Shown: piece by piece, positions 1 to 64,000 of the stretch
Layout: every line of letters starts with the position of its first letter
Position numbering within the stretch: the first letter of the stretch is position 1
Source: Hysterangium stoloniferum
Taxonomy: Eukaryota; Basidiomycota; Agaricomycetes; Hysterangiales; Hysterangiaceae
Direction: 5' to 3'
Length of the DNA: 64,000 bases
Assembly (NCBI GenBank): GCA_015178975.1
Contig: WHVD01000006.1
Span: forward strand, 186,001-250,000
Notes under the pieces: generated by a model
Database searches by the model: none
Told to the model about the DNA's origin: nothing
Seen by the model: only the letters and a program-made list of their open reading frames with translations
Translations under genes and position numbers: made by a program

Positions 1-946
1 TGAAGGTGTCGTTCCGCGAGGAGCGATCCATATTGTGAAGCAATTGGGCCTTGTTGGTTTATACCGCGGCGCGTCGGCATGTCTATTGCGCGACATACCT
101 TTTTCGGCCATTTACTTTACCGGTGAGTATGAACGCGCGGTGGCCGTGTTTCGGTTCAGCTCATAACCGGTAAATGCAGCATACTCCCATTTGAAGAAGG
201 ATTTTTTCCAAGAGGGTTACAACGATAAGAAGCTCAGCTTTCTAGAGACACTAGCAGCAGCAGGTATCGCGTAGGTGTACGAGCCTTTACGGACCATGTG
301 GATCGCTTATCTCCTCGTAGCGGTATGCCTGCTTCATATCTGACCACACCAGCAGGTAAATTTATTCAATCCTATTTGGGAGAATACTAACCCTTGTCAG
401 ATGTGGTGAAGACGCGTTTACAAGTGGAAGCGCGAAAGGGTCAGACGTCGTACAAAGGCCTAGCTGATGCCTTTGTGAAGATCTGTAAGACAACTGACTA
501 GTCCTTGATGTGTATTGATAGTGGATGATAGACCGGGAAGAGGGCTTTAAAGCTCTCTATAAAGGTGGTATGGCTCGTGTCCTGCGAAGTAGCCCACAGT
601 TCGGATTTACGCTAGTGGCATATGAATATTTACACAAGGTACGTACCTTTGCTGCACATTGCAAGGTGACTTGCACTGATCCCAACTTTCTAGTTCCTTC
701 CCGTGAGTTTAGCGGTGTTGAAAGTGTCCACATAATGACCTAATTATATTTAGTACCCATGGCAAGAACAACCACGACAGTTGGAAACCCGGTTGACTTC
801 GGCTGACTCGGATTTATCTCGTATCCGGTATGCATTCTCTTCTGTAGTATCTAAGTGGAAGTGTTCACCTTCGCTGTAGAGCTCGGAATGCACTCAAGAT
901 CCTTTTGGATGTACATGGGGACTTTGGGCGTCGATCTGCGAAGTGA
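1..946 (+). CDS. AGC1: Mitochondrial aspartate/glutamate carrier, 3' part of gene
   Basis: Inner-membrane carrier of the SLC25 family, expected to exchange aspartate and glutamate for the malate-aspartate shuttle. The 5' part lies outside the window. By eye the exons are 1-122, 180-270, 321-355, 401-484, 532-638, 754-827 and 880-946, all with GT-AG introns. Translated segments include the carrier signature around [12 protein letters not shown], then [19 protein letters not shown] (second P-x-D-x-x-K-x-R motif) and [19 protein letters not shown], which is typical of the AGC/citrin subgroup rather than other SLC25 carriers. The C-terminal tail ([11 protein letters not shown]... [12 protein letters not shown]) also fits that subgroup. 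The stop is at 944-946. The N-terminal calcium-binding EF-hand part of this family would lie upstream and cannot be seen. Family assignment is confident; substrate is inferred from the family. Confidence 0.86.
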
Positions 947-2255
947 TTGATAGCTGTCTAGTATTTATTCGTGACGGGGGCCTAGTTCCTGTCAGTAAAT
1001 CAACATGGTAGACCTTTCTATTTTCAGAGATGCTCTGATTGGTTCCCGGCTTAAGTGATGTGATTAGAGATTGAATCTTTAACAAATCAAAATACCGATA
1101 GGATCATTGAGAATTATTACTGTCGTCTGGCCACGCCAGGTATTCGGTAGCTAATTATGTAGCTGCGCTATAAATATTGCATTCGGTGACCTCGGTCACT
1201 AGCGGCATTTTGTCTCTTCATATGTAACGGGACCGGCTTCACGGCACCGTTTGGGGGTGGGAACTCTATTCTCCTAACGGAACAGCGCTGACACAAAATG
1301 AGGTCGAACACGATGCAGTAAGAACAACAGAGGTTGTGACAAAATGATCAGAAGTTTTTAACCTATGGTACCCTTGATTTTGGGGTGGACATCGGGTCTG
1401 GCCAAGCTATGTATTTGTCTGATAGCTAGATGTAAGGCACTACCTATTGAAACACCTATTAATTTCAAATCAGCCAGTAGTAACTTGTAGTGTGGTCTGG
1501 CCAATGTATTCAATATAGGTCTGCCCAGCGCTGGACAAACCGCTCTGCTACTGATTTTCGTAGTATTGCAATGATTTCGAACCCGTCAAAAGGGTATTAT
1601 AGCCTTCAAGTTCTCTGAACTCATCAACTGCTTTCTTGATGATGTGAGGATTCTATTCTGATCTTTCAATTTAGTTTTGCCAGGAGAGCACGGGGTCTTG
1701 ATCGCTTGTACTTCTACGAGCGGTTCGTAACCAAGTGCCAAAAAACGCGCAACCTTACAGGATATAATCTACTCGATCCTTAAGCCCGAAATTTCCAGGA
1801 AAAAATTGAAGACAATTTTGTACATACCGTTTCATATACTGCTTGGTTTTGTTAGAAGATAATCGTGTCGTCGGTGCGGAAGTTTATTTCGATCGATCAT
1901 ATCGCCAATCCCGTGGCTGTGCTCTGATGACTTTAGTTGTTGGTGGATTTCTCACTCCGACATATATAATACACTGGAGGCTAATGGAACTTCTCACCCC
2001 TTCCCCTTCTTCGTTCGCTTTCTCTACTTTCTCTTTTACTTTCTTATATTTTACACTTCCTCGATCTCCTAACGGTTAGTTTGGACACGTCTATATCTTA
2101 GCCTATGAATTCTGAACATTCCTTAGGTGATCTTTAACTCAAGGCAGTGCCCCTAGCTAAACAGCGTAGACCGCTAGCATTTCGTTCTTCACTGCTGCAG
2201 CAATTTTTCTGAATTTGTTTACGTACTTTCGACTTCAACCAACCTTTTTTTCAAT
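947..2255. other. Intergenic, no gene seen
   Basis: About 1.3 kb between the carrier gene and the start of the repeat-rich secreted protein. Only short open frames with no recognisable product. The last 250 bases are pyrimidine-rich on the plus strand, including a CTTTCTC-type stretch near 2000-2060. This is common in fungal promoters, so this part probably holds the promoter of the downstream gene. Confidence 0.5.
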
Positions 2256-4605
2256 ATGGTGGCCATCGCTATTGCCTTAATGCTCGCTGGTGGAGCTGCT
2301 GCTCAGAAAGTAATGGGCACTTCAATGATTGCTATGCCTAGCCAGACTGCGCCTCCCTCTTCATCCCAAGCTTATGGAAGCTCTTCCACTCCTTCGTACA
2401 GCGGCTACTCGTCTCAGTATACTCCTCCCCCTGCTGCATCATCCTCTCCTTCGTACAGCGGTTCCTCGTCCCAGTACACCCCCCCTGCTGCTTACCCCCC
2501 TTCGTATTCAGCACCCCCTTCACCGCCCATGGATTCGTCCTACTATAGTCAATTCACTGGGGGGGGATATTCTAAAATGTCTTGTGGTTATGGGTACTAT
2601 AAAAGTTCAGAGGGCAAGTGCATGCCTGAATCATGGGTATGTAATTTTTTTCCGTGTCAGACACCGTCATGTTGATTTTATCGCCAGTACTCGTCGCAAG
2701 AGTGGGGTTGCTATGAGACCATTCTCATCGACCAGTCCGTGAACGTGCAGGAATCGTGTTACCAAGCACCTCCTTACACTGTCACTCAGACCGAGTACAA
2801 GACTGTGACAGAGACTATGACCCAAGTTTCGACAGTGATTCAACCTACCACTGTCACCATGTTCGAGACCATGACAAAGTGGGCTGACGTTGCAATTGGA
2901 GAATAAATAAATATTAACCGTTTTATGATTTAGGCAAGTCACTGATACGATGACTGACACACTGACCGAGATCATGGTGCGTGAAACAATTCTTAATTTT
3001 CCAACATGTAGACTTATTGAATAATGGAAATGACTAGACTTCAACTGAGGTATGATGTGGTTTGGATGATAAAACGATCCAGCAACTAACATGCCTTCTA
3101 GCTTGTGCCAACTACTCGTGTCTGGATCTCTACCGAGATTATTGACAAGACCATGAACATTGAACACACTTTGACTGCCACTGAGACTAAGACCCAGGTC
3201 AACGTTTACACAGCAACTGCAACCACTGTAAGAACTCGGCCATTCTACCCGATTACTATTGCCTTATGATATCTATAGACGGACTTCGCCACGAAGACGG
3301 ACATCTTGACGGAAATCGATACAAAGACTGTGGTCTCTACTGTGGTACGGAACCAAAGCCATTGGCCAGTTTATTTCAATATCTAGATTACTGTCTTTTA
3401 GCTCGTGCCCACCACCTACACTAGTCTTTGGGTTTCCACCAAGGTCATCGATAACACCAAGACGGTTGAAGAGACTCAGACTGAAGTCATGGTGGGTTTT
3501 TGGATTCATAGTACAACTCTTTTCGTCAACTCAGATCCTATGTAGACTGACTTCATGACCCGCACCATGGTACGTTGAGATAAATTGATCGATGATATAT
3601 CTTACATTCCGCATCGCTTTTAGAGTGTCACTGCTACTGAGGTGCATGATCAATTTTGCTCTTATTTTGTAGATCACTTACCAACGATACAGACTGCAAC
3701 TGCCACCGAGACCGATCATGTCACTGACTTCAAGACCATGGTATTTCCCATATTTTATTTCCTGGGGTGCTTGTTGTTTTAATGTTTTTGTTCCAGTTTG
3801 TCCCTACGACATACACCAGTGTTTGGGTATCCACGAAGGTCATCGACAACACCAAGACTATTGAGGAGACTCAGACTAAGGTTATGGTAAGTAAAGACCA
3901 AATCTTGGATGATCCGACGTAGTAACACCTTGGTTATTCAGGTCGACACTATGACCCTGACCCAGAGTGTTACTGCCACTCAGACAGAAACTGCAACCGA
4001 GACTGACTTCATGACCAAGACTGTTGTGTCGACTATGGTAGGTCATTTACTTACTTCATATATTCGAGATGCTCACATGTAAACCAGGTTGAACCGACCA
4101 CATACACCAGTATCTGGGTGTCCACTGAAATAATGGATGAGACCAAGACTGTCGAGCACACTCAGACCGCGGTCATGGTGGGGATGGTTTCAATGCATTC
4201 TTTTTATCAAACTGAAAATCTTTGTTCAGACCGACTCTGTTACCGTCTTGCAGACCTATGAACACACCGTTACAGCAACGGCGACAGCAACCGTCTCTTC
4301 GATTGAAACCGCATCTGCAACTGGTATCTCCGACTGCTTGTCCCAGGTCAGTGGTTGGTCATGTTTGCAGCTCCCTGTTGCTTAAATCCATTTAGTGCAA
4401 GTCCACATGGCAGCTTACCCCTCCTAGTGCCTCATACGGTAGTTCGTCGTATGGCTCGTCTTACGGTGGCTCTTCCTACGGAGACTCTTCCTACGGCAGC
4501 TCTTCCTATGGCAAAGGCTCTTCTTATGGCTCTTCTTATGGCGGTTCCTCTAAAGGCTCTGGCTACTCTGGAAGTAGCTACGGTGCCGGGTACCGCCGTT
4601 TGTAA
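2256..4605 (+). CDS. Secreted Thr/Ser/Tyr-rich repeat protein built from duplicated exons
   Basis: Predicted 533-residue surface or wall protein, family not recognised. Start ATG at 2256 begins a signal peptide (MVAIAIALMLAGGAAAQ). The first exon encodes a Ser/Tyr/Pro low-complexity stretch (SYSGYSSQY-type repeats), then a Cys-containing segment. I place 15 exons: 2256-2636, 2688-2878, 2934-2976, 3038-3049, 3102-3227, 3279-3344, 3402-3491, 3546-3569, 3624-3641, 3693-3740, 3797-3886, 3942-4037, 4088-4177, 4230-4346, 4396-4605. The lengths sum to 1602 nt, and all but one junction are phase 0. The middle encodes Thr-rich repeats of the form VPTTYTS-W-VSTKVIDNTKT; the last exon is rich in YGSS and ends GYRRL. 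There is no GPI-type hydrophobic tail. Dense Thr/Ser suggests heavy O-glycosylation (inference). Very short exons (12, 18, 24 nt) make some splice choices tentative. Confidence 0.72.
3102..4177 (+). repeat. Tandemly duplicated coding exons
   Basis: Three 90-nt phase-0 exons at 3402-3491, 3797-3886 and 4088-4177 encode near-identical 30-residue modules (VPTTYTS.WVSTKVIDNTKT and variants). A diverged fourth version starts at 3102 (VPTTRVWISTEIIDKT). Each is separated by smaller Thr-rich exons with the TDFMTKT theme. Introns between copies differ in length and sequence, so the duplication is old or the introns evolve fast. Confidence 0.75.
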
Positions 4606-5511
4606 GCGAGGCTTGCATTATTCTTGCATTATTCCGTATCCTGTTTCGACAGGTCTTATTCACTCATGGGGTTGACATTCGTTTAGAAATGCACCGAAAC
4701 GGCGATGGACTTTAATAATACGCTTGTCATCAGTTTTAATATATTATTCTCTGCCGCCGTTATTGGCATCCCCAATGCAAGGCGCTTATTCATTCTCTAA
4801 CGGAAACAATTCACTTTTGGTGTTTTATCACAATTCTATAGGTATTTAAACCTTGAAATGATATTCAGGTTTTTGTATGTACCTGTTGAGAGATCTGAAG
4901 TATCCATGAGGGGGTTATATATCGGTGAAAAGCTTGAGTTTTATTGGTGTACGCACTTCGACGGTCAGCACCTCGAAAGAAGTCAATTAGGGTGCTGGAA
5001 GCGCCAGTGCGCTTATGGTGCACTATACTAGTATATATATACACTTACCGTGATGATGGACTAGGCTGTCATTGGAAGAGGATTTGGTGTGGTTTTTGGG
5101 GGAGGCGTCTAGAGTAGTGAATTGGACAGAAAAGGGATAGGCCGAGGAAGCTTTCCTCATTTTAGGTGCATTTGGAAAATGCAACAGGTGCGCCTCTGGG
5201 TAACATACCCCAGAATTTTCGACGTTGTTTTTGTGTTGCGGCATAGCAGCTCTTCAGATGGGGCTACTTTTGCTAGTTGCTGCGTGTGCCCCGGCACAGA
5301 GGGTGCACTTTTGAGCTATGTTGAAAGGCTGCTGTCTAATGCAGCCTTACATTGGTATTGGTCCAGACATTGATAGGACCAAACTGTATTCCTCAAGAAC
5401 GGTGAGTATGATACACAATGATGACAGTAAGTAAAACAATTAACTAAAAAATGATACTACATGTGTCTCTGATAATGTAATTGGTATGTCATAAGCCACC
5501 AGGCTTATATA
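4606..5511. other. Intergenic boundary between host genes and transposon island
   Basis: About 900 bases with no convincing gene. Open frames near 5023-5373 overlap each other on both strands and resemble no family I know. It probably contains the 3' untranslated end of the surface-protein gene and then unique spacer before the first repeat at 5512. Confidence 0.45.
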
Positions 5512-5580
5512 CAGTGGCTCAAAAAATCATTCCAATGTTTTGTTATTTTGGAAAGATTGATTCACAATACAAACACCAGA
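5512..5580 (+). repeat. Solo Tc1-type terminal inverted repeat remnant
   Basis: Begins CAGTGGCTCAAAAAAT right after a TA dinucleotide and contains CCAATGTTTTGT, also present in the end of the Tc1 element at 33619. No matching right end or transposase was found nearby, so this looks like one end of a related, deleted element. Confidence 0.4.
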
Positions 5581-5599
5581 GATCAGATAATTCCTAAAA

Positions 5600-6725
5600 T
5601 ATTACCCAATATATGTATGTGCTGGCATGGCCCAGTACACCTTGGTGTTACTGTGCAGTGACAGTTCTGGGTGGAATAAGGCCCAGTGCCATATCCACAG
5701 GCTGTGGTGTTTGGACAGGATTGTACAAAGTGGCCACTGCTGACAATCAAAGCAATGTGTGATACTGTACTTAGCTGAATCAACTGGAAGGCTGAAATGC
5801 TAAGGGTTAAGAGGATATGTAAGAGTTGTGGCTGGCCAACAATGTCTTCAAGAGTATTAGAAACAAGCAAAGGGGCTTAAATGCAAAAGGGGTAATCTAA
5901 GTCAATATTTGAACTGGAGACTATATAGCATACATGAGAGGGTCTTATACAAAAGTATGACAGATGATTGGAAGGCTGATCAAGGAAGTGAGAAGTCATG
6001 ATGGGTCAAAGGAAAGTGGGGAAAGGAACAAGGATCAAATTGAGACTAGATGTGATGAAACACAAGTATTCTAAAGGTTGTGAGGTGGCAAATAAAACAT
6101 ACACATCAAATGGGTGACAGGAGAGCATTGGAATGGAGATGGGATGGGATGGTCAAAAGATCTACAGAGGAACAGGTGTTGGGGCACTATTAGAATCCTC
6201 ACCCTTTCAGACCCCCACAACTTGGTCTTACCTTGATAACCTTTCCAGGACCCTGACATCAGTGCCTTGGACTATGGAGCCACTGCCTTGGGACCCTGAC
6301 ATTTGGTTTATGTTGTCATCCCTGTCCTTCATCCCCCACAACTTGTCCTTACTCTCATAATCCTCTGGCACCCTGACATCAGAGCTCCTGGGACATGGCA
6401 CCACTGCCTTGGGACCCTGAAACCTGTTTTGTTGTAGATTACCCCTTTAGACATTCCATTCCACCTCCATTCCAATACTCTCCCTTCATCTGTTCTATGT
6501 GTAAACATTATTTGCCACCTCATACCTTTTAGAATACTTTTGTTACATCACATTTAGTTCTAGGTTGTTCCTTGTTCCTTCCAATACTTCTTTTGACCTG
6601 TCATGACCTCTTACTTCTCTCTAATCAGCCTTCTGATCATCCATCTCACTGTAGTATAAAGTCTTTCTCATGTATGTATACTACAGTTCTCTAGTTTGAA
6701 ACTTGACTTAGATTACCCTCTACTA
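5600..6725. mobile_element. LTR-D family relics in head-to-head arrangement
   Basis: Fossil LTR-type sequence (family called D here). About 5800-6180 reads on the minus strand and about 6195-6725 on the plus strand, meeting near 6190. They share a TATA-like promoter region (TATAAAGTCTT on the plus copy) and the AACTTAGATTACCC motif. Related pieces occur at 26158, 29857, 30640 and 32860. There is no coding capacity. The plus copy is interrupted at a TA at 6724-6725 by the pogo-type element. Exact LTR ends and a duplication were not resolved, and it looks old. Confidence 0.5.
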
Positions 6726-7264
6726 CAGTCGACTCTGTTATACATAACCCATACATCTTGGGATATGTGAGGTATCAGTATTATCTCATAAGTTCTCTTA
6801 ATTTTCTTTGAATTAATTAGTATTTCTTTTGAATTTATTGAATTTTATTATATTTTTATTGTGAAATATAAGGCCTAGTTCCTTTTAACTTCACATAATA
6901 TATGAGCTCATATAATGCTATTATATCTTTATTTATTTATTATAAATTTTAACTAATTATTTATCTTTTATTAACTTAGTTATGGTATCCCAGCACATTG
7001 CCTTATTGCTATGTGTGCATTTTGGGTATCATGTGACCTGTTACATAAGCCAAATTCAAATCAGTAGCATTTGCTTCCGCCCTGGATCTTGGCCTCTGAA
7101 CTTTTGAGTTCAGGGTTAGATTGAAGCCCTTGTCTCAGACTGGGAGTCATAGGATCAAAAAGGGGTAATAAATAGTTAAATATGATATTATTACTGACTC
7201 AGTAATGATGTTATAAAATAATTAAATAGATAAATTATCAAATTATCAAAATGTATATAAGGAG

Positions 7265-8065
7265 TGTTACAACCGGAAATCCCACCGGACTCCGGGCACT
7301 AACTTATATGCACCTGTGCCCTATACGCACCCATTATCAGTTTACCAGAATTCCTACTGGACTCTGTACGTCAGACTCGTCTACATTCGTCTTCATTACA
7401 TTGTGTTTCAGTCACCGGAATACTCACCGGACTCCGTCTCTGTCTATTTCCGACCTCGTCCCACGCATCAGTCACCGGACCCCGTTCAGAAAACCCATCA
7501 CCTCTCTAACAGAGCCCCATTCCTGTTTTAGTCAAATGACCTGTCACAATTCGGACTCCACTCCCACTCCATTTCCCGTTATGGTTTATGATTTGTCACT
7601 ATTCGGACTCTGCTCCATTCCATCCCGTTCCTAACACCAAATTGGTGTTTACTATTCCCGTTTTATGTTTTGCTCATTTCGTTTCATTATTACTGGATTC
7701 AGTATGACATTCGCTCCACAGTCTATTTAAACTGGCAGATGTTGTACATACAATCCAGTCAGAAATCGGCTTAGATTCCCCCCAGTAATCTAATACATTT
7801 TCCGCTCTAAAACCCTACTTGAATCACACCGCTTGCACTAGTCAGAGCCCACAGGCTCCGGTGCATCTATCTCTCTCACCAATCTCGACTCACGACCCAC
7901 AACCTCCGACCTACAACCCCTCGACCCACAACCCCCGCCCAGACTCCCCGGGATTCCCATCTGTCCATCTGAAATTGGACAACACGATCTAGCGAGGGCA
8001 CAGCCTATAAGCTGAAGCCAAGTCCTACTGGATATTCTGGAAACCCACCCTGTACTATCCTAACA
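7265..8065 (+). mobile_element. Solo LTR, family A
   Basis: 801 bp, TGTTACAACCGG...CCTAACA, with 5-bp duplication AGGAG at 7260-7264 and 8066-8070. Contains a TATTTAAACTGG promoter-like box and, near the 3' end, the AAGCTGAAGCCAAGTCC box shared by several LTR families. Among the least CpG-depleted copies in the window, so perhaps one of the younger ones. Confidence 0.85.
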
Positions 8066-8712
8066 AGGAGGGCCAGAAATCCACAATAAATAACTTAAGA
8101 CACAATTTATTGCATCAGCTCAGAAGCTTATCCCATCATCCTAAGGACAATAATAGCCTTAGTCTGATATACTAACTGCAAGCACCTACTGTACACTTGC
8201 AGAATCTAGAACTCTTTGTCAGCACTCTTGAACTTAGCTAATCATCTAAGTTCCCCAGCCTCACAGCTACCCTTTAGGCTTATTAAATACATAGTAAACC
8301 TAATAAGTATTCTTACTGAAATCCCTGCCAATACTTAGATTATTCAAGGCCCATATCTAAGTTAGTGAATTAATCAAGTACAAGCATACAAGAAAATTAT
8401 CTTCTCTGTTAATAAATTATTTAACACCTTGTTAAATATCTATTAATAGTTACAAATAAGCATACAAGAAACTGAAGCTTTATATCAAGTCTCTGCTAAG
8501 TTACTGTGCATATACTCAGCTTCTAGCCTCTATTCTCAAGGAATAGCTGTTTATTTGCTAAAAGAGTCATACACAGTTCTATTGAACCTTGCAATAATTA
8601 AAATAAGCATTGATTTTAGTTGTTTAAGCTTAATAGTGCAACTAATTAATCTATCAGTATTTAAATTACTGGACCTTTGCTTGTTTTATTGTTGAAGCTC
8701 TGTGACACTAGC
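8066..8712 (+). other. Remainder of family C LTR between two inserts
   Basis: AT-rich noncoding LTR sequence belonging to family C copy 1. Its inverted counterpart is about 10690-11381. No gene. Confidence 0.7.
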
Positions 8713-9521
8713 TGTTAAGGTTGCATACATGGAGGGTTTCCGGAGAAACCCGCAGGAAATCTGGTAGGACTTGGCTTCAGTTTATAGGCTGCACCCTCAC
8801 GAGATCGTGTTGTCCAATTTCAAACAGGCAGACGGGAATCCCAGAGAATCCAAACAGAACTCATGGGTCGAGAGGTCGGGGAGTCGAGATAGATAAGTCA
8901 GAGGTTGAGTGATAGATGCATCGGAGCCCATGGGCTCTGACTAGTGAGAGTGGTGTAATTCAAAGAGGAGTTTAGAGCAGAAAATTTACTAAGATTACTG
9001 GGGAGAATCTAAGCTGATTTTCTGACTGGATTGTATGTACAACATCTGCCAGACTATATAGACTGTGGAATGAATAACATACCAAATCCAGTAATAATGA
9101 AAATGAAACTAGCAAACATAAAATGAGATAAGTAAACACCAAACTTGGTGTTAGGAATGGGATGGAATGGAAGTAGAGTCCAAATTGTGACAGGTCATAA
9201 AACCATAACAGGAACAGAGCGGGAGTGGAGTCCAAATCGTGACAGGTCATTTGACTATAACGGGAACAGGGCTCAGTTAGAGGGATGACGGGTTTTCCGA
9301 GTGGGGTCCAGTGACTGATGCATGGGACAGAGTTGGACATAGACAGGGATGGAGTCCGGCAGGTATTCCGGTGACTGATACATGAAGTAACGAAGTCGAA
9401 CGTGGACAAGTCTGACATACGGAGTCTGGCAGGAATTCCGGTAAACTGACAATTGGTGTGTATAGGGTATGGGTGCATATAAGTTAGTGCCTGGAGTCCG
9501 GCAGGAATTCTGGTCATAACA
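8713..9521 (-). mobile_element. Solo LTR, family A
   Basis: 809 bp, reading on the minus strand, with 5-bp duplication CTAGC at 8708-8712 and 9522-9526. It is inserted in the same family C LTR as the copy at 7265, in opposite orientation. Open frames inside (for example 8972-9517 minus) are fortuitous readings of LTR sequence and recur in other copies. Confidence 0.85.
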
Positions 9522-9691
9522 CTAGCATTTATTGAGCTATCTGAGAGAAGCCCATAAATACATTACAGGATAGGTCCAGGGGTATGGGTTTTGGGAGAGT
9601 ATGGGTTATGAGGGAGGTTGATCATTGACAAGGCAAAGTTCACAACTGTCTATATAAATTCAAACCTACTAACATTACTGTAGGATGCAAA

Positions 9692-10660
9692 CTATTTAGG
9701 TTCGAAATAGCTATTTAATTTTGTCACTTTCATGGATTGTATCTCAAGAACCCATGTCCTCTTCCCCAATGAGCCCAGTATTGACTCCAGCTTATGCACA
9801 AATGAATCATCAAATTCCTTGATGTATTTTCCCAAAACTAACACTGCCTGGAGTGCTTTGCTATGTGTAGGAGCCAGTTCAACAGGCCCACTGTTGCTGT
9901 CTGCCTCATTGCTATTCCCCTCACTGTTCACTTTCTGCACTGCTTTTGCATCCATTACAGCTTGGTAGAGATCTTCATCAGTTGACTCAAAGATATTGTA
10001 TATTGGCAGCTGGGTTGAGAAGTTGTGCAACATCCATTCAGTTCAAGCATTGGAGGGCCTCAGTAAGCTCCAAATCATCCAATGCTTCACAGACAGTGTT
10101 CTCAGCTTGCACAACAGGATCATTCAGGTTGCATAATTTGGTGGCATGGATTAGTGATGAGATGGAAAGGGATGGTTGAATGAGGGGTGATGATGGTGAT
10201 GAGTTGGTATTGGGAAGAATGTTGGCTTTACACCAGCAGTTTTGGATCATTGCTGTGTCCACCTTGTTCCATGCATCATCAGTGAGTCACATAGCTTTGA
10301 GTTGACCAATGTTATAGATTTGTGATAGAGTGACACCAGTTTTATAGAGGTGGATGGCACAGTTGATAAATTGGACATGATATTTTGCCTTGAAACAGTG
10401 AATGACTCCCTGGTCATTAGGTTGAATCTGTGCAGTGAGGTTGGGCTTGAAATTAAAAACTTGTACATATGTTGGTGAGGGTCTCTGGGATGATGTGTCC
10501 TGAGAAGTTGTCCTGCAAAAGTAGAATCTTCCAGTCTTCACTCTGGAGCTTCCTATCCCAATCCAACAGCCACTCCTGATAGAGAGTGCCTGTCATCCAT
10601 GCCTTTGCATTGTTCTGATAATAGAAACCAAGTTGTGCACCAGTCTTGTTCTTGAATACC
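9692..10660 (-). pseudogene. pogo-type transposase, C-terminal catalytic part
   Basis: Minus-strand relic of a DDE_1 (pogo/Tigger/Fot1-like) transposase. From high to low coordinate it gives NNAKAWMTGTLYQEWLLDWD, then WKILLLQDNFSGH (catalytic Asp region) and LTAQIQPNDQGVIHCFKAKY (the third catalytic acidic position is usually D in the PNDQG motif of pogo families). AMIQNCWCKANILPN follows, then an acidic tail ending SYFEPK. The reading frame changes at least twice in about 970 bases (three overlapping open frames), so it is not functional. The rest of the protein lies at 22250-23073, separated by the 11.6 kb insertion whose flanks share the duplication CCATG. Confidence 0.75.
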
Positions 10661-12015
10661 CATGTGTAATGTATTCAGGGGATTCTCTTAGATAGCTCAA
10701 TATATGCTATAGTGTCACAGAGCTTCAACAATAAAACAAGCAAAGGTCCAGTAATTTAAATACTGATAGATTAATGAGCTGCACTATTGAGCTTAAACAA
10801 CTCAAATCAATGCTTATTTTGATTATTTAAAGGTTCAATGGACAATATATGACTCTTTTAGCAAATAAAAGAACTATTCCTTGAGAATAGGGGCTAGAAG
10901 CTGAGTATATGCGCAGTAACTTAGCAGAGACTTGATATAAAGCTTCGGATTCTTGTATGCCTATTTGTAACTATTAATAGTTATTTAACAAGGTGTTAAA
11001 TAATTTATTAATAGAGAAAATAATTTGTATTGGATTATCTGAGTGCTTGTACTTGATTAATTCAATAAACTTAGGGCTGGGCGTTGAATAATCTAGTATT
11101 GGCAGGGAATTTCAGTAACGATACTTAGATACTTATTAGGTTTATTATGTAATTAATAAGCCTAAAGGTAACTGTGAGGCAGGGGAAACTTAGATGATTA
11201 GCTAAGTTCAAGAGTTGCTGACAAAGATTCAAGATGCTGCAAGTGTAGGTGCTTGCAGTGAGTGTATCAGACTAAGGCTATTATTGTCCTTAGGATGATT
11301 AGATAAGCTTCTGAGCTGTGCAGTAAAATGTGTGTATGATAAGATTATTTTATTGGAAACTTGGCCCTCCTTATATACATTTTGATAACTAGTGATTGGC
11401 AAGGCCCGGCCTCAGGCCATGGGCTGGCTGAGCCAGGCCCTGAAAAGCCCAGGCTGAGCTGTACTTATCCAGCTTCGTCTATGTGTTGTGATGAGAGCAG
11501 AGAGCTGTATGGTTGGGTAGGGGGAGAGCTTAGCTCTCCGCGTATGCGTGGGAAGACTCGCCACTCAGGAGGGCGGGTCCTCTCTCGCAGTACAACTCTC
11601 ACTCTCACTTAACAATAGATTAAACAATCATTAAATATTAAATTTGATTCATTGATTAACCCAAATCCTCAATATGGGGGAAGGGTGGGTGGGAGAAATA
11701 AAAGAAAGAATTAATGAATGATAATCCGTGAAAGGATGCGAAATTTTCAGATACTGTACTGACAGAGATGTTGTAGGAAACAAAAGGCGTGCGACTCCTT
11801 CATACACTCGGCTGGACGTTGAGTGCCGAACTACTCCCGGCACGCAGGGATTGTGCGGCACTTGATACTATCCAGCTTCGTCTATGTGTCGTGATGAGAG
11901 CAGAGAGCTGTATGGTTGGGTAGGGGGAGAGCTTAGCTCTCCGTGTATGCGTGGGAAGACTCGCTGCTCACCCACAAAGAACAAATGCCTGCCAAACACG
12001 GTGAGGCTACGCCGC

Positions 12016-13206
12016 CTACCCAACCAAGGCAGTTGCATTCCTTGTTGAAAGGTTCTCCAAATGCCGTGATGCTATCTGTTCAAAGGCCCTGATGTATGTT
12101 TCATATGCTAATGACTTCCATCTGCCTGCTAATCTCACGATTTCAGGATCAACTCCTTGCGCTAGAAAAAAGGATGCCCCGCCGATACGAAATGAATGTC
12201 CAAAGGTTGTTCCCCATCCCCATGCGTTAAGAATGAGATTTATTCGTTCGAGTGCAGCTTTTTTGACTATCGGTCTTACTGCACCTCTGTCATCTAGCCA
12301 ACAAAACAGTGGTTCTTCAGGTCCGGCTGGTACGACTTTTGATAAATTGATTAGTGCGTCTATTGGGCATGTCCCTTGCTGATCTGTTAGGTATACTGCT
12401 TGGATTACACCAGATTTGGCTGTTTTAGCCGCAGGTAAGTCCAAACGTGCATACCTCCTGCCATCGTTGTCATGGCTAATTAGGACATCCTTTCGCTTCA
12501 AATGCTTATTGCCATCAAAATGTGTTCTGGATGATACCGTGACCTCCCCGAAACGCATTAAACCCCAAAAGGCGCACGTAGATATGGCCCATACACAGGC
12601 ATCGAAGGAGTTGTTCAAATCCAATGACGCCTTCAACGCGCATAGCATCCTCAATTTTATCGGTGGACATGGGGGCCGCTTTCGTGTATTGCCTTGTAAG
12701 TTCTCTAGCCCCCTTAGTGACCATTCAATTCTCGTTTGTTCGTCATCTGACAGGGGTGGCGGCCAACCTTGAGCTATGTGCCATGCTCTAACCGCCGCTA
12801 GGTATTTCCGAGTAACCCCAACTGACACAGTCTCAAATGCTGTCCCAGCAGTTAGCTCCTGACTGAGCAATGATGAGTCCGCTGCTGCCCAAAGTGCGAA
12901 AGAATGTAAAATTGGGAAGGACACCGGCAATCTTTCCGATTCAGCTACAGAGAAGATATCACAAAATACATGGAACTTGCGGAGACCGGATCCGTAGCTA
13001 TTTGCATCCCGCAGTGACGCTTCAGAGGCTATGGACGCTAGTAATTGCAGTACTGGGTGCTGTACAGTGGATGGAGGTGGTGTGTTGATTCCTTTCCACC
13101 TGAAGAGTCTCTCTTTAGCTCTACATGGAGGCCTCAGTACTGATGGAACAAGGTGCAATTGTCTAGCTGGTAATGTCTGCAATGATGAGGCGAAGGGCGC
13201 TGACAC
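12016..13206 (-). CDS. Tyrosine recombinase of the Ngaro-type element
   Basis: Long frame in the retroelement encoding a phage-integrase-like tyrosine recombinase. The family landmarks are visible: Arg in GLMRFGE, the H-x-x-R box in GHSFRIGG and a Tyr-containing segment in RWKSLAYETYIR near the end. In DIRS and Ngaro elements this enzyme replaces the DDE integrase of ordinary LTR elements. It is the most 3' gene, directly before the B1-A2-B2 repeats. Confidence 0.82.
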   Translation of the reverse strand: MSAPFASSLQTLPARQLHLVPSVLRPPCRAKERLFRWKGINTPPPSTVQHPVLQLLASIASEASLRDANSYGSGLRKFHVFCDIFSVAESERLPVSFPILHSFALWAAADSSLLSQELTAGTAFETVSVGVTRKYLAAVRAWHIAQGWPPPLSDDEQTRIEWSLRGLENLQGNTRKRPPCPPIKLRMLCALKASLDLNNSFDACVWAISTCAFWGLMRFGEVTVSSRTHFDGNKHLKRKDVLISHDNDGRRYARLDLPAAKTAKSGVIQAVYLTDQQGTCPIDALINLSKVVPAGPEEPLFCWLDDRGAVRPIVKKAALERINLILNAWGWGTTFGHSFRIGGASFFLAQGVDPEIVRLAGRWKSLAYETYIRAFEQIASRHLENLSTRNATALVG

Positions 13207-13217
13207 CCTTGCAGGTG

Positions 13218-14674
13218 CTACGGTGATTGGATCCGGTGTAACAAGTGGTTGGGAATGTCTAATGTGGCCTGTGATTGTATTCCAGGGAAGCCTTTGAGGA
13301 AATCGGTGATATGGCCTCGGGAAAGGGCATCTGCGATGTTCTCTCTGGATGGTACGAATTCGGCTCGTAGTTGTATTCGATTCGTGGCTAACAGTTTGTA
13401 AATTTCTTTTAGAATCATGTTTGTCTCCTTGTTGCGTGACCGGCCTTTGTTCACCACTGCAACGACACCACTGTTGTCCGAATGCACCAAGAAAACCGAA
13501 TCGGACGTTGATGCGTCACCCCAGACTGTAATGCCATCCTCAGCCCCAACTCTACCGCGACTGCTTCTGCCCATCCAATGTCACATTGGCGATGTGGGCC
13601 CACTTCGAAGCCAGGGGCCCACTTCCACACTGCCCACTGGGTGCCGACTATGATGCCCAATCCAAATGATGTACTGGCGTCCCCCCACCATCCTATGTCG
13701 ATCGGATCCGCTGATGCAATGGGGAGCTCGTTTGGCAAGTGCCACAATATGAAGTAAACCCATGACATATCTGCTTGCAATGCTGGGCTTGGGGGGAATG
13801 ATGCTCTTCGTGATGTGAAACCACGTGCGAATGCAGTTATAGAGCGTAGAAAAGGTTTTATCCATGGGAAGATGGATGCCACGTGAACCAACTTCCCATG
13901 TAGCCTCTCCGCCTCATTTGCTGAGAATCGATGCTCCTCCTGGGCCCATTGCTTGACTAGCTCCAGTGTTGCCTCGAGTTTCTCCTTCGGCATTGCTACG
14001 GTTTTTGCATCCAAGTCCCATATGAAGCCTATGTATTTCTGTACTGACGAAAAAGGTCTTGTTTTGCTCTCGCTCCAGGGTACACCAAATTGTGCTGTCA
14101 ATGCAATGAAGTCGTCTTCTGTCCAAACCTGCCCTGGCAAAGGAATGGCCAGGAAATCGTCGACCCACTTTAGCAACCACCCGAAGCCTGCCTTTCGATA
14201 TAAGGCAATCAGCATGTCTGCAATACTCCCGAATACTCCTGCACTCGAGGCCAAGCCAAATGCAACCGCCCGATCGACGTATACTAGGCCATCCCAGAAA
14301 ACGCAGCATGCGTTCTGCTGATCTGGTCGTATGGGTGTCATACAGTAAGCTGCAGAAATGTCGAAGGTGGCGGCCATGGAACCCTCTGGCAGAGATAATA
14401 TCAATGCCGCCGCGTCTGCAAAGGTACCCCATTCTGTCGGGAAGTCGTCGGGATTTATGCGACTGTTTATGAAGGAATGTATCGGGTCATCCCAGGGAAA
14501 TGATAGGTCTTGTATCATGCGGTATGTGCTTGAATTCGGTTTTGGGATCAGCCCCAGGGGAGATGTCTGAAATGGTCCTATAGCCTGCTCCAGTTCCTCT
14601 GGCGTAAAGCCCCTGGAGTAGCGGCCAATCTTTTGTTCGCTTGCTATATATTTGGTTATAAATTCTGTGTCCAC
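13218..14674 (-). CDS. Reverse transcriptase / RNase H region of the Ngaro-type element
   Basis: Two overlapping frames carry the RT palm (LGLIPKPNSSTYRMIQDLSF, then FDISAAY and KWVDDF) and RNase H-like sequence (HSDNSGVVAVVNKG, then FVPSRENIADALSRG). It lies between the gag-like region and the recombinase, the normal order for DIRS-like elements. Expression of neighbouring frames in such elements can use read-through or frameshifting (family knowledge; not shown here). Confidence 0.8.
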
Positions 14675-14850
14675 TAAGGAAGATCTGTGATTTTCGAAAA
14701 ATGGCTGTACATGATATGTGCTCCTTCAGTCCGATGTCAAATCCATTATTCAAACCTGCTATAATATTCTGCCAGTCTTGCAATATACCATATTTACTCA
14801 ATATACGCGCCGTGCCGACAGGGTCAAGCGGCGTTGTGACCCGTCTCGGG

Positions 14851-16361
14851 TCAGAGCTTCCTGCAGGATCCTGCTCCGTGGGTATCCTCGAAGCAGATGC
14901 TACACATGTGGGTGTTGATGCAGTTGGTGCCCCACCTGCACTGGGACTCAAGTGCCCAGCCGAAACAAAACTGCTTGCCATCAGGGGCTGTGAGGGCGTG
15001 TTTATTTTTGGCTCCTTTGAGGCAGGATTCTTTCCTGCCGTAGTACACTTTGACTGGCAGTCAGCGGGCAGGTGGCCTTGGACTCCACATCGAAAACAAT
15101 GTGAGGAGTCCCTGTCAGTGCGCGGTCTCTTTCACGGTGATCTGGCAGGGGAGGGGGACTCAGCTGGCCATGAGCGCTTGGGTGGTGCCATTGAGGTCTG
15201 GGACACCTTTGTTGACCGAAGTGCTGTTCGAGTTGATATGATCGTCAGCACCTCGGGATCTAAACAGCCCAAGTCATGAGACAAGTTGCGGGCAGCCGCC
15301 TCCCATTGTTGAACGTCATAGTCCATGGCAACGTCCCAACTATGTGACTTCACAATTGATGTCACAATTGCATGGTGGGCCGCTAACGCATTGGCTCTTT
15401 GGACACCACCCTGGACCCGAGTGCGGTCAACTGCCGCCATTGCTGCTGCTAACCAGTCGATTATACTGATGCTCTTCTCATTCTCACAGTCCAGCCCTCT
15501 GGCAATGATGCCGCCAGATGGTGAGATGGTAAACTCCTCTGCTCCTTTCTCTGCTCTTCGCCGCGCCTCGGAGGTGAGGGAGATGTAAGGAACGTAGTGA
15601 AGGTTCTTAAAGGCTTCCTCCACCTTGCGTGGAATTGCTGAAAAATAAAAAAAAGAGAGGGGGAGTATGAGCATGATGATTGCATAGACACCACAGAATC
15701 GAAGCTGTCACAATGCACAGCATGCATTCTGCAATGCCGTCAAACTGCTGTAGCGTATGGCATGCATTCCACAATGCCCCGCACTGTCCGTGAACTGCGA
15801 CATGCCTTCCGCAATGCCGTTGGACTGTCTGGACGGCCCACATGTGAAATTATGCAGACTGGCCGTCCATCTGTGAGATAAGGAAAGGGTGGACTTACGG
15901 ATCTCTAAAGGGTTGGCCTTAAACCTGGGTATAATATCAGGAATTGGGGCCTTCCTGTTGCCTTGGGACTCGCTAGTGGGTGAAGGTATGTTCCTGGCCC
16001 ATTGTAGTGCCTCCGGATCGAGGAACAACCTTGTCACAGCCGGCGCTGCTTCGGTTGCACTTCGTCCATCCAGGTCACCAGGGCTAGCTTCATTTGTTAG
16101 ACTATGCTTGTGCGCCAATAGCCAGGCTATCTGCGCATCCAGTAGCTCGATCTTGGAAGGTGGTGGGTGTTGGCCTACCCTTTGTGATTCGCAGTTGGTG
16201 CCAGCCCCTTCTGATAGTGGTAATGACGAAGGATCTGGCCCTGGATTCACGTCCACTGGGGCAGTCTCCACTTGTGCCCCTGTGGGAGGTGGGTTCGCCT
16301 CACCATTCAGATTTATACCTAAGTGCGCAAAGACCCCGTGTGGCAAGGCTCCAGATGTCAT
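14851..16361 (-). CDS. gag-like region of the Ngaro-type element
   Basis: Several minus-strand frames. The first begins next to repeat A1 (MTSGALPHG...). The next (15132-15674) is alpha-helical and Ala-rich. The last contains a Cys/His cluster (CFGWALESQCRWGTNC, then HMCSIC), resembling the zinc fingers of basidiomycete retroelement gag proteins. Function is inferred from position and the Cys/His cluster only. Confidence 0.6.
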
Positions 16362-17424
16362 AAGTGCGAAGAGAAATAAAAGAAAGAATTAATGAATGAT
16401 AATCCGTGAAAGGATGCGAAATTTTCAGATACTGTACTGACAGAGATGTCGTAGGAAACAAAAGGCGTGCGACTCCTTCATACGCTCGGCTGGATGTTGA
16501 GTACCGAACTACTCCCGGCACGCAGGGATCGTGTGGCACTCGATACTAGGCCGTCCACTCTGGGCCCAGCCTGAGATATTTTAAGCCCAAGCTGGGCCGC
16601 CAAGCCACAGCCTACTAGTGGCCACAAGGTAAGGACAAGGTACCGCATGGTCAAGGATCGTCAGAGTGTCTTCTGTATAATGTAAGCCACCGTTCAATTT
16701 CTATTCCAACTCCCTTGTACACAATGCTGCCAAAGTCAAAACCTTGCCTGGGACAGCCAAGTAAGTCCCCAGGGCACTCAGCACGGATCCGTACAATGAA
16801 CCGAGTGCTCCGTGATCTGAATAACATAGAATTGAGGCAACTTCTGCCAGGTTTAGTAGTTAAATCGTCTTCCACATGCCCCAGGCCAGCTGATGTGCCC
16901 ACCACCAAAACAGCATCAAAACATTTATTGAAATATAGCCTACCAATAGATGAGATTGTATGTGAAACAGGACCTGAGAAAAAAAAAATCAAGCCGGCTA
17001 TCACTGCCGCTGTCAATGGTGTGTTTTTTGAAATTCAAATATATTTAAAACAAGTAATATAATCTATTTGAATATCATTTCAGTCTCAGATGCCCCAGTG
17101 GGTAAGGATGTGATATGCAATGACATGAATGGAATTGAAGAGATTGGAGAGGAAATGATGAAGAACAAAAATAAGACCAGAGATATAGATCATTTTTTTC
17201 ATGCCCCCAGCACCATTAATGGGAAAAAAAGAAGAAAATGCAAAATTTGTCAGTGAGTACATCACAGCTACATTTTTAATTAAATAAATCAAAATTTTTT
17301 CAGTGACAGCTCAATTACTAACGAGGTGACAACTTTGCACCAACATCTCGAATCAAATCACACAGTATGTAAACTTTATGATATCTCTTTATCGATTATA
17401 AATTTTAATTATATGGTGACAGGG

Positions 17425-18225
17425 TGTTAGGATACACACACAGGGTGGGTCTCCAGAGAAACCTGCGGGATATCCGGTAGGACTTGGCTTCAGCTTATAG
17501 GCTGCACCCTCGCTAGATCGTGTTGTCCAATTTCGAACAGGCAGATGGGAATCCTGGGGAGCCCGGGCGGGGTTCGTGGGTCATAGGTCGTAGGTCATGA
17601 GTCGAGATAGTTGAGAGAGATAGATGTGCCGGAGCCCGTGGGCTCTGACTAGTGAGAGCGATGTGAATCAAGCAAGGGTTTAGAGTGGAAAATGGATTAG
17701 ATTACTGGGGAATCTAAGCTAATTTTCTGACTGGATTGTATGTATAACATCTGCCAGTTTATATAGACTGTGGAGCGAATGACATACCAAATCCAGTAAT
17801 GATGAAATGAAACTAACAAAACATAAAATGGGAATAATAAACACCAAGTTTGGTGTTAGGAACGGGACGGAATGGAGTGGAGTCCGAATTGTGACAAAGC
17901 GTAACCCATAACGGGAAATGGAGCAGGAGCGGAGTACAAATCGTGACAGGTCATTTGACTAAAATGGGAATGGGGCTCAATTAGAGTGGTGACGGGATTC
18001 TGAGTGGGGTCCAGTGACTGATGCATGGGATGAAGACAGACATAGACAGAGACGGAGTCCGGGGGAAGTCCAGTGACTGATATGTGTCGTAATGAGGTCG
18101 AACGTAACAAATCTTGATGTACGGAGTCCAGGCAGGAATTCCTATAAACAGACATTTGGTGTGTGTAGGGTGTGGTGGCATACAGGTTAGTGCCTGGAGT
18201 CCGGCGGGATTGTCCAGTCGTAACA
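17425..18225 (-). mobile_element. Solo LTR, family A
   Basis: 801 bp, minus strand, with 5-bp duplication CAGGG at 17420-17424 and 18226-18230. It is inserted in the hAT transposase gene two bases downstream of an intron acceptor. Confidence 0.85.
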
Positions 18226-20753
18226 CAGGGTGCTTATGTTAAATGGGTTAAAGAGACACCCGGAACAACAAACAAACTCCCAAAGCATCTCTTAAAAATG
18301 AGAGAAGAAATATTGACTCAGTCCAGCGTCACTGACCATTTCAAACCAGTTGGCCCAGCTAAAAATGTTATTCAATACTCAGATGAGGCTTTTAAGCAGG
18401 CCGCTTTGGAGTGGTTGATTGAGACAGATCAAGTATGTTATTACACTATTAAATCTTTACTTTATTTAGCAATAACATTGATTCCAAAGCCAATTCAAGC
18501 TGTGAATCATCCAAAATTTAAAGAAATGATTAATATTGCTTCTTGCGCCAAGAATGGGGTAAAGATTCCAGCACAAAAGGCTACCTGGGAAGGAATTATA
18601 TCACTTTTTAGGCAATACCTACTTGATATCAAGGAGAGAATAACTGTGTGTCTTAGTTTCTTTTTAAATATCAAAGTTTTGAGCTAAAAACTTTATTTCA
18701 GGGCCCAATGGTCAAGGGCAAAGTTTCATTCACGTGTGACTGCTGGCAGGCAAGTAATGCGGACTCATACTTTGCTGTCATGGCACACTGGATTGAATCA
18801 ACTGATTCAAAAACATGGACCCTACAAGCCTCACTAATTGGGTTTACAAAGATGAACTGCTCACACAGTGGCAAGCGGCTTGCAATGGCACTATTCAAAC
18901 TTATCAGCCAGGTTGATATTATCAAAAAAGTAAGTACATATAACAATTACAATGTCACAAGCCATTATTTAATATAATTTAATAGACTGGTTGGATCACA
19001 TCTGACAATGCAGCAAACAATGGCACAATGATGAGAGAGTTCATGGTCCTTTTTGAAGGAGCAACAGGTGAAAAATATGATTGGAAAGAACATCAGATTC
19101 GGTGAGTTTTTCATTATGTCTGTTTTATACAATACTAACATTAAATAATATTAAAATTTCAGTTGCCTTGCGCATGTCATTAATTTGGCCACTCAAGCAA
19201 TTATCTCGACATATTCGGGTGCTAAACACTACAACCTACATGACCCAGAAGCACACCTTCCGACTCAAGGCACAGGTGACAAGAAGGATGTATTGGGGAT
19301 GGTTCGTGCCATAGTTGTGAAGGTATGTGATAAAAGATGCATTCAGTTCACACTGATACTATCTATAATACTTCAGGTTTGAAGCTCAAGCAAAAGAAAG
19401 GATCTATTTCTCAAACTACAAAAGGACAAAGGCTCCGATCGCCCACAAACACTGTTATTAGATATGCCAGTTCATTGGTCATCTACTTTTGTTATGGTGA
19501 ACCAGGCATATCTTTTACGGGATGTAAGTGTTAAAACAGAGATGATACTTGGTTATTCTGATATTTTATATTGGTTTACAGCATGTGGACCGCTTTATAT
19601 TTGCCATAACAGCTGAAGAGAACGACATCACAAGGCATGCAAAACTTTGTTCAATTGCATTGGATACAGCAGAATGGGACGAGATCCAGGAATTTCGAGA
19701 ATTAATAAGTGTAAGTATTTTATTCAATTTCATGTCATCCAATTACCCATTGAATTGGTTTTATCAGTATGCAGATGCTGCACAACAAGCCTTCTCATCA
19801 GAAAATTATCCTACACTTTATTTAGCAATTCCGGCACTTGAGGGATTGCATGCTGCATGGACAAAGTGTCATTCTAAGTGTAGCCCATTGTTCATTTCAC
19901 CCCTAGGAGCCAGAATTGCAAAAATTGCTGAATACTATAACAAAACTGAGGAATCCAATGCCTATCTCATTGCCATGGGTATGTCATATACATTATACTG
20001 ATCTGTCCCACTTCATAGTCCCTGATATTCACAGTGCTTAATCCCTCACAAAAAGTGCAGCATTTCAAGAAGTACTGGGGTGCTGAATTAAAAACTCGGG
20101 CACTTGAGCGTGTTGAAAAAATAGTGAGAATCTTTTTTTTTCAACTTTCAATCACTAATTTATTTTTATAGTTTTGGGAACGGTACATAAAGTTATATGG
20201 AAATGGTGCTCCCGTCATTCAGCCTAAATACCCAAAAACCACAAAGCTATCGCAGCTTTTACTTGAACTCGAAAGTAGTGATGACAACGACAATGACAAA
20301 GCTTCCTTAAGTGCATCACCTTGGATGCGTGAGTACCAGTGCTGGTTTCAAACTCAAGAGGTAGTCCCAGAATCGAAGGGAATTGTGGAATGGTGGGGTG
20401 TAAGTTTTTTAACCGCAATTTTATTTATTTCATATCCTTAATTTTTAAAACAGGTTAATTGTGATAGATATCCAGTATGGGCATCCTTAGCCCTGGATTA
20501 TCTTCCCATTATGGCTTCCTCCGTATCTAGTGAGAGGGCATTTTTGGTGGGTGGCATTACACTCACATGCCGTTGAAACCGTTTAAAAAATGACAAGCAC
20601 TTCAAGTTGTCAAATGTGCAATTCAAAAGGACCTCCTCATCCATCCTCCAATGCCTTCCTCTTCATTTGAGATGGATATTGAGAGTGACGAAGAAATCGA
20701 AACAAGTTTACAGAGCAGGGATTCAGAGGCTGCATTGCTTGAAGTTGAGCTAT

Positions 20754-21479
20754 TGTTATGACCATGTCGCAACCCTATCGGTCCCGAGGTTATTGCCACT
20801 TATCAACGTTTTCAAGTTACCACTTCGGAAACCATCGGCCCCCAAAGCTGACATATGTTTTCGCGATGATCAAACTCCATTTACGCCCATGTCAAAATAA
20901 CTCGTATTGTCTGGTTAAACTTTTGATATGTCCCTTTTATTATGATGATCCATTCAATCCTATGTTTCACATATGTCTATCTATATCTGTAGTCCTTGAA
21001 CTATTTCCTTTTATCGTAATTCCGCTCTCGGTTATCATTGGCCTCCGAACTAATCATAAACTTCCCGTTCCTAGTCAAGCTTATTGTTAATACCATTTTC
21101 CGCCCTTCTCCCCGTTAGTATTTTCTAGATGCCTGTTACTTGTATATGAACCCACTGTAGTTGTAGTTACTAGGCAATCAGAATATCGACTCAGAATACC
21201 CTCATACGTCTGTAACAGTCTCATACTAAGAATTCCCCCATCCGCCTTCACATGCGCTCGCCCACTCCCAGCCCTGACCCCTTGGCCCGACACTCGACTT
21301 GTCCTTCGGTCCCGATCAGTATCTCGCTGAAAGGAACTCTTTAGGATTAGTCTTCGCCCGTCCAAAATCTTAAGGACACCCTATGGATATTTGCAAGGGC
21401 ACAGCACATAAGCTGAAGCCAAGTCCTTCCGATCAGTCCCTGTCGGCCACCAACATTAGTCAGTTTTCAGTTCTTAACA
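20754..21479 (+). mobile_element. Solo LTR, family B
   Basis: 726 bp, TGTTATGACCATG...CTTAACA, with 5-bp duplication GCTAT at 20749-20753 and 21480-21484. It splits the last codons of the hAT transposase. It carries the AAGCTGAAGCCAAGTCC box near its 3' end. A second copy is at 26592-27331. Confidence 0.85.
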
Positions 21480-22249
21480 GCTATCCTCTGATGAAGAGGA
21501 AATTTATGTGTAATATAAATTGATAATATTTTTGAGAAGTTTATTTGATTTTATTAGTAGACTACAAGTTTAAAAATCTGTTATACCGTGGCCTGGGGCC
21601 CAGACCCTCTCTCAAAGCCCAGCCTGAGATATTGGTAGGCCCAGGCCGTGAAAGCTGAGCCCAAGCTGGGGGCTTTAGGCTGGGCTGGGCCTTGCCAATC
21701 ACTATTGATAACTAAATGATTAGCTAATTATTTAGTTTATGAGGTCACTAGTTAGATCATAATGACCTCATATTCTACTTATTATTTACCCTTTATTTAT
21801 CACATGATTCCCCTCTCTGAGACAAGGGTTCTAACCTCTTGCTTGGTTCAAGGCTGCGGTCCTGGGACGGAAGCAAACGATGAGTCGGCGGAATCAATTA
21901 ATGACTCGGGTAGTCACATCCGTGACTTGTGTGACATCCCAACACTGGAGGCTTATCTAATACATCACATGACTCCAAAAATGTGCAGACAAGTCTGCAG
22001 CAAGGTGCCAAAAAGCAATAACTAAGTAAATAAAATATACATAATTAGTTAAAAATTATAATAAATTAACTAAGTAATAATAGCATAATATGAGTCCATA
22101 TATGCTATTATTTATGTGAAGTTAAAAGGAATAAGGCCTATTTTTCACAATAAACATAATAAAAATACAATAAAAATTTGAGAAAATATTAAGTAATTCA
22201 AAGAAAATTAAGAGAACATTATGAGATAATGCTGATACCTCACACCATG

Positions 22250-23073
22250 GCTTCTGATGATAAAGGGAGGTAATTCTTTTGAGCCATCTGCATTTTCTGT
22301 GAATAGATATGTGAGTCAAAGCTTCTTTCCTTTGATGCCAGAGTTTTGCTTGTCAGTGAGTCCATGATCTAGAGGCATACTGTAAATCTTTTTGATCAAG
22401 CCTAATCAACATTCAAAAATCAAAGAGAACTCATGTGTATAAGAGAGAGGATTCATCTTCATTAAAAATATCTTTTTTTGATAAGCTCTTGAATATGCAG
22501 CTGCTCCTTTTTGACTGTATCAGGAGGTGCAGAGGCTGCTTCACCATGCTGCTTCATATCCTTCAACCCATTGCATGCTTTAAAACTGCTCAACCATCCA
22601 TCACTCAGGTTGAGACATTCATCATCTGGTACACCCACAAGGTCAGCAAATGTTTTCCATTTCTGGTGAAAAACTTCACCAGTAAGAAGCAGCTTGTCTG
22701 CCATTGCCTTTGAAATCCAAAGGTCTAATATCTCCATAACCTCTGGATGCTGTGTTTGATGAATCCTTTTGGCTGAGCATGCTGGACTTCTGCTACTTTC
22801 ATACTTTGCTTGCCACCTTGCTTCATCCTTGACCTATGCTGAGACCAGTGTGTGCTTGATTTTGAGGCTGGGATAGATTGCACAAAAATGATTTGCTAGT
22901 TTCTTCTGGACCCTACCATTGGCATTATGCAAATTTAGGATCTCAATTCTTTGTTGAAGTGTTGCATTTTCTTTTTTTTGAGATTCTGCAGGTGGCTTCA
23001 GGGGTTTCCCACCAGGTGTGAGAATATCACTGGTAGTTGGGCCTACAAACAATTCACTGAGTACAACCTGCAA
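22250..23073 (-). pseudogene. pogo-type transposase, N-terminal DNA-binding part
   Basis: Minus-strand relic. The N-terminal segment QQRIEILNLHNANGRVQKKL is a typical CENP-B/pogo helix-turn-helix. After a break comes the second HTH region: WISKAMADKLLLTGEVFHQK and WLSSFKACNGL, characteristic of HTH_Tnp_Tc5-type domains. Downstream, about 22250-22460, are degraded matches to the start of the catalytic domain (NEDESSLLY and ENADGSKELP-like words in changing frames). Several stops and frame changes are present. It belongs to the same element as 9692-10660. Confidence 0.72.
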
Positions 23074-23348
23074 TGTACATCTAAAACATAGAAATTTTGA
23101 AGCCTTACACTTTCACTTCTTCAAAGGGGCCTCATTCTTCCTACCACTCTCTACAAGTCTCTGCAGCTTCTGTACAACTGTTTTGGCCCGTGAATCCAAC
23201 CTGGCAAGGCCTCATTCATAGTCAGATGCACTATCCAATGTTTCCACCACCTTTTCTTCATCTATCGAATTTCTACTGTTTATTCTTTTTTAACTAAACA
23301 TCTTCAAAGTCGGCCATCTGGCACTTATTGCACAATGTGGGGGAATAT

Positions 23349-24480
23349 TGTCAAATGTGACAAGTTGTCACAAATGGCTGAATAACAATAATGTCACACA
23401 TATGGAAACACTGTGACATGTGTGAAAAAATTATGTAATCAGTGCACGTGCATGAAAATCATCAACTTTGTGATGCACGAGAGCATTACATCAGCATATA
23501 TGCTACAATGGAAAGTAGTTAGAAACTCCTGGAATATTCCAGCAGATTCCAGGTAAAATAGCTAAAAATAGGTAAAACAAGTAGCTAGAGCATTCTCCCA
23601 TGTCTTATATTTTACTGTATATAAGGAGCTCTGCTCCACCACTGAAATATAACTCAATTTAACTACATTTATCATCAGTGTGCCACTGCATCAGCAGTTA
23701 TGTATATTCCACCCCTAGTTGGGCTGTTGGACAAATACATACATACACTTAGTCACCTCTAGTTGAGCTGCCAACCTAAGCTAACTCAGGATCCCTTGTC
23801 ACCTCTAGTTGAGCTTCTGACATAATAATCCTACCCCCTTGTCACCTCTAGTTGAGCTTCTGACAAACAATCTTGTTCCCTTTTGCCACCTCTTAGTTGA
23901 GTAGCTGGCTATCCTTTATTACTTATCCACCTCTAGTTGAGTTGTTGGTTATCAATTAAAGTAATAAATATTTTAGGTTATATTGAGATTAGGAATACAT
24001 TTCTAATTTCTCCCTGGTTTTTGGCATAAATAAATACTGAGAATATTCTTGCAAGATCCTTAAGACTACATTAAGATCCTGATAAGTTAGTAGACCCTGT
24101 AGGTTAGTGTAAATAAAGCATATATTAGCCAAATAGTGTTTTATTCTATATCTAATCTTTTGACCTGTTTATAAATAGTTTTACTGTTTGATAAATAGTA
24201 TAATATATATATAAACTAGCTAGAATCGAAGTTGAATCTAGTTTCGGAATCAGTGAATTGTTATCTATATTTTAGTAGTTGTTTTTATAGAAAAAGAACA
24301 GCTTGCAAAAACAGCTCTCAAAATCTTCTTTGTGAAGTAGGGTGCATATATTCAAGTAAACTCTTGACTTCAGGGGTTCTAAGTCTATTCAGGCTGCCAC
24401 TGATTAATATCAAATACTTAAATTATTTTACCTTGCAGTGAATTGAGTATTTGCACATTTTGATAGAGCACTGGACTCCT
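23349..24480 (+). mobile_element. LTR-like sequence, ends unresolved
   Basis: Starts about TGTCAAATGTGACAAGTTG, with a TATA-like box (TGTATATAAGGAGC, about 23620) followed by repeated motifs at 23706-23955. This is the layout of a retroelement LTR or leader with its own promoter. I could not find matching ends or a target duplication. Noncoding, no internal region recognised. It abuts the truncated side of the pogo element. Confidence 0.4.
23706..23955 (+). repeat. Imperfect repeat of CACCTCTAGTTGAGCT
   Basis: Six spaced occurrences of CACCTCTAGTTGAGCT followed by T/GCTGA or a variant, about 30-60 bases apart. They lie just downstream of the TATA-like box, so they probably sit in a transcribed leader. 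Confidence 0.7.
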
Positions 24481-24825
24481 TTTTCAGAAGATAGTATTAA
24501 AATAAGGCTAATACATCACACTTGGTCAACCTCTGATATGGGTTGACCATGTTAAGTTCTGGAAGTGTTAAGTTCCAAACACAAGGGTAAGTTCTGAGAA
24601 AGTCCGGTGTCACAGATTTTCTGGTAATTTATCCCAAACACACTTTCTTCTGGGAAGTGTCCCACAGAGTTCCCAGGTAATAAGTCTGGGGAAGTTTCTG
24701 GGGATATTAGTACAAGGAATGTAGTATCAGAATAATTACCAGAAGTGGTACTGCTGAGATGGACTTGGCTTCAGCTTATGTACTGCACCCTCATACACTC
24801 ATTCGGGTGTCCATATTTCGAGCTG
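24481..24825 (+). other. Unresolved repeat remnant left of a family A LTR
   Basis: Contains GTTAAGTTCTGG-type short repeats and, at 24762-24793, the shared ACTTGGCTTCAGCTTATG box in minus orientation. So it is probably the 3' end of another minus-strand LTR relic, which continues right of the family A insert. Confidence 0.4.
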
Positions 24826-25630
24826 TGTTATGACCGGAATTCCTGCTGGACTCTGGGCACTAACTTATATGCACCCACACCCTATATGCACCAATTGTCA
24901 GTTTACCGGAATTCCCACCAGACTCCATACATCAGACTTGTCCACATTCAACTTTGTTACTTCATGTATCAGTCACCAGAATACCTGCCGGACTCCATCC
25001 CTGTCTATGTCTGACTCTGTCCCATGCATCAGTCACTGGACCCTGCTCAGAAAGCCCATCATCCCTCTAACTGAGCCCCATTCCCATTATAGTCAAATGA
25101 CCTGTCACAATTTGGACTCTGCTCCTGCTCCATTCCTGTTATGATTTTATGACCTGTCACAATTTGGACTCTGCTCTGTTCCATCCCATTCCTAACACCA
25201 AGTTTGGTGTTTACTTATCTCGTTTTATGTTTGTTAGTTTCATTTTCATTATTACTGGATTTGGTATGTTATTCATTCCACAGTCTATATAGTCTGGCAG
25301 ATGTTGTACATACAATCCAGTCAGAAAATCAGCTTAGATTCTCCCCAGTAATCTTAGTATATTTTCTGCTCTAAACTCCTCTTTGAATCACACCACTCTC
25401 ACTAGTTGGAGCCCACAGGCTCTGACGCATCTATCACTCAACCTCCGACTTATCTATCTCGACTCCCCAACCTCTTGACCCACAAACCCTGCCCAGACTC
25501 CCCAGGATTCCGCACCCATTTGAAATTGGACAATACGATCTCATGAGGGTGCAGCCTATAAGCTGAAGCCGGGTCCTACCGGCTTTCCCACGGGTTTCTC
25601 TGGAAACCCTCCATGTATGCACCCTTAACA
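24826..25630 (+). mobile_element. Solo LTR, family A
   Basis: 805 bp, TGTTATGACCGG...CCTTAACA, with 5-bp duplication AGCTG at 24821-24825 and 25631-25635. Clearly more CpG-depleted than the copy at 7265, so probably older. Confidence 0.85.
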
Positions 25631-26157
25631 AGCTGACAGAATGCATACAGGAAGATGTAGATTCTGGAGTTCCCATGGGAGTTCTGGGAATTGAGCATGC
25701 AGACAGACAAGAGAAGCAGAGACTGGATCAGGTAACTTGTTTGAGGGTGTAACTTGTTTGAGGGTGTAACTTGTTTGAGGGTGTAACTTGTTTGAGGGTG
25801 TAACTTGTTTGAGGGTGTAACTTGTTTGAGGGTGTAACTTGTTTGAGGGTGTAACTTGTTTGAGGGTGTAACTTGTTTGAGGGTGTAACTTGTTTGAGGG
25901 TGTAACTTGTTTGAGGGTGTAACTTGTTTGAGGGTGTAACTTGTTTGAGGGTGTAACTTGTTCAAGATTCAAACTGGATTCTAAGTACATGAATATAGGA
26001 GACTTATATAGACTGTGAAATGTAATAATACCAAATCTGGTATTAATGAGGGGCAGAACTATTAAACATAAAACAAAACAAGTAAATACCAAACTAGGTA
26101 TTAGGGACAGAACAGAACGGGAGTGGGTCCAAAACATGACTTGTGTGTTCCATCTTT
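25631..26157 (-). mobile_element. LTR relic carrying a minisatellite
   Basis: Minus-strand LTR-like sequence distantly similar to family A: a TATAGACTGTG promoter-like segment, then an ACCAAACTAGGTATTAGG motif equivalent to the ACCAAACTTGGTGTTAGG of family A. Probably the continuation of the relic at 24481-24825. Outer ends not resolved. Confidence 0.45.
25732..25962 (+). repeat. 17-bp minisatellite
   Basis: About 13.5 uninterrupted copies of GTAACTTGTTTGAGGGT (17 bp), almost without variation. Because 17 is not a multiple of 3 and the unit has no stop on the minus strand, the minus frames stay open. This explains the apparent repetitive open frames (NKLHPQTSYTLKQVTPS pattern) at 25576-26137. 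Confidence 0.92.
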
Positions 26158-26581
26158 GTTAGAATCCTATCATTTTGGACCCTCACAACTTGGTTTTACC
26201 CTTGTAACCCTCTGGCACCCCACCATTGGTATCCCCAACCACAGTGTCACTGCCTGCAGTGCCTGTTAAGAGTTAAGCAAGGAGGGCAAAAGGGGATGAT
26301 TTTGGTGGTCTGAAAATGGTGAATCATACTAATTGGGAGGTCCAATTCTATAAGGTAAAGTGGAGCTTGGCTTCAATGTATGTATGTGTTGCACCCTTGC
26401 ATGAACTGTTAGGGTGCTCTGGTATTTCAAACAGAGTGGATAGTACAATAAGAATGAAGATCAACACTTAGTTCAATCGACTGGTGCACTGAAATACTAA
26501 AAGTCATAAGGTAAGAGTTCACAGCTTGCCAAAGAATGTCTTCAAAAGTATTGATAAGGGAGGAAAGAGACTGAGAACTAC
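26158..26581. mobile_element. LTR-D family fragments
   Basis: 26158-26270 resembles the 5' end of family D on the plus strand (TGTTAGAATCCTATCATTTT), while 26330-26581 is its 3' part on the minus strand, with the GGAGCTTGGCTTCAA box. It is rearranged and noncoding. A second pogo-family end starts at 26582. Confidence 0.45.
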
Positions 26582-27890
26582 AGTTAACTCTTGTTAAGAA
26601 CTGAAAACTGACTAATGTCAGTAGGCCGATGGGGACTGATCAGAAGGACTTGGCTTCAGCTTATATGCTGCACCCTCGCAAATATCCATTGGGTGTCCTT
26701 GAATTTCAGATGGGTGAAGACTAGTCCTAACGAGTACCTCTCGGCGAGTTACCGATCGGGACTGAAGGATAAGTCGAGTGTCAGGCCAAGGGGGTGGGGA
26801 CCAAGAGTGGGCAAGTGCATGCGAAGGCGGAGGTGGAATACTTAGTATGAGACTTCTAGAGATGTATGAGGGTATCCTGAGTTGATATTCTGATTGCCTA
26901 GTAACTACGACTACAGTGGGTTCATATACAAGTATTCGGTGTCTAGAAAATACTAACTAGGAGAAGAGCGGAAAACATTATTGACAATAAGCTTGACTAG
27001 GAATGGGAAGGTTACGATTTGTTTGGAGGCGGTGAAATAACCGAGAGTGGGATTACGAGAAAAGGAAATAGTCTGAGGGTTACAAGTATATATAGACATA
27101 TGTGAAACATAGAACAGAACAGATCATCATAATAAAAAGGGATGTATCAGAATTTAACCAGATAGTACAAGTATATTTTGATGGGGGCGTAAACAGAGTT
27201 TGATCACTGCGAAAGCATACATCAGCATCAGGAGACCAACGGTTTCCGATGTGATGACTTGAACAATAACTTGAAACATTGATAGGTGGCGATAACCTCA
27301 GGGACTGTTGGGTTGCAACACGGTTGTAACAACTCTTATACATATAACCCATACCCCATATAACCCATACTCCTTAATAACCCATAGGATTTTCAATTTT
27401 CCAAGTTGGTTTGCAGGGATTTTGTATTGATAACCCATATTCTCCCATAACCAATAACCCATACTGATTTTTGGTAATCATAACCCATACATATGTATAC
27501 TTGGATAACCCTGACATAATACATTAGGAAATTATTTGGTTATATAATCATTAATTTTATGTGTCCCAAGATGGCAACAATCACCAGAAACCAATCTAAA
27601 ATATTGACTTCTCTCATTATGAAACCTGTTAAGTTCTAAAAAAAGGATTAACCAAGCTTTATGACCAGATTCAAGAATGGAAAGCCAGGCTTGAGGTTGA
27701 GTTGAAAGCTGGTCTGTCAAGACCCGTTCCTGGGAACTCCATGGAGTATCCTTCGGATATTATATTAGGTTCTGAACCATCTTCCAGACCAGTATAAAGA
27801 TCCATAATCCACCAGAACCCAACCCTCATCCCTCAAGTCCCCTTTGACTCACATCCCATTCTGTCAGTCTGCCCCAACTAGACACCTTCT
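26582..27890 (+). mobile_element. pogo-family remnant, one end visible
   Basis: Begins CAGTTAACTCT after TA, then (beyond a family B LTR) TATACATATAACCCATACC, matching the left end of the pogo element at 6726. The next 170 bases hold many AACCCATA-type repeats on both sides of AT-rich spacer. No transposase. The right end was not found, so its limit is approximate and it may be a non-autonomous or truncated copy. Confidence 0.5.
26592..27331 (-). mobile_element. Solo LTR, family B
   Basis: 740 bp, minus strand, with 5-bp duplication ACTCT at 26587-26591 and 27332-27336, inserted within the terminal repeat of a pogo-family copy. Retains many CpG sites. Confidence 0.83.
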
Positions 27891-27899
27891 GTTATGACC

Positions 27900-28293
27900 T
27901 GGAAAACCCACCAGACTCCATACTCCACCCTATATACACCCAACACTCTGTATCTCACGGACCAGTCACCGGACTCCGACTGGACTCCCAGAACCCCTCT
28001 AACAGAGCATAGAACCCTGCTCCCGTTATAGTCCCATGACCTGTCATGATTTGTCTGTGTCTCATGCACCAGTCCTCAGACTCTGCTGGACCTGCAAATC
28101 AACCTGTTTATACCCAACTCTCTGTGCCTGTTACTGGACTCCAACCAGACTCCCAGAACCTCTCTAACAGAGCATAGAACCCCACTCCCATTATGGTCTA
28201 ATGTGACAGATCAAAGTATGAGTAGACAGAAAGAATAGGAGTGTAGCAAAGGCGAATAACACAAATAAATGATACAAGGAAATAGTAGGGAAC
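27900..28293 (+). mobile_element. Truncated LTR resembling family A, with internal duplication
   Basis: Starts TGTTATGACCTGG. A segment of about 160-180 bp (ACTGGACTCC...CTCTAACAGAGCATAGAACC) occurs twice in tandem at about 27960-28035 and 28130-28195. Overlaid or truncated by the next LTR at 28294. Noncoding. Confidence 0.45.
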
Positions 28294-29086
28294 TGTTAGG
28301 ACCAGACAACCCACTAGGACCCAGACCTCCCTTATGTATCTCCATCACCCCCTTTTTGTATGATTAGTGACTTGAACCCATCCAGAGATCCCAGGCCTCA
28401 CAATATATGAAATATCCACCCCAATCAGTTGTGGTACCTGGTTGTCAGTTAACCTAGTACATATGTTCCATGTGTATGTTCCTGGATTCATCTCAGACTT
28501 TCCCTGGACTTTGGCCTCCCCTGCCCACTCCCTATCTCTCACCCATTTGTTTGTTTGTCCATTCTGCCAGGATTGTAGTATGACTTGTCTATATAAACTA
28601 GACACATTTGTATTTACAATTCAATCAGAAAAGCAACTAATACCCCTATACCTTGCATTAGTTAAATCTTTATGTTGGAATATGTGGTTCGGAACCCTAA
28701 GTACCCACATGTATCCATAGTAGTCCTTATCCATGGCTTTGGTTCTGTCCACCATGCGGTCAATCTGAGTCTGAGTTTGAGTATGAGTGGTGGTCTATTT
28801 CTCCACTAGGGTCACTATTCTGTGCCCCGATCCCCCTTCCCTTCTTTCATTCTAACACTTTATTCATACCCTTGGAACCCATGGGCCCTCCACCCAAGAG
28901 TCTTTGGACTTCCCATCATTACTCCTTTGTCCTTCTGGACCTCCTGGACTTCCTGTTTGTTCCTTTGAAATTGGACACAACAATCTCATAATGGCACAGC
29001 ATATAAGCTGAAGCCAAGTCCTACCTGCATACTGGACTATCCACAGGTTTCCCACCAGACCCTACTTATAAGCCCAGAGCTTAACA
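28294..29086 (+). mobile_element. LTR, family F
   Basis: 793 bp, TGTTAGGACCAG...CTTAACA. Flanks GGAAC and AGAAC form an imperfect 5-bp duplication. The CTATATAAACTAGAC box at about 28588 looks like the promoter, and the AAGCTGAAGCCAAGTCC box lies near the 3' end. Confidence 0.6.
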
Positions 29087-29545
29087 AGAACTGTCAGGAT
29101 GAAAGTGGCCCAAAGAGGAAATAGCTTGAGTATGAGTTATTGGGATACTATTATCAGGGACACTGGTGTTGCAGGCATCAAATGGCAACTGCCAGAAAGG
29201 TGAATACTGCAAGTGGGGTTCTATTACAAATAGAGTTACTATTGTGAATGGAATGTTAGTTGATATTTATATCCTTTACTTTGTGTGGACATGGCATGCA
29301 AAGTTGGACCCATCTCATCAAAATAAGCTTGGACCCATACCATGATTGCTTGGGGAACCTGTATGACAAAAGTCCACACCAAACTAATAGCTTGATTGGT
29401 GGATACAGATGATGTTGAAGAGGGTGTTGGCTTTTTGAGCAATCCTTTGAGATTAGAAGCTGCAGTGACACAGTCAGTCATGATACATGAAAGAGGGCCA
29501 CTAATGGTTATCTGGAAGTGTTAAAATGAAGCTCCAAGCCTGGGG
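29087..29545. other. Sequence following the family F LTR
   Basis: 29087-29240 is alignable with 41313-41470 (both begin ACTGTCAG and share TCAGGGACACTGGT). These stretches may be internal leader sequence of related retroelements. Minus-strand frames at 29239-29481 have no recognised product. Confidence 0.4.
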
Positions 29546-29547
29546 AA

Positions 29548-31195
29548 TCAAGAGTGATAGTCTCTTCTACATACATGGTGTGACTGGAACTAACTATATA
29601 TTATACATAATACATGGTCTGTGCAGGGGTCTGTGCACAAACATTGTGTATGAACCTAAACTACATGGATAAGACTAAATATACTATCATAAGGATCATC
29701 TGTGAATCGGCTAATCAATATAATCAATAAGAGGTATGAGGTCATTCTTATCAAAGACTATTCATACTCTAACAGTAAAGGGTCATGGCTTGCTGGCGAC
29801 ACCTTTGAGGGTATTAGGGAGAGAGTAAGGTGACTGAAGACTATACTCGTGTTTCATCACACTTAGTTTTAGTTTTATCCTTGTTTCCTTTTCCCTACTT
29901 CACTTGACCCATCACAACTTCTCACTTCCTTGATTGGCCTGCCAATCATCCATTACATTTTTGTATAAAAGCCCTATCATGTATACTATAGTTCTTCAGT
30001 TCAAATATCAACTTAGATTACCCTTTTTCATTTCAAAGTCCCATTGCTTTGTACTAATCCTCTTGAAGACATTGTTGGCCACCCTGCTAAGCAAAGGGGT
30101 AAAAGGAAGCTCTATGCTGGGGACTCAGCAATAGAGATCATATTAGTTGGGAGGTCTGACTCTGTAAAACTGGTGGAGCTTGGCTTCAACTTATGTGTTG
30201 CACCTTTGTATAAACTGTTAAAGTGCTCTGGTATTTCAAACAGAGTGGATAGTATGATAAGAACTAAAGACAACACTTATGTAGCTCACTTGACTGGAGA
30301 GCTGAAATGCTAAGAGTTGTGGGGTAAAGAGTTGTGGCTTGCTGATGAACCCCTCAAGAGTATTAGAGAGGAAGTAAGGTGGCTGAAGACTAAACAGGGG
30401 TAATCTAAGTTGATATTAGAACTGGAGAATAGTAGCATATATGGTAGGAACTTTATACAAAGTATAACAGATGTGTTAGGATCCCAGTCATTCTGCCCCC
30501 TGTGACCTTTTTTACATTCTCCACCCTCCAGTTTTCCACCATTAGGACCCCCAACCACAGTGTCACCACCCATGGCATCTGGACACTTCTATGGTTTTCC
30601 CTTTTTGTCATTCCATCCCAACACTCCCATCACCCAATCTACATGTAAATATTATTTGCCAGTGCTAGTCTGATCCCTATTCCTTTCCATGCTTCCTTTG
30701 ACCCATCACTACTTCTCACTTTCTTAATTGGACCTCCACTCATCCATTACACCTTTGTATAAAGTTCCTACCATGTATGCTATACTCATCAGTTTTAATA
30801 TCAACTTAGATTACCCCCATTTAGTCTTCAGTCACCTTACTCTCTCCCTAATACCCTCAAAGGTGTCACCAGCAAGCCATGACCCTTTACTGTTAGAGTA
30901 TGAATAGTCTTTGATAAGAATGACCTCATACCTCTTATTGATTATATAGATTAGCCGTTTCACAGATGATCCCTATGATAGTATATTTAGTCTTATCCAT
31001 GTAGTTTAGGTTCATACACAATGTTTGTGCACAGACCCCTGCACAGACCATGTATTATGTATAGTATATAGTTAGTTCCAGATGAGATGTAGAATCCTCA
31101 TCTGGAAGCCTAGTCATATCATCAGTTTACACATTCTACACCATTCTACATTAGTATCACACCATGTATGTAGAAGAGACCATCACTCTTGATTA
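29548..31195. repeat. Large inverted repeat around LTR-D fragments
   Basis: The arm at 29548-29850 is the reverse complement of 30817-31195, apart from about 75 extra bases in the right arm (near 31085-31160). Both contain GGTCTGTGCAGGGGTCTGTG or its complement. Between the arms lie LTR-D fragments: two direct copies of the promoter-proximal part (29870-30030, 30640-30815) and one minus-strand 3' part (30150-30470). Confidence 0.65.
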
Positions 31196-32859
31196 CTCTA
31201 GTCCATCAGCCCCATCCATCAGCTATCACCCCAAGTGCAAGAGAAACAATGTGAACTGGGTCCCTTGGGGTGGTCTGGTGATCATTTGGCAGAGAAATCC
31301 AAGGGTGTAATGGAACTCCAGTCCATCAGTCCTGTCCATATACAAAACCCTGACCATCAAATGGAACCTATCATAAGCATGATAGATAATCTAAAGTATG
31401 CAGAATTTTTGACTTGAATACTAGTACTATGTTTACAGAACCTTAATGACAGCTGAACTGGTGGAGAAGAGGGCAATGCTCCACATAGAACTACTTTATG
31501 AGGAGAAGATGAAGATGATGTGGGTGAACTTTCTATGATGTCTAATTATGTATATGAGTGAGGACTTACAGTACATGGCAGAGTTAGATGAAGGAAAATC
31601 TAAAGTATGCAGAAGTTTTGACTTATCTGCTCATTTTTGAAATTCTGTTTTTATAATATTAATAGATGACTTCACACCTAAGCAATATGAGGCATACATA
31701 TAGACATCCAGCCTCATCCAAGGAGATCAGCTATGCTCTATCCTCTGGACTTATGCCAAATGTTCCACAAAGACAAAAAAAGAAAATAGCATGTTCAGAA
31801 AATAATCCAGAGCAAAGAGTCTAGTGTTAAAGTCTAGGTTTCTAAAATTAAAGAGATGGGATTCTGATGGTCCATAGAGTTAGAATGTACTTAACTGGAA
31901 GGTCCAGTTCTACAGAGCTTGGTTTCAAACTCAGAATATGTTCTAAAATTCATAGAATATATAAAAAATTTCTGAGAATGTTCAAAGTTTTGAAAATTTA
32001 CTTCTCAGAGGTATTAACAGGAGCAGTTGATGGCCATGATGAGAGGGAAAGTGATGGGAAGGCATAAGAATTCCCAGCATGAGGCTAGAAAGTCTGGGAA
32101 AGAGACAACAGGACTTGAAGGCCCAGAGATTGGATATGGACTCAGAGGAAGCTTCAGTAGATGAGAAAGCCATGGTTGGGAAGAATTGATGGTGTGTTTG
32201 GGGGCACCTAGGCTCCCAATGATGCTCTCAGGAGTCTGAACAGATGGTCCCCTTACATGATATAAGAATGAAATCATATATGAAATAATAAATGATGTCA
32301 ATCCAAGACAAGTCAAAGTTTAAGTCAAATAATCTCAAGAATGTTGAAAGGTAATTGAATTGAAAAGTCAAAAGGTTGTCAGAAATGTTGTCAGAAATGG
32401 TCTTGTGATGGTTGTGGCAGTAAGTCCACTGAATGCTAGTTCAAACCATTTTAATGTGGATCCTGAAAGATAAGAAACTGCATAGTTGACTTTTCAGGAG
32501 TCCATGGTATGTAAATACAGCATTAACTTTGGATCATGCAGGTTCTTGGTTTTTGTTTTTGTTTCTTTAGTCATTGCATTCATGAATTTATCCAAGTCCT
32601 TGCCAACATGTCAGTAGTGGGTCCATGAAATGCAGACATGGTATAGTAGCTGGATCAGGGGCATTCTTGCCACTGTCAGAGTCCATGGACTTATTTCCAT
32701 TTTCCAAATCTTCTGGATTTTCTGGATTTTCTTCAACACAAGATTCATCCATGGTACTAGGCTGGTTTTGGGGTGTCTAGGTGGAGTACAAGACAAGTGG
32801 AGATTGGAGAGTAGAGGGTCCATATTGTTAAGATCTAGGGTCTAAAAACAAAAGGGGGA
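31196..32859. other. Unresolved repeat-like sequence
   Basis: Low-GC sequence with short broken frames on both strands, for example 31235-31417 plus and 32014-32316 minus. No domain recognised. It lies between LTR-D pieces, so it may be decayed retroelement interior, but nothing in it proves that. Confidence 0.3.
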
Positions 32860-33398
32860 ATGATGTTGGAGGGCCAATGGGTATTTCATACTCAACTGAG
32901 AGGTCCAGTTCTACCAAACAAGTGGAGCTTGGCTTCAACTTATGCACCCTCACACAAACTGTTAGAGTACTCTGGTATTTTGAGAAGAGCAAGTAGTATG
33001 ATTTGAGACTGAAGATGATACTTAGCTAATCAACCAGAAGGCTGAAATGCTAAGGGTCATGGTGATAAGAGTTGTAGCTGGCCATCAACATCTACAAGAG
33101 TATTAGGAGCAAGCAAAAGGGCTTAAACTCAAAAGGGGTAATCTAAGTTGATGTTTGAACTGAAGATACTATAGCATACATGATAGGGTTTTTATACAAA
33201 AGTATAATGGATGATTAGATGGCTGATCAAGGAAGTGAGAAGTCATGATGGGTCAAGGGAAGCAGCAAAGGGAACAAGGATTAAACTACATAGGACTAAA
33301 TGTGATGAAACACAAGTATTCTAAAGGTTGTGAGGTGGCAAATAAAACATACACATAGAATTGGTAATGGGAGAGCATTGGGATGGAGATGGGATGGG
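32860..33398 (-). mobile_element. LTR-D relic
   Basis: Minus-strand LTR-D piece. The GTGGAGCTTGGCTTCAACTT box at 32920 lies near its 3' end, and it extends up to GGAGATGGGATGGG, where the next LTR-like element begins. Closely similar to 5800-6160. Noncoding fossil. Confidence 0.5.
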
Positions 33399-33618
33399 TG
33401 TAAGGGCTACCTTTGACAGGGTCTGTGGTACTCACACAAGGCTAGCAGAGGGATATCCAAATGTCTATTAGGTAGCTAATATATACAGGATAGAAAACTA
33501 CTCACCTAGCAGAGAGATATCCAAAGAGAAAAGAATAAGGGAGGTGTCTCTGCTAGGTGTTCCAAAACATGGGGTATCTAAAATTGAATGACAGCTTACC
33601 CCAAACAGGCACTAACTA

Positions 33619-35221
33619 CAGTGACTTACAAAATGTATCCAATGTTTTGTAGTTTCAGCTTATATATGCTATATCCCAGTAGATAAAATAGTAGAAATCG
33701 CCAAAATATTTGTGAACATGACCTATCATGTATATATTTAGATGGTAGAACTATATTATGTAATATCCATATATGGAAACACTATAAATATTTTAATGGA
33801 GAGGGTTCATTGGATACGTTTTGTAACTGACAGGTTCTGGCATGAAAACCATATGCCTATGTTGATTGTTTGCATTTGTTTATGTTTTTCAACATGTCAT
33901 GTGATCATTCTATACTACAGTATAAGTTGAAGGGCTTTCTCAGCTAAGATTCCCTCAATTCTAACCATGCATCCCCTTTCCACTGCTGCCCAGTATGAGA
34001 TCCTTTCTCTACTTGATGCTGGCCATTCTGCCAGACAAATTTCAGTTTCTACTGGCTATAGCTATGCTACTATCTCTAGACTTCATTCTAAACACCATTC
34101 CCACCTTTCTAAGTCCTCTGGTGGTCACCCTTCCAAACTCTCCACAGCCAACATCCATATTGCACAACGCCTTATCAGCTCTGGAAAGGCTGATACAGCT
34201 GTAGATGCAACAAAGGCACTTTGCACTATCACCAACCAGTCACTCAATCCTCAAACAGTGCATCATTGACTCAAGGCAGCTGGGATGAAGCCTGTGGTAA
34301 AGAAGAAAAGGCCTCTTCTTTCTAAGAGGGATAAAAAGGAGAGAATGGATTTTACTTTGGCATATCAGGATTGGACTGTGAAGGATTGGAAGAACATGGT
34401 GTGGTCTGATGAGACCAAAATCAATAGGCTGGGGTCAGATGGCAGGAAGTGGGTGTGGAAAAGGGCAGGGGAGGGCTTGAGTGACAGGCTGGTTGAGGGA
34501 ACCCTGAAGTTTGGTGGTGGATCTTTAATGGTTTGGGGGTGCATGCTGTGGGAGGGGGTTGGGTATGCATGCAAGATTGATGGAAGGATGGATGGGGACT
34601 CTACATCCAGATTCTGGAGGATGACCTGCAAGCCAGTCTTAAGGACTATGGTAAATCTGCCAATGGTATCATCTTCCAGCAGGACAATGACCCCAAGCAT
34701 ACCTGTAAGAAGGCCCAGTATTGGTTCCAAGAAAATGGTTTCAGGGTTCTCTCATGGCCAGCACAGTCTCCTGACTTGAATCCCATTGAACACCTATGGA
34801 ATGACCTGAAGAGGAGGTTGGCAGGGTATGAGAATGCACCCCAGGGGATGGAAGAGTTGTGGGAGAGGGTGGTGGATGAATGGTACAAGATTGATGAAAA
34901 GGTGTGTCAGGATTTGATTGAAAGTATGCCTAGGAGGGTTTCAGATATATTAAAGGCAAAGGGTGGCTACACTAAGTACTAAATACTAGTAATTTCCTGC
35001 CTAAATGTGTCAGTTACAAAACGTATCCAATGAACCCTCTCCATTGAAATATTCATAGTGTTTCCATATATGGATATTACATAATATAGTTCTACCATAT
35101 AAATATATACATGATAGGTCATGTTCACAAATATTTTGGTGATTTCTACTATTTTATCTACTGGGATATAGCATATATAAGCTGAAACTACAAAACATTG
35201 GATACGTTTTGTAAGTCACTG
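33619..35221 (+). mobile_element. Tc1/mariner transposon with long terminal inverted repeats
   Basis: 1603 bp flanked by TA. Terminal inverted repeats of about 217 bp (33619-33835 and about 35005-35221) differ at only a handful of positions. Each repeat has the motif ACAAAACGTATCCAATG at its outer end and the reverse complement at its inner end, so the element carries four such sites. Encodes a single transposase, broken in two places. Confidence 0.88.
33967..34982 (+). pseudogene. Tc1-type transposase (DD34E), two inactivating changes
   Basis: Starts MHPLSTAAQYEILSLLDAGH, a Tc1-type paired helix-turn-helix. The catalytic core shows MVWSDETKI (first Asp), then FQQDNDPKHTCKKAQYW (second Asp) and SPDLNPIEHLWNDL (Glu), with 34 residues between the second Asp and the Glu. 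The last frame ends KAKGGYTKY at 34982. Two lesions are visible: an in-frame TGA at about 34268 between HH and LKAAG, and a single-base frame change near 34600 after GRMDGD, which puts the second Asp and Glu in a different frame from the start. With nearly identical terminal repeats it looks recent, but it cannot encode a full transposase as written. Confidence 0.87.
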
Positions 35222-35449
35222 TATATACATACTCTATTTTAGAATATTCTTAGAGGGTGGAATAGCCTTCTAGAAAACATGAGAAAATTACAGGAGACAA
35301 TATAAAATAACCTCTAAGGGTTGGCCAGTATAGATAATGTAGGATCAGCACAGGTATACCCCAGGGTATTGATGCCCTTACCCACACCCATACCTGGACA
35401 GGGGGCATGGGTACATAGGTGGGTTGGAGAATATTTGACCCATGGATCA

Positions 35450-37707
35450 GCTATGTTTCAAATTGGGTAGTCAAGAAGGATAGTACATATGTACTACAGT
35501 AACATGTGTAGGTATGTATAACTAGCCTCAAAGTCCCTACCAATATTATCCCACCCAACTTCCATCTCCTCATCCTCCCCATTAACATCTGGGAGATTAG
35601 CAACCTTCTGCACATCCTCGGTCTTTCGAGTTGGCTCCACAGCCCAGGCACAAGAGGGCATATGTGGTCTGTGCAGAAAGATGAGATTGGACATGAGTAA
35701 GAAGGAGACATCCACAGCTGAACAGCCATTCAACATCAACAGATGTACATATGTAGCTATGCATGCAAATCCAAGTCAAGGTGAAGTTCAATGTTACATA
35801 TGTATGAGACACACTAGGAATTGTGAGGCAGTTGAGCACCATGCAAGACAGCTGAGGGTATGAGGCATGTCACTCATGCCACCATGCAAGTGCATCTATA
35901 ATGTGCTCAATATCAGCATTGAAGTAGCAGTCAAGTTCAGAGCTGAGGTCAGTTGCTTTAGGTGGTGTGAGTGCTGGTAAATCATCAAAGATGTTGGTGA
36001 GTTAGGAGTGCCAGGTGACAAAATCTGTGAGTATGGATTTTGTGAGTAGTGAGAGGATGTACACACCTTGGCAGTGTCTTGGGGTCAGCCCTCATCAGGG
36101 TTGTTGTTCATTCATATGTATGATTGTCCATGCTCATCATGGACCAGCTTTTTGGCAGTCTCAATCCAATCATCCTGCCAGCATACTGCCTTGAAGTATG
36201 TATGCCAGCTTATGTCATGGATGTAAGACTGTAATATTAATATTAGTTGGACAACATCACAAATCAAATGGGAATGGGGGACTTACTCATTTCAATCCTG
36301 TATACTTCAGAGTTGTCTGTTAAGCTGTAGTAGCAGTTGAGGGTCTTTTTTGCCAGCTTCACTGCTGCAGAATGGCAACTGTTTACTTCTTGTCATGTCC
36401 AAGGGTTGTGAGATGCTCATCAATATGGTCCATTGCAGGGATGACTGTGGCAAGGTTGGGAGTGGAGTGTGAGAAATACAGTGTGGTGTCTTTGATAATC
36501 TATAATAACAATATTGAATAATAGTTATTAATGTACTAATCAGCACAAAGAAAATGTGACAAAGGATATTATTACTGACCTTCAGTACATTGTACAGCTG
36601 CTCAATGATAACCCACTCATAGTTCCCAAGCTAAAAAATTTTCTTGGGGATGTCCAAGCATTGGTGGTAAAACTAATCTTTCCTTCATATCCCTGGTACA
36701 TGATAGTGAGTCTATAGTAATGGATAGGTAGATGTGACTAACCCTTAACATTTTAGCAATGTGTTGACATGTTCATGCAAAGATGAGTCTCATGTTATGT
36801 GAGATAGTTGTGGGATGTGGTAAGTAGTATTCTGGCAACACTGGAATCCCTGATCCTTCACAATCTCAATCAGTTGTAGGCTTTTGGATACCCAGTGCAC
36901 AAGCTCAGCCCTTCAAGATAGCAGGTCAGATGATGTGCAGATCAGGTACTATGTGAAGACCTCACTTTGTTTCTGCCTGAGTATGTTGTCTGTGCAAGTA
37001 AATAACCTTACCTTTCCCCTTACACTCAAATGTTGCAGTGATTGATCCATTTCAAAGGACACTGCCCACAATCTTGGATTGAACCTCATCAGCATCCTTT
37101 GTGTCATCCACAGCACTCAACACCTCATCACCCAGCATCCTTTGACCTTGCAGGCTCAAGCACTACACTTGAACTCGTGTGCCTGATGACTATCAGTGTC
37201 AACAACTTTGGGTGTTGGATCAAAGAAGGCATAAACAGGTGACACCCAATATTTCATAAGGTGTTCTAGAACAGGTCAATTAACTGATTCCAATGATTTT
37301 AGATTAGATGTAGACACACCCAACTCATTGTCTGCACTTTCAGGCTGTGGACTTGATTCTCATGATGGTCCATCTGCATACAACTCCTCCTCTTCTTCTT
37401 CTGTTCAGATGGTTTCACACTGCCAATCCTTTACTCCTGCATTGGGTAATACTGGTTGTGTTGATGTGGTGTGCTCTGCTGGAGTTGATGATGATGCCAA
37501 TGATGGCATTGTGCTATCTTTGTCATTGTCACCAGTTGCTTGGGTCATCCAAGCCTTTTTTGGATTTATCACCAGTGCACTTCCATTTCTATTGTTCTTC
37601 CTCTTCACTGGTTGAGATGCACCTTCATGTTCATCCACTGCAGCCTTCACCTTGTCCTTCAACTTCATGACTCTTTTTACAGTGTTGGAAAAGATATTCA
37701 GCTGCAT
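35450..37707 (-). pseudogene. Second hAT-family transposase relic
   Basis: Minus-strand degraded transposase. The N-terminal linker region is at 37405-37707 (ends of frame MQLNIFSNTVKRV). Zinc-finger-like YAFFDPTPKVVDTD and HEFKCSA follow at about 37150-37240, then KVRLFTCTDNILRQKQSEV at about 36970-37020, SLQLIEIVKDQGFQ at about 36860 and FSHSTPNLATVIPAMDHIDE at about 36420-36480. This order matches the large hAT family common in Agaricomycetes. Many stops and frame changes; the middle catalytic part is largely missing. Terminal repeats were not found, so the limits are approximate. A different family from the hAT at 11390. Confidence 0.6.
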
Positions 37708-37861
37708 GATGAATAAGATTCAGAGTGCACTGTATTTTTCAGTCTGTGTATTGTAATCTAGTATAAGGTTCAAGTTTGACACTTTACAGTTCTGTTTTGT
37801 AATAAAACCCCAATGATGGGTGTGGGTTGGGGTCTGAGTACCTGAGGCCCATACCCCTACC

Positions 37862-38278
37862 TGTCAGGGGACCCTCTGTCCCAGACCCCAGGGAGCACCA
37901 TTTCCTCTTATTGAAGTCCCTGAGTCCACAGTCCAACCCCATGCCTTTTGTCACTTTCCCTCTCCTTGTGGATATCAACTACTCTGGCTAATACATGTCT
38001 CTGAGGAGTAGGTGACTAACTTCAGGAGCTTGTAGCATTAGTGTTCCATTGTGGGAAAGCCCCTGTTCTGTATTAGGTAGAGTTAACTGTTTTTAGACTA
38101 CTGGGTGCCTATGGGTCACACCTTGCAGAGGGAATTCCTTAGACTGTTTCTCTTTGGATTCCCTCCTGCTAGGTGAGTTAGGTAGTTGTTTGTATATGTA
38201 TATAGCAGTTCTAATATAACTTTGGATTCCCTCCTGCTAGCCTAGTGTGAATACTAAGTAGTAGGGGTTGCCCTAACA
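37862..38278 (-). mobile_element. Solo LTR, family E
   Basis: 417 bp, minus strand (plus-strand ends TGTCAGGGG...CCCTAACA), with 5-bp duplication CTACC at 37857-37861 and 38279-38283. Inserted beside the minisatellite at 38283. Confidence 0.72.
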
Positions 38279-38282
38279 CTAC

Positions 38283-38465
38283 CCATACCCAAGGGATACC
38301 CCTGTACCCAAGGGATTCCCCTACCTGTACCCAAGGGATTCCCCTACCTGTACCCAAGGGATACCCCTGTACCCAAGGGATTCCCCTGTACCCAAGGGAT
38401 TCCCCTGTACCCAAGGGATTCCCCTGTACCCAAGGGATTCCCCTACCTGTACCCAAGGGATATCC
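38283..38465 (+). repeat. 19/24-bp minisatellite
   Basis: About nine copies of TACCCAAGGGATTCCCCTG, alternating with a version carrying five extra bases (ACCTG). The minus strand gives a fortuitous GTGRGIPWVQ-type open frame. Confidence 0.85.
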
Positions 38466-38932
38466 TTATCCATGACCCATGTGGGTTGGCCATATGTATA
38501 GAGTCAGACCTTCTGACTAGTACAATCTCCATTGTTGGCCCCCTGATTGACTGAGTTACCATCATTGGCTCTCTGACTAGAGCCCCTTCTCCCTTTTAGC
38601 TTAGATCTTAACATATATGTATCCTCTCAAACATTTGCCAATCCTATTGGATCATGCTGAATCTTCCTGAATAATTGCAAATCACACTGAATCACACTGA
38701 ATCTGTATGAATCAGGGAAAATTGGTTCAGAGCTTCTCATCTTGAAAAACTTTTAAGAAACTCATGTGAAACTGTTAATTTCTTCAAGATTTCACAAATA
38801 CACTTTTGAATTTCCATAGTTTGTGACCAAGGAAAATTTTGTTGAAATATATAATTATTATATGATTTCACACATAATTAAATTCTAAATTTCAAGATCA
38901 TTTTCCCCTTGACAAAACTTTAAGAAATTTTC
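38466..38932. other. AT-rich spacer with short repeats
   Basis: No gene. Contains a few tandem AATCACACTG units at about 38685-38705. AT-rich and similar in composition to the foldback repeat that follows. Confidence 0.35.
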
Positions 38933-39305
38933 ACTGGAGGCATCCCAAGGTTTTTGGAGTTGGAGAATCTTCTGAAAATCCTATGATCTGGCCAAATTCT
39001 TTAAGAGTTCTTTGAACTGATAAATTGTTTGAAATTTTTTAGTTTCAGTAGGATTTTCTAAAGTGGAAAATCATATCTGAAAACTTTAAATATTTGTATC
39101 AGGAAATCTGAGGAAACATCATTAGTTAGAGTTTCTTGATACAGATTTTTAAAGTTTTCAGATATAGTTTTCCACTTTGGAAAATCCTACTAAAACTTAA
39201 AAATTTTAAACAATATATCAGTTCAAACAATTTTTAAAGAATTTGGCCAAATATTAGGATTTTTGGAAGGTTTTCAAACTCCAAAAACCTTGGGATGCCT
39301 CCAGT
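38933..39305. repeat. Foldback (palindromic) repeat
   Basis: The arm 38933-39110 begins ACTGGAGGCATCCCAAGG, and the arm 39121-39305 ends with its reverse complement CCTTGGGATGCCTCCAGT. The match runs through GGAAAATC(C/A)TA and TCTGAAAACTTTAAA-type stretches to a 10-base centre. Arms of about 180 bp differ by small changes. No open frame. It resembles a MITE or foldback element. Confidence 0.75.
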
Positions 39306-39529
39306 GTTTCATCTTGGCACAGATTTTTTTCAGGCAGAAAATCACAGTTTTCACTCAATTTCCTGAGAGGCAAAAATTGACTAGAATGTGGTTTTCAATT
39401 AGTTTCTCTAGGCACATTATTACAGTTTTCATAGGATTTTGCTGGGTTGAAAAACCCTAACAAATTATGTACAGCATTTTTTAAGAGTTTTCTCATTCAG
39501 AAAATCCATCAAAAATAGGCTATTTCCAC

Positions 39530-39720
39530 CAATGTTTCCTTGGAGTTTCTTGATGCAAATTTTTAGGGTTTTCAGGTACAATATTTAACCTCAGAAAAAC
39601 CTACTAAAATTAAAAATTTTCAAATCATTTTTCAGTTTGAAAAATACTTAAAAATCTTGGCCAAATAGTAAGATTTTCTGAAAGTTTTCCTATTTGAAAA
39701 TCTTGGAATCCTTCTAGTGA
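39530..39720 (+). repeat. Third, diverged copy of the foldback arm
   Basis: Same orientation as the right arm: GAGTTTCTTGATGCAAATTT, then AAAATCTTGGCCAAATAGTA and a GGAATCC..CTAGTG end. More diverged than the two arms are from each other. The stretch 39306-39529 between has no gene. Confidence 0.55.
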
Positions 39721-40514
39721 TTAAAAACACAGCCACTAAGACTGGGAGGAATGAGGCAAGGCAGACTTGCTGGGAGTTTCCACAGTTGTGATATAGTAGT
39801 CAGAAAGTGTTGTTAATGGGGATCCTATAAATTGTCATTTGGTTATATACAGGTTGAGCTTCCTGACAGCCTCTTGTCTTTTGAGACTAGAGAATGTCAG
39901 TAAGTCATTGAGCAAACACTTTTGCAAGTGTGACTTCAAATGTACTGTTAAGGGCAATGAAGAGATGCTAGGAACAGAAGGCTAACATAGGGAACTAAAG
40001 GGTCTATATATACATATATGTGTAACCAGCAACTCTGGTTCCTAGAGACAAGTGGAGCTTAACTTCAACTTATGCATTTTGCCCTTGCACAAAAACTGTC
40101 TAGGTCCTCCAGTATTTTGGGAACAAACAAGAAGTATGTCATAATGAAGATAATAACACTTAGCTGGGAACCAGGGGTCCAGAGTCTAAGGTTGAAAGAG
40201 GATCAAGTCTCAGTCTGGCCAATGATACTAGACTAAACAAGTGGAGAAGAATACTAGGTGGTTACCTTAGTCAATATTTGAACTAGAGTGGAGTAAAATA
40301 CAGGAGAGAGATTTTATACTAAGTAGATGGAGAAATGGAATGATACAGAGGAGATTGGAGAGCTAAAAACAGGATTACAAGTATTGGCAGGACAGTAGAA
40401 ATAAAGATATGAAGTAATGGATCAAAAAGACAAAACTTGAGGTGAAACAGAAACAATAAGAGTTTATGAAGGTGGATGATGTGGCAAAATGATACAAGGA
40501 ATGATGGAAGGCTG
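39721..40514. other. Unresolved repeat remnants
   Basis: No gene recognised. A weak version of the shared LTR box (GTGGAGCTTAACTTCAACTT) at about 40053 suggests a decayed minus-strand LTR of the D type. Confidence 0.35.
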
Positions 40515-41312
40515 TGTTACAACTGGAATTCCTGCCAGACTCCAGGCACTAACTTATATGCACCCACACCCTATACACACCAATTATCAGTTTACCGGAA
40601 AACCCGCCAGACTCCGTACATCAGACTTGTCCATGCTCGTTCTTCATTACTTCATGTATCAGTCACCGGAATACCTGCCGGACTCCATCCCTGTTTATCT
40701 CCAACCCTGTCCCACACATCAGTCACCAGACCCCACTCAGAAAACCTGTCAGCCCTCTAACTGAGCCCCATTCCCGTTATAGTCAAATGACCTGTCACAA
40801 TTCAGACTCCGCTCCCACCCCATTCCTGTTATGGTTTTATGACCTGTCACAATTTGGACTCCACTCTGTTCCATCCCATTCCTAACACCAAGTTTGGTGT
40901 TTATTTATCTCGTTTTATGTTTGTTAGTTTAGTTTTCATTATTACTGGATTTGGTATGTTATTCATTCCACAGTCTATATATTCTGGCAGATGTTGTACA
41001 TACAATCCAGTCAGAAAATCAGCTTAGATTCTCCCCAGTAATCTTAGTATATTTTCCACTCTAAATTCCTCTTTAAAACACACCACTCTTACTCATCGGA
41101 GCCCACAAGGGTTTCCAGAGAAACCCATGGGAAATCCAGTAGGACTTGGCTTCAGCTTATAGGCTGCACCCTTATGAGATCGTCTTGTCCAATTTCAAAT
41201 GGGCAGATTGGAATCCCGGGGAGTCCGGGCGGGGTTCGTGGATTGAGAGGTCGGGGAGTCGAGATAGATAAGTTGGAGGTTGAGTGATAGATGGCATGTA
41301 CACACCTTAACA
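40515..41312 (+). mobile_element. LTR, family A, internally rearranged
   Basis: 798 bp. Flanks GGCTG and GACTG form an imperfect duplication. The first roughly 590 bases align with other family A copies on the plus strand, but about 41107-41292 reads in the opposite orientation (AGGGTTTCCAGAGAAACC...TGAGTGATAG). The extreme 3' end (CACACCTTAACA) is again plus. Noncoding fossil. Confidence 0.65.
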
Positions 41313-44300
41313 GACTGTCAGAATGGAAACAAGAAGAAGTGGCTAAAAAGGAAATCATCTGATGACAAGTTGGGACACCATCGTCAGGGACACTGGTATT
41401 GGAGACACTGAGAGGCAGGATATCAGAAAGGTAAACAAAGTAGGCAGAGGTCTGAAATGGTGACTTCTGACACAAGTAAACAACAAGAATAATAAGACAT
41501 ATTGGGAAATGGAGATCTCAGGCCCCAAAAATACACCTGATGTTTTCACATAATGTAAGGCTGTGTGTGATTGGGGCTGATGTCAGTTTTGAAGATAAGT
41601 CTTAACATTATCACACAAGGACCAGAAATGAGTGTTGACCATACTTCATGAGGAATAATAATTGGGTTTGGAGTCAATGCCAAGATCAAGGGTGAATATC
41701 AGTTGAGAAGTCAGAGCCAAAGTCAAGCTTGCATACCGGTCCTAACCACAATGGGGAGTGTGATGGAATTGGAATTGGAGGAGGGATCAGCATAGCCAAT
41801 ATTGACCCACATCTCTTACAATAGTCCCTTTATTTTCATATTAAGACTCTTCATGCAGACTTAGTTCCCCATTGTTCTACAGATACACTTAACATTGCTT
41901 AACTACCGGCATCCGATCAACTTCTTATCACATTCTCGGAAGTGCCCTGGCACAGCAACAACTTCAGAACGCCCTCAGATTAAAGTGCTATATCTATTTC
42001 TATCCACTCATTGACTATTCCCCCAAATTTCCTGACCCAATAGGCTCAGCGAATGCAGAACCGGGGGGCGATCGATTGCTTGTCCACTGATAGAAATTTG
42101 CAGCGGATCGAGAACTAAATATTAAAATTACCGTAATATTAATACTACTGTTGCCAGCCAAGCCAGTAAATATGCTATTACCGGTGCTCGCAACCTCCTT
42201 TAATTTTAAGTTTGCTGCCTGCCGTGTAAGATAGGGTAACCGATTCATCAAGGTTATCCATCAATTTGACACACTTTTGCCGGACATTCCAATCCAGTGT
42301 CTTGGACCTGAAATGCCTCATGCAGCTTTTGTCGACGATCTTAGCCGATTTGTCTTGTACATGGCATTGGATCAGGCTGAAATATATTGGTGACTTTGTG
42401 GCACTGCACGGTGTTCCCCGAAGTTCACCTCGACCGGCCTTGTCATTTCGGATCCCCGATGTCCCCGTTTAGGAGGTGATGCCGAGTCGTTTCGTTTTCC
42501 TAGAAATAATCTCCATTAGATATATCTGCTTTTCCATATTATCATTATTTTATTAACACATCTTCACTCCATCTTCTGGATCTATGCTTTTCAGTGCAAA
42601 GATTATTGGATCCCATGGGACTTATGACTTGTATCTAATGGATACCTTGATAAATCCACCGTATTCCAATACCAATGAACCAGTTGCCAAATGAATGGTC
42701 ATCGGTTTCTTCCATATCTCCTAATCATTACAATTGATAATAGAGAGGGGAGGCTTGGTGAGTGGCGTCTCTAAGGCCCAGTAGACATCATTTGTTGACG
42801 TCGGAGGTCATTATTCGTGTGATCTCTATGGCGTGAGGACGATGATTAATCAATAGGCTCAGTAGCTATCCTTCCAGATCTTTCATCGGGCAGAGCAACC
42901 TAGGCAGTTTCGGCGCATCTTGACTTTCTAAACTTCACAACAGTTTTCATCACACCGAGTTCTCCCGAACGACCCACAACAGCGGCCATCTAACAAATGG
43001 CCCTAGTACGTGTGACCGTAGAAAGGGTCGCCCGAAGTGACAACTTTTCGACATGGCGGCGGCTGCAACTCAACGTATATTTCTGAACAAGGCACAGCTT
43101 AAGCCTGGGTAATAATGTCATTCTGATGAAAATCCAACCTCACTAACGGTCACATTCATCACATCCTAGTTTGGTTTCCATTGTCAACTGCCAGTGGACC
43201 GGAGCGACATTAACAGGGGTACGACGAGCGGAAGTGTCAATAGGACAAGATGAAGCTGATACATTAAGTTTGTAGGCTCGGATCTTGTGAACACTTTGCT
43301 AGAGGTATGTGTAACAGGGGCAGCGTCGGCAACCACAATCTGGTGTGTTGAAGTATGTATACCATTGTATAGCATGGATGTACGTATCATTGGACCCCCT
43401 GAGCTATAGACACTTACCGTTCTATCTAGATAATGATCTTCTGGCCGTCTTCTAAGCCAATATTCTGCACTTTTCAAGTCAATATTTTTTTTACCATTGA
43501 CGGGAAAGGTACCATGATGTAATTATACACTCACTTGCTTTTTCTCTCTCAGCAGGGGCAGCACAGCTCTGGAAATCCACGCAAGGCGCGAGAGAGCCCG
43601 GGGTGACGTCAATCTGACAGGGTAGTGTTCCGTAGAAGCTGCCAAGATTTTAAGCGATGCGAAAGAATCTGGAAGCAATATCAGCCTTGCCTTGTTCGTT
43701 ACAGAAATAGAATTGGATTTTTTTTCTTCCTCCAGAGCGTTTGATACTACTGTCGGGACAAGCAGCCAAGACATTCTCCCGGACTCGCTGTAGTTCAGCC
43801 TGGCTCACACCAAGTAGACGAAAGATAGAGCATTATTTGTAATCCAGGCATAGATAGTCATGGGGCACAATCGTGGAAATGCAGTTACGCACGCCAACAG
43901 TGGTTAGCAGTGTGGGACTCCGAAATAGAGTTGAGTCTTCCGGACCATCGAGTAGTATTCCCCCATCATATTTCCTCAGAGGTGCCATCACCTCGGAAAT
44001 TTTAAGGGACTCCCCGAAACTGAACGCCATTCGAATATCTCAGTCAGAGAGAAGATGGTGAAAGACACGTCACGAGAAAATATTTTTATCCTAAGTAAAT
44101 CTCGTTGATAGGGTAAAATTCATTGCATGATGAGATGCTCACTCCACTCTTGTCAGTTATGCTCTTGGCTGAGATTGATGGGACCTAGGATATGACAATT
44201 CGATGCTGGAACTTCGGAGGAATGGTATCTTCGGTACCTATCAAAGACACCTACCCCGGAATATTGACGGGGACGCCCTGCAACCGAGCATACGTTATCA

Positions 44301-44575
44301 AATATTTGATTGCGCGGTGTGATACCAATATATACAATGGTGCATTCTTTGAAGCCGAGTTCCGATCGGGGAATTATTCTAAAATACATCTAGTGTGGCA
44401 GACACTGTAGTGCTAGAATATGATACGTTGGGTTGCGAGATTACAGTAATCCAATGCAGCATGTGAATAGGGCGTGTATGATTACCGATATTTAGTCTTG
44501 ACGATGTTGGTCGATGAAGAAGGAAGCGCACATATTATGATAGATATTGCAGGTCAGGTTTTGAAGGCAAATGCT
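41313..44575. other. Repeat-to-unique transition, no supported gene
   Basis: 41313-41480 resembles 29087-29240. From about 41900 the base composition and CpG content return to those of the gene regions. Short frames on both strands (43184-43477, 43523-43774 and 43833-44030 minus; 44192-44410 plus) overlap antisense frames and match no family I recognise. They could be parts of a fast-evolving or decayed gene. Confidence 0.35.
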
Positions 44576-45727
44576 TCACCAGTGGCCAATTTGTGCACCA
44601 CGACACCCTATTTCGATCCAATCATCGACTCCTTCCGCTCGGGGCTTGCCACATAGGCCAGTAAAGCCTACTTTATCATAAACCTTGGCAGCAGCAGGAT
44701 TATTATGGGCGACGTAGAGCACAACCCATTGTTTGCCTTGCGTGATCAAAAAACTGACGACATTCCATGTCAACGTGAAGCCTTAAAGAGAAAAATAAAA
44801 TCGTCGCTCACTTCCTACAGACTTTTCTTACAAGACGCTCTGCACAGCCGCGCTTTCGCCATGCTGGATGTGTGAAGACTTTGGTGATAGTTCCCACATT
44901 CACGCCATTCCTTGTAGTAGCGACCAGACAGGCAATATGCGATGAATTGTTCTGAATAACTTCATGGACCCATGCGATTTTATTGCTGACAAGATAATTA
45001 GCCTCTTTTAGAGCTCCGGCATCGTCCAAAATAAATGGATCCTGGAATGATGACTGTCAATTTCAGAGCATTATTAAAACAAAATGAAACTTACGGAGTC
45101 TGAAGCAAACCCTTTGCACAGCTCAGCCACATGCGGAATATCTCCCTCACAGGCAAGACGAAGATTGTATGTACAATCATATGGCAGTGTCTGTGAGCGA
45201 TCAACAAAGGTTTTTCTTGAGCAATGGGAGAAACGAGCGGCATAATAAGGGTGGTCTTCCAACTCGACCCCGGTCACATTCGACCAAGCTTGAGCAAACG
45301 CTTTCGCGAGGGGGGCAGGAGCAAAAATTGAGTAAGCACGCTCTGTGGGAATGCATGCTTGCAACTCAGCAGTGAGCATGGCCACCCTTGGAGCTAGGAA
45401 TGCAGGGGCAAGGCAAGATGTCGGGAGGGTCGAGATGATGAATATGGGATAGGTACCCATATGCCATTCACTGCAGCTCAAAATGAACTCGAGTTCAGGT
45501 TCGGCATCGGGAGTGAGCGCTGTCTTGCAGGTGATCCACAGCTGTCCAGGGACGTCCTCCTTGTCTAAACTTGCAAGGGCGTGAGGTAAAATAACATTCG
45601 CCGCGCGTTCATTCTCTTGAAGGGTTGTCCATACACTCAATGGGATCGAGCGTGCCGAAGTGTAGGTGGAGATATAGATCCCTCGTGTAGATGCGCGAAC
45701 CGGCTGAGGTTGTGCGATGCCAGGCAT
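44576..45727 (-). CDS. GNAT-type N-acetyltransferase
   Basis: Predicted acyl-CoA-dependent N-acetyltransferase of the fungal FR47/GNAT type, substrate unknown. Three exons by eye: 45095-45727, 44819-45041 and 44576-44781. The N-terminal half (start MPGIAQPQPVRASTRGIY) is an extension seen in fungal members. The GNAT core shows IACLVATTRNGVNVGTITKV (beta4), then VFTHPAWRKRGCAERLVRKV (motif A, the pyrophosphate-binding R-x-x-G-x-A loop) and LYVAHNNPAAAKVYDKVGF (motif B with Asn and the Y-x-x-x-GF signature). The stop follows AQIGHW. The second intron is only about 37 bp, so its donor is tentative. It lies between unique spacer and the amidase gene on the same strand, about 500 bp apart, with no evidence for co-function. 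Confidence 0.78.
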
Positions 45728-46241
45728 TATGGGGAAGTTAAGAAGAGGGAGACAGGTGGAGGAGAAATAATGCCAATGCTAGAAAGCTGGAATATACGTG
45801 ACTCGTCTCCCATTGCTTTTATAGATAATTTAGACAAGAGTGGAGAGCAAGAGCTATGCGAAGTTCTACTAACTCTCCGGTGGTTGGTAACCATGGCCAT
45901 GAGCAGCAAATTCCAAATTGAGGCAATGAAATTAATCATGTATAAGTTAGGGGTATTACCTGATATATTATCCATCTCCTGTGCTAGGGATTCGGATTTG
46001 AGGCTTCAGCATGACCGCGAGAACCAACAAGGAGCCAGATAACCCCCAACAAAATGGTAATCGATGGTAAGCGCCCGTCATCATGTCATCGCCTCCCGTC
46101 CGATCATCTCAGGATCTCTCGGCGGCGTACTACAACCACACACTCAATAATACCGAGGGCACACTGCTGGCACTGGCATATTTGTTTGAACATCTAATTA
46201 CCAAAAACATTTCAATTTTAGAGTTTCAAGAATTACACCTA

Positions 46242-48504
46242 TTATGATTTCAAAGCATTGTCTACGACTTGCAACATTGCCAGCACCTTTTCTTCGTTAT
46301 GTCGTCTTCCAATGATCTGCAATCCGACTGGAAGTCCATTTGCGCGCTGTGGATCCTCAGTCCATTGGTTATGAAGGTACACCTCCGCTTCATTACGCGG
46401 CGGGCCGAAAGGTACCACTATTTCGGCATCTGCAACGTATCTACCCATCGGAAACACAGCCGCAGGATAGTCCAAGAGATTCCAATGTGATGTGTACGTC
46501 CAGGAAATTGTGGTGTCATGTGGGGGTGCCAAGCTGGGAGAAACTGGAGAAATGATCGCGTCCACGGGTCTCCCCGTCGTCGTTCGCGACTCCGTTTGAT
46601 TCCAGTGCATCAATGCATCAACTCGGAAACGCTCTCGTGCCAAGTTAAGCTTAAAAATCTCTCCCACGCTATACGGCTCGTCTTTCGCCTGAGATAGGAT
46701 CCACTGGGTCTGTTGCACTGCAGGTTCACCCCCCGCTGTAAGGGTATCAACATATTCCTTCCCCGCATCAAGGAGATAGAGTTGAGTCTGTTATATTCCC
46801 GTGAGCCGTAGAATTAAATGTATCATAAAAACTTACGATCAAGTTCCATCCTTCCTGATGTTTTAGTGGCACCCAGTCAATTACTTCATGACCCGCGTCA
46901 ATCAAAGCGCGCTTGACACGATTTAGAGCTTGTATCAGAGGAGGATGTGGCGCAACCACACCATCGTCCCAAACAAGTGCGAAGCTCAATTTCGGTGGTA
47001 ACTCCAAGCCGTCAGCGACATTGGCCTTCCAGGGTATTTCGAGCAGAGGCGGCTCAAGCAGCCATGGGCGGGCATCCAGCATAACCTTGCAAAATAAGGA
47101 AAGATCACGCGCTGATCGTGCAATGGGTCCTAGCACGCCTAAAATACTGATAGAAATGTCAAAAAAAAAAAATTTCTAAAATAATGAAAAGAGATACACA
47201 CGCATCCATGCCATCGTGCGACCCTGTTCCATAAAGTGAGTTTTGGACGAAATAGGGTAAGAAGGAAGATCATGCCTAATAAGCCAGCATGCGGAATGCG
47301 AGCGACAGAAGCCTTGAACCCGTAAAGCCCCGTATGAACCGCTGGGATACGCTATCGATACAGATTAAATAATCAAGTCTTCTGAAAGTTGGACGAAATA
47401 AACCTACTATACTACCACCAATGTCGGTTCCCAGGCCCAGTGGACTGCCCTTGAGAGCGATTAAGGCACCTTCACCGCCGCTACTCCCACCAGGTGTCAA
47501 TGACCGATTGAATGGATTCAGGGTACGACCCCATATATTATTATTAGTTTCGAGAGACTGTATAAGAGCATAGAAACTTCAGATCTAAAGACCACGTGGG
47601 ACAACATCACTACTTGCCAGGAGCGATTGTGGATTGGCTGTCTTGACATAAAACACAGCCCCAGCATGACGGAGAATATGCACTGCCACTGCATCTTTTT
47701 CAGCCACGGTTTTGAATGCCCAAGCGATGTATCCTAAGTTCGGTATTAATACCCAATTCCCTTGATATTCCCGAGCGCCCACCTGTGGATGTATCATGAT
47801 CCTTTAAGAGGATGTGGTCCTTGACACTGACGGGAAGACCGTGTAAGGGTCCCACAGGCTTTTATAAGCTAAGAATTATGCTCAAATATAACGCATAGGA
47901 TCTAACCTGGCCGGTCTCAGCAAGATGCTTATCCAATTCCCCAGCCCGCTGGAGCGCTTCCTCAAAAAAGATCTCAGTCAAGCAACTTCGTCGGTGGATA
48001 CCATTTCTGATTAGATCATTTTTGTTTATTAAAGTAGAGATCGTACTAACTTAGTTAAATCCTGGGCCACAGTCGCAACCTAATGGGGGCGGGGAACAAA
48101 TATCAAAAGATACAAATTAAGCCTGAGACTAGGTACAACAGTCGATGCCAACTCACTTTACAAAACGCCGTAGTTACTTCGACAGCAGAATAATGGCTAG
48201 CGCGAAGAGACATAACCAGATCGGTGGCATCCGAGTTAACAATTTCACGTTCACGTTCAGTGAGTAAAGACACAGCCAGCGGAGATACATCGTTGATTGT
48301 GGGTGGGACCGGTCCCTGTAGCCGCCAATCTTGATATCTAGAAAGTATCTGTTCGCGTTTCATTTGCTTTGCAGCCGCCACCTTCTTCCATTGCAAGTGG
48401 TCTGCGGCACCATTCGTCCCGTTAGTAACACCATTGGTGTGACCATTCGACAATCCATTTAAATGTTTGCCATCAGGGAGATCGGACGAAAGGGGATAGT
48501 GCAT
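46242..48504 (-). CDS. Amidase (amidase-signature family, acetamidase-like)
   Basis: Hydrolyses an amide to acid and ammonia through a Ser-cisSer-Lys triad; substrate unknown. Start MHYPLSSDLPDGKHLNG at 48504, with about nine exons. Catalytic Lys is in LHGLPVSVKDHIL (about 47810-47850). The signature is LTPGGSSGGEGALIALKGSP followed by LGTDIGGSI (about 47405-47500). Later blocks are GVLGPIARSARDLSLF, then ISPVSPSLAPPHD and GLPVGLQIIGRRHNEEK. It ends VVDNALKS at 46242. Length and order match fungal amdS-type amidases. Two introns appear to use GC donors: 47558-47617 (donor GCAAGT) and 47224-47275 (donor GCATGA). Exon frames join well across them, so I regard the gene as intact. Confidence 0.83.
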
Positions 48505-48533
48505 AATGGGGAGTAGTTGGCAGAACTACAATA

Positions 48534-48896
48534 CTAGCTCTTAGCATCGGGAGTATTTATACGCAAGACGGCACCAGCGTTCTCCGCAAGTAAGTGAAGA
48601 CTTTGGGAAGAGACTGCTCTGTATGTATGCATGTCTGGCGCCATTAGATCGAGACGGAAACGGATTGACCCCGTCATTGCAGGGTGAGGCAGAAGCAGCT
48701 CTCTAAAGAAGACGATTTGAATAATAGACGCCATTGCCACAATGTCCGATGACAGATAAGACTGAAAGAAACAATATAATACGTAGACATCCGAAAAAGC
48801 TGATACAAATGTCCAGGTGAGGCTGGCTTTACTAGTGCAACGGACATTTTTTATCGACTTAGCAGAATGTCGGAAAATATAGAATAGACGCCCCAA
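48534..48896 (-). CDS. Small hypothetical open frame upstream of the amidase
   Basis: An open frame of up to 120 codons, ending VLRINTPDAKS. The part from about 48770 down (MASIIQIVFFRELLLPHPAM) looks more protein-like than the N-terminal part, which may be intronic (a GT...TTTCAG stretch lies at about 48765-48810). No family recognised. It could be a real small gene, a decayed exon or chance. It lies 30 bases from the amidase start, leaving little room for an amidase promoter if real. Confidence 0.3.
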   Translation of the reverse strand: MGRLFYIFRHSAKSIKNVRCTSKASLTWTFVSAFSDVYVLYCFFQSYLSSDIVAMASIIQIVFFRELLLPHPAMTGSIRFRLDLMAPDMHTYRAVSSQSLHLLAENAGAVLRINTPDAKS

Positions 48897-49389
48897 TAAG
48901 CGGCGGAGATTAAACTTTCCGTCTCCCTTCAGCTGTCTTTTAGCAGTGAACTATGCTAACTCATCTAAGGCGCAATTTGACACAGCACAATAATTCAAAT
49001 TGGGCTTCGTTCCTGCAGCAGGTGGGTATCATTATATTGCAGTTCACAGAAAGCTCATCTGCTTCTACAGCGTCATAGCCATCAGAGAGTTCACCGTACA
49101 ATAAATGTAAAATTACTTGAGGATATCCCTGGTGTGGGAGCGAGGGGTTCGTTGGGTTTGTTCCTCACTCTTGTCGTACTAACGCATTCCTATGTAAACA
49201 AGGTTCCATTCAGAGCGTCGCACCGGGGAGGATGCGACATGTGTTTTATCCGCAAAAGCAAGCGTCGTACATTATCGCAGACGCCAATCGTCGACTCCCG
49301 TTGCGACAAAAGGATGTTAGTAACGAAATACCAACAGTCTCGCACGTGGCTGATACATTTGTCAGGAACCATTTTCTACACAGGAAGCA

Positions 49390-49752
49390 GTCAATTTTGC
49401 TGACCTAAAAGCCCGATTACGAGCCTTGGATAAGATTACATTTCAACGATCAATCGCTAGTTCGAAGATGTCAAAGTCAAACGGGCAACTCATAGAAGAA
49501 CCTATTACAATGGAAGATATTGCTCAGCGCTTGAATGATAACCACAATTTGACCCTGCTCCCACCCTTTGTACACCTATCGCTTCAGGAATCACCCAAAG
49601 TTAACAGCATTCGAACTACAGGGATATGCAATGTACTCGTCCACCTGCAAACAGGCGATATCCTGACAGTGAAAGTGATAGTAGAGCCGCCCGAAACCCG
49701 TGACAATGACGAGGTTCAACACCCCGAGCTGATTTCTGCAGCTATTCCTTAA
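49390..49752 (+). CDS. Hypothetical protein fragment
   Basis: Open from about 49390 (after a CACAG that could be an intron acceptor), reading NFADLKARLRALDKITFQ, then ITMEDIAQRLNDNHNLTLLP and ICNVLVHLQTGDILTVKV, to a stop at 49752. The amino-acid composition is protein-like (charged, amphipathic), but I recognise no domain. Probably one exon of a gene or a decayed copy. No partner exon identified with confidence. Confidence 0.35.
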   Translation, partial: VNFADLKARLRALDKITFQRSIASSKMSKSNGQLIEEPITMEDIAQRLNDNHNLTLLPPFVHLSLQESPKVNSIRTTGICNVLVHLQTGDILTVKVIVEPPETRDNDEVQHPELISAAIP

Positions 49753-50778
49753 CCAGTAAGCGGTTTGGAGCAGTATGCGATTGAACGTGGTATATTATAC
49801 CCCTTTCTTTGATAAATCCACCCATATTGATATGGAAGCTTTGGAATTGTATTGCGAAACATGTGTGACGCTCAAGCACACGGGTAATGCCATATTACTG
49901 CTACCTGGCCGCTGGGGATGTCGTTATACGTGCTTCGTTGAGTCTATTCCCCCGCGCTGAACGTCCAATTGAATTGTCGATTTCCATAATAACTGTAATA
50001 ATTTGGCAGTTGTGTATGCAATTTGTATGACTATTTTTCATATTACACCCAGGGCGGAAGGGCGAGCGCTCAATATATACGCCTTTGTATTTGTGCTAAC
50101 ACAACCTCGTGCTGAAAACGCACCTCGGCCTCAGCGTCGGAGTGCCGTAAGAGCCAGTACCATATTGGATGGAAGTAGAATTGGATTGCTAGGAAGAAGT
50201 ATTGACCCACGAATAACGAAAAGACCGTGGTAATAATGGCAAATTTAGAGTAGCAAAAGGTATCACATGTCCTTGTCCGATCAAGCGAATGCTGGCCTCC
50301 ATATAATGCCTAGGATCTGCAGATTCATGTCAGAGCAAGCGCGAAATGTCGATTTAGACCCTGCAGATGTTTCGAAGCAGCCACGTCTAATACGTATCTG
50401 ATACGAATTGTGAGGCTAGCAAAACTGCCGGGAGCCGCGCGACGGTTGAGTTCATTGTTTACCATGTAAGTGTGGCCATATAAAACCCAAAATACATTCT
50501 ATCTGAGCGGAGGTCCAGAATGCTCAATAAATGACCAAGCTTGAAAGAGCGGGTTAATTAAGAGCCGAGGAAGTGCGAAGTTGTATCTGGCGCTGCAGCA
50601 CTTAAAGACTCGGATATCCGCCAGTCAGGTCAATATTACAACCTGATATAGCCTGACTTTATACAGAGAATCCAAAAGGAGTGAATTCGAGACTGATTGC
50701 ATCTGTAGACTTCGCACTTCTAACAGGGAGATGGACAACAAATGTGATTATGTAAGTGAGGGAAAGCCGCCCTAAACC
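49753..50778. other. Intergenic, no supported gene
   Basis: Short frames only. 49775-49960 (NVVYYTPFFDKSTHIDMEAL) faintly resembles the start of a dihydrodipicolinate-synthase-like protein, but nothing follows. The last 200 bases precede the Gos1 gene and probably include its promoter. Confidence 0.35.
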
Positions 50779-51714
50779 ATGTCCTATGATTCTCTACGCC
50801 GACAAGCTAGAACGCTCGAGCTACTTCTTGACACCAAATTAGCCGCATATTCTCGGGTTGTATCGACCATTACGAAAAGTGGGAATGACATAGAATCAAG
50901 TGGTTCTACCGACCGGTGGCAAGACCTTGAGGCTGAGGTGGGAGACATTCTGGAGAAGGTGAGTTCACTATACATCCACAGTACTATGGCTCAACTTCAG
51001 TCTATTAGCTGAATGAGATCAACGACTCTATGTCACTGGTTCTGAATGATATGAATACCCCACCATCGCAAAGCATGCAACACACAGTTCAGCGACATCG
51101 GGATGTTCTAAGAGATTACACTCGTGATTTCGCTCGAACAAAAGTATGTCATTTGACTCATAGCATTTTTTGCTCATTCCCCTTACCTATTAAATCATAC
51201 AGACTAATGTGCAAGCAGCGTTGGACCGAGCAAACCTTCTGACAAACGTTCGGAACGACATCGAGTACGCAGCGTGTCGCGTTAGTAAAATAACTGACTT
51301 GAGAACCATTCCGTAGTGCCTATCATCGTTCTGCTGCGGACTCCTTATTAGCCGAACGAGGACGAATAGACAGCTCGCATCGTATGACTGATGATATGCT
51401 CGAGTGAGTGTATTCCCAGAAGCTTCGAGTATTTCTCATCTATCACTGTTCCATATAGTCAAGCGTACGCCACCCGTGATGAGTTTTCAAGGCAGCGTTC
51501 CTCGCTGGCTACTATAAATGCAAGAATGGGTGGCGTATTGAGTCAGTCACTTCCGTTTTATCTGAATATAATGATTGAATTGATCATAGGTACACTTCCG
51601 GGGATCGATTCCTTATTGTCCATGATTAAATCCCGCCGAAGGAGAGATACTATTATCATCGGCTGTCTGGTAGGGGTATGCATCATAGTCATTTTGAGTT
51701 ATGTGACGAGTTAG
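50779..51714 (+). CDS. GOS1: Golgi SNARE Gos1 / GOSR1 (GS28)
   Basis: Qb-SNARE for transport within and to the Golgi. Six exons: 50779-50958, 51009-51143, 51203-51264, 51317-51403, 51459-51541 and 51590-51714, giving 223 residues, about the length of yeast Gos1. N-terminal coiled coil: SYDSLRRQARTLELLLDTKL. The SNARE motif spans roughly exons 3-6: NLLTNVRNDID, then HRMTDDMLDQAYATRDEF and RSSLATINARMGGVL. The family-typical PGIDSLLSMIKSRRRRD precedes a C-terminal membrane anchor (TIIIGCLVGVCIIVILSYV). The tail-anchored layout and the IDSSHRMTDD region match the family closely. The exon 5 donor (GTCAGT) was chosen to keep frame. Confidence 0.92.
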
Positions 51715-51844
51715 CTTCCATCTCATGCCGATTATATGTAATAAATGATAATTGTAAACATACAAAAGGCTGAAGTGACGCCGTGTTACGTATGCCGTCA
51801 TTCAATATTGACGACGGTGAGCTTCCGGAGTCACAAAAGCATCA

Positions 51845-52980
51845 ATGTCGAACCAAACCATGACACCTAAAGCAGTTAATGAAGAACCTGCAGCAAAAGC
51901 CCCCTCCGATGTCAAGCAGCCGTCTCCACAACGGCCTGAACTTGTGGAATCACCCCCTAGCGGATCAGCACCGTCTTCATCCAAAGGCAAACGCTCGAGT
52001 TTCATAGATAGGGCTTTCTCTAAGAAGAATCAAGACACTGCAAAACATTTCTTCAGTACGTATGTCTCAACGACTAGTCCCTTAGGATACTAATGGTCGT
52101 TGTGATCGTGACAGGTGCATACGCACAAACTTGGGTTGGCCTTTCGCCAATATGGTTCGTAAACAAGTCAAATTCTTAATCTATATATTTACGCTGAGTA
52201 CTTGCGGCTGTAAGGCTTATGGGAGAAGCGTTGACACCTGGAACCAAAGTTGGAACGCAGTTCAGGAAAGGAACTACCAACCTTGTAAAGGTGGCGGAGG
52301 AAATACGCACGAGTGTTTCCATTAGCTCGCAGGATATCGTGGTCATTGTGGATGAGAAGTTGAGAACCGGCAAAGTAGATACCGTAAAGACTGCTGAAGT
52401 CTTAAAGGCTGCTGGGTGCGTATGGCCTGGTGATCTCTTCCATTATCATAGTGATCGAGGCCTAGCGATAATGTTATTCTGGTTGTCTCGAGTTCCTTGG
52501 ACAGGGCTCAGGAGCAGTTAAAGCAGTTAAATGCTGAGTTTGGGCCCAAGATCCGTAAATCAGGTATGAACATACACCTCGATGCTATAGCACTCCTAAC
52601 AGTATATCAAATCATCAGTGTTGAGTAATAGCCGAGATGTCATCGTGATATTGGACAAGGCACTCAAGAATCCTATCGTGATTACGGGGGTTTCGAAGTT
52701 TGCCAAATCTCAAGGGATACCACACGCTGACGCCTTGCTCCGCCTGGCGAGCCTGGGTCTGGCAAAGATCGTGAATGCCCTACCCGAGGAGAATTTGGAA
52801 GGGGCCGAAGCGATGGTAGAAGAACTTGATGCTGCTGAACTTGAGCGAACAAGCTCTTCCGAGGATGTTGAAATAGCTACGAAAATCGGCCATCAAGGCG
52901 ATGAGGGAGCTCCATCACCTAAAGCAACGAAACATAAGCCTGATGGAAAGGTGAAAAAGGATACTTGTATTGTTGCTTGA
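51845..52980 (+). CDS. Unknown protein with three related helical repeats and a C-terminal CaaX box
   Basis: Family not recognised. Five exons, 51845-52055, 52115-52154, 52215-52415, 52466-52563 and 52619-52980, total 912 nt, 303 residues. The N terminus is Pro/Ser/Lys-rich and disordered. A short aromatic segment (YAQTWVGLSPIW) follows. Three similar hydrophobic motifs come next: SQDIVVIVDEKLRTGK, then GDNVILVVSSSLDRAQ and SRDVIVILDKALKNP, which suggest internal repeats. The acidic/basic tail ends KVKKDTCIVA. CIVA fits a CaaX prenylation signal with upstream lysines, so membrane attachment is likely (inference). It starts 130 bases after Gos1, same strand. The third acceptor (CCTAG at 52465) is tentative. 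Confidence 0.68.
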
Positions 52981-54992
52981 ACGGCTGTTTTGAGAAACAC
53001 GAATACTTGTTGATTCTGAGGCATGTACTACATCTGGATACCATATCTAATCATCTTAAAAATGATCAAGTGTGAAATATTCGTCCTACTAGTATAACCT
53101 TATATACCCCGTTGCAGATTGCACGCGGAATATAAGGAGGTCGGACCAGCCTTTGTATATTAATCCTCACGTCGCCTATACGATATCGTAATCTCGTGTA
53201 ACCATTTTCCAGAGTCATCAAGCAACACCTACGGTGCGAAATCCCTCCATTCGAGTTCCCCTTTGTTACAGTAATCTAATGAGCACAGAAATAAAGAGAA
53301 ACAGATTCAATGGTTCATCTCGTCTGACTCGTTATGACTTTAGCCAATAGATCCATACATCCCTTTTTTGGCCTGATTTTTCCATTTGGTAACTCACGAC
53401 GGCATTCCGTAAAAACGTGTTTTATACGTTCAATACAGTCACGTTCACTTTCAGTCCGCTCGAAAAGCACATGATTCCTCATCGAAGTGTCAGGCATAAT
53501 CAACGCCTTTTGTTTGAGGAAATGGAAGTCATTGGTGAATATGGATAATATTGTGGGGATCCAGCGGCTTGCTAATAGCATTCAGCTCTTGGATTCCAAT
53601 TGAATGAGCACTGTAAAATTTTTATTTTTGATTGGCTCTGCGAAATGGACAGAGATAGGTGACAGTCACTCTGGAAAATACTGGGTGACCTATCTGGGCG
53701 GCTAAACCCGGGAGTCTGAACGCCACCCAGGAGTGGCCAGGCTCGGCAAAATGTAATAGAATTCTATACTATGCAAAGTTACAGTCCAGTGGCTAGAGCG
53801 GTATTTATTTTGGATATCACAAAGGAATTAAATCAGGGCTGGAGGTAGATAATACAGAATATGGAAAGGAGAAGGGGAATAATTCCTTTCTTATGGGGCA
53901 GGCTCAGTAAGGCAAGGCTACCCCATCCTTCGGATATTAGGTCTCTAAACAGTGAATCTGTACCAGTTTTTGGTTAATGTGACTGTTAGCTGCCGTTTAC
54001 TTTGTTTTATGTGACACCGAAATATTGAATGACTCCGTCCTCCAGGAATTACCCTCCTGAGGACGAATCACTACCCAGAAGAAAGCTTGCTCTTGCTGAA
54101 AACAATCGCTCTTAGTTTGCCAGTGCTGAGAAGTGTGTCAGCAACATATTTCAAATTTTCGCCCCTTCTCAAGCGGATTACAACAAATTAACCCGAAGTC
54201 TGTTCAGATTTAAGGCAGGATCGAACTAAGACATGTCATCTTAAATTTGGGGAGCACAAAAGTTAATGCCAACTATCACAAGGAAGACCCCATCGGAAAA
54301 AAAAAGAATATCGAAAACATTGTCGCCCCATGTTCCCGGTCACGTCCAGCTTCTCAACTCATTGTTGAATTCTGGGAATTCGGTAAGGTAGCTGCACCCG
54401 TACCATACGGAGATATTGATAAGCAGTTACTATATATGGATGAGATATCTTCATCCGTTTACGAGTACCGTCACCTCAGACAAACAGAAAGTTATACGGT
54501 CTAAGGAACAGCACCACAAAAACTTCAACACTTGTGACTTAAGAAGACATACATATAATTGCTTATCGTTTAAATATTTTCTGAAGAATTTACTTCAAAG
54601 GCAAAAAATGACAATCGGTGCAGAATTATGTGACGATGTTCAGGAAGGAGATAAAGAGGGTGCATCATGTGGATATCGCGTGGCCGCCGGATCTTACCCT
54701 CATACCTGGAGTTCCGTCCCACCGCAAGATGACGAGGGCAGCTGAGAAAAGCTCGTTCGTGACCGGGGACCAAGAAAGAAGGTCGGCCGCGATATATTGG
54801 ATAACTCCGACACAGATCCATTAAGTTTTTGACAAATTTTATGACATTCAGGGAAGCAAGATAATGTTAGAATTGGAAATACAATATGTGTTAGTGGACA
54901 AGTTTGGTCAACAAAGAGCCAGGGAGGACCTATATTTGCATATGATACAGTTGATGCTATACATGTAATCTATCATATAACACTAGACCATG
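52981..54992. other. Long intergenic stretch without recognised gene
   Basis: About 2 kb. The minus frame 53315-53581 (ERTESERDCIERIKHVFTEC) and plus frames near 54247-54824 have no recognised domain and no clear partner exons. 54840-54990 is AT-rich and may be part of the SINE-like unit that follows. Confidence 0.35.
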
Positions 54993-55070
54993 AGGTCCAG
55001 TAGCTCAGTGATTAGAGTACTGGCATATATTTTATCCAGGAGATCCTTGGTTCAATCTCAGGTTGGGTGA
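54993..55070 (+). repeat. tRNA-derived (SINE-like) head
   Basis: Resembles a tRNA: GGTCCAGTAGCTCAGTGATT at 54994, with an A-box-like TAGCTCAGTGATTAGAGTA, a stem pair CTGG/CCAG around an oversized anticodon loop, then a B-box-like GGTTCAATCTC at 55049-55059. The acceptor stem pairs poorly and the loop is too long for a working tRNA. It therefore looks like the polymerase III head of a SINE or a decayed tRNA gene. An AT-rich tail of about 100 bases follows. Confidence 0.5.
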
Positions 55071-55295
55071 ATTCTTTTCTATACCTTTAACAGATAAAGC
55101 ACCAGAAACTTCTTTTGTAGGTTTCAGGTGATTGTTATATTTATTTAGTATACTTATTAGTAGTAATGCAAAGAACATCTGTGATTATTTAGTATCAGAC
55201 GCTTCATAGATCATAGTGGACGATATGCAGAGGATAGTGGTATTATCCGCCAAGAGAACCATCGCAAAGCACCCGCGGAAAATAGAAGAACAGCG

Positions 55296-55405
55296 CCGCT
55301 GAAAAGGGGTCAGCTGGTTAATGAACAGGGTCAGCAGGGGTTAGCTGGCGAGCAGGGCCAGCTGGCGGACAGGGGTCAGCTGATAGGGAGAGGTCAGGTA
55401 CGGCT
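55296..55405 (+). repeat. Degenerate GGGGTCAGCTGG repeat
   Basis: Five or six variably spaced units of (A)CAGGGGTCAGCTGG, including GGGTTAGCTGG and GGGCCAGCTGG variants. No open frame is preserved. Located between the SINE-like head and the 3' end of the inositol oxygenase gene. Confidence 0.6.
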
Positions 55406-55802
55406 TTTCAAAACATTAAATGGCGTGAGCAGCAGGAGGAGCTGAGAGGCGCCTCTGTCGGGACTATCATAGATTTATGCCTGCAAGCACTGCAGGGTGG
55501 TTGAAAAAGACACAAAGTCATCAAGAACGGAAGCTGGATGTCGAGCCAGATCTGTATAATGCGATGGCACCAATAGATCGCCTGGACGCGATCCTTTGCT
55601 GGTCATGGACCATAGACATGAGCGTCAATTCAATTGAGAACAGTACGGACACCATTATTACATATTGGATCGTCTAGTAGGTATAAATGCAAGGGGCAGG
55701 CAAGCTTTCGGTGCCTCGGTGAATCACAGCCTTTAATCTATCTTCATCTATGGGGGTGCAGCGTGATTTGTCCCAATTCTAGTCTAAGTGTTTATAGTGA
55801 TG

Positions 55803-57159
55803 ATCACCAGTCTACTTCCGAGGGAAAGTAGTTGGCGATAAGTCTCTCGTAATATGGCCTCAGCTTAACTGGGTCAACCGGTTCGTCACTCTTGCTGTAT
55901 AAGTCATATGGATTAAAAGCACGGACGGCATCCAATGCCTTGTAGCTGTGTGAAAAGTGTTATCAGTGTAATATCATGCAGCGTATACAATGACGCGTAC
56001 TCCTTTTCTTCCATGAAATGGCGATAAGCTCCTTCACGGTGCCAGGGATAGAAGCTGTGAAATCGGATCATGGCAAGCCCTTCCTCGGGAAGCGTGCTTT
56101 GTTCTTTGCAGATTTGATATAGATACTGTCCAGAACATTCAATCTACGTGGCCGTCCCGAAAATTAAAGACACATACTTCATCGTGGCCCCACGAGATCA
56201 TCACTAGACGCCAGAATGTCAGTGCATTTTCGGACGGAGAATGGAGACGCTTGCCATTGTCAAGACCACAACCTGGGGCATATACGCCATTTTCGGTTGA
56301 ATAAACTTCGTCTCGAGTGTCAGGATTATTGGCAAACGTCTCGGGGTAAATGATGGAATCAGGAAATTTGCAGCCGACGATAAAAGTATCCCCGACGACA
56401 TCCCACTGTCCGCTGTAGATGAGAAGGCGTCAGAGCTATATTTTTTTTTTAAAAGTATGTTTCCGCCTTACTCTGAACCAAACATGAAGAGCAGCTTTCC
56501 AAGATCGTGAACGAGCCCTACAACTTGCATCCATTCAGGTTTTCCGTCTCGGCGGATGGCCTCAGCCGTTTGCAGGAGATGCTCTATCTGAGACAGACTA
56601 GTGTCTGGATCCGAATCGTCGACAAGTGTATTGAGGAGATCCATGGCGGCCCAGACACTCATCCGTGCACGTTTCTGTTTGCGGAAGCTGGCACGCATAG
56701 CAACATTGAATTGGAAAGTTTGCTTTTCTGCCATACTATCAGTATCATCACAGCTGCTAGCGAGATTTGCAACGGACCGTGCTGTTCCTTGTAGAAAGTC
56801 CTGTCAAGACCCGTCAATATTATAAGAAGTGGGAGATTCGGAAAGTATGTACTTTACACGATCGCAGGCGTCCTCATACTGGCGGAATTTGGTCTTGTCT
56901 TTCGTCGCATCGAACCGAGATGATTCATTCCACAGCTGACCCTTGATGACGTTCACTGTATTGTTTATTGAAGTAGTTAGATCAGTGATTCAAGATCAGA
57001 GGATCATCAAAATTAGACAACTAAAAGCCGATCGCTTGACCGAAGAAAGATTTGGAGGGACGTGTCAAAAAAGACAGGAGTGTACACACCCTCGTCAACA
57101 GCGTCTGAGGCTTTATCGAAAGCAGCACCATCGCGCTCTAATATGTCGATTGAAGGCAT
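55803..57159 (-). CDS. myo-Inositol oxygenase
   Basis: Di-iron enzyme converting myo-inositol and O2 to D-glucuronate. Start ATG at 57159 ([20 protein letters not shown]); seven exons; stop at 55803-55805 after PSEVDW. Iron-ligand regions of the family are all visible: [15 protein letters not shown] (His), then [13 protein letters not shown] (His-Asp), SWGHDE (His), [11 protein letters not shown] (His) and [12 protein letters not shown] (Asp). [15 protein letters not shown] and YAPGCGLDN are substrate-site landmarks. The intron at 56214-56254 is GC-AG (donor GCAAGC) and 41 bp long; skipping it leaves an extra segment in the [13 protein letters not shown] junction. The downstream exon is only 26 nt. 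The gene is complete, with no breaks. Confidence 0.92.
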
Positions 57160-58096
57160 CTGAGGAAAGCAAAGTCTGGTGAGAGGAAAACAATGTTCAT
57201 CCTAGGTTTATAATCGCCACTGAGAGACTAAAACAGGTGAAAGATTTCGATCACTCCAGGGGTACTGGGGGCCTGTCACTACAAAAATCTTGCATCATAT
57301 GGCACCAATGTGGTAACCATATTAATTAATTAATGGAAGATAAAGTAAAGATTAAGCCTATGATTGACAGTAGTCGCCGGTAGGCAGAAGCCTTTTGGCT
57401 ATCTCCCATCTTAGCAAGGTTAGATCCAACCAGTATCCCTGCATTGACCATTCTCACTCGTATATCGTGGTGTGTAATTGGAGGTCACAAACGGTCACAC
57501 ACCCTTTCATATTGCATGTTGCAGTGGAGCGTCGGCGGCCCAAGTCAAAGTATATTTTTTGGTCTCAAGATATATGGGGTAATGGGGAGTTATGGCCTAC
57601 GTGGTCTGAGCCCCATTGGCCAGATACTCACGGCGGTCGGGAGTTGTGGCCTAGGTGGCCAAGTCCGATAAACCAGACACTCGCGGCGGTCGGATAATTT
57701 TTGCTCGTCGTCAGCTCGTGCGTGGATGACGAGCGAATGGTTGCATGAATATCAGCCGAGCCGCGGAATATCATTTAGAAGGGTGAGAAGTGGTGGACTG
57801 ACATTATTCTTGAGGCCCCAGTTTGAACGCGGCGGTCATGGTTACTGGAGATTATGATTGGTGATTGGGATAGCAAGCACTCTACATGAACAAACGTGTT
57901 AGCTACCTTGTATGATCCGGAGTGACTTATTGTGACTGGCAATCGATGGGCCCACTAACTTGTATTCTTTTTCTTGAGAAATTATACATGTGTCACATGT
58001 GACGGCACGCGTCGTGGATCGAGGTTACATTTCATTCCGTTGTGCGGCCAGCACCACCGTGCTCCTTCGCAACGCGTTCTCTCCGGACCACGGAAG
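57160..58096. other. Intergenic between inositol oxygenase and HIT gene
   Basis: About 940 bases between two divergently transcribed genes, so it holds both promoters. No gene seen. A two-copy tandem repeat lies at 57585-57693. Confidence 0.5.
57585..57693 (+). repeat. Two-copy tandem repeat of about 54 bp
   Basis: Units start GGGAGTTATGGCCTACGTGG and GGGAGTTGTGGCCTAGGTGG, and both end in CTC(A/G)CGGCGGTCGG. The unit is a multiple of three, so the chance frame across it shows a duplicated GELWP-like word. Confidence 0.65.
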
Positions 58097-58766
58097 ATGA
58101 GCTCTTTGCTGTTCTCAACAATCGATGTCACTCGTCAAGGTCAGTGAAGCCAGCATTAGCAAGCCTTATCACCATTCAAGTCAAATTTATCTAGCATTTT
58201 ATCGATCTGCGTTGTCGTATGCTATTGTAAATCTCAAACCTATTGTTCCCGGGCGTGAGTAGGCACCTTACGGAATCCTCTCGTCACCCCGTCGATATAG
58301 CTTTGATAACGATGCATTTCTAGATGTCTTGGTGATCCCAACACGACCCGTAGAAAGACTGGCAGATCTCACACAGGATGAAGTATCGTCTTTATTCGGG
58401 ACCGCCCAGAAGGTTGGTAACGCCATCGAGAGCGCGTATAAAGCCGATGCCTTAACTATGGCTTGCCAAGTTTGTCTTTGCTCTCCTTATCCATCATTTA
58501 CGTGAATATTCTATCTACAGGATGGTAAAGCGGCAGGGCAATCGATACCCCACGTACACATCCACATTCTTCCCAGGCGTTTCAAGGGTGACAGATTTGA
58601 AGGCGCGGATGATAACATTTATCCGGCCATTGAACGCGCCGAGATAGAACTAGCGAAGGACATACAGCCCGAGGCTCTGAAAGTTGACGCCGATGAAGAC
58701 CGAAAACCCCGCTCACTTGAAGAAATGGAAAATGAAGCAAATTGGCTGAGATCATTTTTCAATTAG
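58097..58766 (+). CDS. HIT-family hydrolase, Fhit-like (bis(5'-adenosyl)-triphosphatase)
   Basis: Predicted dinucleoside polyphosphate hydrolase cleaving Ap3A/Ap4A-type compounds. Exons 58097-58139, 58195-58254, 58324-58469 and 58521-58766 give 164 residues. The Fhit subgroup is shown by YAIVNLKPIVPGHVLVIPTR, then VERLADLT and the histidine triad in QSIPHVHIHILPRR. A charged C-terminal extension (EEMENEANWLRSFFN) follows, as in yeast Hnt2 and Fhit relatives. The 3' end lies about 160 bases from the convergent RING-protein gene. Confidence 0.9.
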
Positions 58767-58923
58767 GTTGAATGAAAATTATTATTTGTCGAAATCAACC
58801 AACTTTTTTTTTTAAGTTCACTTTATCAATCTATATATACGTTTATCTCTAACTTCCCCCTATCGTATCTCACCGCCATCCGATGATGCTACACTACAAT
58901 ACACCGAAATACTGATACAACTA

Positions 58924-60985
58924 TTAACGGCGGCGTCCTGTATTCGGTCCACCTCCTAGAATGACTAACTTCTGACTTCGACCTTGCTTGCGTCCGCCGC
59001 CTCGTTGCTGCATCTCATGCCAAGCCGTATCTATATCCCATTCATCATCATGTACCTCTTCTCGATTCGCTATTCGTGCAGGAGGTCGAGCAGATGATGT
59101 TGAATGCAGCGCTGAGGCAAAACTGCGTGAACCCCAAGCCCCTTGTGGGGTTTCCGGAACAACGTTCTGTGTCGGTTGTGTCTCTGACACGACTTCAATT
59201 GGCCCGGTAGACGACCAATCGTCGGGCATCTTCAAAGAGCTGAAGGCGTCATCACCCCATTGGGCCGGGCCGTATATTCGGTCTCTCTCTGTCTCCTCTG
59301 CGCGTATCTTGGCCTTATCATCTCTCCTTGTCTTCTCTTTCCGTTTAATGCGACGTGTCTTCACGGCGCCTTCGAAATTCTTCATGGTCTCAGTCCCAAC
59401 AACAGATTCCAGATTGGCTTCCACGAATGCAACATCTGCACCGTCTGGGAACGCGAGATATTTGCAACGTTTCCGCAGATCATCATTAACAGAGCCCTCA
59501 GAGAAGGCTTCAACTTCGACGGTGATTTCATTCGGAAATGAGGTATGGCTGTTAAAATGCGATAGTAGAATTCGAATGTCAAGAGGATGCAGAAATATCG
59601 GGCTGCCTGATGCAGATTGATAATAGTAATATGTCGATGAAGAGGGTGGCGGTGGATTGAGATTGCGGCGTGACTTTAAAACTCTAGCAGTGTTGGTTCG
59701 AGGGAAAGATGCGCTTCCGCTCGGCGGATTGAGGGATAACAATTCAGTGGGAACATCATCACTCGAGTGAGCTTGAGGTTTCTCTATGGCCCTAATCAAA
59801 GCTTCCTTGGCTCCGGTATCTCTGCGCTGGATGTCCGCCAAATCTCTATGTGCCTTATCCACAGCACGTCGAAGTAACTCTGTATCCATCTCCTGGGCAA
59901 GTATTATCTGAGTCCGGACCTTGCTTTCTGCTGCATCGACGAAAAGGATGCTTAGGTCATCATTCATGCTTTGAAGCATGATTCTCTCTGCCTCCAATTC
60001 GTCGAGATCTCTCTGTAGATCGGCTGTAAGATACTCAGGTGTGGCAAGCATGAATTTGGAGAAGGTATACACGTCGGGTAGGAAGTGAAAGGGCGCTTGA
60101 TGCGAAGGAACTAGGTCTGAAGGCCAAGTGGGAGAACGTGGTAGGGCTAGGGTAGTTATGTGCGGACGCTGCATCAAGCGCATTCGGAGGCTCCTACGAG
60201 CCTTCGACGGGGAATTAAGATCCAGTCCAGACTCCTGTCCACAGTCTTGCTGGTCGGCAACGGACCCTGAGGTGTGACCGTCATACCACTTGACGCTTTT
60301 GAGTTGTTTCTCGTTTACAGAATCGAAACAGATCGGGCAGCGTATCCACTTGTCGATGTCAGAGATGTTCAGATAGTGAAGTATGCACTGGAAACAGAAC
60401 ACCTATCGGACTGGATCAGCGAAAGGAGGAATTCAACGCTCGATCATCTGTTCAATTACTCACATGGCCGCATTTCGTCATACGAGCAGCGGTAGGTGGT
60501 GAGAGACATATAGGACACGTTGTGATACCCTCATCACTCCGGTGGGATCCTGCCGTAGCAATTGTCGACGTCCGTGGTACGAGGACTTGCAGGACATCAT
60601 TCCATTGAAAGAAGCTAAGGCACGTGTAAGACTTTAAGACTCGCAACACGAAGAACATACACATCTGGATCCGTAAAGTGACGAGTATAATCCCCCGATG
60701 GCTTCATTACAAATCGATACTGTGCATTCACAAACCCTGGGAACAGCAGGTGAGATTGAGGTCATCGCCTATCTATGGTGGCTGCTCACTCTCTGTGCTT
60801 CGGGCTCCGTATGCATTCCCTGTGGTCTTTTTGCTACTCCTCCTGGGAAAGTTAGTATGAGGCTGTCTAGGTGGTAGCGAGAAGTTCAGCAGATGATTGA
60901 GAGATTGATTCGAGACAGATGACTTTGGTCCCCGTCTGGCCTGGGGATTTGGATTCGATACTGCAGGATTCGCCATTGGGGGCAT
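58924..60985 (-). CDS. RING-finger protein, RNF10/Mag2 homologue
   Basis: Likely E3 ubiquitin ligase of the RNF10/Mag2 family, which acts on small ribosomal subunit proteins (family knowledge). Four exons. The N terminus (start 60985 or 60976) has SLNHLLNFSLPPRQPH, the hallmark of the family. Then RFVNAQYRFVMKPSGDYTRH, then WNDVLQVLVPR. The C3HC4 RING: CPICLSPPTAARMTKCGHVF, CFQCILHY and RCPICFDSV, split by an intron after CGHV. The C-terminal half has the conserved YYYYQSASGSPIFLHPLDIR block, a charged coiled coil (TRRIKRKEKTRRDDKAKIRA) and a basic tail GPNTGRRR. The donor after ARSTE, at about 60780, was chosen to join the RFVNAQ block. Confidence 0.88.
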
Positions 60986-61176
60986 ACTAGATATCAATAT
61001 ATAAATAACAGGTGGAGAAGAAAAGCTTGATGAGAGGTTCTGGCCACCGTCTACCGAGGTACTCTCGGAGACGGGAGGGTGACTCCAATGATTACGTAAC
61101 AAAGTATTTTAAGAAAACAAATGCCAGGAAATATACACCCAGACTTAACAATGACGATAAACAAATTATATATAAA

Positions 61177-63286
61177 TCAGCTGTCTAACATGTCACCTAC
61201 TTCTTCCATAAACTGCTCATAATCATCCTTGCCCTTCTTCGCCTTTGAAGAATCCAATTTGGGTCTCTTCGGTAACGGGACAGCAGTAGAATTATCCTCT
61301 CCTTTTAGAGTTGGAAAATTAGACTTCAGTCTTCCCAATAAATCAGGTCGTATTGATAAATTATCACTCTCGTCTTCTTTGTCGGTGCTGTCGGCCCCAG
61401 GCGCAGCATTAATGCGCTTCGACGATGCAACAGAGACACCTGCTGCTGCTGCTGGCTTTTTCCTTTTAAGGGATGACGGTACAAATGCAGTGCTCTCCTT
61501 TTTCAAGTCCCTCAATTGAGCTGGTGCAGATATTGTGCTAGCATCGCTAGCCGCACCCACAGCAACTTGGGAAAGCCCTTGAGCCGTCGGAGGGCCAGTA
61601 CCTTCTGTAATGGGCTTATTTGGGAGTGGATGATTTAATTGCATTTGCTGTGCGCGATGAGCCTGATAGGTTTGATGTGGTGCGAATGAAAGGGGATCTT
61701 TCCGTGCGCTAATAGATTGTACACGAGGAGGTGGAGGGAATCCGGAGGGATGCGGAAGAAAACCCAGGGGAGGCGGCGGCGGACCAGGAAATCCAAAGGG
61801 AGGCGGTGGAGGAAGTCCAGGAGGTGGCGGCGGAAGACCAGGTGGAGGCGGTGGGGGAAGACCAGGTGGAGGTGGGGGAAGACCAGGTGGAGGTGGGGGA
61901 AGACCAGGTGGAGGTGGGGGAAGACCGGATGGAGGGGGTGAGGGAAGACCGGATGGAGGGGGTGGAGGAAAACCGGACGGAGGGGGTGGAGGAAGACCAG
62001 GTGGAGGGGGTGGGGGGGCATTAGGAAGAAGGGGAAATCCATGAGAAACCGGCTGAAAGGTTTGTGGTACCTGTGCAGAAGGGAATCCAGGTGGCAAGGT
62101 CGTCGGGACACCGGGTGGCGGTGGTAAGAATTGTGGGGGGTACGTGGTTGATGGATAAATTTGAGTAGTTGGTTTCTGCGTTGGAGGAAGATCTGGAGGA
62201 AGCGGAGGGAGTGGAGGTTCAGACACTGCAGGTGACCTGTGAGACTTGCAAGACGGGAATAAACAATGGGACTCATACTAGTTGATGGCGGTGGCCCTTC
62301 TGGCATTAGAATTTCATCGTCTGAATCATCCTGATTTCCATCGCTACCGCCAGCCTCACCAGTGGGAGGTGGACCCGCGGGCATAACTATATCATCATCT
62401 GAGACTGTAAAAGAAATTAGTAACAGAGTTGGAACACTTTCAGATCTCAGCGCGTGTAAAGGCTGTAAAGGCACCTTCGTCGTCGTCGCTATCTTCATCC
62501 TGACTGTCCACTTCGTCCGGTCGCAACACTGTACATCCCATTAACCCGCATATATAGCTGAAAAAAGAATGTAAATCTCACGTCGCTCCATGTAGGGCAT
62601 TCCCGGCGGCGGCACACCAAAGGGGTTCATGACTGGATCATAGTAGATACTCCGGTCAGGATGTCGCGGAATACCATTCTTATCAAAAATCTTTCTTTGC
62701 TTCTTCTGCACTTCTTCTTTGTCGGCACCTTGTTCGTTTTTTTTGTAGCGCCCACGAAATACTAATTTCATATGCTCTGGATGCTCCGCAACCCACTCAT
62801 CTTTCTTTTTGTTGATACGAGATAGCTCAGTCCGGAGGGAAGCTAACTGAGCCTTTTGAGCAGCCGATATCACGCCATCGGTGTCTAGGCCACACAAATC
62901 TTATGGGCATATTGTGGAATATTTAGGCATGAGGCTCACCGGCTTTCTCCAAACGTTCGATATCCTCTTCGATGCCTGGAGTTCGTATATCAGCCTCTAA
63001 GAACTTGTATATCAGAAGCTGGACACACTAGTAGTATCCTTCTTTACTAGGGCAAAATCACGTGTTTTCTGCCGTTCTGTTTTGTTCTAAAAGCATCCCA
63101 TGAATTGGCCACTCCAAAATCGGTGGGCGACTTCAGCCTAAGGGCAAGGCAAAGGTAACGCCTACCTTCTTTAGTTCCTTCTTTCGCTCCGCCTTTCCTG
63201 TTCTGACGTGAGAATAGAAATTGAACGTTTTGGATCGACTACTTACTATGTGCATCTGCTGGATTGAGGTTCTTTCCCTTCACCAT
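61177..63286 (-). CDS. WBP11-like proline-rich splicing protein
   Basis: Homologue of WW-domain-binding protein 11, a spliceosome-associated protein. Start ATG at 63286: MVKGKNLNPADAH, then RKAERKKELKK and TERQKTRDFALVKKD, the highly conserved N-terminal block. Then IRTPGIEEDIERLEKA, QLASLRTELSRINKKKDEW and IPRHPDRSIYYDPVMNPFG, also family-typical. Two acidic DDDIVMPAGPPP / DDEILMPEGPPP repeats precede a long proline tract of GLPPPPP units (about 61780-62020), the expected ligand for WW domains. The C terminus is DYEQFMEEVGDMLDS. About seven exons by eye; the small middle exons near 63000-63100 are tentative. Confidence 0.87.
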
Positions 63287-63403
63287 CCCAGCTGTACGGT
63301 GTAGATAATCAGTATTTCGGTGTTAAGTATTGACCTCCAGATGCCTCACGTGATTCTGTGACAGTGACGCTGGCCTCATTTTGTCTTTTCTGCCTGGAAC
63401 GAT
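63287..63403. promoter_or_regulatory. Short shared intergenic region (divergent promoter)
   Basis: Only 117 bases separate the start codons of the WBP11-like gene (minus) and ERG2 (plus), so both promoters must overlap here or extend into coding sequence. Contains TCACGTGA at 63347-63354, a palindromic E-box core that bHLH regulators could bind. That role is inference. Confidence 0.55.
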
Positions 63404-64000
63404 ATGGGAAAAGCTGAATTAAAGGCTATACCCAACAAGCTAAAGCGTCGCCATGATTATACCGGCATGGCCCTTATATGGGGGTCGTTCTTATTTCTTG
63501 CTATAGCAGGTTGTGCATATCTTGATTCCATTAGGGTATAATTGGACTTTTATGCGCTTCTGCCATGCTAATATAAGTGATCTAGGAGCGTTTCTATGTG
63601 TTTGAGCCCACTTTTCTACATGCATTGTCTAAAGATGCTGTATCCACCCACGGAAATGCAACGGATCTCATTATAAACCATATTATATCCAACCTAAGCG
63701 AGACGTATTCGACTACGGACGGATCGACTCCTCAAATCGCTCTTCAAACCCAAACAAGTCCAGAGCATTGGGTACTAAACAATGCTGGAGGGGCGATGGG
63801 AGCGATGCTCATTATTCACGCGTCTGTCACTGAGTATCTCATCATTTTTGGAACCCCATTGGGGACCGAAGGCCACACAGGCCGTCATACTGCCGATGAC
63901 TATTTCCACATCCTAGTTGGCGAACAATGGGCTTTTTCGGCGGGGGCTGTGGAGAAAGAGGTAATGACATGCGGCTGATTTCAACACTGGCCAAGTTTAA
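63404..64000 (+). CDS. ERG2: C-8 sterol isomerase ERG2, 5' part
   Basis: ER enzyme converting fecosterol to episterol in ergosterol synthesis; related to the sigma-1 receptor. Exon 1 63404-63535 encodes a short basic N terminus and a membrane segment (MALIWGSFLFLAIAGCAYL). Exon 2 63586-63960 carries FYVFEPTFLHALSKDAVSTH, then HWVLNNAGGAMGAMLIIHAS, TEYLIIFGTPLGTEGHTGRH and TADDYFHILVGEQWAF, all hallmark blocks of the family. A GT donor (GTAATG) follows at 63961 and the rest of the gene lies beyond the window. No defect seen in the visible part. Confidence 0.93.

Follow-up and report, generated by a model that had tools for sequence, protein, structure and literature searches.

Insertion order and a local inversion in a six-level nest of transposable elements from Hysterangium stoloniferum

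The window is a 64,000-nucleotide stretch of one Hysterangium stoloniferum contig (WHVD01000006.1). In part of it transposable elements lie inside one another, and the question is in which order they arrived and how firmly that order can be read.

Composition of the nest

The nest at this locus has 15 elements, 14 insertions and six levels, and the deepest path runs from D2 through D, a pogo-like element, C2 and a hAT element to the Ngaro-like element, A3 and B (Table 1). The first-pass annotation had counted five levels and ended the nest at 23340. The sixth level appears once D is split from D2, and the nest continues to 28203. All insertions in the earlier element list were recovered, and E, G, A4 and B2 were absent from it. 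With ends set from LTR termini and paralog alignment, direct reading gave exact 5-base target site duplications (TSDs) at all ten LTR insertions (D, G, A1-A4, B, B2, C1 and C2); the chance of one exact match is estimated at about 1 in 1,000 each. The other TSDs are 8 bp at the hAT and TA at the pogo-like element. Every TSD named earlier was present, including GGATA and CCATG of the two family C LTRs in the pogo-like element, and AGGAG and CTAGC of the two family A LTRs inside one C copy, all of them exact. TG...CA ends were seen at 9 of the 10 LTR insertions. The exception is D, which begins TA here (TATTAGAATCC at 6188); other D copies start with TGTT[A/G]GGATC in 5 of 6 read, and with TATTAGGATCC in L027. 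The solo LTRs were probably left by recombination between both LTRs of a full element.

Table 1. Features of the nest (window coordinates)
Feature	Position	Strand	Evidence
LTR D2, left part, outermost	5768..6187	+	ends with TSD GGCAC 6183-6187
LTR D, left part	6188..6725	+	reaches pogo TA target 6724-6725
pogo left terminal repeat CAGTCGACTCTG	6726..6765	+	TA at 6724-6725; C1 TSD GGATA at 6761
C1 solo LTR in pogo	6766..9567	+	TSD GGATA 6761/9568; interrupted by A1, A2
A1 solo LTR in C1	7265..8065	+	TSD AGGAG 7260/8066
A2 solo LTR in C1	8713..9521	-	TSD CTAGC 8708/9522
pogo DDE part	9568..10664	- (coding strand)	Pfam DDE_1
C2 solo LTR in pogo	10665..22244	-	TSD CCATG 10660/22245; interrupted by hAT
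hAT in C2	11390..21704	+	8-bp TSD TTGATAAC 11382/21705; perfect 11-bp TIRs
Ngaro-like retrotransposon in hAT	~11467-16547	-	split repeats, empty site; without TSD
Ngaro-like repeats, in order	A1 16548-16371, ORFs, B1 11970-11869, A2 11870-11693, B2 11567-11466	-	
A3 solo LTR in hAT	17425..18225	-	TSD CAGGG 17420/18226
B solo LTR in hAT	20754..21479	+	TSD GCTAT 20749/21480
pogo HTH_Tnp_Tc5 part	22245..23271	-	HTH_Tnp_Tc5 E 4.5e-5
E, truncated fragment of high-copy LTR-like repeat in pogo	23272..24522	+	paralogs
pogo remnant, 27 nt, between E and G	24523..24549	+	TSD GACCA at 24545
G solo LTR in pogo, left part	24550..26140	+	TSD GACCA; holds A4
A4 solo LTR in G	24826..25630	+	TSD AGCTG
Inverted segment, 2,063 bp	26141..28203		breakpoints in LTR G and 16 nt past D2 end
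LTR D2, right end, inverted	26157..26263	-	second GGCAC = reverse complement of 26259-26263
LTR D, right part, inverted	26264..26580	-	second TA 26579-26580
pogo right terminal repeat CAGTTAACTCT, split by B2	26581..26591	-	paralog ends
B2, second B-family LTR, in right pogo terminal repeat	26592..27331	-	TSD ACTCT
pogo right part, inverted	27337..27714	-	paralog continuity
G right part, inverted	27715..28203	-	GACCA = reverse complement of 27710-27714

The outermost layer had been described as a single LTR-D relic hit by the pogo-like element at TA. The TA junction holds, and the relic is two LTRs, D inside D2. A single LTR D from about 5600 to 6725 was rejected, because the copy matches split near 6187/6190. 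The copy L035 joins 5768-6187 directly to the reverse complement of 26263-26157. The GGCAC duplication belongs to the inner D; none was verified for D2, whose 5' end is truncated near 5765. The copy L028 is unbroken across the pogo TA site in D, and the reversed segment 26264-26580 follows 6720 in the D copies of L027, L028, L031 (two) and L032.

The pogo-like element gave Pfam matches to DDE_1 (E 9.7e-9 and 3.1e-9, two frames) and HTH_Tnp_Tc5, obtained from separate pieces with X at stops. Its terminal inverted repeats (TIRs) have TA at both sides, and in the other copies TA follows 7/7 right ends read and precedes 5/6 left ends, the left end of L021 being altered. With its DDE domain, Tc5/CENP-B-type HTH, TIRs and TA, the element is pogo / Tc5-like (Tc1-mariner superfamily). 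Nine other copies show about 89-90% identity, and seven of them run from 23271, over a gap of 43-44 nt, on to 27714 and down to 27342. An end at 23340 was therefore rejected; fragment E is what interrupts the element at 23271. At E, pogo lacks about 21-26 nt, and the junction of E has CTATC.AATT in common with pogo. The truncation of E and this loss led to rejection of the view that it is a complete insertion flanked by a TSD. An E pair on contig C153 shows no difference across at least 1,162 nt, with sub-threshold internal domain matches. Since both C153 copies have the piece 23262-23352, its reading as a polypurine tract beside a 3' LTR was dropped. G carries a 17-bp tandem array (25732-25962). 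A B-type pair about 7 kb apart on contig C75 is 92.7% identical, and encloses Ty3-type domains: RVT_1, RNase H and integrase-type (rve below cut-off), together with a Tf2-1-like SH3 domain. Of the five flanking bases on each side (CAATG/ATATG), three agree.

The hAT element contains Dimer_Tnp_hAT (PF05699, E 4.9e-7). Four of its copies were read at both ends, and an 8-bp TSD was found in L054/L060, L055/L063 and L056/L062, while in L053/L061 it agrees at 7/8 positions. The dimerisation domain, 8-bp TSD and short TIRs make it a hAT element. Its earlier placement in the other C copy is confirmed by the exact 8-bp TSD and by eight copies that cross the empty site without a gap. The three inserts assigned to it also stand: the TSDs of A3 (CAGGG) and B (GCTAT) are exact, and the Ngaro site is empty in 8/8 copies, which read TACT[T/C]AGGCC. 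Most hAT copies read have the target GTACTTAGGCC; here the junctions are GTACTT/ATCC and GATACT/AGGCC, with no duplication. Ngaro insertion typically leaves no target duplication. The Ngaro-like element has the A-pol-B-A-B layout, with a 178-nt pair (96%), a 102-nt pair (96%) and 125 nt between repeats A2 and B2. Its long ORFs encode 499 and 424 aa, and the adjoining ORF of 214 aa gives a zinc knuckle match below threshold (E 0.025). The ORFs contain what we take to be HxxR...Y and WVDD motifs. Pfam, PDB and PHROG searches with the RT and YR candidate ORFs gave chance-level matches only.

An inverted segment at the right flank

If the inner inserts are masked, the flanks should rejoin into continuous outer elements. 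The right side fails when it is read straight, and passes once the 2.06-kb inversion is recognised. D2, D, pogo and G all have their right ends in the inverted segment, and because these were flipped, the second pogo TA lies within it. In all 11 close G copies, 26140 is followed directly by the reverse complement of 28203. Neither the 26140/26141 junction nor the one at 28203/28204 was present in the 86 fetched loci (0/86). The 26140/26141 junction was also searched genome-wide; 40 of 115 candidate matches were scored, and all but one of them (39) end at or before 26140. Compared in inverted orientation, the break regions match best over 19 nt at 84% (E 0.037). Recombination between inverted repeats was rejected for lack of convincing inverted homology at the breaks, and for the same reason end joining is the probable mechanism of the inversion.

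The right part might instead be a second, independent D/pogo/G cluster lying nearby in opposite orientation, as the region is dense in transposable elements with further D-family and A/B copies near. However, the two halves are complementary at the GGCAC of D2, the TA of D, the GACCA of pogo and 26140/28203 of G, with no overlap beyond the TSDs, so that a second cluster is hardly credible. An assembly artefact, in the inversion or in part of the nest, is improbable as well. The inverted segment does sit among repeats with many relatives, in a single assembly. But the break regions have no convincing inverted homology, about 4 nt of G were lost, and the junctions occur in none of the fetched loci, nor the left one in the 39 other scored matches; thus nothing was found that could have served as template for a mis-join. 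Moreover, the insertions themselves have exact TSDs.

Empty sites, divergence and insertion order

The empty sites are paralogous copies within the same assembly. In the joined-flank test, which needed 20 nt per side and used 86 of 98 loci (3 window pieces and 9 same-place duplicates removed; some loci are pieces of one copy), 13 of the 14 insertions had at least one spanning locus. The C1 site in pogo was empty in 9/9 pogo copies and the C2 site in 8/9, with 10 gap columns beside the latter. The B site in the hAT was empty in 6/6 copies, and the A1 and A2 sites in C1 in eight copies each (72-80% identity for A1). For A3, both flanking matches abut in 12 copies; one locus spans the site under the 20-nt rule, and five under a 12-nt rule (81/98 loci). 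The A4 site is crossed at 80% identity or above in six of twelve G copies, and the pogo site in D in just 2 of its 7 spanning loci. The B2 site, read by eye, was empty in 7/7 intact pogo right ends. Gap columns numbered 6-16 at the Ngaro-like element and 21-22 at E. The Ngaro flanks used in these tests stopped a few bases before the insertion point, and the right flank for pogo in D extended over the second TA plus one base of pogo; both sites were also read directly. The exact TSDs and the independently agreeing empty sites indicate that the nest is real and beyond chance, and they back the earlier proposal that its order can serve as a relative chronology.

Comparison of divergence with insertion order, also proposed earlier, gave a divided result. 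Tree branch lengths were preferred because counts of private substitutions come out too low wherever the other copies vary among themselves. Of the 11 host-insert pairs compared, six had the longer terminal branch in the host (D2/D, pogo/C2, pogo/G, pogo/E, C1/A1 and hAT/Ngaro) and five the shorter (D/pogo, pogo/C1, hAT/A3, hAT/B and, very narrowly, C2/hAT). Changes in hAT, Ngaro and B showed a CpG bias, which CpG methylation might explain. This mismatch does not contradict the nest, because the branches are upper bounds on age. The order is not obtainable from divergence alone, and even where it is certain, a ranking of insertions by their divergence from other copies can come out wrong.

Origin of the nest and known nested blocks

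The locus is very probably a graveyard nest built by independent, ordinary transpositions and then changed by one local rearrangement. The sequence shows that LTR D entered D2, already in place, and that the pogo-like DNA transposon then entered D. C1, C2, G, B2 and repeat E, now a fragment, followed into pogo, in whatever order among themselves. A1 and A2 then entered C1, A4 entered G and the hAT C2, and lastly the Ngaro-like element, A3 and B entered the hAT. At some time after the arrival of G, two breaks, one in G and one just outside D2, would have inverted the 2,063 bp with loss of about 4 nt of G. No function is proposed; nested insertions would accumulate because insertion into older insertions is tolerated.

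It is unlikely that insertions were directed into older elements, for example by chromatin-targeted integration, which would make the nest a hotspot and not a chance build-up. Such targeting would fit further cases of nesting or adjacency, namely a hAT lying within a different C LTR (L052), a pogo inside a B LTR (L019) and a Ngaro next to D (L029), as well as the SH3 domain within the C75 pair. However, these copies are incidental finds and not a random sample, and enrichment over the genomic density of transposable elements is conjectural. If integration were steered in this way and nests grew by targeting, the fixed order of the 14 events with the inversion could be used as a calibrated clock of silencing and decay in the host, which we consider less likely still.

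Under the favoured reading of ordinary transpositions, the biology is ordinary. Nested blocks and chronologies from them are already well known, and this locus is a new instance. Its local stratigraphy is fully resolved, with junctions that can be checked against empty copies, and its practical use is in testing methods of transposable element annotation and dating. It also exposes a trap: on straight reading the right half seems absent, and the 2-kb inversion emerges only from mapping to other copies. In the part of PMC4387472 considered here, multi-layer nested blocks in rice Cen8 are likened to maize, citing Kronmiller and Wise 2008. That system is alike in its element-in-element layers of retrotransposons and DNA transposons, inspected TSDs and rebuilt insertion history, whereas the present block is fungal, 22 kb long, and contains, within the nest, a Ngaro-like element as well as an inversion with mapped breakpoints. 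The available text of PMC3783388 gives the same A-pol-B-A-B order of terminal repeats for fungal Ngaro elements, which among fungi are almost exclusively in Basidiomycota. It describes their YR domains as detectable with Phage_integrase and Cre profiles, while nothing relevant in Pfam, PDB or PHROG matched the RT/YR candidate ORFs of this element. TinT, as outlined in an excerpt of PMC3014933, likewise takes relative age from which element sits in which, but uses frequencies of thousands of events, whereas the order here comes from exact sites at one locus.

Target duplications and empty insertion sites

The duplications that the first-pass annotation had read from the nest were all found by direct reading, exactly at the element ends. 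The LTRs A1–A4, B, C1 and C2 start with TG, end with CA and have identical 5-base duplications; the hAT element has TTGATAAC at either side and perfect 11-bp terminal inverted repeats, and a TA duplication borders the pogo-like element. The C2 duplication reads CCATG on both sides in the window versus CCGTG in four printed pogo copies. On the simplest reading, the pogo copy of the window would already have been mutated at this site before C2 arrived.

LTR D is inserted in another LTR, D2, because the matches of 5600–6730 fall in two sets (query about 169–588 and 588–1121) and locus L035, elsewhere in the assembly, joins 6187 straight to rc(26263) (rc, read in reverse complement), the GGCAC that flanks D being shared at the join. 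At its 5' end D2 breaks off near 5765, and a duplication flanking D2 itself could not be confirmed.

Other copies of the outer elements in the same assembly (111 Mb, 554 contigs) were examined for whether they run through the insert positions of the window. This sample comprised 86 of 98 loci, some being separate pieces of a single copy. Among nine pogo copies (about 89–90% identity), the C1 site was empty in all nine and the G site was crossed by eight, both without gap, and the C2 site was crossed by eight, with 10 gap columns adjoining it. The hAT site was crossed by eight C copies and the B site by all six hAT copies, again without gap. Six of the 12 G copies (L022, L041–L051) spanned the A4 site with 0–1 gap column, and the other six were non-spanning. 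Eight loci spanned the A1 site, at only 72–80% identity, and eight the A2 site, with 0–6 gap columns. One locus spanned the A3 site under a 20-nt rule and five under a 12-nt rule, and two search matches abut there in 12 copies (query positions 878 and 1). The site of the Ngaro-like element was spanned by seven loci with 6–16 gap columns, and direct reading gave TACT[T/C]AGGCC in 8/8 copies. The D site in D2 was spanned by 12 loci, five at a minimum of about 78% (including L038, with 14 gap columns) and seven at 68–72%; the pogo site in D by seven, only two reaching at least 80% (L020, 81%; L028, 88%); and the site of E, a truncated LTR-like fragment, by five with 21–22 gap columns. At the B2 site, the right pogo ends were intact in 7/7 printed copies, as read by eye.

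One rice study describes multi-layer nested blocks and compares them to maize (PMC4387472), and a chronology method based on nested elements already exists (PMC3014933). No publication on this locus was among the matches listed in searches that were not directed by host name. The nest is a clear fresh example of a known phenomenon.

Right flank of the pogo element and the inversion

In seven of the nine pogo copies, 23271 is followed by 43–44 nt and then by reversed 27714 to 27342; L017 and L020 were without the 27714–27342 match in the same comparison, and L017 nevertheless spans the G site. The missing pogo letters account for the rest of the layout. In the window, E comes directly after 23271 and pogo restarts at 24523 as a 27-nt remnant. 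GACCA is the entry point of LTR G in pogo; on the far side, which reads in reverse, 27715 is the end of G, and from 27714 the sequence returns to GACCA and pogo. B2, a second B LTR (ACTCT), splits the right terminal repeat of pogo, and the second half of D lies past the TA of pogo at 26579–26580.

Comparison with other G copies places the inverted segment at 26141–28203. Position 26140 was joined to rc(28203) in 11/11 close G copies (L041–L051; 84–91%, 4–5 gap columns), with four nucleotides between them in the ten printed, and in seven further, more distant loci at 69–78%. The two inversion junctions observed in the window were absent from all 86 loci. The genome-wide search covered the left junction, where the other 39 of 40 scored matches (115 candidates) end at or before 26140; the right junction was compared with the 86 loci. 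Between the two break regions the best inverted match was 19 nt at 84% (E 0.037), which is not convincing homology, and their outer ends showed no microhomology. The G insertion precedes the inversion, and A4 and B2 may have arrived before or after it.

Divergence and CpG-biased change

The proposed comparison of divergence with insertion order gave a divided answer. The terminal branches of the window copies, in a set that leaves out A2, A4 and B2, were 0.066 for D2, 0.045 for D, 0.060 and 0.075 for two pieces of pogo, 0.047 for G, 0.029 for E, 0.078 for C1 (against comparison copies selected for C2), 0.017 for C2, 0.018 for hAT, 0.0125 for Ngaro, 0.033 for A1, 0.032 for A3 and 0.030 for B. 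The host branch was longer in 6/11 host-insert pairs (D2/D, pogo/C2, pogo/G, pogo/E, C1/A1, hAT/Ngaro); in the remaining five it was shorter (D/pogo, pogo/C1, C2/hAT by 0.001, hAT/A3, hAT/B). Each terminal branch sets a maximum age, because an insertion may come after long evolution of an unsampled source. The chronology rests on the duplications rather than on divergence.

Of the C>T/G>A changes private to the window copy, those at CpG made up 13/20 for hAT, 9/10 for Ngaro, 7/8 for B, 4/6 for A3, 3/6 for A1, 3/7 for C2 (two pieces), 3/10 for E, 12/59 for pogo (three pieces), 0/14 for C1, 0/3 for G and 0/9 for D and D2. CpG loss prevails in only some of the younger inserts. Since the changes in hAT, Ngaro and B of the window are mostly at CpG, unlike those in pogo, C1 and E, this pattern suggests methylation-driven change in some younger inserts.

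Element families and surroundings

The pogo/Tc5 assignment is backed by DDE_1 and HTH_Tnp_Tc5 matches and the hAT assignment by a hAT dimerisation domain match. The Ngaro-like element has an A-pol-B-A-B layout, as in Ngaro according to PMC3783388, which places Ngaro in fungi almost exclusively in Basidiomycota; the ORFs of the element gave matches at chance level only, plus one sub-threshold zinc knuckle. Together with short introns and an impression of the gene style, this element suggests a basidiomycete host. Elsewhere in the assembly, Ty3-type pol domains are flanked by a B-type pair.

At locus L052, a further C LTR has an empty TTGATAAC site and carries a hAT of the same family, inserted roughly 110–120 nt further on. 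On another contig, C153 (L102, L103, L104), two E repeats lie 6.46 kb apart and show no difference over at least 1,162 nt; the 1,025-aa open frame in the interval has only zinc-knuckle and protease matches, both sub-threshold. This pair is probably a recent LTR element of unclear type.

Features in the surroundings of the nest
Feature	Position	Strand	Observation
LTR-like element right beside nest	28298-29083 (approximate)		TGTTAGGACC...CTTAACA; flanks GGAAC / AGAAC; read by eye
Inverted repeat arms	29584-31081		260 nt, nearly perfect (98%), about 1 kb apart; more D-family pieces inside
Tc1/mariner-like element	33617-35223		231-nt terminal inverted repeats, 96% complementary; weak sub-threshold HTH_Tnp_Tc3_2 match
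Host-like ORF	46242-46790	-	Amidase match, E 1.4e-10

Within LTR G, 25732–25962 is a perfect 17-bp tandem repeat of 13.6 copies. Several other G copies give matches that skip much of this array, and so seem to carry fewer 17-bp units.
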